Virus record (IMG/VR): IMGVR_UViG_3300023179_000175
Span: 1 to 46,240 of that record
Reading direction: 5' to 3' (one strand)
DNA: 46,240 nt
From: a virus
The notes beneath the pieces were generated by a model that was given only the letters and a program-made list of their open reading frames with translations, had not been told where the DNA came from and did not search any database. Position numbers and translations under genes: made by a program. Positions 1 through 46,240 of this stretch are shown piece by piece (the first letter of the stretch is position 1; each line of letters opens with the position of its first letter).

Positions 1-590
1 GACCCGCCCCCGCCGCCCCCGCCGATATTCGAGCCGCCTGGCGTGCTGCCCGACCCGGTGACGTTACGGCCAAAGCCCCCGCCGCCGCTGCCGGTCCCGG
101 CCCCTGCGCCGCCCGACGCCCCCGCAACGTAAACGCCGCCGAACGCGGTATAGACGCCGCCTTTGGTCCCGCTGGCCGCGCCGCCTGCCGGGCCCGATGC
201 GGCGTCGAAGGCGTTGCCCGGGGTTGCCACGGAAGCCCCGCCAGAGCCGCCATTGACCGCCGCGCCTGCCCCGCCGGGAGCTCCTGCGGCCGCGACCGGG
301 ACGTTTATGAGCGCGCCGGTTATTGTGGAATTCGTGCCCGCCGTGCCAATGGTTTCGATCGCGCCGCCCGCGCCTAGTGCGCCGACAGTCACGGTGAGGG
401 TTGAGCCGGGCGTAACGGGGATTCCGTCTAGCATGACCGTCGTCGCGCCCGCCGCGCCGCCGCCAGCGCCGCCCGTGGCATGGCCGCCCCCGCCGCCCGA
501 CCCGCCGCCGACCAGCAGCGCGCTGATCGTGTTGACGCCCGCCGGGACCACCCACGTTCCGGACGCGGTGAAAACTTGAGACCGAACCAT
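1..590 (-). CDS. Glycine-rich tail fibre/tip protein, partial (C-terminus outside window)
   Basis: The minus-strand frame opens with ATG at 590, behind GGAG eight bases upstream. It encodes an N-terminus containing FTASGTWVVPAGVNT followed by long Gly/Ala-rich stretches. That opening (F-T-x-S-G-T-W-x-V-P-x-G-V) is typical of glycine-rich phage tail-fibre or tail-tip proteins that display adhesive polyglycine loops. An in-frame ATG at 638 would add 16 residues but lacks a ribosome-binding site. The frame stays open to base 1, so the C-terminus is missing. It follows a small virion-like gene (659-973) on the same strand. Role in host adsorption is inferred from composition only. Confidence 0.7.
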   Translation of the reverse strand, partial: MVRSQVFTASGTWVVPAGVNTISALLVGGGSGGGGGHATGGAGGGAAGATTVMLDGIPVTPGSTLTVTVGALGAGGAIETIGTAGTNSTITGALINVPVAAAGAPGGAGAAVNGGSGGASVATPGNAFDAASGPAGGAASGTKGGVYTAFGGVYVAGASGGAGAGTGSGGGGFGRNVTGSGSTPGGSNIGGGGGGG

Positions 591-658
591 TGATGCAGCT
601 CCGAACAAAGCTAGGGGCCGGCCGATGCTCCACCCCATGAGGCCGGGGGAGATCAGCA

Positions 659-973
659 CTAGGGGGCCGTTGCGATAATGGTCAACGTACCGTCCGCCGA
701 GTCGCGAATGACGTTGATGATATCGCCCGGGGTAATCTGGATATAGAACGGGACGCCGGCCGGGATAGGGATTGACGTCCCGACGACGGCGGCCGTGCTC
801 GCCTGCGCCGGATAGATCCAGCAGTCTTGCGTTGCGAATAGCAGCACTTCGGCCGCGTCGATCGCGGCGGTCGCGGCGGTCGTGCCGGTGAATGTCCGAA
901 TGATCCCGGGCAGGACGTGCCGGCGAGATCCGACGCCGCGCAATTCGGGGGGTTGCAAGATACCGTTTGCCAC
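659..973 (-). CDS. Small putative virion protein, unknown function
   Basis: GTG start at 973 preceded by AGGAG at seven bases; 104 residues. The product is beta-rich, with a hydrophobic C-terminal half around IPAGVPFYIQITPGD and DGTLTIIATAP, resembling small structural proteins encoded next to tail fibres. No catalytic motif is visible. It ends 21 bases before the upstream in-frame ATG of the glycine-rich fibre gene, so the two are probably co-expressed. An ATG eight codons further upstream exists but has no ribosome-binding site. A structural role is inference from position and composition. Confidence 0.6.
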   Translation of the reverse strand: MANGILQPPELRGVGSRRHVLPGIIRTFTGTTAATAAIDAAEVLLFATQDCWIYPAQASTAAVVGTSIPIPAGVPFYIQITPGDIINVIRDSADGTLTIIATAP

Positions 974-1003
974 GCGCGCTCTCCTGAGTCGCGGCAAGAT
1001 GCC

Positions 1004-1297
1004 CTAAGACAGCAGGGCGCGCAATTCATCCCGTAACGCCGGCGCGAGCGTGACGTTCCCCGTCGCCGTCGTCACGATGCCTTCCCGGCTTACCCGTTTG
1101 CGCAGGACCACGAGATGCGGCCCGATATTCTCGCGGCGATGCGATCGGCCGACCTTGCCCGCCAGCGTCTCGCGCCGGACGGGTTGGCCGCCCCGGACGC
1201 AGAACAACGCCAGCAGGAGGGCGGCCGGGGCCGGGGTGAGCTCATAACGCCGCCGGATCCGGTCAAGCGGCGAGTCGGTGACGGCGGGCGTCCTCAT
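1004..1297 (-). CDS. Winged-helix DNA-binding protein (OmpR C-terminal-like)
   Basis: 97 residues. ATG at 1297 overlaps the stop of the preceding gene as ATGA, indicating translational coupling. Residues about 15-97 fit a winged helix: LTPAPAALLLALF, a turn with GGQPVRRETLA, a recognition-helix-like RRENIGPHLVVLRKRV, then a wing around IVTTATGNVTLAP. This resembles the DNA-binding domain of OmpR/PhoB-type regulators without a receiver domain. It is the last of three consecutive small proteins (winged helix, zinc ribbon, winged helix) downstream of terS, so a regulator of phage transcription is likely. The target is unknown. Confidence 0.6.
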   Translation of the reverse strand: MRTPAVTDSPLDRIRRRYELTPAPAALLLALFCVRGGQPVRRETLAGKVGRSHRRENIGPHLVVLRKRVSREGIVTTATGNVTLAPALRDELRALLS

Positions 1298-1467
1298 AGC
1301 CGGGGGGCTGTGACGGGCGCGCTGCACTCGCCGCACCACCAGCCGCCCGGCTTGCCCATGGCGGGCGTCGCGCATCGAGGGCACATTGGCGGGGGCGTAG
1401 GGGGCGCTAGATAGGCGCGCCGTTGGTCTTGGCGCATCCCCCAAGGCTTGTAGCTCTTGCCGCTCAT
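1294..1467 (-). CDS. Small zinc-ribbon protein
   Basis: 57 residues starting with ATG at 1467, coupled by ATGA overlaps to both neighbours (start over the previous stop, stop over the next start). The C-terminal half holds two cysteine pairs, CPRC and CGEC, separated by about 14 residues with a WW pair before the second. This is the classic spacing of a zinc ribbon. The N-terminus is Lys/Arg/Pro rich and probably disordered. Family unknown; a nucleic-acid-binding or protein-adaptor role is inference. Confidence 0.6.
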   Translation of the reverse strand: MSGKSYKPWGMRQDQRRAYLAPPTPPPMCPRCATPAMGKPGGWWCGECSAPVTAPRL

Positions 1468-1700
1468 TGGCCGGCCTGCAGGGCTTGGCGGCCGGCGTGC
1501 GTAATCGTCCAGTATTTCCACGCGCCGGCGCTGTCTTCGACGATCTCGCCGCGCGCCATGCAACGCCGCTCGAGCGCGGCAAATTGGGGGTGCTTGGCGG
1601 ACGCCACGGCCGGGCCAAGCGACAGGCGACGAAGGGCGGCCCGCTGCCATGGCGAGAGCCCCCCGGTTATTTGAACACCCGATACCAACGGACCCACCAT
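1464..1700 (-). CDS. Small winged-helix-like protein
   Basis: 78 residues if started at ATG 1700; an in-frame GTG at 1760 would give 98. Neither has a strong ribosome-binding site. The C-terminal 65 residues look like a winged helix: LSPWQRAALRRL, then AALERRCMARGEI, then a wing ending KYWTITHAGRQAL. The I-T-x-x-G-R-x-A-L ending is frequent in phage and bacterial winged-helix proteins. It overlaps the next gene by ATGA. The only good Shine-Dalgarno (GGGAGA, 1739-1744) serves a 21-codon frame at 1667-1732 whose end overlaps the start of this gene. Confidence 0.5.
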   Translation of the reverse strand: MVGPLVSGVQITGGLSPWQRAALRRLSLGPAVASAKHPQFAALERRCMARGEIVEDSAGAWKYWTITHAGRQALQAGQ

Positions 1701-1732
1701 GCGGTAAGGCCATGGGGCGGAACGTAAACCAT
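1667..1732 (-). CDS. Possible 21-residue aromatic leader peptide
   Basis: A short frame with ATG at 1732, spaced seven bases from GGGAGA, the same leader seen before several other first genes in this genome. It encodes 21 residues with three Trp and two Tyr. Its 3' half overlaps the start of the winged-helix gene in another frame. It could be a true micropeptide, an upstream frame that controls initiation of the next gene, or a chance frame. The leader match argues for translation. Confidence 0.3.
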   Translation of the reverse strand: MVYVPPHGLTAWWVRWYRVFK

Positions 1733-1759
1733 GCTGCAGTCTCCCATTGCTGTACGCCA

Positions 1760-1788
1760 CGGCTAGCCGGTTATGACGCGGGCGTCAA
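1760..1788 (-). promoter_or_regulatory. Promoter-like cassette, TTGACG box with TGACG-N4-CGTCA dyad
   Basis: On the minus strand TTGACG lies at 1788-1783 and forms the left arm of a perfect TGACG-N4-CGTCA palindrome (1774-1787). The hexamer 17 bases downstream (1765-1760, TAGCCG) is a poor -10, so promoter activity is uncertain. The TGA inside TTGACG is also the stop codon of terS, an arrangement repeated at other loci in this genome. Confidence 0.4.
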
Positions 1789-2537
1789 CTGCCCTTGAGC
1801 ATTTGGGCGTACATGCTGGCGGCCGTGTGTTGATCACTGGCGACCGCGACCGCCGCCTTGATCGTCGCCGCCAGTTGGCCCTTGAGCTCGAGCCGGTCGT
1901 CGAAGCCGCCTAGCATTCGGACCAGCATTTCCATGGCCTTTTGCCGGTCCGCTGTCTTGATCTCGATTCCGTGCGACGTTTGCTTGACGCCTTCGTACAG
2001 GGCCGCCGCGCCCGGGCTGTATTCGTCGGACGGCTTAAGGCTCGCGTGCGCCAATCCCCCGCCGCCGCACTCCGGGCATTCCGGATTCGGGGCATGGAAC
2101 GGCCGCCACCCAAAGCCCCCTTCGCAGCCGGGCATTTCCTCAACGACGCCCTTTTCGGCAAGCCGCTGCCAATCCGCTAGCGCCTTGGAATATTCCTTCC
2201 CGTCGCGCCAACGATACGCAAACCCTTCGCCATTGCAGCAACGACAATTCCCGGTCCGGATCGTCATGAGCTCGCGCGGATCCGTGACGACTTGCAGGCA
2301 TAGCTTGGCGAAGATTTGTTTGAGCTCGAGGGTCACGTCGGCGGTCGCGGTCGCCGCTTCCCGTAATTCTGCGACCCTTTGGGCGATTTTAGGATGCGCC
2401 TTTAATTTGCTGGCTTCGACGGCGATCGACGAGGGCAGGGAATCCTTGGCGTTATAGGCCGCCATATAGGCCGCCGCCCCGTTATTGTACCGGGCGTAAT
2501 GGACCGCGAAGGCTTCCTGTTTATCGGTTAGCGCCAT
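1785..2537 (-). CDS. terS: Terminase small subunit
   Basis: 250 residues. The N-terminus (LTDKQEAFAVHYARYNNGAAAYMAAY) is the helix-turn-helix of the TerS family that binds pac/cos DNA and recruits TerL; it is followed by helices with HPKIAQRVAELRE. An insertion at residues 98-161 carries two DnaJ-like CxxCxGxG-type knots (CRCCNGEG around 98-105 and CPECGGGG around 154-161) plus Cys138, suggesting a bound zinc. The C-terminal segment (KTADRQKAMEMLVRMLG) is likely for oligomerisation. The gene is about 42 kb from terL in this window's linear order, although the two are usually adjacent. It faces away from the repeat-rich intergenic region directly upstream, a plausible packaging site. Confidence 0.85.
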   Translation of the reverse strand: MALTDKQEAFAVHYARYNNGAAAYMAAYNAKDSLPSSIAVEASKLKAHPKIAQRVAELREAATATADVTLELKQIFAKLCLQVVTDPRELMTIRTGNCRCCNGEGFAYRWRDGKEYSKALADWQRLAEKGVVEEMPGCEGGFGWRPFHAPNPECPECGGGGLAHASLKPSDEYSPGAAALYEGVKQTSHGIEIKTADRQKAMEMLVRMLGGFDDRLELKGQLAATIKAAVAVASDQHTAASMYAQMLKGS

Positions 2538-2587
2538 GGGTCACTAAATGCCCCGCCCGGCCCGTCACGGCAATAGGGTCACGCCAT

Positions 2588-2680
2588 TTCCAGCACTTCC
2601 AGAACCTTCCAGAACGTCCCGGAACGCGCAACGCATTGAAACGCAAGGGTTTTTAGCCCCTCTTCCAGCACTTCCAGCAC
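2588..2680. repeat. Iteron-like TTCCAG(C/A)AC nonamer array
   Basis: Perfect nonamers TTCCAGCAC or TTCCAGAAC occur at 2588-2596, 2597-2605, 2607-2615, 2663-2671 and 2672-2680. A degenerate copy follows the third, and one more perfect copy lies at 2860-2868. Head-to-tail spacing of 9-10 bases is close to one helical turn, as expected for a protein-binding array such as iterons or a TerS recognition site. Confidence 0.65.
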
Positions 2681-2703
2681 TTTTTACTTCTATAGGGAAT
2701 TTT

Positions 2704-2791
2704 GACAGATATATAAGTTAATGATGCACATACCGTGTATGCACGCAACATGCGTGCATTGTATGCCTAATCTAAGTGATATATATCTGTC
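2704..2791. repeat. Nested inverted repeats (operator or origin candidate)
   Basis: The outer arms GACAGATATATA (2704-2715) and TATATATCTGTC (2780-2791) are perfect 12-base inverted repeats. Inside lies a second perfect inverted repeat, ATGCACGCA (2739-2747) and TGCGTGCAT (2751-2759), separated by three bases. The two dyads are nearly concentric (centres about 2747.5 and 2749). TTGACA at 2702-2707 overlaps the outer left arm. Confidence 0.65.
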
Positions 2792-2845
2792 CTAATCGGC
2801 TAAGAGTGGATTTCATGCGGGAAGTCCCGCGACCATTGAAAAGAC

Positions 2846-2851
2846 AGGAGA
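2846..2851 (+). promoter_or_regulatory. Strong Shine-Dalgarno positioned for an ATT start at 2858
   Basis: AGGAGA at 2846-2851 is followed after six bases by ATT at 2858, in frame with the zinc-ribbon gene whose first ATG is at 2936. The intervening 26 codons are open and read like a helix-turn-helix (YEERIEHLGSLGLSFAKIRA). The ATG at 2936 has no ribosome-binding site. This is the best support for a rare ATT start. Confidence 0.45.
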
Positions 2852-2935
2852 ATCCCAATTTCCAGAACCCGCGATTATGAAGAGAGAATCGAGCATTTAG
2901 GCTCGCTAGGGCTCTCTTTCGCTAAAATCCGCGCA

Positions 2936-3550
2936 ATGAGCCGTCACGGCAAATTGCGGCAATTTATTTTTGAGTGTCCCGAGCATGGCGTTACGCGTTT
3001 CCGGACCAAGACGGGGAAATGCTTAATTTGCGACCCGGTAATTCCCGGCCGTCCAGCAATTAACGCCGACCGCCAACGGGCCCGGGCCGCTAATTTGCCG
3101 ACCTATCTGGATTACTGCCCGACGCATATCGTCACGCCGCATTCTGTCACTTACGGGAAATGCTTGACGTGCTTTACGACGGCCGGCCGGCCCCGCCAGT
3201 CATGGAAGGGCGGACCGCCGATAGATCCGACGAACGCCCGGGCCGTGGCGCGCCGGGCGGGCTTGACGTCCTATGCGGGATTCTGCGCAGTCCATGGGCC
3301 GACCGATTTCGGCGTGCTCCGGGGGCTTTGCCTCACGTGCTTTAGCGCTGCAGGCCGGCCGCGCGTCATGGGCGGACCCGGGGGCTCGCTTCAACAGGCC
3401 GACAATCCGCGTGCAACGGCCCGTAGGGCGGGTTTAACGGCTTTTGAGGGTATCTGTCCGGACCATGGCAAAACCCCCCATAGCGTGCGCCATGGGGGGT
3501 GTCTGACGTGTCTTAATGCGTATGGCGTGCCCCGCAAGCGGCCGGGCTAG
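2936..3550 (+). CDS. Tandem four-unit zinc-ribbon protein
   Basis: 204 residues from ATG 2936, or 230 if translation starts at ATT 2858 behind a perfect AGGAGA. The protein is four repeats of about 50-57 residues, each with C-x2-H near its start and C-L-(I/T)-C about 15 residues later (cysteines near 14/32, 61/79, 117/135, 174/192). Each repeat ends in G-x-P-R-like residues, and repeats are joined by NxRAxARRAGLT linkers. This predicts four CHCC zinc ribbons. The extra N-terminus at 2858 looks like a helix-turn-helix, which would make a sequence-specific DNA-binding protein. I do not recognise a named family. It is the only plus-strand gene in the first 12 kb and diverges from terS. Confidence 0.7.
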   Translation: MSRHGKLRQFIFECPEHGVTRFRTKTGKCLICDPVIPGRPAINADRQRARAANLPTYLDYCPTHIVTPHSVTYGKCLTCFTTAGRPRQSWKGGPPIDPTNARAVARRAGLTSYAGFCAVHGPTDFGVLRGLCLTCFSAAGRPRVMGGPGGSLQQADNPRATARRAGLTAFEGICPDHGKTPHSVRHGGCLTCLNAYGVPRKRPG

Positions 3551-3723
3551 GACAGGCGGTCCGGAACCATGACCGCCACGACGCGCCCGTGCCATACGGT
3601 CACGCTCTCGCCGGTTTTGTTGGCGATCGCCTTTGCGAGATCGACGGCGATGCCAAACCCCCGAACCGCCAAAACGCGACCGTCGGCGTCGCAGAGCTCA
3701 TACGTTACGACGGGCCCGCTCAT
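3547..3723 (-). CDS. Small hypothetical protein, paralogue of its neighbour
   Basis: 58 residues, ATG at 3723 overlapping the previous stop as ATGA. Its 3' end overlaps the 3' end of the convergent zinc-ribbon gene by four bases. The sequence (YELCDADGRVLAV, then AVDLAKAIANKTGESVTVWHGRVVAV) aligns along most of its length with the upstream gene 3720-3908 (FELRTVTGRVIET, then AKELAAYHAARLTGPVTVYRVTVKAV). A tandem duplication is therefore likely. Beta-alpha-beta character; no known family recognised. Confidence 0.6.
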   Translation of the reverse strand: MSGPVVTYELCDADGRVLAVRGFGIAVDLAKAIANKTGESVTVWHGRVVAVMVPDRLS

Positions 3724-3908
3724 GACGGCGTCCCGACAGTTTGAGAGACACAGTCAATGGCAACGGCTTTAACCGTGACCCTGTAGACCGTCACGGGGCC
3801 GGTGAGACGGGCCGCATGGTATGCCGCCAGCTCTTTGGCCCGGTCCGCCCGGTCCGTGGTCTCAATGACACGGCCGGTGACGGTGCGCAGCTCGAAGGAT
3901 ATGCTCAT
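3720..3908 (-). CDS. Small hypothetical protein, paralogue of its neighbour
   Basis: 62 residues, ATG at 3908 overlapping the preceding gene's stop (ATGA) and itself overlapped by the next start. Predicted beta-alpha-beta fold with a G-R-V strand near the N-terminus, a helix around RAKELAAYHAARLTG and a V-T-V-Y strand. It is similar to the 58-residue product of the next gene. The chain of ATGA overlaps from 4293 down to 3547 makes one translational unit of four or five very small genes. Function unknown. Confidence 0.6.
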   Translation of the reverse strand: MSISFELRTVTGRVIETTDRADRAKELAAYHAARLTGPVTVYRVTVKAVAIDCVSQTVGTPS

Positions 3909-4105
3909 TGGCGCCCCTCAAGCTCTGCGATACGCGCCCGGGCGTCCTGCAGCGCCTTGGCGGCGTCCTGCAGGGTTTGCCGCAGCTCCGGATCCTCTGG
4001 CATGTCCGGGACGGCGGCGCTTATGCGGTCCGCAAGGTGCGCTACGCTGTAGCCTAGAGAGACGGACAGCCGGCGCGCGATGTGCTGGATTTGCTCTTCG
4101 GTCAT
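3905..4105 (-). CDS. Small helical hypothetical protein
   Basis: 66 residues, almost entirely alpha-helical. The N-terminal part (EEQIQHIARRLSVSLGYSVAHLADRI) is followed after a proline turn by a coiled-coil-like helix rich in Ala/Glu/Arg ending ARIAELEGRQ. ATGA overlaps tie it to both neighbours. No family recognised; probably a small protein-protein interaction factor expressed early. Confidence 0.55.
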   Translation of the reverse strand: MTEEQIQHIARRLSVSLGYSVAHLADRISAAVPDMPEDPELRQTLQDAAKALQDARARIAELEGRQ

Positions 4106-4293
4106 GCCTGCAGCTCCCTCAAAAGCTCTTCGTCCGTCATGCTGCCCGGCGTGACCGGATCCAGCTCATTGATCCGGGCCATGCACGCGGCCCGGTGCGC
4201 GGCGTACCGCTTGCGCAGCTTGCCCTTGGTCATCGCTAGGCCAAGGTCGCACTTCTCGAGATCCCGTGCGAGGGCTTGCAGCTCTTCCCGCAT
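4102..4293 (-). CDS. Small charged hypothetical protein
   Basis: 63 residues, ATG at 4293 with GGGAGG upstream. The start overlaps the stop of the 26-residue membrane peptide gene as TAATG. The product is a helical, highly charged protein (EELQALARDLEKCDLGLA, then KGKLRKRYAAHRAACMARI). It overlaps the next gene by ATGA. No family recognised. Confidence 0.55.
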   Translation of the reverse strand: MREELQALARDLEKCDLGLAMTKGKLRKRYAAHRAACMARINELDPVTPGSMTDEELLRELQA

Positions 4294-4373
4294 TAGAAGG
4301 CCCTCCCGCGCCAAGCAACTTCCGCGCCGGCGAAAGCGACCGCCGCCACGAATAAAACCAGAAACCAAATCAT
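4293..4373 (-). CDS. 26-residue predicted membrane micropeptide
   Basis: ATG at 4373 lies seven bases after GGGAGA and directly downstream of a well-formed TTGACG-N17-TACAGA promoter. The peptide begins MIWFLVLFVAAVAFAG, a single hydrophobic span long enough to cross a membrane, followed by a short basic tail. Its TAA overlaps the ATG of the next gene. The dedicated promoter and leader argue that it is translated. The role is unknown. Confidence 0.5.
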   Translation of the reverse strand: MIWFLVLFVAAVAFAGAEVAWRGRAF

Positions 4374-4399
4374 TTTGCTGTCTCCCTGTCTGTGAGTTA

Positions 4400-4428
4400 T
4401 CTGTACGCTTAATTCTCGGGGGCGTCAA
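4400..4428 (-). promoter_or_regulatory. Sigma70-like promoter with GTAC operator-like motif
   Basis: On the minus strand TTGACG (4428-4423), exactly 17 bases, then TACAGA (4405-4400). The spacer and -10 form TTAAGCGTACAGATAA, an element shared with promoters at 39702, 40343, 40683 and 18309. The -35 lies within the last codons of the DUF3560 gene. It drives the micropeptide and the small genes down to 3547. Confidence 0.65.
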
Positions 4429-5200
4429 GCGTCTTGAGGATATAAGAGGCGGCATATCGTGCGGCGTTGTTGAGCTGGCGTTGCCATGCCCCGGCGGTCG
4501 GCGACCAGCGGAAGCCCCGGGCTTTGAGATCGGCGCGAACACCGTCGGACGGCTTGTCCGGAAAGAAGAGCTGCAGGCGATTGTCGTCGACGTTCTCAAC
4601 GACGCGGACCCCCGCCGTGACCGTCACGCTCTCGACTTGCCCGGCCCGCGCTTCAAGCTGTGCAATCCGCTTTGCGATGCGCCGGCCGTTGGCGCTGTTG
4701 TTCGTCAGGGCGTAGTCGGGATATCCGACCCGGCCGCAGAAGTCCGGCTTGATCAGCGCCCGGGCCTTGTCTTCGCTGTACCCCATGGCGACCAGAGCCG
4801 GGACCGGGTCGGCCTTGTTCTGGCGAATCGTGACGTTGGTCGCCTTCATGCGCTCTTGGCGCTTCTGGACGGCCGCCAGCTCTGCCCGGAGCTTCACGAG
4901 GGCGTCCGGATCGTCGGAGCTGATTCCGCCCGTCCCGACCGCTGCAGCCTTGGCCGCGACCGCTTTGCTGGCGGCGAGCGCCTGAAAGCCCTTGTCGAAG
5001 TTGGTATGGATTCGCTCTGCGTCCCGGCGCGCCCGGCCTTCGGAATGATGCCCGACAAGGATAGGCTGCCCGAAGGGGATATGGCTTGCGATGCCCTTGG
5101 CCCGGTCAATCCGAGCGTATCCTTCCGCCGCCAGCTTGTCGGCGCGCGCCTCGAGCCGTGCGGCCCGGGCAAGTAGCTTCTCTTCGTAACGGTTCGTCAT
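4409..5200 (-). CDS. DUF3560 family protein
   Basis: 263 residues, ATG at 5200 behind the recurrent GGGAGACC leader. The N-terminal half matches DUF3560, found on plasmids and phages: an amphipathic Ala/Arg/Glu helix, then GQPILVGHHSEGRARRDAER and a helix. The C-terminal part (LQLFFPDKPSDGVRADLKA, GFRWSPTAGAWQRQLN) is the module that often accompanies DUF3560 and related plasmid proteins. Biochemical function is not established. Its own promoter-like cassette lies in the 52-base gap upstream. Confidence 0.75.
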   Translation of the reverse strand: MTNRYEEKLLARAARLEARADKLAAEGYARIDRAKGIASHIPFGQPILVGHHSEGRARRDAERIHTNFDKGFQALAASKAVAAKAAAVGTGGISSDDPDALVKLRAELAAVQKRQERMKATNVTIRQNKADPVPALVAMGYSEDKARALIKPDFCGRVGYPDYALTNNSANGRRIAKRIAQLEARAGQVESVTVTAGVRVVENVDDNRLQLFFPDKPSDGVRADLKARGFRWSPTAGAWQRQLNNAARYAASYILKTLDAPEN

Positions 5201-5227
5201 GCGGTGGTCTCCCTTGGTTATAGGGAC

Positions 5228-5256
5228 ACATTACGCGCTTATGACGCCCCCGTCAA
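5228..5256 (-). promoter_or_regulatory. Promoter-like cassette with TGACG-N4-CGTCA dyad
   Basis: Minus-strand TTGACG (5256-5251), 17-base spacer, TAATGT (5233-5228). The -35 forms a perfect TGACG-GGGG-CGTCA palindrome (5242-5255), as at 1774-1787. The TGA within the -35 is the stop codon of the primase-helicase gene upstream. The transcript leader contains GGGAGACC before the DUF3560 start. Confidence 0.55.
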
Positions 5257-7583
5257 CGGTTATTATTGATACTAATTACCGAGCCCGCCCCGCCAAAGGC
5301 CGACACGGTTTGAGCCGCGCTGTACGCCCGGCCGATCGCCAGCGGATCCGTGAGCTGCAGCGATAAGTGACCGGGCCGGACATAAAGCTTTGTCCGACGA
5401 TTGTCCGGCGTGACCGCCTCGTGAGCCCGACCGTCCGGTAGGCCCGGGTGCCAATCGTAGCCTAGCGCCTGCATCATGCTGCGTCGCTTGTTTAGCGGTA
5501 TCTTGAGCCGCTTGGCGTCTAGCAGTTGGTCAAGATAGTAGCTCGAGACCCATCCCCCGGCGAACCCTTGCCGCCCCTCTTCGATCGCGTCCTGTACCAG
5601 TTGTTCCGCCGTCCCTAGTCCCTGCGTAATGGCTTCGGCCGTGGCGCTTGTCTTCGGCGCGCGATTCGGGAGCACGGCCGGGAGCGGGTATGTCTGCAGA
5701 TAGTGCGCGATATGCGCAAAGCCCCCGCCCTGCAGCCACGCTAGGAAGTCGTCAAAATACTGTTGAGTCATGCCGTCCCGGATAAGGTCGGCTTCGCTTT
5801 GCTGTGCGCAGTAAAACACCGCGTAACGTCGCTCGCCGTCGGTAAGGGGCAAGCCGTCCTTGTGGTTTGTCAGGATAATCCCGTTTGCGGTATTGTCGCC
5901 CATGACCGGGTCGACGCCCTTTGCTTCATAGGTCACGCGGGATTCGGTAACTATGGGTTTGAGCTCTTCCATAAAGCCCCGCTTGTCATGCAACGTCACT
6001 TCGTCCAGCGTGACCCAAAGCTTGCGCGACAGCCATTTGTTAAACTTCATGCCGTCCCGCGCGAGGGCGGCGGTATTGGGCCGATACGTGTAAGTCTCGC
6101 CAAACAGATATTCCATAACGACGGCGATTAGAGTCTTGCCGTTGCCTTTCATGCCCTGCAGCACGGGCCACCACGGGATTTTGACGCCCGGGAATTGAAC
6201 GGCCCGCGCAAGATACTCAATAAGGATTCGCGCATCGGCCGCGACGGGAAGCATTCGGGCGATATGCTGCAGCCAACGGGAGGCGTCCCCGGGCGTCGCG
6301 ACGCAGACATAGGGGGCGTACGTGTTGACCGCCGACCACGGCCCTTCCCGGACGATCTCGCCAGTCGCCAGCCCGGGCCGGAAGCACAGATCGTCGACGA
6401 TCCGGGGCCGGTTGACGCGTGACTGTGTCAAGCACTTGTACGCGCTGTCTGTGATCTTCTCGCCGGCCGCGTCGATCACGAACACGCGCCCGCCGAAGAG
6501 CACGTCGAACGCCTCGCGATTCATGAGCCGGTTGCGTTTGGCGTCATAGATTTGGAGCTGTTGCAAAATATAGGTGCAGCCGTCAAAAAACGCCGCTTGC
6601 TGATGCGGGTCGACAAAGTCGCCCGGATCCTCGCCGTCGGCCGCACGCGCCGCCCGGAGATCGACGGCGACCTTATCGACGTAGCTGCAGGCTTTGAGGA
6701 TCGTTGTCGCAAGGTAGTTGGCATGGGCCGGTGAATCCCATTTGTCCCGGTACGCCGGCGACGCTCTCATGAGCCGTTCGATGCGCTCGCAATTCTTGCC
6801 CGTCCAGAATGCCAGATGCCCGGCTAGGGCTTGGTCGCACTCGCTCCGGGCGTCGTGCGGTACGTCGGCTTCCCAAAGCTGGCGGAAGGTAAGCCCGCCC
6901 CCAAAAAGCGCCTTGGTCCCTCGGTCGCTAGCCCTAAGCGCACGGGCGATCAGCTCGCCGTCGTCTTCGGGTCCGCCCCATTCCGGGACGGGGGCCGTCG
7001 TCCACTCGCCAGCCGTGACATTCTGCCCGGCCGTCGGCGGGAAGTATTGGGCGGCGGTGGCATGGAAGGCGGCCGTACAGTCCGTTCCGGCGTCGCCGTG
7101 TGCGTGCGTCCCCGTGAGGGCGATAAAGCGGCGCGCCGTGTAAAGCTCCATATTGAGCCCGACGTTTTTCGTGCTGTGCGGCGGGGCCGGCCCGGTAAGC
7201 CGGCCGATAATGTGCAGGCCACGGCCGGAATGCGAGACTTCGACCGCCGCGCCCGGGAACCTTGCGACCAGCTCGAGCGCTAAGGGGGACCACGCGGACC
7301 CGTCGTGCGCCCCGTCGACGTCGGCGCAGAAGAATGGATCCGCGTCCGTAAAGACAAAGCCAACGCCCGACCCATAGCCGCGATCGGCTAGATGCTGCGT
7401 TGCGATGGCGGTCGCCGCGTCGGTCCAGTTGGCCGCGTCATGCGCATTGCAGGGCGCGCCGCTATGCCAAAGGGTCGGAACCTTATCCGTTTTGCCCGGC
7501 CGCGTGGCGGACGGGTAGGCATACCACGTGACGAATTGTGCACTCGCCGCCAACGCCGCGAGCGCCCCCGGTAGGGTTTCCAT
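5253..7583 (-). CDS. PrimPol-helicase replication protein (NrS-1 polymerase-like)
   Basis: 776 residues from ATG 7583, the first Met after the TetR-like gene's stop. The N-terminal domain fits archaeo-eukaryotic primase-type PrimPols: D88 and D90 in ADVDG are metal ligands, and SHSGRGLH (117-124) is the nucleotide-binding S-x-H-like motif followed by a strand with RRFIALTG. The C-terminal half is an SF3/DUF5906-like helicase with Walker A GMKGNGKT (477-484), Walker B WVTLDE ending at E528, and sensor Asn573. Such proteins synthesise primers and unwind the fork, and some polymerise DNA themselves. It sits beside nuclease and methylase genes and complements the family A polymerase at 15500. Confidence 0.8.
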   Translation of the reverse strand: METLPGALAALAASAQFVTWYAYPSATRPGKTDKVPTLWHSGAPCNAHDAANWTDAATAIATQHLADRGYGSGVGFVFTDADPFFCADVDGAHDGSAWSPLALELVARFPGAAVEVSHSGRGLHIIGRLTGPAPPHSTKNVGLNMELYTARRFIALTGTHAHGDAGTDCTAAFHATAAQYFPPTAGQNVTAGEWTTAPVPEWGGPEDDGELIARALRASDRGTKALFGGGLTFRQLWEADVPHDARSECDQALAGHLAFWTGKNCERIERLMRASPAYRDKWDSPAHANYLATTILKACSYVDKVAVDLRAARAADGEDPGDFVDPHQQAAFFDGCTYILQQLQIYDAKRNRLMNREAFDVLFGGRVFVIDAAGEKITDSAYKCLTQSRVNRPRIVDDLCFRPGLATGEIVREGPWSAVNTYAPYVCVATPGDASRWLQHIARMLPVAADARILIEYLARAVQFPGVKIPWWPVLQGMKGNGKTLIAVVMEYLFGETYTYRPNTAALARDGMKFNKWLSRKLWVTLDEVTLHDKRGFMEELKPIVTESRVTYEAKGVDPVMGDNTANGIILTNHKDGLPLTDGERRYAVFYCAQQSEADLIRDGMTQQYFDDFLAWLQGGGFAHIAHYLQTYPLPAVLPNRAPKTSATAEAITQGLGTAEQLVQDAIEEGRQGFAGGWVSSYYLDQLLDAKRLKIPLNKRRSMMQALGYDWHPGLPDGRAHEAVTPDNRRTKLYVRPGHLSLQLTDPLAIGRAYSAAQTVSAFGGAGSVISINNNR

Positions 7584-7596
7584 AGGCGAGCGCCTC

Positions 7597-7914
7597 TTAT
7601 CGTACGGTGGCGAGTGCGGCGGACTTGAGAGCGTCGGGCGCGTCGCGGGCGGTAGGATCACCCATCGCCAGCGCTTGCGCAAGCACCCCTAGAAGGGGGC
7701 GTGCGATCGCTTCCTGCACGACGGCGCGATGCAGGCCGGCAAGGTCGCCATACGATAGGTTCACGCAGCCAAGCGCCACGCCGGCGCGTTCCGCCACGGC
7801 CCGCCGGGTTAGCCCCTGCAGGCCGCTTTCGGTCGCCACGTCGCACGCGGCGGCAAGCACTTTGGCGTCACGCTCTGCGTTCATGCGATCCCAACGGGGC
7901 GTACGGGGATTCAC
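7597..7914 (-). CDS. TetR-like helix-turn-helix protein, short
   Basis: 105 residues, ATG at 7914 overlapping the previous stop (ATGA). Residues 15-70 fit the TetR N-terminal domain: a helix VLAAACDVATESG, then LTRRAVAERAGVALGCVNLSYGD with the turn and recognition helix, then LAGLHRAVVQEAI. The rest is too short for the usual 120-residue ligand-binding domain, so this is at most a minimal TetR-like regulator. It lies just upstream of the primase gene and may set its expression. The regulatory target is inference. Confidence 0.6.
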   Translation of the reverse strand: MNPRTPRWDRMNAERDAKVLAAACDVATESGLQGLTRRAVAERAGVALGCVNLSYGDLAGLHRAVVQEAIARPLLGVLAQALAMGDPTARDAPDALKSAALATVR

Positions 7915-8243
7915 GACACCCCACCCGCAAGAATCGCTTCGATCTCTATATCGCGAGCACTTTCAAAACCCCGGATATGCTCGCGGGCGTCGCGCATCGC
8001 GTCGGACAGGGGTTTGATCTTGTCGTTATATCGCCGCCATGCCTCGAGGGCCTTAGCTCTCAACGCTTCACATTCGGCTTCGTCCTCGCAAACCGCGCTT
8101 ACTTCGCCAATGGCGACGCGACGCTCCCGGCCGCCCCACCCATTGACGAACCAAAACGCCTTGGTCTTGCGCGTCACTTCGTACACGTTCCAATGCTCTG
8201 GATTGCCGTTGCCGTACCGGCTCACGGTGAGAATAAAAGGCAT
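7911..8243 (-). CDS. Hypothetical protein
   Basis: 110 residues from ATG 8243, chosen because GGGAGAC lies eight bases upstream; longer in-frame starts have no ribosome-binding site. The N-terminal half is beta-rich (FILTVSRYGN, HWNVYEVTRKTKAFWFVNG) and the C-terminal half is a long charged helix (EDEAECEALRAKALEAWRRYNDKI). Overlaps the TetR-like gene by ATGA. I recognise no family. A TATGAC-N6-GTCATA palindrome sits immediately upstream. Confidence 0.6.
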   Translation of the reverse strand: MPFILTVSRYGNGNPEHWNVYEVTRKTKAFWFVNGWGGRERRVAIGEVSAVCEDEAECEALRAKALEAWRRYNDKIKPLSDAMRDAREHIRGFESARDIEIEAILAGGVS

Positions 8244-8261
8244 TCCGTATGTCTCCCGACT

Positions 8262-8279
8262 TATGACGTAGCGGTCATA
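8262..8279. promoter_or_regulatory. TATGAC-N6-GTCATA palindrome
   Basis: Perfect inverted repeat in the 37-base gap between the VRR-NUC gene and the gene starting at 8243. It is related to the TGAC-N6-GTCA dyads at 1774-1787, 5242-5255 and 12299-12312. No good -35/-10 pair accompanies it, so it is more likely an operator than a promoter. Confidence 0.45.
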
Positions 8280-8280
8280 G

Positions 8281-8649
8281 CTACAGTGTCCCGGGCCCGG
8301 TGGCAAATGCAGAATCGCCCCCCGCCGCCGCGACCAGATCCAGCCAAGCTTTTTGCGCGCGCTCCCGGTCCGTGCCCGCATACTTCCACCCGGGGGCCTT
8401 GCATTCCCGGGACACGAATTGGGCGATCGTGTGCCCGACGTGCGCAGGCGTGATCAGCACGGGTCGCCAGCCTATGAGATCCGACGACTTGAGCGCTTCG
8501 TTAATCTGGCGGCTCTCATTGGCGAGACCAAAGCGCACGGGCCGCCCTGACACGTCGGTAAGGACGCCGACATTGTTCCGCCAGAGGGTCACGCCTTTAG
8601 TCGGCGCTTCTAGTCTCACTTGAGACTGTGCATAGGCTTCACTCGTCAT
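8281..8649 (-). CDS. VRR-NUC domain nuclease
   Basis: 122 residues from ATG 8649, overlapping the end of the adenine methylase by 11 bases. Contains the phage stand-alone VRR-NUC pattern: TLWRNNVGV near the N-terminus, SDLIGWRP with Asp57, FVSRECKAPGW with Glu82 and Lys84 forming the PD-(D/E)XK-type site, and QKAWLDLVAAAGG, the C-terminal helix typical of the family. Such proteins are small structure-specific nucleases, likely acting on branched replication intermediates here. It belongs to the replication/modification operon running from 12313. Confidence 0.8.
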   Translation of the reverse strand: MTSEAYAQSQVRLEAPTKGVTLWRNNVGVLTDVSGRPVRFGLANESRQINEALKSSDLIGWRPVLITPAHVGHTIAQFVSRECKAPGWKYAGTDRERAQKAWLDLVAAAGGDSAFATGPGTL

Positions 8650-9091
8650 TGGCCCCCCGCAAGACAAAACAGGCAATATGCCGCCCCGTACCTTTTCCGG
8701 CGGAATAGTCTTCCGTTGCGCACCACTTAATGTCACCGAGATTGCGAATCTCCGCCCCGGCTTCGACAAGCATTAAAAGCCACTTGTCGACGGGATGCAC
8801 GAGAACGACAGTCTTTCCTTTCTTGTGCTCTTCAATCGCCTTGCGGACCCACGCTGTTGCGCCTTTCTTTTTGCCTTCGTGCATAATTGAACCAAACGGC
8901 GGGTTGACGTAACTAGACGATCCCCATTCGCAAGTAAGGCCGTCAAAATCATCCGGCTTAGGCCACGGACACGGGTCGAAGGTAAAGTTGAATTCGGTAT
9001 GGAGCGTCACGTACACGTCCGGCGGTGTTAGCCAATAGTGCTTGCCGTCGTCGCCGTTCCCTTTATGGAATTTATTATCTGACGGTTTCAT
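8639..9091 (-). CDS. DNA N6-adenine methyltransferase (phage Dam-like, PF05869 type)
   Basis: 150 residues, ATG at 9091. Motifs of the phage Dam-like family: HYWLTPPDVY at 19-27, FDPCPWP about 39-44, and catalytic YVNPPFG with N63-P-P-F66. A strand with TVVLVHP follows. The family transfers methyl from SAM to adenine N6 in short sites and lacks a large target domain. The start codon still overlaps, as ATGA, the reading frame of a broken related gene immediately upstream (9088-9320). Probably protects phage DNA from restriction. Confidence 0.8.
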   Translation of the reverse strand: MKPSDNKFHKGNGDDGKHYWLTPPDVYVTLHTEFNFTFDPCPWPKPDDFDGLTCEWGSSSYVNPPFGSIMHEGKKKGATAWVRKAIEEHKKGKTVVLVHPVDKWLLMLVEAGAEIRNLGDIKWCATEDYSAGKGTGRHIACFVLRGANDE

Positions 9092-9320
9092 TTCAGCCCC
9101 GCATACTGCCCGGCAATGCCGGAATGCTCAAGAATAGCGGCGTCAGTCTCCCCGTACGCCACGAGAACGGACGGCGCGCCGCCATTGTGTGCGGCCGGGG
9201 GAGACTGCACGCGCAAGGGTCTAGGTCAAACGTCCCGAGCGCCGCCAGTATATGCGGGGGCGTAAGCCACACTTCCGTTTCGTTGACGGGGCTGTGATGC
9301 CTGCCCATGCCCCGACTCAT
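9088..9320 (-). pseudogene. Decayed DNA adenine methyltransferase with internal deletion and frameshift
   Basis: ATG at 9320 (ATGA-coupled to the upstream methylase) begins a frame with NETEVWLTPPHILAALG and TFDLDPCA, the N-terminus of a Dam-like methylase. It then runs into an unrelated frame ending at 9093. From about 9200 another frame, lacking its own good start, reads AHNGGAPSVLVAYG and HSGIAGQYAGL, which looks like the C-terminus of the same family and ends at 9088 with an ATGA overlap to the intact methylase. The middle of the enzyme, including the NPPY/F motif, is missing. The simplest reading is an internal deletion that joined both ends out of frame. Confidence 0.6.
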
Positions 9321-9907
9321 AACCACCCCACCCACGAGAGCGCCCCGGTCGGATGCCGCAAGGGTCGCGCATCCCATACCAGCCACGCAAAGTCCTGTTC
9401 GCCGCCGCCCGCCACGTTGCCGGCCGCCAGCCACGCCCCGGGCGGGCAGGACGGCCGATCGGTGAGAAGCCACACGCGCGACGGAGGCCGGGCTTTGTAG
9501 AGCCGCCGGGAGCGCGCGCCGCCATATAAAAACTTGGCGCTTACAAACGCCGCGACCTTGCCCGGCGCGCGGTCCAGAGCTTGCATAATGCACGCTTCGG
9601 CCCCGGCCGCCTTGAAGTACGGCGGATTCATGCAAACGTGCTGCACGCCTTCGGGAAGCCACCCGGTCGCGATGAAATCCGACACGCCCATAAAGTACGG
9701 CGCGCCACGGTCCTTTATGTCCGACCCCGTGACCGTGACGCCGGCCGCCGCCAGCACTTCCGGAATCGTCCCGCGCCCGCAACATGGGTCATGCGTCCAG
9801 CCGTCGAAGCGCTCGACGGTTAGAAGCTGGCGGACGCTCTTCGCCGGCTCAACGTACCAATCGTCTGGATCCCGCTCCCATAGGTGCGCATCTTTACGAG
9901 TTTTCAT
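9317..9907 (-). CDS. SAM-dependent DNA methyltransferase
   Basis: 196 residues from ATG 9907; a TTG three codons upstream is less likely. SAM-binding motif I is DPCCGRGT (40-47) with acidic partner SDI near 62-64, and catalytic motif IV is NPPY (94-97). Motif I precedes motif IV as in gamma-class adenine methylases, but there is no large target-recognition domain. Comparable small proteins are common in phages and act on adenine, or are orphan enzymes. Overlaps neighbours on both sides (the previous stop at 9894-9896 and ATGA at 9317). Confidence 0.75.
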   Translation of the reverse strand: MKTRKDAHLWERDPDDWYVEPAKSVRQLLTVERFDGWTHDPCCGRGTIPEVLAAAGVTVTGSDIKDRGAPYFMGVSDFIATGWLPEGVQHVCMNPPYFKAAGAEACIMQALDRAPGKVAAFVSAKFLYGGARSRRLYKARPPSRVWLLTDRPSCPPGAWLAAGNVAGGGEQDFAWLVWDARPLRHPTGALSWVGWL

Positions 9908-10643
9908 GGCCGACAATCCTCCCTATGGCCTGCGCAAAATACGTTTCGTCTCGCTCAATACAAATCCAGCGACGGCCCGCATTCTCGCAAGCGATAGCTG
10001 TCGTTCCGGACCCGGCGCAATTATCAAGCACGGTCATTCCTTCGTGTGTGTAGGTCCGCGTCAGATACTCAAAGAGCGCAACGGGCTTCTGCGTTGGGTG
10101 CGGCCGGCCTAGCCGGTTGTCTTTGGCAAAGCGCAAGACGTCGCGAGGGTAGCGTTCCGTCGACTCATAGGGTTTGCGGATATTTGTCGTCTTTCCGTAG
10201 TTTGGCCCGTGGTGCGCCGTGCTCGCCTTGACCCGTTTTATTGTAGCGCCGGCAGTCTTTTGGGGTACGTAAACCGGCGCGTCATCGTAGAACACAAGCA
10301 CGGACTCATGACAGCGTAAGGGGGCTTTCTTGGCGTTGAGAAACCCTGTCGCGGCCGTCTTCTCCCAAATCCAGCGATACCGGAAGGCGTCGGGCTGCGA
10401 CATAGTAAGGGCCGCGTCGAACGGGCTCGCCGCCGTAAGCACTATTGCGGCTCCCGGACGGCAAACGCGCCAATACTCGCGCCATAGCGGCTCGAAAGGA
10501 ATGACGACGTCCCATCTGTTCTGTGTCGTGCCGTAAGGGAGATCGCAAAGGATCATATCGACACTGGCGGCCGGTAACGTCGCCATGACGTCCAGACAAT
10601 CGCCTAGATAAAACACACCGTTGCGGACCGGGACGCCCGTCAT
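9894..10643 (-). CDS. Beta-class DNA methyltransferase (N4-cytosine or N6-adenine)
   Basis: 249 residues, ATG at 10643 overlapping the helicase stop as ATGA. Catalytic motif IV DLPYG (34-38) comes first and SAM-binding motif I LDNCAGSGTTAIAC comes near the C-terminus, preceded by HPTQKPVALFEYL. This order defines the beta class. DPPY-like motifs occur in both N6A and N4C enzymes, so the modified base is undetermined. No restriction partner is encoded nearby, so it is probably an orphan protective methylase working with the two others in this operon. Confidence 0.85.
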   Translation of the reverse strand: MTGVPVRNGVFYLGDCLDVMATLPAASVDMILCDLPYGTTQNRWDVVIPFEPLWREYWRVCRPGAAIVLTAASPFDAALTMSQPDAFRYRWIWEKTAATGFLNAKKAPLRCHESVLVFYDDAPVYVPQKTAGATIKRVKASTAHHGPNYGKTTNIRKPYESTERYPRDVLRFAKDNRLGRPHPTQKPVALFEYLTRTYTHEGMTVLDNCAGSGTTAIACENAGRRWICIERDETYFAQAIGRIVGHENS

Positions 10644-12313
10644 GCCTCAATGCGCCCCCTTAGCGCCGCTGCGTCCGTCGGGCCCAAGGCTAGCGCACTG
10701 AGCACGTCGATACCAAAAGTGAACCAGAAGAGCCGTTGTATTTCTGAGTCCGACGCGCCCGCCGCGTGGCGTTGGCCGGCCCACAGGTCCATGGCGTTCC
10801 GGAGCGCCACTTGCTCGAGCTGGCGGGCGTGATGGCGTTTGACTTCGGCGAGCTGTCCTATCTCCGGCATGTGCTTTGCCGCCAGTGTCGCCCGGTACGC
10901 TTCGGTCGGTAGGTTGACGACGTCGACCGCGCCGCGAAGCCGCGCCAAGGTCTCCGGGTCCAGCTCGCTAAGGTCGCCGTCGACCATTTCCGGGCTGGAC
11001 CGGCCGACGGGCGGCGGGGCCGGGCAGGAGCAATAGGGGCACGCCTTGAGCGTCCGGACGTACGGTTGATAGCACCCGGGATGCTCTGCCCATGGGAGAC
11101 AGATCCGCATTGGGATTCCGGAGCTCTTGCCGCTGCGGCGCTCCCGGCGGTCCAGTGTCCAAGCCCGGGGCCGATCGGGCGGCCCAAGGTCAAGATAGTT
11201 GCTCACGTGGTCAATGATACGGGCCGCGCCCTTGCCCGGCGAGGGCCGGAGCGCCCGGCCAAATTGTTGCATGAACGTCGCGAGACTGGCGGTCTTCCGG
11301 GCCATGCTGGCGACTTCGATCGCGGGAAGGTCAAAGCCCTCGCTTATGATGTCGACGACGACAAGCTGCAGGATCTCGCGCCGGGCAAATCTCTTGATCG
11401 TGTGACGCCGCACGCCGCCGTCTGTCTTGCCGGTGAGAAGCGCGGCCGGGACGCCCCGGGCGACATACTGCGCTTGGATCTCGCCGGCCGTTTCGACGTC
11501 GGGCGCAAAGGTCACGCCGAGCATACCCGGCGCAAACTCGAGATATCGGGCGACCACGTCCCCGACGATGTGAGATCCCCGGGCGGCGGCCCGAAGCTTG
11601 GCGGTCGACCAGTCGCCGCTTGCGCCTATATCGTCCTCGAGAAGCTTCATATCGGATTCGACGCAAAACATGCGGTAGTCGGTCAAATAGCCGTTGTCGA
11701 TCAGCCAACGCATAGGCGGGCCCTGCACCATGGCGTCCGCCAGTCCGTCCGCGTGCCGGCCAAGCCCCTTGCCGTCGGCACGTTGGGGCGTGGCTGTCGG
11801 GAACAAGCCACGACACGCCGGGTTGGTAAACAGGAGCATAGCCGTCCCCCATTTGTTGCCCGCGATGACGTGGTGCGCCTCGTCGACCACAACCCGCGTG
11901 ACCGTCGACGCCCAAGCCTTGAGCTCGTCACGCCGGTTAATCAGGGTATCGACGCCGGCGACCCGACACGGCGCGCCCGGGGCGTAATAGCTCCGGCCTA
12001 GCTCGTCTATGTGAGACCGGGCGATGGCGCGCCGGACCGCATCGGGGGCGATAATGTCATGCCGTACGCCGTTGCGGGCAAGCGCGAGGGAAAGCTGCCC
12101 GACCAGCTCTTGCCGGTGCGCGATGACTGCGGCGGCATGGTTCCCGATAAGGTGCGCGAGGATAACGGTCTTGCCGCCGCCAGTGTCTAGCCTCATGACG
12201 ACGTTACGCGCGCCGGCCGCCCATTGCGCCGTAACATCGGCGGCGAGGTCGTTCTGATAGGGCCGAAGGATTGCCAAGGCGGGCTCTGCAATAAATGTTG
12301 ACGCCCCGGTCAT
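10640..12313 (-). CDS. SF2 DEAH helicase (RadD/UvrB-like)
   Basis: 557 residues, ATG at 12313. Walker A is DTGGGKT (43-49), Walker B DEAH (144-147), then a TATP motif III, and in domain 2 ISEGFDLPAIEVA and a FMQQFGRALRP motif VI with the arginine finger. This matches RadD-like superfamily 2 helicases. The C-terminus has cysteines (CPYCSCP) suggesting a zinc site and a helical domain. Likely roles are replication restart, recombination or fork remodelling. It is the first gene of the minus-strand replication/modification operon, divergent from the gene at 12363 across a 49-base gap. Confidence 0.85.
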   Translation of the reverse strand: MTGASTFIAEPALAILRPYQNDLAADVTAQWAAGARNVVMRLDTGGGKTVILAHLIGNHAAAVIAHRQELVGQLSLALARNGVRHDIIAPDAVRRAIARSHIDELGRSYYAPGAPCRVAGVDTLINRRDELKAWASTVTRVVVDEAHHVIAGNKWGTAMLLFTNPACRGLFPTATPQRADGKGLGRHADGLADAMVQGPPMRWLIDNGYLTDYRMFCVESDMKLLEDDIGASGDWSTAKLRAAARGSHIVGDVVARYLEFAPGMLGVTFAPDVETAGEIQAQYVARGVPAALLTGKTDGGVRRHTIKRFARREILQLVVVDIISEGFDLPAIEVASMARKTASLATFMQQFGRALRPSPGKGAARIIDHVSNYLDLGPPDRPRAWTLDRRERRSGKSSGIPMRICLPWAEHPGCYQPYVRTLKACPYCSCPAPPPVGRSSPEMVDGDLSELDPETLARLRGAVDVVNLPTEAYRATLAAKHMPEIGQLAEVKRHHARQLEQVALRNAMDLWAGQRHAAGASDSEIQRLFWFTFGIDVLSALALGPTDAAALRGRIEA

Positions 12314-12326
12314 AGGTCGGTAACGC
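12298..12326 (+). promoter_or_regulatory. Promoter-like cassette for the plus-strand replication operon
   Basis: TTGACG (12298-12303), 17 bases, TAACGC (12321-12326), with a TGAC-N6-GTCA dyad at 12299-12312 like those at 1774 and 5242. It points to the gene at 12363 and lies over the first codons of the divergent helicase gene, so one regulator could control both directions. Confidence 0.5.
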
Positions 12327-12362
12327 TCCCGCCGTCAACATGCAAAACAGGAGGCCACGGCC

Positions 12363-13058
12363 TTGCAAATCACATTCGACACGGCGACGGTCACGCCTCG
12401 GGAGGCCGTCGCGCTTATCGCGCTTCTGGACACGGTGAGCCCCGGCGCGTTGCTGGCGGCGTATGACGCAGCTTGGGAAGACGACACGGAAGAAAAGGTC
12501 ACGGCGCCTTCGCAAGTCGGAATGTCCGGCCGAACGGCCCCCGTCGACGACGTAACGGCCGCTTTTGGCCCGGCCGCCCCCTTGACGCCCCCGCCGCCTT
12601 GCGAGCCGGTGCAGGCGGAAGGCGGCCCGGTCGACGCGGACGGTCTGCCATGGGATGACAGGATCCACGCCAAGACGGCCGACGGCGGCGGGTCGCTCAC
12701 GGCGGACGGCCGGTGGCGCAAAAAGCGGGGCGTTGCCGACGCGCTCGTGCAAGTCGTGACAGCAGAGCTCAAGGGCGACATTCCGCCGCCGCCCGTCGAC
12801 GTCCCCGCGCCGCCGGTTACGGTCGCCACGGCCCCCGACCCGGCCCCGTCGATCTCTTCCGCCGTTCCGCCGATTCAGCTCTTCCAAAGGCTGATGGGTA
12901 AGATCACGCCGGCCCAAAACGCCGGGAAGCTTACCGTCGTCGATATCGCCGGAATGTGCGAGGCCGTCGGCGTCAAGATGCTTGGCGATCTTATCCAGCG
13001 CCCGGATCTTCTCGAGATCGTCGAAGCGCAAGTCGACGCCAAGCTGGCGGCGGGCTGA
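12363..13058 (+). CDS. Hypothetical proline-rich phage replication-module protein
   Basis: 231 residues with a TTG start at 12363, supported by AGGAGG nine bases upstream. N-terminal helical segment (TPREAVALIALLDTVSPGALL), Pro/Ala-rich middle, then a conserved-looking block LPWDDRIHAK and GRWRKKRGVADALVQ, and a helical C-terminus. The LPWDxRIHA...DGRWRxKRG block occurs in uncharacterised proteins of phage recombination/replication modules. It is the first gene of the plus-strand replication operon and stops three bases before the DUF2800 start. Function unknown; accessory role inferred from position. Confidence 0.7.
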   Translation: MQITFDTATVTPREAVALIALLDTVSPGALLAAYDAAWEDDTEEKVTAPSQVGMSGRTAPVDDVTAAFGPAAPLTPPPPCEPVQAEGGPVDADGLPWDDRIHAKTADGGGSLTADGRWRKKRGVADALVQVVTAELKGDIPPPPVDVPAPPVTVATAPDPAPSISSAVPPIQLFQRLMGKITPAQNAGKLTVVDIAGMCEAVGVKMLGDLIQRPDLLEIVEAQVDAKLAAG

Positions 13059-13060
13059 TC

Positions 13061-14164
13061 GTGAGTGTGCCGGGGGTTTTACGTCCAAGCGGCGCGGCGA
13101 TTTGGTCGCGCTGCCCGGGCAGTCTTGCAATGCAGGCCCGTTATCCCGAGACCGAAGGCGAAGAGGCGCGGCTAGGGACGGCGGCGCACTTTTGGGCGAC
13201 CGAAGCGACGCAAGGCCGATTCCTGCCCGTCGGGAGCATTGCGCCTAACGGCGTGGCGATCGACGAAGAGATGACGGAATGCGGGGCCTATTTCCTCGCC
13301 GCCGCCAGCATGGCCGGGTTTCCGCGATGGGTCGAACGCAAGTTGACGATGCACATGCTCGTGCATCCCGACTGCGAAGGCACGCCGGATCTTGCCGCCT
13401 GCGACCACGGGTCCAAGGTGATCGACATTGTCGATTACAAATATGGACACCGCTACGTCGATCCGTGGTGCAATGAGCAACTGTGTCTGTACGTCGCTGG
13501 CGTGCTCGAGCGGGAAGGTCTCACATGGGACATGGTCAAGGGTTGGCAAGTCCGGCTTACGATCGTCCAGCCCCGCAACTATCACCCGGACGGGCCCATA
13601 AGGACTTGGGACACGTTGGGTTGGAAAGTCCGCGCCGTGGTCGACGGGCTTTATACGGCCGCCCGTCACGCCAAGGTCGACAACGCCCTTTGCGTGCCGA
13701 ATGACCATTGCGAGGACTGCAGCGCGCGCCACGCCTGCCCGGCGCTACGGTCCGCCGGTTACGTCGCCATGGACCTAGCCGGGCAGTCCGTGCCCCTCGA
13801 GATCCCGCCGGCCGCAATCGGTCTGCAGCTCGCGCTAATCCGGCGCGCCATGGACCGGCTCGAGGCGCAGCAGGGCGCACTAGAAGAGATCGCCAAGAGC
13901 GAGCTTCGCGCCGGCCGGGCCGTCCCGGGATGGGGCTTCAAGCAAGGGACGGGCCGGGAGCGCTGGACGGTTCCCCCGGACGCGGTCGTATCTATCGGGC
14001 AAGGCTTCGGCGTGAACCTTGCCAAGCCCGCCACGCTCACGCCGAACCAAGCCCGGGCCGCTGGCGTCCCGGCTAACGTCATCGCCGCATTCGCGGAAAA
14101 GCCCCCGGGAGAGCAAAAGCTTGTCCCCATGGGCCAAGAATCTGCAGCCAAAGCCTTCGGGTAA
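13061..14164 (+). CDS. DUF2800 RecB/Cas4-like nuclease
   Basis: 367 residues from GTG 13061, two bases after the preceding stop. N-terminal LRPSGAAIWSRCPGS and the RLGTAAHFWATEA motif (His43, Glu48) match DUF2800, a PD-(D/E)XK family related to Cas4 and RecB nucleases. The catalytic core is GTPD (Asp110), then DIVDYKYG with Asp125 and Lys127. Cysteines near the N-terminus (Cys18) and in HCEDCSARHACPAL could ligate an iron-sulfur cluster as in Cas4/AddB. The phage setting, beside an SSB-like gene and a polymerase, suggests end processing in recombination-dependent replication. Confidence 0.85.
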   Translation: MSVPGVLRPSGAAIWSRCPGSLAMQARYPETEGEEARLGTAAHFWATEATQGRFLPVGSIAPNGVAIDEEMTECGAYFLAAASMAGFPRWVERKLTMHMLVHPDCEGTPDLAACDHGSKVIDIVDYKYGHRYVDPWCNEQLCLYVAGVLEREGLTWDMVKGWQVRLTIVQPRNYHPDGPIRTWDTLGWKVRAVVDGLYTAARHAKVDNALCVPNDHCEDCSARHACPALRSAGYVAMDLAGQSVPLEIPPAAIGLQLALIRRAMDRLEAQQGALEEIAKSELRAGRAVPGWGFKQGTGRERWTVPPDAVVSIGQGFGVNLAKPATLTPNQARAAGVPANVIAAFAEKPPGEQKLVPMGQESAAKAFG

Positions 14165-14179
14165 ACAGGAGACTAACCT

Positions 14180-15205
14180 ATGCCGACCAACTTTACTTCC
14201 CCCGTCGGTCGCCTCGTGCAAGGCGACGCATTCAAGCCCAATACGACGGACATGCAAGGCCAGCCCTTGACGATCAAGACGGGCCCCAACGCCGGACAGG
14301 CGCGGACCGAATGGTTTGTCGCTCTCGCCTTCGCCAAGACGGATCCGAATTGGCCCGCTTTCAAGGCGTTGATCGACGCCGAAGCGCGGCTGTCGTGGCC
14401 GCACCTGTTCCCAACGCCCGGCGGTCCGTGCGTGCTCCCGACGTTCTCCGACAAGGTCGTCGACGGCGACGGCTTCGACGATCGCGGCCGGCCGTTCAAT
14501 CGACTGGACGGCTTCGCCGGTCATTGGGTTGTCCGGTTCACGAACGGATTCCAGCCCAAGGTCGTCAAGAGTGAAGGCGGCGTGTGGCGGGAAGCGCGGC
14601 CCGAAGAGATGAAGCGCGGCTATTACGGCCGGGTCGCCGGGACGATCAAGAGCAACGACAATGCGCAAAAGCCCGGGCTGCACATGAATTGGAGTCAATT
14701 CGCGATCGACGGTATCGGCCCGGAGATCATCGTCGGCCCGTCGGCCGAAGACGCCTTCGGGACGGCTGGCGGCCCCGTGGCGTTGCCCCCGGGCGCGTCG
14801 CATACGCCGGTTGCCTCCGGCCCCATGCCGGGCATTGGTCCGGTCATGCTCCCGGCCGCCAATGGCGTACCGTACGCGGCTATGATCGCGGCCGGCTGGA
14901 CCGACGCGGCATTGATCGCGGCGGGCATGATGGATCCGCCCCCGGCTGCAGCGCCGGCCCCTCCGGCGCATATGGCGGCCCCAATGCCGCCCATGGCCGC
15001 GCCTGCGCCCCCGCCAGCGCCCGCCGCGCCGGCATATGACGGATACCGTGCCGGGCCCGCTCCGGCCCCGCCAGCGCCCCCGCCAACGGCCCCCGTCCGC
15101 GTCATGCTCCCGGCGGCTCAAGGGGCGACGTATGAAGCCATGATCGGGGCCGGCTGGACCGACGCGCTCTTGATTGCAAACGGCATGATGAGCCCCCCGG
15201 CCTAA
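14180..15205 (+). CDS. DUF2815 single-stranded DNA-binding protein with repeated tail
   Basis: 341 residues, ATG at 14180 behind AGGAGAC. Residues 1-195 match DUF2815, the phage OB-fold ssDNA-binding family: GRLVQGDAF near the start, EWFVALAFAKT, a central DGDGFDDRGRPFN and GYYGRVAGTIKSND. The remaining 145 residues are Pro/Ala/Met-rich and contain two copies of a unit with VMLPAANGVPYAAMIAAGWTD, perhaps partner-binding peptides. The gene ends on a C CCC CCG heptamer just before its stop, and a zinc-ribbon frame continues in the -1 frame (15205-15306). Confidence 0.8.
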   Translation: MPTNFTSPVGRLVQGDAFKPNTTDMQGQPLTIKTGPNAGQARTEWFVALAFAKTDPNWPAFKALIDAEARLSWPHLFPTPGGPCVLPTFSDKVVDGDGFDDRGRPFNRLDGFAGHWVVRFTNGFQPKVVKSEGGVWREARPEEMKRGYYGRVAGTIKSNDNAQKPGLHMNWSQFAIDGIGPEIIVGPSAEDAFGTAGGPVALPPGASHTPVASGPMPGIGPVMLPAANGVPYAAMIAAGWTDAALIAAGMMDPPPAAAPAPPAHMAAPMPPMAAPAPPPAPAAPAYDGYRAGPAPAPPAPPPTAPVRVMLPAAQGATYEAMIGAGWTDALLIANGMMSPPA

Positions 15206-15306
15206 GCCGCACTTGCGTCTTTTGCGGGGCCCCCGGCGCGTATCCTCTCAACGCGCGCCGGGGGACTTGGCAATGTGCGGCTTGCTTTGACGAGATCCCC
15301 TTCTAG
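15193..15306 (+). CDS. Zinc-ribbon extension, possibly reached by -1 frameshift
   Basis: In the -1 frame relative to the DUF2815 gene, codons from 15193 to the TAG at 15304-15306 encode a compact zinc ribbon: C-V-F-C, then about 17 residues, then C-A-A-C, ending FDEIPF. No ATG, GTG or TTG precedes it in this frame. The heptamer C CCC CCG (15193-15199), six bases before the stop of the upstream gene, is a canonical X XXY YYZ slip site feeding exactly this frame. An 11-bp GC stem (15230-15240 with 15254-15264) lies downstream. It is either an SSB-zinc-ribbon fusion made by frameshifting or a separate gene with an odd start. Confidence 0.4.
   Translation, partial: PPGLSRTCVFCGAPGAYPLNARRGTWQCAACFDEIPF
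15230..15264. repeat. Perfect 11-bp GC-rich inverted repeat
   Basis: CCCCCGGCGCG (15230-15240) and its exact complement (15254-15264) flank a 13-base loop. There is no T-run, so it is not a classical terminator. It lies within the zinc-ribbon frame about 30 bases after the putative slip site, further than in most known frameshift stimulators. Confidence 0.6.
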
Positions 15307-15317
15307 GAAGCGTGACC

Positions 15318-15503
15318 ATGGAACGAAGACACATTGTCAACGGGCTGCGAGCTATCCGCGCCCAAGAGCATTTCACGGCGACGCGGATAGGCGCGCCGGG
15401 CTGTAAGATCCGGAAGCAGGCCGAAGAATTTCGGACCTATCTAGATGCAGCTATCCAGCTTCTCGAGGCGGACGGCGCAGCAAAGGTCACGCCGGCGCAA
15501 TGA
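15318..15503 (+). CDS. Small hypothetical protein upstream of DNA polymerase
   Basis: 61 residues from ATG 15318, preceded by AGGA; a GTG two codons earlier is possible. Helical and basic: RRHIVNGLRAIRAQEHFTATRIG, then IRKQAEEFRTYLDAAIQLLEADG. Its TGA overlaps the polymerase ATG (ATGA), so the two are translationally coupled. No family recognised; possibly a small accessory subunit. Confidence 0.6.
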   Translation: MERRHIVNGLRAIRAQEHFTATRIGAPGCKIRKQAEEFRTYLDAAIQLLEADGAAKVTPAQ

Positions 15504-17743
15504 CCGCCGCCAAGCTGGACGTTGAGACCTATAGCGAGGCGGGTCTAGTCTGGAATGACGAGACGCAGAAATGGGACAAGGTTCCCGGCTCCGGGACCAA
15601 AAAGGGCCTGCCCGTGGTCGGCGCGGCGGCATACGCAGAGCACCCGTCGACGGATCTTTTGACTCTGTCCTATGAGCTGCCCGGGCAAGGCAAGCGGCGT
15701 TGGTGGCCCGGGCTTCCCATGCCGCACGATCTATTCGCCTATCTGGACGCGGGCGGCCCCATCGAGTCGCATAACGCGATGTTTGAGCGGCTGATATGGC
15801 TGCACGTCCTGCAAGGGCGGTACGGTTGGCCGCCCCTTAATCCGTATCTGCAGCGCTGCAGCATGGCGACGGCCCGGGTCAATCAATGGCCGGCCGCCCT
15901 CGCCGCCCTGTCCGACGTCCTGCAGCTCAAGACGCCCAAGGACAAAGAGGGCAAGCGCTTGCTGGACAAATTCAGCGTGCCCCGCAATCCGACCAAAAAG
16001 GATCCCCGCCGCCGGATCCTGCCCGCTTGGATGCCCGGCGCGGACCCGGCCGACGCGGCGGACTTCGAAGCGCTTTGCCGCTATTGCGATACCGACCTAG
16101 ACGCCGAAGGCGAGGCGGTCTCGCATATGCTGCCCATGACGCCGGAAGAGCTAAATTTCTGGTGGATTGATCAGGAGATAAACTGGCGGGGAATGGGCGT
16201 CGATCGGGCCGGGCTCATGGCCTGCCTTGGAATCCTTGACCAGCTTCTAGCGCGCTATGGCGACGAATATCGTGGCATTACCGGGGGGCTCAATCCGACG
16301 CAGCTCGAGGCGTCGAAGGGTTGGCTGGCGGCTCACGGAATCTTCATGGACTCCATGGACGAAGAGGCCGTGACCGACGCCCTTAGGCGTTTGCCGCCCC
16401 ATCCGCCCGGCCGGCTATGGCCGCCCCGGCGCGCGCTCGAGATCCGCCAGCTTACCGGATCCGCCAGCGTCAAAAAGACGTACGCCATGGCGAACCAGCT
16501 TAGTCGCGACGATCGGCTTAGGAACCTTCTCGCGCACCATGGGGCCCGTACAGGGCGGCCGACGGGGGAAGGGCCCCAACCTCTCAATCTGCCCAAGGCC
16601 GGCCCTAAGCTGGCGGTTTGCGCGGCGTGCGACCGTGCTTATCGGCCGAGCTTCGACGCCTGCCCGTGGTGCGCCGCCCGGGAGCGCAAGCCGGGCAAGC
16701 CGGGATGGCGGGTCGAGATGGTCGACCAAGTCCTAGACGTCATGGCGACGGGCGCGCTGGATCTCGTCGAATGGTATTTCGGCGACGCGGCGCTTTGCAT
16801 TTCGGGCAGTATCCGGGGGCTATTCGTCGCCGCGCCGGGTCACGATTTGATCGCGTCGGATTATAGCGCGATCGAAGCCGTCGTGATCGCCATGCTTGCC
16901 GGCGAGCAATGGCGCATTGACGCCTTCCACAAGGGCGACCCGATCTATCTCCTGTCCGCCGCCAAGATAACGGGCAAGACGCTTGCGGAATATCTCGAGT
17001 ATGCGGCCGTTAACGGCGATCACCACCCGGACCGCCAAAAAATCGGCAAGGTCGCGGAGCTAGGACTAGGCTTTGGGGGATGGATTAACGCTTGGCTGGC
17101 GTTCGACGATTCCGGGACGTTCACCGAAAGCGAGATCAAAGGCCACATTATCGCATGGCGTGACGCTTCGCCCGCGATCGTCGAATTTTGGGGCGGACAG
17201 CATAGGGGTCGCCCATGGGACAGGGACCGCCGGCCGGAGCTGTACGGGGTTGAAGGTCACGCCATTATGGCCCTGCAGAACCCGGGAACACTCTTCACGT
17301 ATCGGGGCATTGGCTTCTATACGCGGGCCGACGCCCTGATAATTCGCCTCCTGTCCGGGCGCGAGCTGACATATCACAACGCGACCTTGACGCCGTCGGA
17401 CCGCGACCCTGCGCAGCTTTCAATCGTCTATTGGACTTGGAATTCCAATCCCAAGTACGGCCCGCCCGGATGGGGGCCCATGGCGACGTTTGGGGGGCGG
17501 CTTACCGAAAATATCGTGCAGGCCGTGGCGCACGACATAATGCGCTACGCCGTCCTGCAGCTACGCGCCGCCGGCTATCCGACGATCCTGCACGTCTATG
17601 ACGAGATCGTTTGCGAGATCCCGCAAGGGACCGGCTCGCTGCAAGAGTTTGAAGCGCTCATGATGCGCCGGCCGCCATGGGCGCACGATTGGCCCATCGT
17701 AGCGGCCGGCGGCTGGCGGGGCCGGCGATATCGGAAGGGCTAG
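15500..17743 (+). CDS. Family A DNA polymerase with 3'-5' exonuclease-like N-terminus
   Basis: 747 residues. The N-terminus has an exonuclease I-like D-x-E (LDVET, Asp7/Glu9) followed by a DEDD-like domain with ESHNAMFERLIW. The polymerase domain shows TGRPTGEGPQPLNLP near residue 350, motif A DLIASDYSAIEA near 450 and motif C VYDEIVCE near 699. A four-cysteine knuckle (CAAC, ten residues, CPWC; about 373-390) is inserted between the LNLP motif and motif A. It should be the replicative or repair polymerase, working with the PrimPol-helicase and SSB-like protein. Its stop shares a CTAG with the stop of the convergent gene at 17740. Confidence 0.9.
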   Translation: MTAAKLDVETYSEAGLVWNDETQKWDKVPGSGTKKGLPVVGAAAYAEHPSTDLLTLSYELPGQGKRRWWPGLPMPHDLFAYLDAGGPIESHNAMFERLIWLHVLQGRYGWPPLNPYLQRCSMATARVNQWPAALAALSDVLQLKTPKDKEGKRLLDKFSVPRNPTKKDPRRRILPAWMPGADPADAADFEALCRYCDTDLDAEGEAVSHMLPMTPEELNFWWIDQEINWRGMGVDRAGLMACLGILDQLLARYGDEYRGITGGLNPTQLEASKGWLAAHGIFMDSMDEEAVTDALRRLPPHPPGRLWPPRRALEIRQLTGSASVKKTYAMANQLSRDDRLRNLLAHHGARTGRPTGEGPQPLNLPKAGPKLAVCAACDRAYRPSFDACPWCAARERKPGKPGWRVEMVDQVLDVMATGALDLVEWYFGDAALCISGSIRGLFVAAPGHDLIASDYSAIEAVVIAMLAGEQWRIDAFHKGDPIYLLSAAKITGKTLAEYLEYAAVNGDHHPDRQKIGKVAELGLGFGGWINAWLAFDDSGTFTESEIKGHIIAWRDASPAIVEFWGGQHRGRPWDRDRRPELYGVEGHAIMALQNPGTLFTYRGIGFYTRADALIIRLLSGRELTYHNATLTPSDRDPAQLSIVYWTWNSNPKYGPPGWGPMATFGGRLTENIVQAVAHDIMRYAVLQLRAAGYPTILHVYDEIVCEIPQGTGSLQEFEALMMRRPPWAHDWPIVAAGGWRGRRYRKG

Positions 17744-18000
17744 TCGAACAGCGTCGACCGGCCGTCTTCCCCTGTCACATGCGATTGGACGTCTAGGAGT
17801 CTCCCGCGAGGGCCGACCCATGCGTACGCCCAAAGCCGGCGGCCGTTTACCGGGCGAAAGCCGACTTGAACGGCCGCGCCGTTATCGAACGTGCGGATCT
17901 TGAGATCCCCGATAACGCCGGCCCAAGACTTGCGAAGGGCGGCCCGTTGCGAGCCGTTTAGCTTCGCCAGCTCTGCGTTGATGCTTTCGACGGCTTGCAT
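17740..18000 (-). CDS. Small hypothetical protein
   Basis: 86 residues from ATG 18000, two bases after the preceding stop. N-terminal helices (VESINAELAKLNGSQRAALRKSW) then a beta-rich C-terminus (IRTFDNGAAVQVGFRPVNGRRLWAYAWVGPRG). No known family recognised. The gene ends tail-to-tail with the polymerase gene, sharing a CTAG for both stops. It is the second gene of a two-gene unit driven by the promoter at 18309-18281. Confidence 0.6.
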   Translation of the reverse strand: MQAVESINAELAKLNGSQRAALRKSWAGVIGDLKIRTFDNGAAVQVGFRPVNGRRLWAYAWVGPRGRLLDVQSHVTGEDGRSTLFD

Positions 18001-18002
18001 GG

Positions 18003-18254
18003 TCAAATGTCCCAAACCGGATAGTCCGCCAGATTGACGGACAGCCATTCCTTGCGGTGCTCGTGCCTGCAATCCCCGACTTGGTTCCCCTTGGCGTCGG
18101 CCGGGTACGCGGTCCAGACCCGCGCCCCCCGGTCCAGCGAGTGCCCGGAAACAATTTGACCGTCGGGGCAAACCACTTGCCACGCGGCCCGGACGGGGCG
18201 CTTGCCCTTGTAAACGTCGACTTGGCCGTTCGAAAAGATCGCTTGAATGTTCAT
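18003..18254 (-). CDS. Small hypothetical protein
   Basis: 83 residues, ATG at 18254 preceded by the shared GGGAGACAGCGAC leader and a strong promoter cassette. Beta-rich N-terminus (IQAIFSNGQVDVYKGKRPVRAAWQVVCPDG) and a His/Arg-rich turn (GDCRHEHRKEW). Family unknown. Its own promoter suggests an early host-takeover or accessory gene. Confidence 0.6.
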   Translation of the reverse strand: MNIQAIFSNGQVDVYKGKRPVRAAWQVVCPDGQIVSGHSLDRGARVWTAYPADAKGNQVGDCRHEHRKEWLSVNLADYPVWDI

Positions 18255-18280
18255 GTCGCTGTCTCCCTTGCTGACAATTA

Positions 18281-18309
18281 TTTGTACCGATAACCCGGGG
18301 CCCCGTCAA
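18281..18309 (-). promoter_or_regulatory. Sigma70-like promoter with GTAC operator-like motif
   Basis: Minus-strand TTGACG (18309-18304), 17 bases, TACAAA (18286-18281). The motif GGTTATCGGTACAAATAA covers the spacer end and -10, nearly identical to the one at 39702 on the opposite strand. The TGA of the -35 is the stop of the upstream gene (18306-18614). Transcript leader: GGGAGACAGCGAC before ATG 18254. Confidence 0.7.
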
Positions 18310-18614
18310 GCGTCCACGTGAGACCAGCGCAAAGATTCTTTTGCCCGGCTCACGAGGGACGGATCCCGGCCGGCTTCCCGGTCTTCCCGGACCCATCGCC
18401 TCAAAAGCCCGTCCTGTTGCGAGCGGGCCCAAGCGGCGTGACTTTCGCCCTTCCGGTTCCCTGCCTGCCATGACAGCGACAGGGGCAACATGAGCTGTCC
18501 CCGGGCCGCCATGAGCCGCCAGAATGCTTGCTTATGGGCGACCGTGCAGAAGACTTGGCGGCCGTTGGTCGGGGCGAAGGACGCCCCGCATTCGGGGCAT
18601 ACGCGGGCGATCAT
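18306..18614 (-). CDS. Zinc-finger-like hypothetical protein
   Basis: 102 residues from ATG 18614, overlapping the previous stop (ATGA). The N-terminus holds CPECGASF, then GRQVFCTVAHKQAFWRLMAARG, a C-x2-C...C-x3-H pattern seen in small bacterial zinc-finger-like proteins that read RFCs-like metal knuckles. The rest is charged and helical. Probably nucleic-acid or protein binding; no named family. Confidence 0.6.
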   Translation of the reverse strand: MIARVCPECGASFAPTNGRQVFCTVAHKQAFWRLMAARGQLMLPLSLSWQAGNRKGESHAAWARSQQDGLLRRWVREDREAGRDPSLVSRAKESLRWSHVDA

Positions 18615-18976
18615 TGAGCGCCCCGGATGGCGGCCCGCATCGCGTCGACGGTTTCTTGCGACGGGTTGGTTTTGAAGCCCTTCGGCGGCGCGCCGCTCCA
18701 TCGGACTTCGTCGATCGTATCGAACGGCGTCCAGTCGATCTCAAGAGCGTCCAGAGCCGCGATGTATCGAAGCGCGGCGGCGAGACTTAGCTTGGCCGAA
18801 GGCAACAGGCTTTGAATCCGGATACCCGATCGACGGTGAACCAAAATCCAGACGCCGGGGGCGTTGAGGGGCTGGACGACTGCGAAGCGGCTTGCCGCGT
18901 CCGTCGTGTATGCTTTTTCCGTCCGGAGCACGCCGGACCCGGCTAGCAGTTGGTCGATTGCTATACGCTTGGTCAT
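18611..18976 (-). CDS. Hypothetical protein
   Basis: 121 residues, ATG at 18976 with GGGAGG nine bases upstream. Mixed alpha/beta: FAVVQPLNAPGVWILVHRRSGIRIQSLLP is followed by helix AALRYIAALDALEIDW and a C-terminal helical tail TVDAMRAAIRGA. No known motif. First gene of a two-gene unit behind a promoter-like element that contains a perfect TGACGTAC-A-GTACGTCA palindrome. Confidence 0.6.
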   Translation of the reverse strand: MTKRIAIDQLLAGSGVLRTEKAYTTDAASRFAVVQPLNAPGVWILVHRRSGIRIQSLLPSAKLSLAAALRYIAALDALEIDWTPFDTIDEVRWSGAPPKGFKTNPSQETVDAMRAAIRGAQ

Positions 18977-19001
18977 GGAAAACGGCCCTCCCTTCGGCCG
19001 A

Positions 19002-19036
19002 TGACGTACAGTACGTCAGGGGCCGGAGGTCGTCAA
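19002..19036 (-). promoter_or_regulatory. Promoter-like cassette with TGACGTACAGTACGTCA palindrome
   Basis: Minus-strand TTGACG (19036-19031), 17 bases, TACTGT (19013-19008). The -10 lies in the centre of a 17-base perfect palindrome (19002-19018), a convincing operator position. This separates the late tail-fibre gene from the small genes downstream. Confidence 0.6.
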
Positions 19037-19080
19037 TGGTAATTCGTACGCCTAACTATCTTGCGGGCGCTGGCGGCCCC

Positions 19081-20112
19081 CTAGCGGAAGACTAGGACGC
19101 TGAAATTGTTGTTCTGTGGCGCGCTGCCAATGTTGGCGTTGCCGTTCTGTTGGTTCACGTCGAAGCCGGCCGTCGTCGGGTTGTCCCATGTGCCGACGAC
19201 GTTTTGCCCGCGAACGGTGATTTGCGGCGCGTAGTTGGCGTTGGCCGGGGCGGACGTGAAAGCGACGTAATAGGTCCCGCTCGCCGTCCGGGTCACGGAT
19301 GCGATGTTGCTCGCGCCATAGATCGTGCAGGCCCCGTTGACGCCCGACCCGGCGACCATGCACGACGCAAAGGGCGCGACGACGCCCGCCGCCGCCAGTA
19401 GGTCCGCAAGGGGCACGTCGGACGCGTTGGCGGTCCCCGTGGCGTTAATCGTCGCGCTGGCGGCCGTCTGCGATACGCTTACGCTATACGTCCCGGTCCC
19501 GCCGGATCCGGTAAGGAAAGCCGTTATGCGCGTCCCGAGGGTCACGCCGGTTCCGCTGATAGTCTGCCCGACCGACAGGCGGCCGGACGCGACGGCCGTA
19601 ACCGTAAGCGTGGTCGACGCAATCGAACCCGTGACCACGGCCGCCGTCCCGATATTGGCCTTGACCGTGAGGGACGCCATTTGCGCGAGCTGCGTATTTG
19701 CGACGCTATTGGGGGCGACCAGCGCTTGCCAGTTGGTCCCGCCGCTGTCCGGGTTGGTCGTGTTGTCGTCGACCAGATTTACCCAATAGAGCCCGGCCGT
19801 GGTGCTGCGCAGGATGCAGCCGGCGGGATAGCCGCCGATCGCGGTCGAGAATGTGCCGTCGTACAGGGACGTTCCGCCCGCTGCCTGCCAGCGATTCCAA
19901 GCCGTGACTTGGTTTAGAATCCCGTTGAAGTCCTGCCCGGCCGGGGGCACGCCGCCGCCCGACAGGGGCGTGAAGCATTCCGGCGGAAAGCCTTCAATAA
20001 GGTTGGCGACGCCCGAAGCCCCGGGCGCTTCGGGAATAGCCCGGATGAAGCCGCCGCCAGCGCTCGAGGCAAAGGCGATTGGAAACTTGGTCGGAATGTC
20101 GGCGGCGTCCAT
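19081..20112 (-). CDS. Tail fibre protein
   Basis: 343 residues. N-terminal region ([44 protein letters not shown]) matches the virion-attachment part of phage tail fibres. A central unit of about 65 residues ([18 protein letters not shown] ... [18 protein letters not shown]) is also present, in tandem, in the sheath and decoration proteins. The C-terminal part ends in a beta-rich segment with FDVNQQNGN and FSVLVFR. Last gene of the tail module; likely recognises the host surface. Confidence 0.75.
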
Positions 20113-20120
20113 GGGGGCCC

Positions 20121-20693
20121 CTAGATCACGTTGATTGTTGCGACGACGCCGGAAGGCGTGGCGAGCACGTTGGATTGCCCGAGAATAGCGAGCTCGACTT
20201 GACTAAGCGGGAATTCGAAAGTGTAGGTCATGGTCATGTTGAGACCGTCGGTCACGTAGCAGTCGCCCCGGTCCGGGAACAACAGGCGCAGGATCCGGTT
20301 AGCGGCCGGAATCGACCCGTCGCAAATATTGCTCAACGCCTTGGCGTAAATTAGCGTCCGGTAGTCGGCGTCGGGCAACGCATAGTTAGACGTCGTCGAT
20401 CCGCCATTGTAGAAGACGCCGGATCCAAAGGGAACGGAGCTCGAGGGGTTGGCTTCGACGAAGCCTAGCGTTATCTCGCCGCTCGCCACGACGACGACGC
20501 GGCCGACGTCAACGATCCGGCCCCAAACGTCCAGCCCATAGCCTTGGGCCGTCTCGACATTCCAAACGAGATCGTACCAAGCGTCAATGTCCGCGTCCGG
20601 GACGATCCACGTCGAAAAGTCCTCTAGCAGCCGCGTGATCGTCGGGCTGGCGGCGTATTGGCTGACAAGAGGGTTGAGCGGGGCGTACGGCAT
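20121..20693 (-). CDS. DUF2612 baseplate/tail protein
   Basis: 190 residues, ATG at 20693 overlapping the J-protein stop (TAATG). The sequence [43 protein letters not shown] is characteristic of DUF2612, encoded between baseplate J and tail fibre in many contractile-tailed phages. It then has [25 protein letters not shown]. Likely the baseplate-to-fibre connector analogous to gpI/Mu gp48-type proteins, inferred from position. Confidence 0.8.
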
Positions 20694-21913
20694 TAGACCA
20701 GCGTCAACGTCACGTTTGCGGTGCTAAGGGTCGGGAGCGCATTGATATTGACCGCGACAGTGTCCCCGGTCGGGCTCGCGCTCGTGCCGATGCTGATGGA
20801 AATGACGTTGGACGCCCAAGCCCCGAGCGCCACGACGGACGCGAGGAATCGCGACGCGTACAGGGTCCGCCCGATACCGGCCCGCGACCCGCCGTCGCCG
20901 CCCGCAAAGGCGTTGGCGATCGCCGCCCGCACTTGCGCTTGGGCGTCGGATGGCACGGCCGGCGAGTCCGTTATCGAGACGGCAATAAAAATCGGGAGAT
21001 TCGACGGCGTGACGATCCGGACCGTGTAGGACGGATAGGGCGGCGCGTACGCCGGGTCTTGGTCTTCGACCGTGTACGCCGTTGCGCCGGTCACTTGCAT
21101 TGGCTGCCCGGGCCATTTCTTGCGCCATACCGCTTCGGCGATCGCCTGCCCGGATCCGCCCGCCGCCGCGACATACAGGGCATACGCGGGAATGGTCACG
21201 CCGCCGGTCGTTACGGGGCTCGCCGTGCTGTTGTCGGTGACATAGGCGTCAAGCACGCCCGGGACGGACAGGACGGCGGCCCGTATGGACGGGAGCGACC
21301 CAACGGCGTTAAGCGCCACGGACGCCCGCCGCCGCGCCTCGAATTCGGTTGCGGTCTCAACGTCCCGGCCAAGTGTCCCGTCGGACGGATTGGTCACGCT
21401 GTCCCATCCCGGAACGGCGCGATAGATGCTTGTCAACGTCCCGGCCGGACAAGCCACGGGGCCCGTCGTCTGGCATTGAAAAACGACGCTTACAGTGCCC
21501 CCCGCGCCTATCTTGGCCCGTGCGGTGCTGGCGTACAGATCGCCGGCTGTTGAGATCGCCAGCGACCCGACAGGAATTATCGTCCCTTGGCTTCCCGAGC
21601 ACGTGGCAATGACGGACGTCGCGACAGCCGGGATGCGCTCGAGGAAATAGATTCGGCCGATCGCGTCCTGCAGGCGGCCCGTGGCTAACGCCGGATCCAC
21701 GCCGTTGAGCACTTGCAGCAACAGGGCGTTTTTCTCGCCTATGGCCGTCGTGAAGCCCGTTGCAAGCTGCCCTTGAGGCGTCGACAGGCCCGGGTTGAGA
21801 TTGCCCCCAAAGGCCGCGTTTAGGTCCGCCTGCACGCCCGCCAGAATATCCGGCTCGCTAGGCGCGACGAAGCCCCGGGGGCCAAAGGTCGGGGACGGAA
21901 CGGACGTGGTCAT
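20693..21913 (-). CDS. Baseplate J-like wedge protein
   Basis: 406 residues from ATG 21913, two bases after the wedge gene stop. Contains typical baseplate J features: DILAGVQADLNAAFGGNLNP, then GEKNALLLQVLNGVDP, the repeat-like GTLTSIYRAVPGWDSVTNPSDGTLGRDVETATEFEARRR and LPSIRAAVLSVPGV with DAYVTDN. J-like proteins form the baseplate periphery that drives sheath contraction. Ends with a TAATG overlap into DUF2612. Confidence 0.85.
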   Translation of the reverse strand: MTTSVPSPTFGPRGFVAPSEPDILAGVQADLNAAFGGNLNPGLSTPQGQLATGFTTAIGEKNALLLQVLNGVDPALATGRLQDAIGRIYFLERIPAVATSVIATCSGSQGTIIPVGSLAISTAGDLYASTARAKIGAGGTVSVVFQCQTTGPVACPAGTLTSIYRAVPGWDSVTNPSDGTLGRDVETATEFEARRRASVALNAVGSLPSIRAAVLSVPGVLDAYVTDNSTASPVTTGGVTIPAYALYVAAAGGSGQAIAEAVWRKKWPGQPMQVTGATAYTVEDQDPAYAPPYPSYTVRIVTPSNLPIFIAVSITDSPAVPSDAQAQVRAAIANAFAGGDGGSRAGIGRTLYASRFLASVVALGAWASNVISISIGTSASPTGDTVAVNINALPTLSTANVTLTLV

Positions 21914-21915
21914 TC

Positions 21916-22293
21916 TTAGCCCCCTATGGACGTTGAGCCGCCCGCGAAGGCGACAGTTAGCACGGCCCCGGCCCGGTCCGTAACCCGGACTTGGCCGGTA
22001 AGTTGGCGGTTGACGATTGACGCGAGCGTGCAAGTCGCGGCGACCACGCCCGGGACTGTGAGGGCCGCCCGGGTCAACTGTTCCTTGATCAGCGAGACCG
22101 GCGGCGCGCGCCCTAGAATCTGTTCAAAATACGGGACGCCAAGGGCTGTGTCGTACCATGCTTCGCCGATAAACAGGCGGATGGCGGACGCGACGTCCTG
22201 CGCCATGGCGTACGGATCCGCCGCAATGGCGATATCGCCCGCCGCGTCTAGGCATAGATCCCAAGTCGTCTGATCTAGGAGAAGCGTTCTCAC
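21916..22293 (-). CDS. Baseplate wedge protein, gp25/W-like
   Basis: 125 residues, ATG at 22293 overlapping the spike gene stop (ATGA). WDLCLDAAGDIAIAADPYAMAQDVASAIRLFIGEAWYDTALGVPYFEQILG is characteristic of the gp25/W wedge family. Nucleates sheath assembly on the baseplate. Position between spike and J matches the conserved order in myoviruses. Confidence 0.8.
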   Translation of the reverse strand: MRTLLLDQTTWDLCLDAAGDIAIAADPYAMAQDVASAIRLFIGEAWYDTALGVPYFEQILGRAPPVSLIKEQLTRAALTVPGVVAATCTLASIVNRQLTGQVRVTDRAGAVLTVAFAGGSTSIGG

Positions 22294-22985
22294 GGGATGC
22301 TTCCCCCGGTATTGCCGCCGCCGACGGTAACGCCGGTGTGTTTGTGCGTGGTGAGGCTGCGCCCGTCGCCAGAGACCGCGCCGGTAAAGGCGGCCGTGCT
22401 GTCCCCCGTCAACGCGCCTGTGACATGGACCGGGCCGACTAGCCGCATGTTGGGGCTTGTTATGGTCACGGTTCCGCCTGCCTGTACGTTGACGACGCCC
22501 GGCGTGACGATCTCAACGCCGGTTGTGGAAAATCGCACGTATTGCGTCGGAACGCCATTGAGGAAGCCGCCGATATAGAGTCCGTCGGACAGGCTGAATT
22601 GCCGGAAGCTGCCCGGGTTGGCCGCTGCCTTGGTCGCCTTGACCGCGCTTATGTCGCGGGAGGCAAACACCGCTAGCCCTATGTCGTCAACCTTGGGGTC
22701 CAGAATAACCGCGTCCGCGCCGCCCTGCAGGCGCATGTAGGGCAGGCCGTAAATAGGCGCGTGCGGCGTGGCTTTGCCCGCCCCGTCGATCTGCGCCACG
22801 AGCGGGAGCACGTCGACCGTGCCGACCGCCGACACGCCGCCCGCGTTGCTTACCGCAAGCACCTTGACGACGGTCGCCGTCGCCATTTGCCCCATGATCA
22901 TCCGGATCATGAAGTTGAGCGCGTTGGTCGTATCGGTCGCGCTCGTGAGCTGTTGAGAGCCCTTGTAATTTTCACTGGCGGGCAA
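22290..22985 (-). CDS. Baseplate spike (gpV/Gp138-like)
   Basis: 231 residues with a TTG start at 22985, overlapping the hub gene by 14 bases. The N-terminal domain (NALNFMIRMIMGQMATATVVKV, VDVLPLVAQIDG, PYMRLQGG, DIGLAVFASRD) is an OB-fold typical of Gp138/gpV spikes. A beta-helical C-terminal region follows with GGTVTITSPNMRLVGPVHVTGALTGD. It ends in LTTHKHTGVTVGGGNTGG, whose H-x-H is the likely metal-binding tip motif. Pierces the outer membrane. Confidence 0.8.
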   Translation of the reverse strand: MPASENYKGSQQLTSATDTTNALNFMIRMIMGQMATATVVKVLAVSNAGGVSAVGTVDVLPLVAQIDGAGKATPHAPIYGLPYMRLQGGADAVILDPKVDDIGLAVFASRDISAVKATKAAANPGSFRQFSLSDGLYIGGFLNGVPTQYVRFSTTGVEIVTPGVVNVQAGGTVTITSPNMRLVGPVHVTGALTGDSTAAFTGAVSGDGRSLTTHKHTGVTVGGGNTGGSIP

Positions 22986-23853
22986 TGGCTACCATCCCAA
23001 ACACGTTGCATTGCGCCCGGGTAAACCATGCGCCGCCCGGCGCGAGGCTTTCCAGATCGTGCGAGACCGCAAAGACGCTCCATGTCCCGGCGGCCGGCGT
23101 AAGAATGCTTTCGACCCGGACCGCGCGGCCGAAGACAATGGCCGGATTGAAAAGGGACGTTATCAGGATTCCGTTTTCGGTGTGCGTCGGGAATCCGACT
23201 AGCCCGGTCTGCGCATTGATAAGCGGGATTTGCCCGCCGCGTACGCCGTCCCGGGGCCATATCGCGACGGCGTTGGTTACGTCGTCAATGAAGAGATTGA
23301 AGCCGCCGTCTCGCGCCACGCTCTCGAGCTGTTGCCGGCCGGTCCCCGGGTAATTTGGGTTTGTCAGGGTCACGCCTTCGACGCCGCCGTTTTCAAAATT
23401 GCGCCCCGTCTGTTGCGCGATGCTGGCGACGATCGTCGCGGCGTCGACGCTGCCCTTGAAGCTCGAGGCGGGCAGGGGCTTAAGCGCGTCAATGAGCCCG
23501 ACATACGCCTCCACGGACAGGGAGACTTCGGGAGCGTTCGCGCCGTCGACCCATGCTTCGGTGATCGTCCCGGAGAAGACGACAGCCTTCCCGTTGGCGT
23601 CGCCAGCCGTGACCGTGACCGTATTGTTACGGCCGTCGACGAGGGGCTTCCCGAGCGTTGAAAGCTTGTTCATGGTCGACAGGGTCAAGCCGTAGACCTT
23701 GAGCGACGCCCGGGAATAGGACGCGTCGCCGTTTTTCTGGATATTGCAGGCGACGCGAAGCCCGGTCACTTCGACCGTGTCGACGCCGGCCGCCCCGAAG
23801 TCGCCTTCGCCAAGCTGAAATTTTAGGTCAATCTCGCGGCGAAGGTAGGTCAT
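22972..23853 (-). CDS. Baseplate hub protein (gpD/gp27-like)
   Basis: 293 residues from ATG 23853, overlapping the plug gene stop as ATGA. Beta-rich with VEVTGLRVACNIQKNG near the N-terminus, VFSGTITEAWVDG, then DAATIVASIAQQTGRNF and a second domain GGFNLFIDDVTNAVAIWP. This is the layout of hub proteins that join tail tube to spike. Position between plug and spike supports the call. Confidence 0.7.
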   Translation of the reverse strand: MTYLRREIDLKFQLGEGDFGAAGVDTVEVTGLRVACNIQKNGDASYSRASLKVYGLTLSTMNKLSTLGKPLVDGRNNTVTVTAGDANGKAVVFSGTITEAWVDGANAPEVSLSVEAYVGLIDALKPLPASSFKGSVDAATIVASIAQQTGRNFENGGVEGVTLTNPNYPGTGRQQLESVARDGGFNLFIDDVTNAVAIWPRDGVRGGQIPLINAQTGLVGFPTHTENGILITSLFNPAIVFGRAVRVESILTPAAGTWSVFAVSHDLESLAPGGAWFTRAQCNVFGMVAIARQ

Positions 23854-24134
23854 ATGTAGACCAACTGCCAACGCGACCCGAGCCCGTCGTAGGTCGGATC
23901 TTCGTCGCCTTCCGTGTCCAGCCAAGACAGGTCGCCGATAAAGCCTAGATATGCGTCTATGACGACGCGGACGCGGTTACGGGCCGCGACTCCGGCGATG
24001 ATCAGCGCATCGTTGACGTACAGATTTACGAAGAGCCCGTCGCCCCGGGTTACGACGTCGATCTTGCAAGGCTGTCCGTCAAGCGAGATCGCCAGCGTTT
24101 GCGAAGGGACGGCCTGCAGGGGTACGGTAAGCAT
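23850..24134 (-). CDS. Baseplate plug protein (Pam3 gp18-like)
   Basis: 94 residues, ATG at 24134 overlapping the previous gene's stop by one base (TAATG). Sequence (AVPSQTLAISLDGQPCKIDVVTRGDGLFVNLYVND, then GDLSWLDTEG) resembles the small plug described in the simple baseplate of cyanophage Pam3. Such plugs seal the tube at the hub. Gene order (tape measure, Dit-like, plug, hub, spike, wedge, J) also agrees. Confidence 0.7.
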   Translation of the reverse strand: MLTVPLQAVPSQTLAISLDGQPCKIDVVTRGDGLFVNLYVNDALIIAGVAARNRVRVVIDAYLGFIGDLSWLDTEGDEDPTYDGLGSRWQLVYI

Positions 24135-25051
24135 TAGGCGGCCCTCGAGACCGGGACGAAGGCGGCCGGATCCGGCGCGCTGGCGGGGGCCGGGCCGGGC
24201 TGGACCGGGCCGCTATTGGTCGTAGCGGCGGCGCTAGGGGCCTTTGAGCTCGTGAACGTGGTTTGGGCCGTGTTTCGCACTTGACGGGCCACAACGTCGA
24301 CTGTGAGCATTTGCGCGCCCTTTTCGGCGGTGCGCCTCAATTCGCGGCGGACCAAGCTAATGTCAAAGTAAGTCGCTTCGGGCGTTACCGCGTCGTAAAG
24401 GTCCAGAGACTTTAGCGCGTTGTCGACGGTGACAAGAAACGCCGTCCGTTCCGCGAGTGTACCAGACTTTTTGAATGTGAAGCGGATCTCTTGAGGGACT
24501 TCAACCTTGTTGTACGATTCAAAAGCCCCATCCTCGAGCGGATAGTCGACGACGCGGAATTCCTTTTGCTCTTCGAAAGCTTCGACGCTGTCCGCGACCA
24601 CGACGGGCGCATTCAAAGCCGCCTTGAAAATCCCCCATACAAACGGTTCCGCTTGCGCTGCCACGGTCGCGCTGTCCGGCGCGCCTAGCGTTCCGCTGAT
24701 TTGGCCTAGAATCGTGTTGATGGTTCCGGAGAGCTCGCCGGCCGCGCCGATGATCCCCGCGAACGTCCCGATCGCCTGCCCGGCGATGCCTCCGGACAGA
24801 AGAGCCGTCAAGTTGCCGGAGCCGTCGAGAATGCCCCGAAGCGTCCCGAGCACGGGGCCCGCCTGCCCGTTGGATAGCAGGAGCACGCCCTGTAGGGCCC
24901 CGGTAAACTGTCCGCTGGCGGCGTCCCGGACGCCCTGCAGCGTGCCGGTGAGTACGTTGGCCGCCCCCGCCGCCGATCGCAGCAGAGGGGGCACGCCGGG
25001 GACGTTGGGGACGTTCGGGAACGGCGACACCGTGACAATGGGTTGCGGCAT
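24134..25051 (-). CDS. Baseplate protein, Dit-like, with low-complexity N-terminus
   Basis: 305 residues from ATG 25051, overlapping the tape-measure stop (TAATG). Residues about 25-125 are Gly/Leu/Ala-rich imperfect repeats (VLTGTLQGV, GALQGVLLL, LGTLRGIL). The C-terminal half, from PFVWGIFKAALNAPVV through EEQKEFRVVDYPLEDG and IRFTFKKSGTLAERTAFLV to DISLVRRELRRTAEKGAQML, resembles the Dit-like N-domain of tail initiators or the gpN-type circularisation/hub proteins. Assignment to the baseplate is firm from position; exact homologue is less sure. Confidence 0.6.
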   Translation of the reverse strand: MPQPIVTVSPFPNVPNVPGVPPLLRSAAGAANVLTGTLQGVRDAASGQFTGALQGVLLLSNGQAGPVLGTLRGILDGSGNLTALLSGGIAGQAIGTFAGIIGAAGELSGTINTILGQISGTLGAPDSATVAAQAEPFVWGIFKAALNAPVVVADSVEAFEEQKEFRVVDYPLEDGAFESYNKVEVPQEIRFTFKKSGTLAERTAFLVTVDNALKSLDLYDAVTPEATYFDISLVRRELRRTAEKGAQMLTVDVVARQVRNTAQTTFTSSKAPSAAATTNSGPVQPGPAPASAPDPAAFVPVSRAA

Positions 25052-26703
25052 TAGACCAGCCCCAAGTTTGATTGGGGCACGATTACCGCCAGCTCGCGCG
25101 AAATGCCCGTAGCGATGCCCCGGGCGTCCGTGGCGGCCGTGTGGACGTGCAGGGCCCCGATGGTCACGCTTGCGCCGCCGACGTTGCTTATGGGCCGGTA
25201 TTGCCTCAAGGCGCGCTGTCCCCGCTCTATGTCGCCTGTCGTTTCCGGCCCGGCGGCGGGGCGCATGAATTTGCGAATATATGCGTCTAGAACGGCTTGC
25301 TCGCCTCGAGCGCTCCGGACCGCCGCGCCGCCTTGGTCGCCCCCCTTGAGCTCCCAATTCATAAACTCAAGTTGCTGCATAAGCGTCGGGTCGGGCCCGT
25401 ATCGCTTGAAAAGCTCGCGCTGGCGTGACCCTAGCCATTGGCCGATACCATACGCGCCGCTCTTCGGGTTGACGGCCTTTGGATCCCCGCCGTTCGATTC
25501 CGCATAGATGCCCGCCGCGATGCCCCGGGCCACGTCCTGCCCGTAGCCGCGATCGGTGAAAAACTTGACGATATGGCCGAAGCGTTCCGCCCCGCCGCGC
25601 CCCGTCGGGCTCGCGCCGGCCGGGCCGGGGGCTTGCGGTGTGCCGGCCGTCGACTCCGGATCCATGCCGCGCACGGCCCGCCAGAATTTGACCGCCGCCC
25701 GCGTGCCGTTCGCCCATGCCGACTCAAGCGACTTAACCGTATCGACGACGGTATTCTTGGCCGACTTCCACGCGCCGCTAAAGTCTCCGGAGAGAAGCCG
25801 GGCGATCGCCTGAATCGACCCAAACAGGACGGTAAAGACAGGCTTCGCCACGTCGAAGAGCGCAAGCGTGGCGTCCTTGGCGGCGGACATGAAGGCGCGG
25901 AAGGATTGATCTTGCGCGATATTCTGCAGCACCTTGCCGACCGCCGTCGCGGCCGGAACGACGTCTTTCATGATCACGCGGGCGAAGCCGGCCGCCATGG
26001 TGATCAGATCGGCTTGGGCGCGCTGCAGCTCTTCGGCGTCGGCCGCCGCTTGCTTGGACGTGACGCCTAGCCGGTATTGTGCGTTCAAAAGCTCTTCGGT
26101 CGCGGCCCGGCCCCGCATAAGGGTCGAGATCATGGCCGGACTAAAGCCCATCATTCGGCCGATGGCGGCGGCCTGCGTCGGATCCATACCAGCGAATTTG
26201 TCGGCGACTTGCAGGAGCGCTTCGCCCGGGTCGTCCAGATCCTTTAGCGTGATCCCGAGCCGCTGGAAAAACGGAATCAGCGACGACTGCCCGGTGAGCT
26301 TGATATCCTCAAAGGCATTGCGCAGCAGGGACAGATCGGAGGCGGCTTGTTCGGCCGTCCCGCCGGCCCCCCGTAGCACGCCGCCCCATGCGCTTATTTC
26401 TTCGGTCGACTCGCCGATGATCCGCGAGAGCCGGCCGATCGACGCATCGCCGCTTAGGATATTCTTGACGAAGCCGGTAACGGACCCAAGGCCAAGGAAA
26501 GCGGCCCCATAAGCGAGCGTCGCCTTTGTCAGTTGCGAGAAGCCCTCGCGCTGGCGTTTTTGGCTGTCTTCAAGGTCACGCCCGCGCCTTTGCGCCGCGT
26601 CCCGGACTCTGCGGTCCGTCGAATCAAGCCGGTTGGCTTCCCTCTCAAAGTTGCCCGGATCCAGCCGAAGCGTGACGATCAGGGAATCAATTATCGTCGG
26701 CAT
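25051..26703 (-). CDS. Tape measure protein with C-terminal phage tail lysozyme domain
   Basis: 550 residues, short for a tape measure. N-terminal part has the helical, coiled architecture and hydrophobic segments of tape measures (ATLAYGAAFLGLGSVTGFV; AFEDIKLTGQ; QAAAIGRMMGF). Residues about 375-460 are a peptidoglycan hydrolase of the phage tail lysozyme type: FTDRGYGQDVARGIAAGI, catalytic Glu in AESNGG (about residue 402), then AYGIGQWLGSRQRELFKRYG. The domain would open the cell wall at injection. It is the only muralytic domain visible here. Confidence 0.8.
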   Translation of the reverse strand: MPTIIDSLIVTLRLDPGNFEREANRLDSTDRRVRDAAQRRGRDLEDSQKRQREGFSQLTKATLAYGAAFLGLGSVTGFVKNILSGDASIGRLSRIIGESTEEISAWGGVLRGAGGTAEQAASDLSLLRNAFEDIKLTGQSSLIPFFQRLGITLKDLDDPGEALLQVADKFAGMDPTQAAAIGRMMGFSPAMISTLMRGRAATEELLNAQYRLGVTSKQAAADAEELQRAQADLITMAAGFARVIMKDVVPAATAVGKVLQNIAQDQSFRAFMSAAKDATLALFDVAKPVFTVLFGSIQAIARLLSGDFSGAWKSAKNTVVDTVKSLESAWANGTRAAVKFWRAVRGMDPESTAGTPQAPGPAGASPTGRGGAERFGHIVKFFTDRGYGQDVARGIAAGIYAESNGGDPKAVNPKSGAYGIGQWLGSRQRELFKRYGPDPTLMQQLEFMNWELKGGDQGGAAVRSARGEQAVLDAYIRKFMRPAAGPETTGDIERGQRALRQYRPISNVGGASVTIGALHVHTAATDARGIATGISRELAVIVPQSNLGLV

Positions 26704-26914
26704 TTGAGACCCGCGCGTTGTGACCGTCGACGCGTATAATCTCTAGCAGATCGTAAGCGTCTTGAAGCCCGTAAATCGTTTGCAGCTCGTACAGGGTCGC
26801 AAGCTTGCTCGAAACTACAACGGCGATGAGCCCCGGGACGTTTACGTAACGGGCGTATCGCCGGCCTTGGTCGCCGCCGTCTTCGAGCTCAAGAGGGCTG
26901 CGACCACGGAAAAA
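26687..26914 (-). CDS. Tail assembly chaperone T-part, reached by -1 frameshift
   Basis: This frame overlaps the 3' end of the chaperone gene and has no convincing start of its own. It contains LATLYELQTIYGLQDAYDLLEIIRVD, which resembles the second ORF of G/GT-type chaperones placed just before the tape measure gene. It lies in the -1 frame relative to 26842-27297. A run of five T on the minus strand (26914-26910) in GAT TTT TCC is the best slip candidate, although the heptamer is not canonical. The fused product would span 27297-26687. Confidence 0.5.
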   Translation of the reverse strand, partial: FFRGRSPLELEDGGDQGRRYARYVNVPGLIAVVVSSKLATLYELQTIYGLQDAYDLLEIIRVDGHNARVSNADDN

Positions 26915-27297
26915 TCCACATGGATCTTTAGAACCTCGCCGCGAAGCCAAAGCCGCGTCCCAACCTCTTCGGTGTCATCGTCGACAAGCCCGCGCTTCAC
27001 AAGCGGTTGTTGCGGGTTGGGGACGTGCTGGACGCAGCTCGAAAACATTTCGTCCATGAGCGGCTTGGCGTCGGCGTGGGTCATGCCGCCGAACGCCCGA
27101 AGCCCTAGCGATGCGATGCCCGCGAAGCCGGACGCTTCGACGTCTTCCGGAATCTCAACGCCGGATCTCGCCAGCGCAAGGAATGCCCGAAGCGCCCAAT
27201 CTTCGGCCTGCGCCGCGCTCATTTCGGTGAGCTCGAAAACCTTGCCTTGGTCGCGCCCGGGGGCGGTGACGGTGACGGTTGCGGTGCGCCGGGCCAT
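26842..27297 (-). CDS. Tail assembly chaperone (G-like)
   Basis: 151 residues, ATG at 27297 overlapping the tube gene stop (TAATG). Contains VFELTEMSAAQAEDWALRAFLALARSG, typical of tail chaperones in DUF3383/DUF3277-type phages, and a Cys-bearing helical middle. It lies between tube and tape measure, the conserved place of G/GT chaperone genes. It is needed to load the tape measure for tube assembly but is absent from virions in studied systems. Confidence 0.7.
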   Translation of the reverse strand: MARRTATVTVTAPGRDQGKVFELTEMSAAQAEDWALRAFLALARSGVEIPEDVEASGFAGIASLGLRAFGGMTHADAKPLMDEMFSSCVQHVPNPQQPLVKRGLVDDDTEEVGTRLWLRGEVLKIHVDFSVVAALLSSKTAATKAGDTPVT

Positions 27298-27731
27298 TAG
27301 AACGGAGCCGGCTGGACGGCCTGCCATGTGATGACATAGGCCCGGGCCTGCAGGGTTTTCTTGACGCCTGCGAGCGGCTTATAGCCCGACAGGATGCCCC
27401 TCGTGAGCGTGTACTTTTTGGAGATCGACGGAATCGCAATCGACCCGTTGGCGATATAGAGCTCCCGAACGACGTCTTGCGCGCTTGTCCAGTTGTCGAA
27501 AAAGTCGTTGCTGAGACTGTCCGCCTGCAGCGTGACCGTCATCTTTCGCTCTTTGGGCATGAAGCCCCCGGACAGGCGACCGTCGACGCCCATCATGGTT
27601 TCGGCCGCTTCGACCGTATCGACGTCGAATGCGTCGTCGGTCGCAAATCCTTGAATCCGCTGCGGCGTGACGTAAAGCCCCGTCACGGACAGCAACAGGA
27701 TGGCGTTTGCCGCCGTGAGTGTACGCGCCAT
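27297..27731 (-). CDS. Tail tube protein (DUF3277-like)
   Basis: 144 residues from ATG 27731, overlapping the sheath stop (TAATG). Contains ILLLSVTGLYVTPQRIQGFATDDAFDVD, then VDGRLSGGFMPKERKMTVTLQADS and NDFFDNWTSAQD. This pattern of a short beta-rich protein directly after the sheath matches the tube protein family DUF3277. It stacks as hexamers to form the inner tube. Confidence 0.8.
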   Translation of the reverse strand: MARTLTAANAILLLSVTGLYVTPQRIQGFATDDAFDVDTVEAAETMMGVDGRLSGGFMPKERKMTVTLQADSLSNDFFDNWTSAQDVVRELYIANGSIAIPSISKKYTLTRGILSGYKPLAGVKKTLQARAYVITWQAVQPAPF

Positions 27732-29650
27732 TATTGCACCTGCAGGCTTGCGAGAGTGATTTGTTGGACGCTCTGCCCGTCCGCGTACCAAAGGGTACAG
27801 GGCGGCGAGCCGCGAGCGGCGCGGACCGACGGGCTGGCGTCTTGAACAAGGAAATACCAGCCCCGGGACTGTACGACGTCGGCCGCGTCAAAGCCGGCGA
27901 CGTTGTTGATCGTTGCGGCCTGTTGAGCCGACAGGGTCACGCCGGGGCGAATTGCGCCGTACAGAAGAGCCGCGTTGATCGGATCCAGCGCGGCGGCTTC
28001 TATCAGGGCGTAGCCTTCCGCGTTGTACGGAATCGACGGCGTCCCGGTAAGCAGCGTCATAAGCGCAAGCTGCAAGCTGTTGTTGAGCCAAATTTGGTTC
28101 ACATAGCTGTCGAGCCACGCGAAGCTCCCGGAGATCGACCCGGGATAGACGAACACGAATTGATCGTTGGCGGTCGCGTAAGCCCCATAGAAGTTATAGC
28201 CGTTGGCGATAAGTTGGTCCGCGACGGTCGAGCTTGTGACGCTGGCGGACATGCCGGCCTGCGAACGGAAAGCGAGGGTCGCGCGAGCGTTGGCCCGGCT
28301 GAAGTCCAGCGAGGCGATAAAGCCCATGACCATTGCGCCAAGATATTGGTCGGTCGGGCTGTAAATCGCCATGGTTCCGCTGTACCCGGCGGCGGCAATC
28401 TGGCGGCCGGCGCAAAGCGCGCTGTCGGTGATCGCGAGCGGGTCGGTATCCCAAAGGACATATACGTAGCGATCGTCTTGCGCGTTGACCCACGCCGCGA
28501 AGGCCAATTCGTCCGCAAGCGACGGCGCGAAAGTCGTCGTGAAGCTGGCGAAGTTTTGAGTCGTGGCGATAAGCGCGTCCATATTGGTCGACGGAACGCC
28601 TTCGGGCGCGCCTTGCGACAGATCCGCCCCGGTCGCCGTCGTAAGCTTCAGGGACGTCGCCAGAGCGCCCGAAGCCTGCGTGATCGTGCCGACGGTCCCC
28701 GGCGTGCCCCCGGTGATCACGAAGGCGCTCGAAACGCTGTCGAATGCCACGGTCGCCGGCCCGGCGCTGATAGTCGTTGACGACGCAGTTTGCGAGGGAC
28801 TTACAACATACGTGCCGGTCCCTCCCGTGCCGGTAAGCCGAGCCGTGATGACGGTTCCGGCGGTAACGCCCGTCCCGGAAAGGACTTGACCAACGGCAAG
28901 CGCGCCGGACGCCACGGCCGAAACGGTCATGGTTCCGTAAGAGCCGGTAATCGTGGTCGACGCGACGGACTGCGACAGGGAGACCTGATAGGTTCCGACG
29001 CCGTTCGCCGTGCCGGAAAGTTGCTTCTGGACTTGAGTCCTCGTGGTCACGCCGGTTCCGGCGAGGATTGCGCCGTTCTGGACGCTCCCGCCGCCGACGG
29101 CGGTAACGGTGAGAATCTGTCCGGAGATCGACCCGGTGACCGAAAGGGTCGTGGTCGTGGCAATAGCGGCCGTGGTGACGGCGTCGAAAGCCGCAAGGGC
29201 CGTCTGGATAGCGGTCGCCGCTGCAGAGAAGGACGCGACGGCGGTTAGGTCGATCGTGCCGGACGTCTTGGCAACGCCGTTGATCGTAAGCGTGATCGTC
29301 CCGGTCGGAAGCGCGTTGAGCTGCGCAAGGGTCAAAGTCGCCAGCGAGCCGCCCCGGACGTAGGGCGCGACGCCCCTTGTGTTCGTCGGGTATTGGGCGA
29401 CCAAGAGGGCGGCCGGCTTGACGGTGCTGTTGTCGTAGCCGTTGAAATAGATCGCCGCTTGCGCCGCTTCCGCGCTGGATCCGCCGAAGTATGCCGCGAC
29501 GGCGAGGGCCGACGAAAAGGACAGGACGGATCCGATCGGGGGCCGCGTGCTGTCCGTAAGCAAGAGGCCGGAGAGATCCAGCGCGGACCCGCCGGCCGAA
29601 ATGACCCCCGGGTTGACGTTGACGATCGCGGACGCGGGGATTGCGGGCAT
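27731..29650 (-). CDS. Tail sheath protein (DUF3383) with inserted surface repeats
   Basis: 639 residues, ATG at 29650. N-terminus VNVNPGVISAGGSALDLSGLLLTDS and the C-terminal half (DELAFAAWVNAQDDRYVYVLWDTDP, ATLAFRSQAGM, NGYNFYGAYATANDQFVFVYPG, DSYVNQIWLNNSLQLALM) are diagnostic of DUF3383 contractile sheaths. Residues about 165-305 hold two tandem copies of a roughly 65-residue beta module (TMTVSAVASGALAVGQVLSG ... GTGTYVVSPSQTASSTTI) found also in the decoration and fibre proteins. Domain insertions into sheaths are usually exposed on the outside. Defines the phage as a myovirus. Confidence 0.85.
   Translation of the reverse strand: MPAIPASAIVNVNPGVISAGGSALDLSGLLLTDSTRPPIGSVLSFSSALAVAAYFGGSSAEAAQAAIYFNGYDNSTVKPAALLVAQYPTNTRGVAPYVRGGSLATLTLAQLNALPTGTITLTINGVAKTSGTIDLTAVASFSAAATAIQTALAAFDAVTTAAIATTTTLSVTGSISGQILTVTAVGGGSVQNGAILAGTGVTTRTQVQKQLSGTANGVGTYQVSLSQSVASTTITGSYGTMTVSAVASGALAVGQVLSGTGVTAGTVITARLTGTGGTGTYVVSPSQTASSTTISAGPATVAFDSVSSAFVITGGTPGTVGTITQASGALATSLKLTTATGADLSQGAPEGVPSTNMDALIATTQNFASFTTTFAPSLADELAFAAWVNAQDDRYVYVLWDTDPLAITDSALCAGRQIAAAGYSGTMAIYSPTDQYLGAMVMGFIASLDFSRANARATLAFRSQAGMSASVTSSTVADQLIANGYNFYGAYATANDQFVFVYPGSISGSFAWLDSYVNQIWLNNSLQLALMTLLTGTPSIPYNAEGYALIEAAALDPINAALLYGAIRPGVTLSAQQAATINNVAGFDAADVVQSRGWYFLVQDASPSVRAARGSPPCTLWYADGQSVQQITLASLQVQ
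28735..29155 (-). repeat. Tandem beta modules in the sheath gene, shared with two other virion genes
   Basis: Two copies of a unit of about 65 codons. The unit ends with a GTGTYxVSxSQ block followed by alternating Ser/Thr. Related tandem copies are in the decoration gene (about 33060-33480) and a single copy in the fibre gene (about 19438-19640). Confidence 0.6.
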
Positions 29651-29653
29651 GTG

Positions 29654-30178
29654 CTACGGTCCTGAATCAGCCTTGACGACTTGAGCGGCTAGGTTATCTG
29701 CAAAGTCCTGTGGAGTCGATAGCGCCGGCTTCGCCTCAAAATGCGCTTCGATCACATAGCGCCATTCGGTTTGCTGCGTATCGCCGACGAAGGGCATGGA
29801 TTGCGGGTCGCTGCAGTAGAGCGGCGAGAGCACGGCCGGGCTTTGCGCTGCCAGAGCGTCGAACGCCCAAGAGCTATGCAGGGCCCCGACGATCACGCTG
29901 GCGATATCCGCCGACAAGGGGCCGTGAACGTCTAGCTGCACGGCGACGTCAAAGGATGTTTCGACCGTCATTCCCGCCGGGGCCGCCCCGGTCCAGCTCT
30001 CAACGGGCGTCGACAAGCGGACGCGGGTCCGGGGGCTTAGGATGACGAAGTTAGGGCCGATCGGTTCGGGAACGCGGTTGACTTCGCCCCGGAGCACGTC
30101 GACGCCCGCCGGGACGATCGCAAGCAAGAGCGCGCGAACGGCGGTGAAAATCTGGACGTCGGTAACGGTCGGGCTCAT
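29654..30178 (-). CDS. Neck/tail terminator protein (LIC_12616-like)
   Basis: 174 residues from ATG 30178, ATGA-coupled. The N-terminal sequence VTDVQIFTAVRALLLAIVPAGVDVLRGEVNRVPEP is characteristic of the LIC_12616 / phage neck terminator family. Then comes a beta-rich centre with VETSFDVAVQLDVHG. It is encoded between the neck genes and the sheath, as expected for the protein that caps the tail tube and joins it to the neck. Confidence 0.7.
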   Translation of the reverse strand: MSPTVTDVQIFTAVRALLLAIVPAGVDVLRGEVNRVPEPIGPNFVILSPRTRVRLSTPVESWTGAAPAGMTVETSFDVAVQLDVHGPLSADIASVIVGALHSSWAFDALAAQSPAVLSPLYCSDPQSMPFVGDTQQTEWRYVIEAHFEAKPALSTPQDFADNLAAQVVKADSGP

Positions 30179-30567
30179 GGGGCGTTCGGCGGCTCGAGCT
30201 GCAGGGTCATCGCGACCTTGCACCACCCGGCCCATTGTTCAAGCACGGTTACGACTAGATAATTCTCGCCAGTCGCCTGCACTGTGATCATGTCCCCGCC
30301 CTTGCGGCGAACGCGGCTCACCGCGTCCAGAGCGCCGTTGACATACGCGGTATTGGTTACGCCTTGGACGTTGAGCCCGTCAAGTTGCCGGAGATCCTTG
30401 GACGTGAATTGCTGCACGTCGACCGTGACCGGGTATTGCGCCGCCCAACGGGGCGTGCGGACGCCGTCGGGGCTCACGTTGTACAGCCCTGTACCGACCC
30501 ACAAGATCGCCTCGCTTGGCGGGTTGACGGCCCGCGCTAGGCCGGCGGCCATGGCGTTGAGGTTCAT
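30175..30567 (-). CDS. Putative neck/tail completion protein
   Basis: 130 residues, ATG at 30567 overlapping the preceding stop (ATGA). Begins with helix LNAMAAGLARAVNPP, then YPVTVDVQQFTSKDLRQLDGLN and a beta-rich C-terminal half RVRRKGGDMITVQATGENYLVVTVLE. Similar proteins sit between HK97 gp10-like and tail terminator genes in related phages. Role inferred from position. Confidence 0.6.
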   Translation of the reverse strand: MNLNAMAAGLARAVNPPSEAILWVGTGLYNVSPDGVRTPRWAAQYPVTVDVQQFTSKDLRQLDGLNVQGVTNTAYVNGALDAVSRVRRKGGDMITVQATGENYLVVTVLEQWAGWCKVAMTLQLEPPNAP

Positions 30568-31088
30568 TCGCCGACCTCGTAATCAACGCTGTTCTGCAGA
30601 TTGCCGGTATGGATAAGCGGCTTTCCGGCCGGCGCGCTCTCGCCGTTTGCCACGTCGCGGCGCGCGTCCAGAACGTCCTTGAAGGTCTGCCCGCCCATAG
30701 GGAAGCGATACTTGAGAAGGTCCGTCACGGGGCTGTTAGGGGCGTACGCGCCGTCTGTGATGGCGTCTTGCAGTTGCCCGGCGATGCCTTGGCCCATGAG
30801 CTCGAGGGCCGCCGCGCCGTCGCCGCCGTTGGCCTGCAGGATCCGGCCGACCGCGTCGGGCCACCCGGGCGACTTGCTGGCGACCATGTCGGAAAAGAAT
30901 GGCCGGGGCGGAATGCCTTTAGCCGGCGCGCCGAAATTCTGAATCGCGGCGATCGTTGCAACGCTCGTGCCGTCCGGGTAGGTCGCCCCTTCAAGGAATC
31001 CGACCCGAAGCGCCCCCTTGACGCCGAAACGCCTCGCCACGTCCCGTAGGGCTTCCTGTATCTTGTCGCCGCCGCTTAACGTAGCCAT
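30564..31088 (-). CDS. HK97 gp10-like tail completion/neck protein
   Basis: 174 residues from ATG 31088. The stretch RFGVKGALRVGFLEGATYPDG, then AAIQNFGAPAKGIPPRPFFSDMV matches the conserved N-x-F-G-x-x-x-x-x-I-P-P-R-P-F-F motif of gp10-like/virion morphogenesis proteins. These act at the head-tail interface. Overlaps the preceding gene by 13 bases and the next by ATGA. Confident for family, moderate for exact role. Confidence 0.7.
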   Translation of the reverse strand: MATLSGGDKIQEALRDVARRFGVKGALRVGFLEGATYPDGTSVATIAAIQNFGAPAKGIPPRPFFSDMVASKSPGWPDAVGRILQANGGDGAAALELMGQGIAGQLQDAITDGAYAPNSPVTDLLKYRFPMGGQTFKDVLDARRDVANGESAPAGKPLIHTGNLQNSVDYEVGE

Positions 31089-31501
31089 GGGGGCACGGTG
31101 GCGCTGGCGGCGGGCTGGACAAACCGCGCGGTCCGATAACGGGCCGTTGCCGCCCAATAGCTCGCGCCGTATTGCGTCTGCAGATACCACGCGCCGCCCG
31201 GGGCCTGCCCGTCCATGACGGTCGATACGTTCACGCTGCCCTGCCCGGCGCTGGCGATGCGGCCGACCATGCCGGCCCGGTCCGGGGAGCGCAAGGCGGC
31301 GAGATGCGCGACCAGCATACCCAAGAGCAAGAGCCGGGGCTGATAGGTGACGTCGTCCGCCGGGACGATCGACCCGTCCGTGTTGTCGAGATACAGACCC
31401 GCCTCTTCGAAAAGCTCGAGCGCGAGCGGTTCGGTAACGGTCGGCTCGAGCTCCGGATACCGCGCCGCCCATCCCGCGTACGAAAAGACGGCGACGGTCA
31501 T
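31076..31501 (-). CDS. Head completion/adaptor protein (DUF4054)
   Basis: 141 residues, ATG at 31501. WAARYPELEPTVTEPLALELFEEAGLYLDN, then LGMLVAHLAALRS and GASYWAATARYRTARFV fits DUF4054, a head-tail connector analogue of gp6/gp15-type adaptors. Lies six bases after the 31508 stop. Likely docks beneath the portal. Confidence 0.75.
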   Translation of the reverse strand: MTVAVFSYAGWAARYPELEPTVTEPLALELFEEAGLYLDNTDGSIVPADDVTYQPRLLLLGMLVAHLAALRSPDRAGMVGRIASAGQGSVNVSTVMDGQAPGGAWYLQTQYGASYWAATARYRTARFVQPAASATVPPWLR

Positions 31502-31507
31502 GCCGGG

Positions 31508-31906
31508 CTAGTTGTTCGGATCGAAGGGCTCGAGGCCCCGGGGAAGGTCTTTCTTGGCGGTCGAAAGCGGCTCGAGCTTGGTCTTCAGCTCCGACAGCTC
31601 GCGCGCCTGCGCCCGCGTGTTTTCGAGATCCTTTTGGGCGAAGATGAAGCCCCGGGCGTACGGCGCGTACGACGCGTTGGCCTTCGTCCAGCGCTCCCAA
31701 AAGTCGGCCGGGACGTTCGGCGTGATGCCGTAGCCCTTGCCGAAGTCGTCGGTCGTCTCGTGGCCGGCGGTGATCTCCCGGCCGGCCGGCGTGACCTTGA
31801 GGCGCGAGCCCTTGAGGGTCACGCGTTGGTCAACGTCGCCCTTGGCGTCGCGGGTCTCAAGAATGATCCCGTGCGGGAGCTTGCAGGCGACGGTGACGGT
31901 TTGCAT
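31508..31906 (-). CDS. Conserved phage structural-module protein
   Basis: 132 residues from ATG 31906. N-terminal beta domain (VTVACKLPHGIILETRDAKG, RVTLKGSR), middle YGITPNVPADFWERWTKANA, C-terminal helix rich in charge (KDLENTRAQARELSELKTK). Proteins of this layout follow the DUF2184 capsid gene in many phages, but their function is unknown to me. Confidence 0.65.
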   Translation of the reverse strand: MQTVTVACKLPHGIILETRDAKGDVDQRVTLKGSRLKVTPAGREITAGHETTDDFGKGYGITPNVPADFWERWTKANASYAPYARGFIFAQKDLENTRAQARELSELKTKLEPLSTAKKDLPRGLEPFDPNN

Positions 31907-31911
31907 GTGGC

Positions 31912-32967
31912 TTAGACCCCGATCATTTGGGCCATGGCGAGGGGCATTTTAATAATCGCCCCCCAAGTGCCTTGGCTCTTCTTTTGTTTCCAGCTCGAGA
32001 CGGCCGGGACGACGGTATGGGCGCGCATTTTTTCGGTAAAGGCGCACGTGCCGTAATCTTGGCCGTCAATGCTGTTGACGAACATTTGAACCAGCTCGCC
32101 GGCGGCGGTGCTGTATTCCGGAGCCGTCTTGATCGTGATATTTGGGAAAATCTTCCGCAAAATATCGGAGACGTTGACGTTGAAGCTGTTGGTCGCGGTG
32201 AGCGCGACTTCCGACAGGCCGGACATTGCCAGTGTGAAGGGCGTGCCCATTTCGACGTTTTGGCCGGATTGGTTCACGATCCGGTAAAACAGACTCGTGA
32301 TATCCGCAACGATCTCGTTGGGCGTGGCGGTAACGACGCCGTTGGTGATCCACGGGCCGGACGACAGGTTGCCGAACGCCTTCGCGCCGGGCTGGATTGC
32401 GGCGGTCAACGACGGGTCGTTGAGCATTCCGTAACAAAGCAGGCCGTCGACGCCGTAGAAGTATGTGCGGTTCTGGAATTTGTTGAGGATGAGGGCGGAA
32501 GCGACGTTGAGCTCTGCGGCGTACCCGATGCGGGCAAGCCCGGCGCGTTCAAGCTCGCGTTCGCCCCATTGGGTCATCGTCTGATAATGGTAGCTCTGGC
32601 GTTGCTCAAAGTTGAAGTTGACGCCGGAAGAGCCGTTTTCGCTGTAGTCGCCATAGGCGGCGGTCTCACCAGTCGACTCGAGGATCTGGAAAGTCGCGTT
32701 GTCGGTGATCCAGTCGCCTTTTTGCGCCTCGCCGATGATCTCCGCGCCCTTCATGGGCGTGACCAGCACGCGGACCAACTGCGGGTCAACGTAGTTGGTC
32801 AACCACGCCGGGATGCCGCTGTTGCCCGTCGTGACGAGCGTAGGCAGGGCGTCCATGGCGAGACTGGCGTCCATGGCGATGGAGTCATTGAGATAGTCGT
32901 GCGCCCCGGGGAGGATGATCCCATGCGAGCGCTCGAGGGCGGCAAAGTCGGCGTGACGGGTGCGCAT
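31912..32967 (-). CDS. Major capsid protein (DUF2184)
   Basis: 351 residues, ATG at 32967. The region TGNSGIPAWLTNYVDPQLVRVLVTP through EIIGEAQKGDW and the C-terminal RAHTVVPAVSSWKQKKSQGTWGAIIKMP are signatures of DUF2184 HK97-fold capsid proteins. Residues 31-34 and 37-40 are AMDA twice within ten residues, just before the fold begins. The same tetrapeptide type occurs in the protease, portal and MuF-like protein, so the first 33 or 39 residues are probably removed on maturation. Confidence 0.85.
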   Translation of the reverse strand: MRTRHADFAALERSHGIILPGAHDYLNDSIAMDASLAMDALPTLVTTGNSGIPAWLTNYVDPQLVRVLVTPMKGAEIIGEAQKGDWITDNATFQILESTGETAAYGDYSENGSSGVNFNFEQRQSYHYQTMTQWGERELERAGLARIGYAAELNVASALILNKFQNRTYFYGVDGLLCYGMLNDPSLTAAIQPGAKAFGNLSSGPWITNGVVTATPNEIVADITSLFYRIVNQSGQNVEMGTPFTLAMSGLSEVALTATNSFNVNVSDILRKIFPNITIKTAPEYSTAAGELVQMFVNSIDGQDYGTCAFTEKMRAHTVVPAVSSWKQKKSQGTWGAIIKMPLAMAQMIGV

Positions 32968-32978
32968 TTGAGCGGTCC

Positions 32979-33896
32979 TTATGGGGCGGTCGAGGTGATC
33001 TTAACCAGCTCGCCGGCGAGGGCATTGCTGGCGACGTACCACTTGGTTTCAATAGCGCCGGTCGCGGTCACGGTGGCGCTGGCGGCGGTCTGCGTCGGGC
33101 TCACGATGTAAGTCCCCGTTCCGCCCGACCCGGTCCCGTACCCGGTAATGAAGCTGGCGGCGGTGACGTTGGCCCCGGCGAGCACTTGGCCGATCGCCAG
33201 CGTGCCGGATCCGACGGCGGTCACGGTCATTGTGCCGTACGTGCCGGAGACGGTCGTGCTGGCGACGGTCTGCGCAATGCTCACCGAATAGGTGCCAATG
33301 CCCCCGGTCGTGCCGGAGAGCTGGCGGGCGACGGTAGTCCCCGAGACGACATTGGTCCCGGAAATGGTCGCGCCGGCGACGACGGTCCCGGATCCGACGG
33401 CCGTAACCGTCATGACGTTGTCGACGATCGACGCAGTCACCGAGAAGGTCGAAGCGGCGATCGACGCGGTAACGCTCGCGTTGGCGATGGTCGCCCCGGC
33501 GGCGGCGGTCACGATCGCGCCGTCTGCGTAGCGGGCAAAAACCTTCTGTCCGGGGACGGCCGCGCTGGATCCGTCATTCTTGGCCCAAAAGTCGCCGCCG
33601 TTCATGAGCGTGACGGGGAGGCCGGCCGGAACGACAGACGAAAAGTCGTCGAAAAACGCGGTGATCAGCGCTTGCTGTTCCCGGTGAATGAAGCCGGCCG
33701 GGAGCCCGGTTCCGAAGCTGAAAGCCTGTCGGCGAAGCCCGGAGACCCACGCAAAGCGGGCGACGGTCACGCCGCTTGCGCCCGCGACGTGCCCAAGGCC
33801 GTCCGGGGTGAGCACGGCGGACCGGGGGTTGCCGCTGGCAAAGTCGCCAGCGACGGCGGGGGCCGGATTGGCGTTGACTTGGGTCTGGAAAGGCAT
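32979..33896 (-). CDS. Capsid decoration/cement protein with surface repeats
   Basis: 305 residues, ATG at 33896. The N-terminal 130 residues ([48 protein letters not shown]) match the structural cement family found between protease and DUF2184 capsid genes. Residues about 140-275 are two tandem beta modules ([20 protein letters not shown] ... [18 protein letters not shown]) related to those of sheath and fibre. Last 25 residues return to the cement-type sequence, so the modules are inserted. Likely exposed on the capsid surface. Confidence 0.75.
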
Positions 33897-33908
33897 GTCG
33901 GCCGGTCC

Positions 33909-35252
33909 TTAGATTGCGCGCTTGAGAGCGGCGGCGGTCGGGAAGCGAGCGCCGAAGTCGGCGGCCGGGGCGGCGTCTTGGGCGATGCGCGGACGCTCCG
34001 ACCCGGGGACGGGCAGGGCTTTCAGCACGGCGCGGTAAGCGCTCTTGGGCACGCCCGCCAGATCGACCTTAAGGGTCTCGAGGGCGAAGCCGTACACGTC
34101 GGCGGCGCTGTCCATGGCGACGACTTCGCCGACGTACGGGAAGACGTCGCGCTCCGCTTCGCGAAGGGCCTTGAAGTCGGCGGCGGCGTCGGCGCGCACC
34201 TTGCGAATCGCGGCGTCCATGGCGGGCTTGTCCTTCGGGGGCGGCATGGCGTCGTCGTCGTCGTCCATGTCCGCGTCGTCCATGTCGGCGTCGTAGCCGT
34301 CGGCGGCCGTGCCGCCCATGGCGCGGATGGCGGCCATGGTTTCGTCGTCGACCTTGCCTTCGAGCATGGCGCAAATCTTGCCGACCATGTCGCCGCCGTC
34401 GTCGTCGATTGCGGGCATGGCGTCCGGCTCGCTGGCGGGAACGGCCCCATTGAGCGCGCCGATGATTCCGACGACGTCGTCGACGTCCAGCGAGCCGTCT
34501 TGCGCAAGCTTGGGCGACACGGCCCGGAGTACGCGGGCCGGAAGGTCGCGGGTCGTCTTGGCGTAATTCTTGCGGGTCACGCCGTTGACCAGCTTGCCAA
34601 AGTCAATGCGGGCGTCTTGAGCGAGGCGGGGCATGATCGCCGCCGCCAGAGCACCCGAGAGCATTAGCGCGGTACGTGACGTGACCATGTGCAATCCTTC
34701 GATTTGGCTATCGCCAACGACTACGTCCGACCCGGCCCGGCCTGATTCGACCAAAGCCACGTGGTTTCCGCGTATGTTTCGCATGACGCCGTCGAAATGC
34801 AAGCCTTTGTAATTCCCCGGCGTCATATCGGCGTCGTAGCGGTACGCGGCGGACAGCTCTTGCTGATCCCGGCTTTCGATTCCCGCGATCGCCCCGGCCG
34901 CCCAAACCACGAGAGAATTGCGCAAGTAAGGGTCACGCCATTCCGCGTCCGTCCCGAGCGAGCCGACGACAAAATCGGGTTGGTGAGACTCTTCGTCCAG
35001 CGCAGAGACCGGGACGTGCTTCGACAGCAGGGGCAAATTGTTAAACGTCCCGGCGGCGCGCTCGAGCTCTTCCGGATCCCGTAGCAGATAATAGACCTTG
35101 TTAGGGTCAAGCCCGAGCTCTTCGCACTTCGGAATCTCGCGGCCGTGGTACGGGTTGACCGCCGCCTTGCTGATATTGGACGCAACGACGTGCAGCCGGC
35201 CGTCGACGTCGTACCGCCGGGCCGATCGGTCAAAGGCGAATCGAATAGTCAT
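33909..35252 (-). CDS. Prohead protease fused to scaffold-like domain (DUF2213)
   Basis: 447 residues, ATG at 35252 overlapping the tailspike stop (ATGA). Residues 1-185 are the DUF2213 protease: FDRSARRYDVDGRLHV, ISKAAVNPYHGREI, TFNNLPLLSKHVPVS, GNHVALVESGRAG with the likely His/Ser catalytic pair. The rest is helical and very acidic in the middle (DMDDADMDDDDDA), suited to scaffolding. The tetrapeptide A-(Q/M)-D-(A/G/S) occurs at 211, 250, 344, 379 and 424, cutting the scaffold part into pieces, as expected of a self-degrading maturation protease. Confidence 0.8.
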   Translation of the reverse strand: MTIRFAFDRSARRYDVDGRLHVVASNISKAAVNPYHGREIPKCEELGLDPNKVYYLLRDPEELERAAGTFNNLPLLSKHVPVSALDEESHQPDFVVGSLGTDAEWRDPYLRNSLVVWAAGAIAGIESRDQQELSAAYRYDADMTPGNYKGLHFDGVMRNIRGNHVALVESGRAGSDVVVGDSQIEGLHMVTSRTALMLSGALAAAIMPRLAQDARIDFGKLVNGVTRKNYAKTTRDLPARVLRAVSPKLAQDGSLDVDDVVGIIGALNGAVPASEPDAMPAIDDDGGDMVGKICAMLEGKVDDETMAAIRAMGGTAADGYDADMDDADMDDDDDAMPPPKDKPAMDAAIRKVRADAAADFKALREAERDVFPYVGEVVAMDSAADVYGFALETLKVDLAGVPKSAYRAVLKALPVPGSERPRIAQDAAPAADFGARFPTAAALKRAI

Positions 35253-37732
35253 CCGCCCTTGACTCCGATGGCCGGACAGCCCGACGACGCCCAAGCCATT
35301 GTCGGGGGCGTGGTCGGGAGCGCGCCGTAGGTCAGCGCGGCCGTGCGGTGCGTGCGGACCGACGTTGAGCTTAGGGAGCTGGATCCGTGGCGCACGTGAA
35401 GGTCGACATTGGCGATAAAGGTCGAGATCGTCGGCGTTCCGGAAAACACCGCCGCCAGCCACATGGGGCCGCCTAGACGGCGATACGTCCCGGCCCAAGG
35501 CCATTCCGTGAGCGCCACGCCAGAGACGGAGCGCCCGCCAAGGTCTTCGATCAGGGACAGCTCTTTGCCGTTCCGGTCCGACCCGTACAGGCCAAGGCGA
35601 CAGTTTCCGCCGCCGACGGTGACATTGATCGCCAGAGCCGACGACAGCACGTCTTCGTCATAAGGCACAAGGTAAAGCGTGTCGGCGACCATGGCCGCCG
35701 TCGAAGCCCCGATCGAAAAGCCCTTGCCGGGATAGTAGCTTGTCCCGCCAGCGTTCCGGACCATGTGCGCGTACAGTTTGCGCTCGAAAAACACGTCGCC
35801 GGCGACCCGGTCGATGATCTCGGTATAAAGCTCGCCGTCGCGGCCGTTGGCGTCCGACAGCGCAAAAAGCCGGGCCTTGACGCCCGCCCCCGGCGACGAC
35901 GGATCGTCGCTTGCAAACTCAAAAACCCCGAAGCGGTCGTTTGCCAATTCGACCGTGCTTGCGCCTAGCCGAAGCCTCGAGCCGCCGGGCAGATCGTATG
36001 CGTAAATATCGGCGACGCCCTGCCCGAACAGGAATTGCCCGTTGTACCGGACGCCCGCCAGCTCTGCGCGCTTGATCCGGCCTTTAGTGCTCCGGCCAAG
36101 CTTGACCAGCTTTTGGCCGTCGGTCCCGACCGTGTAGGTTTCGGCGACGAATTCCATAGGGCCGAACAAATGGACGCGTTCGTTGTCCGTGATGCCTGTG
36201 TCGTCATCGCCAGAGTACAGGCGGAATGCAAAATCCTTGACCCGGCCGGAGATCCGAATGCCGTCGGAGCGTTCCTTGAAGACGCCGTAATAGCTGCGCC
36301 GGGTCGTCGGATCCGCGACCGACCCGGGAACGGTAAGCTCGCCTTCCGCGTCAATCTCAATCCAGCCGCCGCCGCAATTTTCGATCGTCAACGCGGACCC
36401 ATACGGGACGTTGGTCGGGTCTGCAGGGACGCCCGTAAAGTATCGCACAATATTACGGGTGCGGATCTTTAGCGCCGTGGTCTTGACGCCTATTAAACGC
36501 GGGCCCCACCACCCCCCGTCAACAGTGATATCCCCGTCGACCAATTCGATTTCGTTAACGCCAACTGTCCGCGTCAAGTACACCGAATAGCGGTGATTGT
36601 TGACCATCCACACGCCATTAAGGTGCAGCGGGCCGGACGGATCCGGATTCACTTCCGCGCCGAAGTCCCACCCGGGGCTGTGCGCAAGCGTCGACGTCGT
36701 TGTCGTGTCGACGCCCGTAGGAGGGACCGCGCCGGTGATCGGGCAGAGCTGATTGATAGTGCATTCGCCGGACCAGCCTACGTTAGCGAACGATCCCCGC
36801 CAAGCGCCGGTGACTTCCTCAACGACAATAACGGTCGCCTTGTCGCGCTTGTCGCATCCGTAGACCGTCCGGTTGGCGTCCGTGCCAAAGAATCGGCCCG
36901 AAGGATTGATCGGGCTGGACACCGCAACGGCCGGATCCGACGGGCCGTGATATTGGAACAAGATGTAGCGGAAGATGTTGCTTTGCGTGACGAAAGGCCC
37001 TTCGCGGGCGTTTTGCTCGCAAATGAGCCGGCCGTAAACGAAGCCGTTGTCGTCAAATAGGCACGTGCTCCGGCGATTGAGGCACGTCGGCTCAACGGCG
37101 GGATTGTAGACGCTCACGGGGCCCGCGCCGTCGCCGTAATTCCAGACAGCGCCCGGGTTGGACCGAGTGTCCCAATTACTGCGACAGTTGCGGAAAGCGA
37201 TCGTGTCGAATTGCACCAGATCGTAACCGCGAACCTCGAGCGGGCATTGGCATTTCGGATCCGGCCACGTCTGCGCGTTGCCTGTTGTCGGCGTGCCCCC
37301 GTCGAAAGCAAAAAGCCCGGTGAGCTGGAATGTGCCCCCGGTGAGGGAATTGGCTTTCAGGATCGCCCGGGATTGACCGGACGTGATGGTCGTCGGGACG
37401 CCCCCGACGACGCCCGGAAAGGTCGAAACGATTTCAGGCGAGACGAAGACGACTTCGCCGCCGATCGCCGCCCAAGAGATCCAGTCGTAATTGACTTCTG
37501 CGCAGTCGTGCAGGGCTGCGTTGACCACCACGCCCGGCGGCCGGGAAACGAAATACCGGCCGCGCATGAAGTTGAGCGTTCGACGTTGCGCCGCCGCCGT
37601 CGCCATGGCGGCTTCAAGCGCCGCCGCGTTGTCGGTCACGCCGTCGTTGACGCCCCCCAACAGATTGAACCAGAGCACGCCCCGGTCTTCGCCGGGGGAA
37701 CCTTGGGGCGAAATGATGACGGTCTCGGTCAA
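35249..37732 (-). CDS. Tailspike-like beta-helix protein
   Basis: 827 residues from TTG 37732, chosen because TTGA overlaps the previous stop exactly as ATGA does elsewhere; an in-frame TTG at 37780 is possible. N-terminal GVLWFNLLGGVNDGVTDNAAALEAAMATAAAQ is the typical entry to a pectate-lyase-like right-handed beta-helix, and the long middle is strand-rich with many Asn and Gly turns. C-terminal 150 residues look like a lectin-type sandwich (ALAINVTVGGGNCRLGLYG). It probably binds or cleaves host polysaccharide. Its place between head protein and protease genes is unusual for a tailspike. Confidence 0.7.
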   Translation of the reverse strand: MTETVIISPQGSPGEDRGVLWFNLLGGVNDGVTDNAAALEAAMATAAAQRRTLNFMRGRYFVSRPPGVVVNAALHDCAEVNYDWISWAAIGGEVVFVSPEIVSTFPGVVGGVPTTITSGQSRAILKANSLTGGTFQLTGLFAFDGGTPTTGNAQTWPDPKCQCPLEVRGYDLVQFDTIAFRNCRSNWDTRSNPGAVWNYGDGAGPVSVYNPAVEPTCLNRRSTCLFDDNGFVYGRLICEQNAREGPFVTQSNIFRYILFQYHGPSDPAVAVSSPINPSGRFFGTDANRTVYGCDKRDKATVIVVEEVTGAWRGSFANVGWSGECTINQLCPITGAVPPTGVDTTTTSTLAHSPGWDFGAEVNPDPSGPLHLNGVWMVNNHRYSVYLTRTVGVNEIELVDGDITVDGGWWGPRLIGVKTTALKIRTRNIVRYFTGVPADPTNVPYGSALTIENCGGGWIEIDAEGELTVPGSVADPTTRRSYYGVFKERSDGIRISGRVKDFAFRLYSGDDDTGITDNERVHLFGPMEFVAETYTVGTDGQKLVKLGRSTKGRIKRAELAGVRYNGQFLFGQGVADIYAYDLPGGSRLRLGASTVELANDRFGVFEFASDDPSSPGAGVKARLFALSDANGRDGELYTEIIDRVAGDVFFERKLYAHMVRNAGGTSYYPGKGFSIGASTAAMVADTLYLVPYDEDVLSSALAINVTVGGGNCRLGLYGSDRNGKELSLIEDLGGRSVSGVALTEWPWAGTYRRLGGPMWLAAVFSGTPTISTFIANVDLHVRHGSSSLSSTSVRTHRTAALTYGALPTTPPTMAWASSGCPAIGVKGG

Positions 37733-38061
37733 AGCGGCGGTTCCCTGTTGTACGCCCGGATGGTCACGCGGCCTTCCCAAAGCACTTGCGGGGGCGTGAG
37801 ATTGTACGCCCGGACCGCAAAGCGCGCCGACTTGCCCGCCGTCCAGATCGCCGTTACGTCGTCTTGCGTCAACGTAATGATCTTTTCGAAGGCGTCCGCG
37901 CCCGCCGTGAGCTCTTTTCGCAGGATCCGATCGACCTCAAACCAGAGCGTTAGCACGGACAGATCGGACGTGCCGAAGCGAAATTGCAGCGTCACGCCTT
38001 CGCGGCCGTGAAGGTCGATCCCGCCAACGGCGTTGATAATGGCGGGCATTTCGTATGGCAC
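37729..38061 (-). CDS. Small hypothetical protein of head module
   Basis: 110 residues from GTG 38061, selected for GAGGG seven bases upstream; an upstream TTG lacks a site. Beta-rich, with LQFRFGTSDLSVLTLWFEVDRILRKEL and ARFAVRAYNLTPPQVLWEGRVTIRAYN, looking like an immunoglobulin-type or beta-sandwich domain. Coupled to the tailspike start. It could be a spike adaptor that anchors it, but no family is recognised. Confidence 0.6.
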   Translation of the reverse strand: MPYEMPAIINAVGGIDLHGREGVTLQFRFGTSDLSVLTLWFEVDRILRKELTAGADAFEKIITLTQDDVTAIWTAGKSARFAVRAYNLTPPQVLWEGRVTIRAYNREPPL

Positions 38062-38118
38062 GGCGGGGCCCTCGAATCTTGCGGCGAGGGTAGGGGCAAG
38101 CTCCCGGGGCCGCAAGGG

Positions 38119-38895
38119 CTAGAACCCGGGGATAATGCTCCGGGACGTGCAGCGACAGTTTATCTCGAATCCGGGCCAAGTCCACTTGCCCTCGAGATAC
38201 GCCCCCTTGGCGACGTCGTACTCTTTGCCGTTGAAGGCGACGTGCTCCGGCCGGGGATGCTTGCCGCCCTCCGAGTGCCGCCAAATCGCCTTGGTTATCC
38301 CAAGCTCTTGCTGTCGGACCCGCGTGATCAGCGACGTCGCTTTGTTGTTTTGGTCCCGGGAGATAAGCGCCGCGCGCCGGGTCGTTACGCCGTGTTGCTG
38401 GCGAAGCTCTTTTGCCAGTGCGCCAAGGTCACGCCCCGTCTGGACGCTGCGCATGACCGCGCCGTCAACGCCCGTCATGTATTGCGCCGGGATGCTGCGA
38501 ATCAGGGCGACATTCTCGCCAATGCCCGCCTGCACAACGTCATTCTGCACCCGGGACGCCTTGAATCGGACCGTAAACCCGCGCTTGCGCAGCATGGCGG
38601 CTAGGGCCCTCTCGCTGCGTTCCGTGGCGGCTAGGGTGAAGTATCTCGCCAGCTCCGGCGCTAGGGCGTCAAAATCGGCCTGCCAGCGCCTTGTAAGTTT
38701 CCGGAGGGCCGCGCGTAGCTCTGCCGACGGGGACGCGTCCTGCGCCATTTCTGGCGGGTTGGCGGCATATGTCCGAAGGATCACCCGCTGCACGTCCTTT
38801 GCCATGCGGTCGATCTGTTTATCCAGCGCGCGCTGATAGGCGAGCCGGATCCCTTCGTTTGGCTGGACGGCCGGGATGGTTTTATCTTTTTTCAT
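38119..38895 (-). CDS. Mu gpF/SPP1 gp7-like minor head protein
   Basis: 258 residues from ATG 38895 with AGGG upstream. The C-terminal half holds the MuF signature: ARAL...TARRAALISRDQNNKATSLI followed by KAIWRHSEGGKHPRPEHVAFNGKEYD and WPGFEINCRCTSRSI with the conserved G-x-x-x-x-C-R-C. N-terminal half is helical. AQDA occurs at residues 51-54, so the first 53 residues may be removed at maturation. MuF proteins enter the head with the portal and are sometimes injected. Confidence 0.8.
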   Translation of the reverse strand: MKKDKTIPAVQPNEGIRLAYQRALDKQIDRMAKDVQRVILRTYAANPPEMAQDASPSAELRAALRKLTRRWQADFDALAPELARYFTLAATERSERALAAMLRKRGFTVRFKASRVQNDVVQAGIGENVALIRSIPAQYMTGVDGAVMRSVQTGRDLGALAKELRQQHGVTTRRAALISRDQNNKATSLITRVRQQELGITKAIWRHSEGGKHPRPEHVAFNGKEYDVAKGAYLEGKWTWPGFEINCRCTSRSIIPGF

Positions 38896-38903
38896 TTGGG
38901 CCC

Positions 38904-38932
38904 TTGTTATTCGTACCAATAACCTGTATATA
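38904..38932 (+). promoter_or_regulatory. Promoter of the plus-strand island
   Basis: TTGTTA (38904-38909), 17 bases, TATATA (38927-38932), followed by a small hairpin and GGGAGG before ATG 38972. The inverted repeat GTTATT-CGTACC-AATAAC (38906-38923) lies between the boxes and resembles the GTAC motif of other cassettes. It also covers the start region of the minus-strand MuF gene. Confidence 0.6.
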
Positions 38933-38971
38933 ACGACTGTACCGGCAATTCAGCCGGTTAGGGAGGCCCCG

Positions 38972-39139
38972 ATGCCTGACTTTCTTGCTCTTCTCGACAC
39001 GGTCCCCGGTCAAGTGACCCTGTCCGTTTTCGCTCGCAAGGCCAACATGAGCGAGGCCGCGATGCGCGCAGAATTGCTCGTGAACGCCCCTCTCGTGCGG
39101 TACTTCCTCGAGACCGTTGCAAAGGCGGTGCGCTCATGA
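38972..39139 (+). CDS. Small hypothetical protein
   Basis: 55 residues, ATG at 38972 with GGGAGG six bases before. Helical: DFLALLDTVPGQVTLSVFARKANMSEAAMRAELLVN. The segment SVFARKANMSEAAMRAEL could be a helix-turn-helix. First gene of the island; its TGA overlaps the next ATG (ATGA). No family recognised. Confidence 0.6.
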   Translation: MPDFLALLDTVPGQVTLSVFARKANMSEAAMRAELLVNAPLVRYFLETVAKAVRS

Positions 39140-39366
39140 GCTCGCACATTACCCCGTCTTCAATCCCGGCCCTGCCCGACGGTTATACGGCTTGGGGCCG
39201 GTCAACCCGGAGAGCGGGCGGCATGTTTCACGCTCATGTGCTTGGGTCGACCGCTTGCGGGCGCGTGAGACTGGATCGCCACGAGAGCGAGCCGCCGAAG
39301 GGGCTTGGCGACATGCAATATTGGGGCATTTGCGCCCGGTGTTTTCGGAAGGGGGGCAATTCATGA
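39136..39366 (+). CDS. Small hypothetical protein with possible zinc site
   Basis: 76 residues, coupled by ATGA on both sides. Contains HAHVLGSTACGRVRLDRHE and a C-terminal CARCF, so His/Cys residues could bind one metal ion. The sequence with W-G and CGRV near the centre resembles short phage accessory proteins. Function unknown. Confidence 0.55.
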   Translation: MSSHITPSSIPALPDGYTAWGRSTRRAGGMFHAHVLGSTACGRVRLDRHESEPPKGLGDMQYWGICARCFRKGGNS

Positions 39367-39569
39367 GCGGCCCCGCCAGATTCAAAATCGGCGACAGGGT
39401 CCGGGTCGTGGTCGGCGACCCGGACTACGGACTTGAAACCGGGTCCGTCGCGGTCGTCGATTCCGTAAGCTACACGGGCGGATTGATCCGCCTTGTCGAA
39501 CCCGGGGCTGTGCGCTTCGGGGCGTGGCGCTTCGAGCTCGTAACCACGGGAGACCGCAATGCCGATTGA
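39363..39569 (+). CDS. SH3/KOW-like small protein
   Basis: 68 residues from ATG 39363. FKIGDRVRVVVGDPDYGLETGSVAVVDSVSYTGGLIRLVEPG has the strand pattern of KOW/SH3-like barrels, with a G-D-x-V-x-V start and a G-x-V strand. Such small barrels bind nucleic acid or protein. ATGA-coupled upstream, and it overlaps the next gene by 11 bases. Confidence 0.6.
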   Translation: MSGPARFKIGDRVRVVVGDPDYGLETGSVAVVDSVSYTGGLIRLVEPGAVRFGAWRFELVTTGDRNAD

Positions 39570-39705
39570 CGTCGTTTACCGCGACCGCGAAGGCGGCCGG
39601 TTTGTCTTTTACACCTATTCAGAGGGCCGGCGCGTCCGGGTCTCGGAAAAATGGGTGAGCCGGGAGCTCGCCAGAAAAACGATTCGGGTTGTTTATGTGA
39701 CTTGA
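39559..39705 (+). CDS. 48-residue hypothetical protein
   Basis: ATG at 39559 after GGGAGACC, stop TGA at 39703-39705 within the TTGACG of the next promoter. Encodes VVYRDREGGRFVFYTYSEGRRVRVSEKWVSRELARK, a basic beta-hairpin plus helix. The strong leader and exact fit between neighbours support translation. Function unknown. Confidence 0.5.
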   Translation: MPIDVVYRDREGGRFVFYTYSEGRRVRVSEKWVSRELARKTIRVVYVT

Positions 39706-39730
39706 CGGCCGGCCGGGTTATTGGTACAAA
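39702..39730 (+). promoter_or_regulatory. Sigma70-like promoter with GTAC operator-like motif
   Basis: TTGACG (39702-39707), 17 bases, TACAAA (39725-39730); motif GGTTATTGGTACAAATAA across the -10. Near-identical to the minus-strand promoter at 18309. Leader GGGAGACCACGAC precedes ATG 39759. The TGA in the -35 is the stop of the preceding gene. Confidence 0.7.
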
Positions 39731-39758
39731 TAATTGCAGTCAACAGGGAGACCACGAC

Positions 39759-40337
39759 ATGAACAAGCTTCTCGCCCCCGTCCGCAGCGCCCCCGCCGGG
39801 GCCGTGATCGTCAAGGACAAGCTGTCCGACGCCGTCGCGTACGTCTGGACGAACAAGGACGGCCGGCCCTGCGCCAAGGGATACCACGGCAAAGCGAACA
39901 GGCCCGATTATCACTTTTACTTCCGCAGCGAAGCGAGCCGGGAAAAACAAGTCCGGGAGCACTTCGAATCCCGCCGGGCCGCTCTCGAGTACAAGGCGAA
40001 GCGGGCCGCCGAAGACGCCGCCGCCCGGGCCAAGGGTCACGGGTGTGAAGTCGGGTCGATCTTCGTTTGCTCTTGGGGCTACGAACAGACCAACATCGAC
40101 TGGTATCAAGTCGTTGAGCTGCGGGGCAAGTCGACCGTCGTGATCCGCCAGATCCATAGCGCGGACGCCAGCAACGGAAACGAAGGTTGGGCCCAAGGCA
40201 AGAGCGTTCCGGCGATCGACCACTTCAAAGGCGACGCCATGGTAAAGCGGATCGCCCGGGGCCGGATCGCCATTGAGAGCTACGCCAGCGCTCACCTTTG
40301 GGACGGCCGGCCCCGCCACTGGACCGCGTACCACTAG
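39759..40337 (+). CDS. Hypothetical phage/plasmid protein
   Basis: 192 residues, ATG at 39759. The N-terminal part (VKDKLSDAVAYVWTNKDGRPCAKGYHGK) is followed by a long basic helix (SREKQVREHFESRRAALEYKAKRAAED). The C-terminal half reads VGSIFVCSWGYEQTNIDWYQVVELRGKSTVVIRQI. The pattern I-F-x-x-S-W-G-Y-E-Q-T-N-x-x-(F/W)-Y-Q-V recurs in unnamed proteins of plasmids and phages. No catalytic motif is obvious. Monocistronic, between two promoter cassettes. Confidence 0.65.
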   Translation: MNKLLAPVRSAPAGAVIVKDKLSDAVAYVWTNKDGRPCAKGYHGKANRPDYHFYFRSEASREKQVREHFESRRAALEYKAKRAAEDAAARAKGHGCEVGSIFVCSWGYEQTNIDWYQVVELRGKSTVVIRQIHSADASNGNEGWAQGKSVPAIDHFKGDAMVKRIARGRIAIESYASAHLWDGRPRHWTAYH

Positions 40338-40371
40338 GGGGCTTGACGCCCCCTCCCTTTAAGCGTACAAA
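40336..40371 (+). promoter_or_regulatory. Promoter whose -35 lies in a hairpin loop
   Basis: TTGACG (40343-40348), 17 bases, TACAAA (40366-40371). The -35 TTGAC is exactly the loop of a perfect 7-bp inverted repeat AGGGGGC (40336-40342) / GCCCCCT (40348-40354), followed by CCCTTT. The hairpin could terminate the upstream transcript. Leader GGGAGACAAATCAA precedes ATG 40399. Confidence 0.65.
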
Positions 40372-40398
40372 TAACTCACAGACAGGGAGACAAATCAA

Positions 40399-40686
40399 AT
40401 GGCTAAATTTATTCTCACCGCGACGCCCGCCAGTTTTACGCGGTCGGGGGATATCGTTTTGGTCGCGGTCCGATTCAAGTCGGCCCCGTTGCTTCGAAAA
40501 GAAGTCGAAGTCAAAAACGAATTCAACGCGGTGCGCATCATGGACGCGGAATGCGAGAAGCTGGACGCGCAAGGCGTACCCTACGCCGCCCGCCTTCGCC
40601 TCGCCGACAAGCGCGCGCCCAACGGCATGAAAAGCTGGCAACTTCGCGCCACGCACCGCGACAGGGATCTTGGGCAAATCGCTTGA
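40399..40686 (+). CDS. Small hypothetical protein
   Basis: 95 residues, ATG at 40399 behind GGGAGAC. Beta-rich with FILTATPASFTRSGDIVLVAVRFKS, then KNEFNAVRIMDAECEKLDAQG and a C-terminal strand GMKSWQLRATHR. It is monocistronic: promoter cassettes lie on both sides and its TGA is part of the next TTGACG. Unknown function, possibly an early anti-host factor (inference). Confidence 0.6.
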   Translation: MAKFILTATPASFTRSGDIVLVAVRFKSAPLLRKEVEVKNEFNAVRIMDAECEKLDAQGVPYAARLRLADKRAPNGMKSWQLRATHRDRDLGQIA

Positions 40687-40711
40687 CGTCCCCGGAGATT
40701 AAGCGTACAGA
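40683..40711 (+). promoter_or_regulatory. Sigma70-like promoter with GTAC operator-like motif
   Basis: TTGACG (40683-40688), 17 bases, TACAGA (40706-40711), in the motif ATTAAGCGTACAGATAAT. Same layout as 4428-4400. Leader GAGACAGACAA precedes ATG 40731. Its TGA is the stop of the preceding gene. Confidence 0.65.
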
Positions 40712-40730
40712 TAATTCATGAGACAGACAA

Positions 40731-40994
40731 ATGATGTACGTTATCAAATACCCGGTCGGGAGCTTCGGATTCGTCGGAAGCGTCCCGGCCCCTCTCGCCT
40801 TCTCTAATCTGGACGAGGATTTGCTAGAGACGGCGGCCCAATGCGGGCCCGGGTTTGCGGCGGCCAAAGCCAAAAAGTCCGGAAGGGAATTCAAGTCCCT
40901 CTCGTGGCCTAGCGTTGCGGAAGCGGAAGCCGCCGCCCTCGCTTGGGCCGGGTCGCCGGAAGAGCTGGCGAAGCACTACAGGAGCCCGGTCTAA
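40731..40994 (+). CDS. Small hypothetical protein
   Basis: 87 residues from ATG 40731 (a second ATG follows directly). MMYVIKYPVGSFGFVGSVP opens a beta strand pair, then VAEAEAAALAWAGSPEELAKHY is a C-terminal helix. The N-terminus describes a permissive beta-hairpin domain. TAATG overlap with the next gene. No family recognised. Confidence 0.6.
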   Translation: MMYVIKYPVGSFGFVGSVPAPLAFSNLDEDLLETAAQCGPGFAAAKAKKSGREFKSLSWPSVAEAEAAALAWAGSPEELAKHYRSPV

Positions 40995-41179
40995 TGGCCC
41001 GGCCTGTCAAGCACGGCGAGCCCTTGAAGCGGATTGCGGTCGCCCTCGCGCCTAGCGAGATCGCCGCGATCGACGCAGAGCCGGGCCCCGCCACATATGG
41101 GCGCAACGATAAGATCCGGGAGCTGTTGAGCGAGGCGCTTAAGCGTCGGGCTTGGCGGTCGGAGGATCCGGACGCTTAA
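40994..41179 (+). CDS. Ribbon-helix-helix-like small DNA-binding protein
   Basis: 61 residues, ATG at 40994 overlapping the previous TAA. The sequence GEPLKRIAVALAPSEIAAIDA, then RNDKIRELLSEALKRR fits an Arc/CopG ribbon-helix-helix: one strand (KRIAVAL), helix A, turn, helix B with R-x-x-x-I-R-E-L-L. Such proteins repress by binding palindromes as dimers, and are candidates for the GTAC or TGAC dyads in this genome. The 3' end overlaps the convergent minus-strand gene by 41 bases. Confidence 0.6.
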   Translation: MARPVKHGEPLKRIAVALAPSEIAAIDAEPGPATYGRNDKIRELLSEALKRRAWRSEDPDA

Positions 41180-41279
41180 GCCACGCCGGGGGCGTGTACT
41201 GGATCGACGTCCGCTCTTGCAAGGGGCGGGCGTCGTCTTCGTCGTACAGATCGGGGGCGTCGGCGGGGGGCGGTATCAT
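41139..41279 (-). CDS. Small acidic/proline-rich protein downstream of portal
   Basis: 46 residues, ATG at 41279 overlapping the portal fusion stop (ATGA). Sequence is Pro- and Asp-rich (IPPPADAPDLYDEDDARPLQE; YTPPAWLKRPDPP) and probably disordered. It overlaps convergently with the ribbon-helix-helix gene. Being translationally coupled to the zeta domain end, it could be a small partner or antitoxin-like peptide, but this is speculative. Confidence 0.45.
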   Translation of the reverse strand: MIPPPADAPDLYDEDDARPLQERTSIQYTPPAWLKRPDPPTAKPDA

Positions 41280-44269
41280 GGGCGACTCTCCGATATCAGA
41301 ATGGGCGGCGTGTCTTTGGGGACGTTGTTGTCCCGGAAGGACCAAGCGTCGACCAGATCCTTAACGCCCTCAAATGACTTTTCGTTTTCGGTGTTCCCGA
41401 GCACGATCGACGGCGGGACGTAGCGCCCGCTCTCCGGGTTGAGGAAACGCCCAACGGCGCGCTTGGCCGCCTCTTGCCGGGGAAGGTGCATGTAGTGCGC
41501 TTCGACCCGATAGCCGCGATCCTTGAAGCCCTGCACGAGCGCTTTAGCCTTGTCCGGGCTTTTCATCGTCGCATCGTGCACGAGATTCAGCCCATTTTCT
41601 TGTGCGATGCGGGTTATTTCGTCTGCGATCTCGCTAGACTCTTCGTGCACTTGCGCGGCGTTCCACCCCTCGAATTCGGGAAGCTTCGCCTTGATGTGGT
41701 CCGGGTCCAGCACGATCGCACGGCCCGGGTCGTACACATGACCCTCAAACCATGACTTGCCGGAGCCGCCACGGCCGCCAAGCACGGTAAACGTCGGCGC
41801 TTTACCGTCCGCCGGGCGCGCCGCGTCGACTTTTTCCCGCGTGAAAAATTCGTCAATGATCGACTTGTGCAACGCCTGACGCTCCGGCGTCCAGCTCCCG
41901 TCCGCTTGCTTATGCTCGTGGTTCGTCGGCGCGCGGGCGGCGATACGCGACTCAACGTCTTTTATCCTCTCACTCGTGTCGTCCGGAAAGCCGTTGATAA
42001 TGTCCGCTTCGGTGACGTCGAATTTGTCATGGAGCCGGGCGAAGTCCGCCGCGTTGAAGTCCGCCGGGTCGATATAAGCGTCCGTACGGTCGAAGCCCGG
42101 GCCCGCGTGCGCCTCCCGTACCTTGGCGCGACGTTCCGCCTCTATGCGCTTCTTTTCGGCCTTCTCTGCGGCTTCCCGGGCGGCCGTGGCTTCGGGCGTC
42201 TCTTCGCTGGCGGCCGGTGCAGGGTCACGCTTCGGTTTGCCCTTGCTCGAGCCGCCGCCCCCGGATCCAAACTGCCCGTTGTCGGCGCGCTTGTGTTTGC
42301 TTTCGTCCCATTCCGCGTCTTGCGCTTGGCGGGCGGCCGGCCCGGCGTATCCAGACACAAGCGGCCCAAGCCGGTTTTGCAAGTGTTCGTCTTTTAGACC
42401 GTAGCCCTTGCCGATTCCCCACGCGCGGTCTAGCAGGGCCGTCGCCTTTTCCGCGTCCATCTTGGCAAGCCGTTTTTTCCAGAGCGCCGTAGCGGAATCG
42501 CTTAACCCAAGCGGGCTAGGAACCAGCGTGGCCCCAAGCCCTTTTTCAAGGGCGTTGTACGTGGTCGACCCGATTCTTTGGCCCTGAAATTTCGGATCCA
42601 GCTCTATCCGGTCTATGAAAAACGCGTCGCCATGCGGGTTAACGGTGACGTGCCCGACGCGCGCGCCGTTCGATTCGATCTCGAAATTGTTCGCCCGTTT
42701 TTTCTTGAGCGTGACCGCCACGGTGCTCTTTCCCTCTTCCGGCTCGCTCTGTTCTGTAGTCCCCGCGCCTTCGCCAAACTGCCCGTTGTCGGCGCGCGGG
42801 TGATCCGACTCGCGGAATTCCGCGTCTTGCGCTGGCGGCCCGTCCTCTTCTGCGTCGTCCGGTACGTCGGGCTCCGGGGGTTGTGGCGGCGGGTCGCTTA
42901 GGTCCAGCCCCGCGTAGGGGCTTGCGGGGTCGTTTGCCAGCCGCTCGCGTACCTCTTCGGGGGAGATCACGCCGGCGTCGATATAGGTCGTATCAATCTC
43001 GCTCTTGGTCTTCTGGATCGCGGCCCGGGCCGTGTCGTCATCTTCCCAAAGCGGAAGATACTCAAAACCGATATCCGGATCCACCGCGCCGAAAAGCGAG
43101 AGCTGGATAACGGACAGGACGACGTTGAGCGGATCCGTAAACAAGTCTTCCTGCGCAGCTTTGACCGCCGCGTAAAACGTCTTGATCTCGCCGTCACTGG
43201 ACGCGTTGAGACCCGACGGCGTGATGCCCAAGAGCACCACGAGCGGAATCCCGGCGATCGACGCCATTTGCTCTTGTGACTGTGCTTGCAGGGCGTCCAG
43301 CGACCCGAGCGGCGTTGAGACGTCGACAATGTCTTCGTCCGTCATGTCGACCATGATCAAGTCCCGGTTATCCCGGGTCGCCGCGTACAGTTTAGCCCGC
43401 TCAATGAGGGCGTCCGCGCCGCCGCCAGACAGGACGGCCGCCATGTTGGTTTTAAGGATCGTCTTCGAAAAACTGTGCAGCAGATTGCTCACGGACTCGC
43501 GAGTGCGGATCCAGTTGTCGACGTAGGGCATGGCCTGTTGAGTGCGAGACAGGCCCCCGAAGCTGTACGACGGTTTAAGCAAGTCCGGGACGGGCTGAGA
43601 CACAAGCGTCATGAGCCGCGTACGGTTGACCCGGTTGCCCATGACGAACCAGTCACGCGGTCGGTAATAGTTTTCGTCGAGCGGGTCGGCCGTGTTGTAC
43701 GCGTTCGGATAGACCCACGCCGGCTCAACGACGCGGAAGCCCCGAAGCGACCCACGGCGGATCTTGCGCGGGTCCAGCGTAAGCGGCGTCTCGAGCTCGC
43801 CGGGCTTGGTCGGGCCAAGGTCGATGAAAATATGGGCGCGGCCAAAAAAGCCGTCCAGCATTGTCGCGTCACGGAAGGCGTTCCGCACGCGCAATTTGCG
43901 CATGACCTCTTCGATCGCCTTGATCTTTTGTTCGTCCGCCTCGCCGCCGGCCGACGTGACCTTGATCCAGCGGCGAGTCATTTCCTTCGCCCAAATGCTC
44001 GAGATTTGGCGGAATTCCGGCCGTTGCGCGAGCTGCGTTAGGTACGGATACCCGAGGAAAGCCTGCCCTTCGCCGTACGCGATCGAAGCCTGCGTCGCCC
44101 ATGCATAAACGGTTTGTTCGGCGCTATCCATGGCGAGCGCGCTTGCAGGGGCGACGCCCGGGGCCGGGACGTACGGGGCGAAGGGGGCCGGGGCGTATTC
44201 TTGCCCGGGGCGCTGGACCGTCGCCGAAACGCCGTGGCGCAACTTCATGTGTCGGCGCGGTGCGCTCAT
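41276..44269 (-). CDS. Portal protein fused to GNAT-like and zeta-toxin-like domains
   Basis: 997 residues, about twice a normal portal. Residues about 40-460 are a DUF1073 portal (WAKEMTRRWIKVTS; MLDGFFGRAHIFIDLG; DNWIRTRESVSNLLHSFSKT; GITPSGLNASSDGEI). A linker at 480-499 has AQDAEFRESDHPRADNGQFG. Residues 513-640 look like a GNAT acetyltransferase (FIDRIELDPKFQGQRIGSTTY). A second, near-identical linker spans 649-668. Residues 822-997 are a zeta-toxin-type kinase with P-loop GGRGGSGKS (831-839), VLDPDHIKAKLPEF and LVHDATMKSPDKA. The AMDS at 46-49 and AQDA at 480 and 649 match the proposed protease site. Confidence 0.85.
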   Translation of the reverse strand: MSAPRRHMKLRHGVSATVQRPGQEYAPAPFAPYVPAPGVAPASALAMDSAEQTVYAWATQASIAYGEGQAFLGYPYLTQLAQRPEFRQISSIWAKEMTRRWIKVTSAGGEADEQKIKAIEEVMRKLRVRNAFRDATMLDGFFGRAHIFIDLGPTKPGELETPLTLDPRKIRRGSLRGFRVVEPAWVYPNAYNTADPLDENYYRPRDWFVMGNRVNRTRLMTLVSQPVPDLLKPSYSFGGLSRTQQAMPYVDNWIRTRESVSNLLHSFSKTILKTNMAAVLSGGGADALIERAKLYAATRDNRDLIMVDMTDEDIVDVSTPLGSLDALQAQSQEQMASIAGIPLVVLLGITPSGLNASSDGEIKTFYAAVKAAQEDLFTDPLNVVLSVIQLSLFGAVDPDIGFEYLPLWEDDDTARAAIQKTKSEIDTTYIDAGVISPEEVRERLANDPASPYAGLDLSDPPPQPPEPDVPDDAEEDGPPAQDAEFRESDHPRADNGQFGEGAGTTEQSEPEEGKSTVAVTLKKKRANNFEIESNGARVGHVTVNPHGDAFFIDRIELDPKFQGQRIGSTTYNALEKGLGATLVPSPLGLSDSATALWKKRLAKMDAEKATALLDRAWGIGKGYGLKDEHLQNRLGPLVSGYAGPAARQAQDAEWDESKHKRADNGQFGSGGGGSSKGKPKRDPAPAASEETPEATAAREAAEKAEKKRIEAERRAKVREAHAGPGFDRTDAYIDPADFNAADFARLHDKFDVTEADIINGFPDDTSERIKDVESRIAARAPTNHEHKQADGSWTPERQALHKSIIDEFFTREKVDAARPADGKAPTFTVLGGRGGSGKSWFEGHVYDPGRAIVLDPDHIKAKLPEFEGWNAAQVHEESSEIADEITRIAQENGLNLVHDATMKSPDKAKALVQGFKDRGYRVEAHYMHLPRQEAAKRAVGRFLNPESGRYVPPSIVLGNTENEKSFEGVKDLVDAWSFRDNNVPKDTPPILISESRP

Positions 44270-45915
44270 TTGAAAGCCTCTGACAAGCCCGACCGAATCC
44301 GCATTGGTTCGCGGCCCGTGCGACTGTATGCGATCATGACCGCGTCCGCTAGGTTGGGGCTCTTTGTCCCCTCTGGCGTCTTCTCAATGAAAATCTTGCC
44401 GTTACGCAGATCGTACGTCGGTTGTGAGAGCTCGCCGGTAAGCTTCCCGAGCAAGGGCAGTTTGCCGGACAGACTTATGAGATCGTCGGCGTTATAGGGC
44501 GCGCTTTCCGTGACGGCCCGGTGCGTGGCTTCAAAACGTCGACGCAGCGACCACCACGCTTGCGCCTTGCAATTCAAGAAAAAATCTTTGTTCCGCCGGG
44601 CCAAGAGCGGATTGCGGTCCGGGTTGGACTTCTCGCGGGGATCGACGAAGCCTTCCGGGTCGTACACTTCGGCGGATCCCCGGAACGGCCGGACGTCCAG
44701 CATGTGCCGGCCCGCCTCGAGCCGCTTCCCGTTGATTATGCGCGCATCGCCCCGGACGCCAACGCCTAGCCCGTCGGAATCATATTTGAAGCCGGGCGCG
44801 CCGAAGTCGTCACAAAGCATGAAGACTTTTTCGACGCTCCCAAAGATATCGTCGCCCTTCCCGTACCACTCGTGCAGCTCTTCCAAAAACCAGCCGTTGA
44901 GCAACGCAAGCGCTAGGGCGTCCTTACCTTCGTCCGCCACGTCGAAGCCGCCAATTCGCCCGCCGACGGGAGCAATCTGCAGCTTGGTATGGGCGTCGAT
45001 CGCCGACTGCACCCACGCCGACGGAATCAGCACGCCCTGTTGACTGGCGTTATAGTCGCGGTCGACTTCCTGCGCCAAGCTCACGGGGTCTAGGCCCCCC
45101 GGGGCTTTAAGCTTGTCGTACCAATCTTGGGATTTGCGCGGGTCGTCCCGCCAGTCGAAAATAAAGATTTGCTTGCTAGGCCACGAGAAACGCTTGACCG
45201 CAAACGGGTTGCCCGGGCCGTTGACGGACGAAACGTCTATGCGGCAATTCGTGGTCGCGGACAAAGAGGCGTCGACTTCTGTCGGGTGCTCTAGGTGCGC
45301 CGCTTCGTCGACGAAATAGAGCGTCGCCCGGTCGCCCCGGCCAATGCCCATTCCCGCTTCCCCGGCTAGGTGCGAGCCGGTATCCGGAAAAGACATGCGC
45401 ATATGCGGCGCGTGTACGCGCGGGTTAAAGCCGCCCCGGAATTCGGGCGGCAAGTATTCCATGAATTTCCGCGCCTTATAAAACAGGCTTTTGGGCCCGT
45501 CGATCTTGTCGACATACTCTTCCTTGCGTGACCCAAAGCCAATTACAAGGCCGTTCCGAAACAGGCAAAGGCTGCAGCTCAACGCGATTGCCAGCCACGA
45601 CACGCCGCAATCTCGCGACTTTTCGGTGAGCCCGCCGCGTCGATCCCGCCAGCTCTCGAGCACCCACGAGATCCACTCTTCCTGTTTTGGGAACAGCAGG
45701 AACGGGACCAGCGTCGGAATGTCGACGTCCGCGTTTCGCGGGTCGAAGGTCACGCCCCAATCTTGAATGAATTGCGCCGGGTTTTCCCGATAGAACGTCT
45801 TGAGCGGCGGCAAGCGTTTGCCCGGGTCTTCCCGAATCCACGCGAGCCGCTTCATGCGGGCGTTAAAAACGGCCGTATAGTCCGGGGCTTGCCAGTCGAA
45901 GCCGTCCGGAATCAC
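44266..45915 (-). CDS. terL: Terminase large subunit
   Basis: 549 residues from GTG 45915, chosen because GTGA overlaps the preceding stop; a TTG at 45936 is possible. ATPase: Walker A-like EKSRDCGVSW with the GKS-less form seen in many terminases, Walker B ATLYFVDEAAHL ending in the catalytic Glu, and coupling NCRIDVSSVNGPGNP. Nuclease domain: FDVADEGKDA with the first metal Asp, CDDFGAPGFKYDSDGLG, and DAVMIAY near the end. Packages DNA through the portal, to which it is ATGA-coupled. Confidence 0.9.
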   Translation of the reverse strand: MIPDGFDWQAPDYTAVFNARMKRLAWIREDPGKRLPPLKTFYRENPAQFIQDWGVTFDPRNADVDIPTLVPFLLFPKQEEWISWVLESWRDRRGGLTEKSRDCGVSWLAIALSCSLCLFRNGLVIGFGSRKEEYVDKIDGPKSLFYKARKFMEYLPPEFRGGFNPRVHAPHMRMSFPDTGSHLAGEAGMGIGRGDRATLYFVDEAAHLEHPTEVDASLSATTNCRIDVSSVNGPGNPFAVKRFSWPSKQIFIFDWRDDPRKSQDWYDKLKAPGGLDPVSLAQEVDRDYNASQQGVLIPSAWVQSAIDAHTKLQIAPVGGRIGGFDVADEGKDALALALLNGWFLEELHEWYGKGDDIFGSVEKVFMLCDDFGAPGFKYDSDGLGVGVRGDARIINGKRLEAGRHMLDVRPFRGSAEVYDPEGFVDPREKSNPDRNPLLARRNKDFFLNCKAQAWWSLRRRFEATHRAVTESAPYNADDLISLSGKLPLLGKLTGELSQPTYDLRNGKIFIEKTPEGTKSPNLADAVMIAYSRTGREPMRIRSGLSEAFK

Positions 45916-46220
45916 AACAGGCCCAAGGTCTCGCAAAGCACCCGGAGCGCGCCGGGCGGCAAGGTGACGGGGGCGGACGTATGGCCCGACTCGCTCAAAT
46001 AGCCCTGCAGGGCGGCCGTGGCGTCCGCGACGGTCTCTTGTGCTTCGTCCCGCTCGCGCTCCATTTCCCGAAACGTGTCGCGCATCGTCGAGACCATGCC
46101 TTCAAGCTCGTCTAGTTGCTCGCTAAAGGGTTTCGGCGCGGTTAGGGCCGTAACGGTCCGGTCCAGCCGTTGCATGGCTTCGGGCGTGCAGCATGACGGG
46201 CAAGCGCCTAGCTGCGGCAT
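45912..46220 (-). CDS. Small coiled-coil protein upstream of terL (start may lie outside window)
   Basis: At least 102 residues. Begins here at ATG 46220 without a ribosome-binding site, and the frame stays open to the window edge, so the true start may be outside. N-terminal cysteine cluster CPSCC, then a long heptad-like helix FSEQLDELEGMVSTMRDTFREMERERDEAQETV. Not a recognisable TerS; a TerS is encoded at 1785-2537. Overlaps terL by GTGA, so it may be a packaging accessory (inference). Confidence 0.55.
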   Translation of the reverse strand: MPQLGACPSCCTPEAMQRLDRTVTALTAPKPFSEQLDELEGMVSTMRDTFREMERERDEAQETVADATAALQGYLSESGHTSAPVTLPPGALRVLCETLGLL

Positions 46221-46240
46221 GTCGGACAGGTAATGCGTGC

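Follow-up and report, generated by a model that had tools for sequence, protein, structure and literature searches.

The window, by which we mean the whole stretch of 46,240 nucleotides of the IMG/VR record IMGVR_UViG_3300023179_000175, encodes a 997-residue protein in which a Phage_portal_3 (DUF1073) portal is followed by two enzyme-like domains, each headed by a copy of one linker (Table 1). A first-pass annotation of this DNA had proposed the open reading frame, which proved real and uninterrupted; its strand had to be corrected, since stop codons interrupt the reading on the plus strand and the open frame lies on the minus strand. The DUF1073 portal claimed for the first 460 residues was recovered as a Pfam match to Phage_portal_3 (PF06381; residues 75–427, E=3.9e-81, 272.9 bits against a cut-off of 33.8) and as a PHROG portal match (4e-106); NCBIfam returned the name of an HI1409-like portal at a score below its cut-off. 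Membership of the DUF1073 portals is indicated by the core match above the curated cut-off and by the neighbouring terminase large subunit (TerL) and MuF genes. A DUF2213 protease, a cement protein and a major capsid protein are encoded beyond the MuF gene, and the window ORFs scanned include DNA polymerase, primase, helicase, exonuclease and a gp2.5-like protein.

Portal and zeta regions are joined in a single frame in three contigs from other metagenomes as well (L002, L003 and L004). Because these independent contigs have the same portal-zeta fusion, an assembly chimera joining separate genes, a doubt raised in the first-pass annotation, was ruled out. A search of GTDB genomes with the full 997-residue protein gave no matches. 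The full-length protein was modelled with AlphaFold2 from a 39-row alignment, and pLDDT was read by region as means of blocks of ten residues. When this model was submitted to Foldseek, the E217, Pa193 and Pam3 portals came out on top, followed by other portals, AvrRxo1-ORF1 and a plasmid zeta protein.

Table 1. Features of the portal-cargo gene and its surroundings, in window coordinates.
Feature	Positions	Strand	Basis
Whole portal-cargo fusion ORF	41276..44269	minus	997 aa, ATG start, stop codon within coordinates, uninterrupted
Portal body, residues 1–460, Phage_portal_3 / HI1409-type	42890..44269	minus	Pfam, PHROG, PDB relatives E217, Pa193, Pam3
Linker 1, residues 480–501, AQDAEFRESDHPRADNGQFGEG	42767..42832	minus	Motif match; predicted disordered
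Cargo 1, probable GNAT-type acetyltransferase domain, residues 517–640	42350..42721	minus	Pfam, AlphaFold2, Foldseek
Linker 2, residues 649–670, AQDAEWDESKHKRADNGQFGSG	42260..42325	minus	Motif match; 49/66 bases identical to linker 1
Charged helical connector, residues ~690–740	42050..42202	minus	AlphaFold2 helix 692–720, low to moderate confidence
Cargo 2, predicted zeta-type kinase with conserved N-terminal extension, residues 760–997	41279..41992	minus	Pfam, 34 homologues, AlphaFold2, dN/dS
Walker A GGRGGSGKS, residues 831–839	41753..41779	minus	K838 invariant in 34/34
Terminase large subunit, directly upstream, overlapping the portal start	44266..45936	minus	ORF call, profile matches
MuF-type head protein, without cargo or linker, downstream of the portal	38119..38919	minus	Profile matches
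DUF2213 head maturation protease, candidate linker processor	33909..35504	minus	Profile matches
Small ORF convergent with the portal stop, ATG at 40994	40943..41179	plus	Kept beside the zeta-portal in L002–L004

The two cargo domains

The zeta P-loop domain announced by the first-pass annotation was matched by Pfam Zeta_toxin (PF06414) over residues 819–962 (E=1.6e-24), and the region from about residue 760 to 997 was modelled with pLDDT values of 84 to 98 by ten-residue blocks, mostly above 90. Seven residues (K838, S839, D857, H875, E877, R941 and R949) are invariant in all 34 zeta homologues aligned, so that the Walker lysine, whose loss would have spoken against an active kinase, is retained throughout. 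In the alignment D857 falls on D67, the catalytic Asp of zeta, and the position of zeta E116 is occupied by Asp (D899) in 32 of the 34. The zeta fold, Walker A lysine, catalytic Asp and conserved arginines of the superfamily are thus all present, and on sequence and predicted structure the assignment of this region as a zeta kinase is certain. The domain is 94–96% identical to the window's in L002, L003 and L004, and among the four close phages dN/dS was 0.04–0.10 for zeta against 0.08–0.15 for the portal body. Purifying selection together with the invariant catalytic residues argues that the domain is selected as a functional protein, most simply as an enzyme.

Profile comparison with proteins of known structure gave zeta, AvrRxo1, Pnkp1 and PezT as the closest relatives in the PDB. 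These comparisons place the domain in a 'GGRGGSGKSW' type found in phages, with zeta, AvrRxo1 and Pnkp1 as relatives. The kinase type given by the first-pass annotation therefore stood, and UDP-GlcNAc, which it had named among the small molecules phosphorylated by zeta toxins, becomes just one possibility because of this relationship to AvrRxo1 and Pnkp1.

The GNAT-like domain proposed by the same annotation received moderate support. Acetyltransf_1 matched residues 525–576 just under the Pfam cut-off (E=0.0011), and residues 517–640 had pLDDT values of about 60 to 83 in the full-length model. When this piece was folded alone, pLDDT was about 69 (moderate confidence) and Foldseek matched it almost only to GNAT acetyltransferases (best E=9e-4). 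Structure prediction thus returned both folds, firmly for zeta and moderately for GNAT; the GNAT fold is fairly well indicated by structure but weakly by sequence, and an acetyltransferase is the probable identity of the first cargo. The usual CoA-binding motif of GNAT enzymes is R/Q-x-x-G-x-G/A. The corresponding loop here reads QGQRIG and the domain may be inactive, because an Arg replaces one of the usual glycines. No relatives of the GNAT region were detected in viral contigs or INPHARED phages by single-protein scans at the sensitivity used.

A linker motif at cassette boundaries

The two near-identical linkers noted previously were confirmed as copies of one element that matches the motif [WF]xExxHxRxxxGxF. 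Both had pLDDT below 50, and a scan of all six frames of the window gave no third copy. IMG/VR was searched with a DNA pattern for WxExxHPRxxxGxF, the same residues in reverse order serving as control. At least 120 stretches were recovered with the forward pattern against 10 in the whole collection with the reversed one, which argues that the motif is not due to chance. Residues outside the pattern are also biased, with D-A-E before the W, Ser/Lys inside and Gly-rich sequence after it. At synonymous positions the motif's bases are random (24.7% identity), whereas its residues are conserved, indicating that it is held at the protein level; the view of the linkers as mere DNA recombination scars was set aside for the family at large on this ground. 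The DNA identity of the window's own two linkers may help cassette exchange.

The last motif copy was always followed by at least 40 residues (median 225; at least 100 in 62 of 66), and repeated motifs were mostly 144–266 residues apart, the length of a domain. We examined 166 portals, 87 viral and 79 genomic, taking 100 aa or more as a long tail. Such tails were present in 36 and the other 130 had shorter ones; the motif was found in 25 of the 36 long tails and in none of the 130 short-tailed portals. It is absent by pattern from the remaining 11 long tails, several of which show a variant by eye.

The expectation that other DUF1073 portals would carry different cargo behind the same linker was borne out, including in bacterial genomes, where PBECR3 (L339) and topoisomerase IB (L362) are portal-borne; the linker is, however, not special to this family. 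Portals with linker-bearing tails also occur in culturable phages, namely the Xanthomonas phages PhiXhv-5 and PhiXhv-7 and the Pseudomonas phages Orimi01 and Orisa01. By Pfam and PHROGs, the carriers that precede it are DUF1073 portals, Mu portals, MuF proteins, minor head proteins and a head protease, and it also heads cassettes on many separate proteins. The cargo that follows comprises ADP-ribosyltransferases, zeta, PBECR nucleases, LPD3, NUDIX, 2H and kinases, as well as ParB, RelA/SpoT, topoisomerase IB and, in four cases, a DUF2213 protease. Head genes were found near the motif ORF at 34 of 80 loci, a lower bound as only window-type profiles were scored. These sequence comparisons indicate that many other phage head proteins bear exchangeable enzyme cassettes marked by the same linker. 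Pfam gave no match at E≤0.05 in the 1273-aa three-linker tail of L052, in which ParB-like and zincin-like stretches were noticed by eye only.

Comparison of close relatives showed cassettes gained, lost and exchanged. Between portal and zeta, the window has linker-GNAT-linker, L002 has linker-other domain-linker, and L003 and L004 have a single linker with no middle domain; the reading frame is kept in all four despite these differences. By eye only, the middle cassette of L002 looks ParB-like. A second lineage shows a swap in place: L008 and L010 share a 7334-bp stretch at 98% identity and begin to diverge 5 bases before the first codon of the linker; their match resumes past the cargo up to the end of the next gene's linker, where it is lost again. 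In both, the exchanged stretch includes a small ORF at the 3' end of the cargo (76 aa in L008 and 67 aa in L010), the latter encoding a CPCC-family protein (Pfam E=5e-13). This small ORF could be an immunity gene.

From these data we infer that the linker works at the protein level as a cassette boundary and recognised motif, where cassettes come, go and swap, and possibly as a processing site. A recognised peptide fits the linker, which is conserved and yet predicted to be disordered. Since the proteins that bear the motif (portal, MuF, protease and separate cassettes) share the procapsid interior, recognition by a scaffold and cutting by the prohead protease are its two natural readings. T4-type prohead proteases cut hydrophobic-x-Glu sites, which the [WF]xE core resembles, and this would favour the protease as recogniser. 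We tentatively suggest, as a rather doubtful extension, that the motif might be a general cargo tag of tailed-phage heads. It would be recognised in the procapsid, the prohead protease being the simplest candidate, and enzymes carried by portal, MuF or separate head proteins would be freed in the capsid and ejected with the DNA. If the cargo-tag idea were true, the cargo-loading peptides of encapsulins would be its counterpart. If the linker marks cassettes generally, it would offer a sequence handle for finding phage effectors or anti-defence enzymes in metagenomes that have no homology to known ones, and possibly a means of directing selected proteins into phage heads.

Location in the virion and possible roles

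The first-pass annotation had placed the C-terminal side of the portal towards the head interior, in agreement with the cryo-EM structure of E217, whose C-terminal helical barrel projects into the head (PMC10329688); with the barrel at the C-terminal end pointing inwards, tail and cargo would sit with the packaged DNA. In the Pa193 portal, residues 529–765 have no density (PMC11042391), and the equivalent part of the E217 tail is an inorganic pyrophosphatase (InPase) domain (Pfam E=3e-43). This gp19 portal of E217 and Pa193 is of the same family and likewise has an enzyme behind the barrel, with the C-terminal part unresolved in the virion; it differs in having one cargo (the pyrophosphatase) and no linker motif, in contrast to the two cargoes and linkers of the window portal. 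ORF030 of cyanophage P-SS2, an abundant protein of its virions, has a zeta domain that is related to the window's at 36% identity, with MuF as the carrying head protein and without the linker motif. The available part of the virion proteome names it the major capsid protein and gives it a mean of 96.5 peptides, the most among the ORFs of that table passage, a count which refers to the whole MuF-zeta protein and is not assigned to domains (PMC2784084). By analogy with these homologues, for which alone packaging is supported, the tail and cargo of the window portal are probably inside the head.

The 997-residue protein, a single chain in which more than one effector domain is joined to a head component, belongs to the known kind of enzyme-portal and MuF-zeta fusions termed polyvalent proteins. 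The available part of Iyer 2017 (PMC5512222) describes portals fused to PBECR, 2H and InPase as well as MuF proteins fused to zeta-like kinases, and predicts their injection; multi-domain effector chains on head proteins with GNATs among the cargo are found there too, whereas a GNAT and a zeta on a portal are not mentioned in that part, and the word 'linker' does not occur in the main text. The MuF polymorphic toxins of temperate phages (Jamet 2017, PMC5576092) are likewise exchangeable C-terminal enzymes on a head protein, whose gene adjoins the portal gene; there the MuF domain is in the toxin protein, whereas here the portal is the carrier and MuF a separate, bare gene, and no immunity gene was recognised in the window. 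A linker or motif is not mentioned in the main text of that paper. Compared with epsilon/zeta and PezAT, the zeta fold and catalytic residues are the same; those systems have an antitoxin, whereas the window zeta is fused to a structural protein and has no recognisable epsilon or PezA next to it, the nearest gene being convergent on the opposite strand. That ORF (40943–41179) had no Pfam match and is at most a weak antitoxin candidate. As far as the literature searched shows, the combination of GNAT and zeta on one portal, the exchange of cassettes in place and the linker as their common mark are new; this literature is incomplete and the linker may be noted elsewhere.

Taken together, these data favour, with a probability of about 0.6, a functional portal with two linker-headed enzyme cassettes on its C-terminal tail, serving as virion-borne early effectors. 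The cassettes would be made late and enter the head by virtue of their attachment to the portal, whose ring would bring in up to twelve copies of the GNAT and zeta cassettes. With the DNA they would then pass into the next host, or be exposed or act at the portal, and in that cell the GNAT would acetylate and the zeta phosphorylate host or defence molecules. The fusion and its shared linker suggest that such phages bring enzymes into the cell along with their DNA. Enzymes so carried are able to act ahead of phage gene expression, at the stage when defences decide the infection, and a portal-borne cassette has its dose fixed at up to twelve. Several points weigh against this explanation: a portal-borne enzyme would have to be cleaved or unfolded, as no path for a folded one through a contractile tail tube has been demonstrated, the window GNAT, with its imperfect CoA loop and no relatives found in the phage collections scanned, may be inactive, and the motif pattern is absent from 11 of 36 long portal tails. 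The exit of folded enzymes from a portal becomes a concrete question that can be tested.

It is unlikely that the cargo acts in the producing cell, where the kinase and acetyltransferase of the late portal would, ahead of lysis, stop the making of cell-wall precursors or inhibit host enzymes, the virion location being incidental. Zeta toxins are known to phosphorylate cell-wall precursors, and wall weakening by MuF-fused zeta-like kinases is proposed in the available part of Iyer 2017 (PMC5512222); however, an enzyme meant for the cytoplasm would be badly served by attachment to a ring of twelve copies at the packaging vertex, and the same cassettes on MuF and other head proteins point to the head as their goal. 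The cargo swap at a fixed boundary, a mark of polymorphic toxins, together with the small ORF exchanged between L008 and L010 and the MuF toxins described in temperate phages (PMC5576092), is what would be expected of a toxin with which lysogens compete against non-lysogens while an immunity gene keeps the producer safe. This appears improbable for the window, where no same-strand gene follows the cargo, the convergent neighbour matches no known family and no integrase was seen among the ORFs scanned (the scan was not exhaustive); NUDIX, InPase and topoisomerase cargo elsewhere are also not obvious toxins. That the tail is an inconsequential passenger, its enzymes caught by recombination and kept as harmless to the portal, would be in keeping with the short tails of 130 of 166 portals, which imply that a tail is not needed for portal function, and with the imperfect GNAT loop, but the strong purifying selection on zeta and its invariant catalytic residues across 34 sequences make it very improbable.

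The early-effector reading is compatible with a different substrate for the zeta-like domain, which might phosphorylate polynucleotides or NAD instead of sugar nucleotides and be engaged in RNA repair or cofactor manipulation. We regard this as possible and worth keeping in mind, though not the expected case. A single-sequence PDB search returned zeta itself as the best match, and the NCBIfam AvrRxo1/XopAJ model (NF041405) scored 29.9 bits against a cut-off of 300, leaving a structural resemblance only to AvrRxo1. On the other side are the profile matches to Pnkp1 and AvrRxo1, the latter an enzyme that phosphorylates NAD according to the available part of its description (PMC5491322), a weak PHROG polynucleotide kinase match of the 997-residue protein, and the linker-borne zeta domain of L181, which is accompanied by an RNA ligase.

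Cassettes associated with the linker motif

The linker ([WF]xExxHxRxxxGxF) was found ahead of diverse domains in other loci. The portal of an Elusimicrobia MAG (L362) bears a DNA topoisomerase IB after it (Pfam, 3e-23), and a single protein of L181 combines an RNA ligase, a methyltransferase, the linker and a zeta/polynucleotide-kinase-like domain, which looks like an RNA-repair cassette. Six motifs were present in one 1354-aa protein of L215, with GNAT-, ParB- and kinase-like segments, and three in the 1273-aa portal tail of L052, a tail for which Pfam gave no domain match. Since the motif also precedes a DUF2213 head maturation protease in four ORFs among L177-L256, the tag extends beyond effectors.

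Small ORFs beside the exchanged cargo

In L008 and L010, near-identical phage loci with exchanged cargo behind the linker, the small ORFs 3' of this cargo differ as well, and are possible immunity genes.

Head and tail genes of the window

Between the portal and the head protein gene MuF, the opposite strand carries several small genes; three were found again in L003/L004 and two in L002, portal-zeta fusion loci, likewise opposite the portal strand. A tailspike-like (pectate-lyase-like) ORF of 843 aa lies amid the head genes, and its relatives were absent from all other loci compared. The PHROG matches common to tail sheath and cement protein suggest that the two share an insert, either a repeat or an Ig-like domain.

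Positions of the features discussed
Feature	Locus	Coordinates	Strand	Remark
Tail sheath	window	27731-29650	-	PHROGs 21413, 38233, short stretch
Cement protein	window	32979-33896	-	PHROGs 21413, 38233, short stretch
Tailspike-like ORF	window	35249-37780	-	
Small genes	window	38876-41179	+	
Acidic 76-aa protein	L008	7826-8056		3' end of exchanged cargo
CPCC protein	L010	7825-8028		3' end of exchanged cargo
Multi-domain protein	L181	91-3117	-	
Portal-topoisomerase	L362	6390-7463		
Six-linker protein	L215	955-5016		
Three-linker portal	L052	4758-10142
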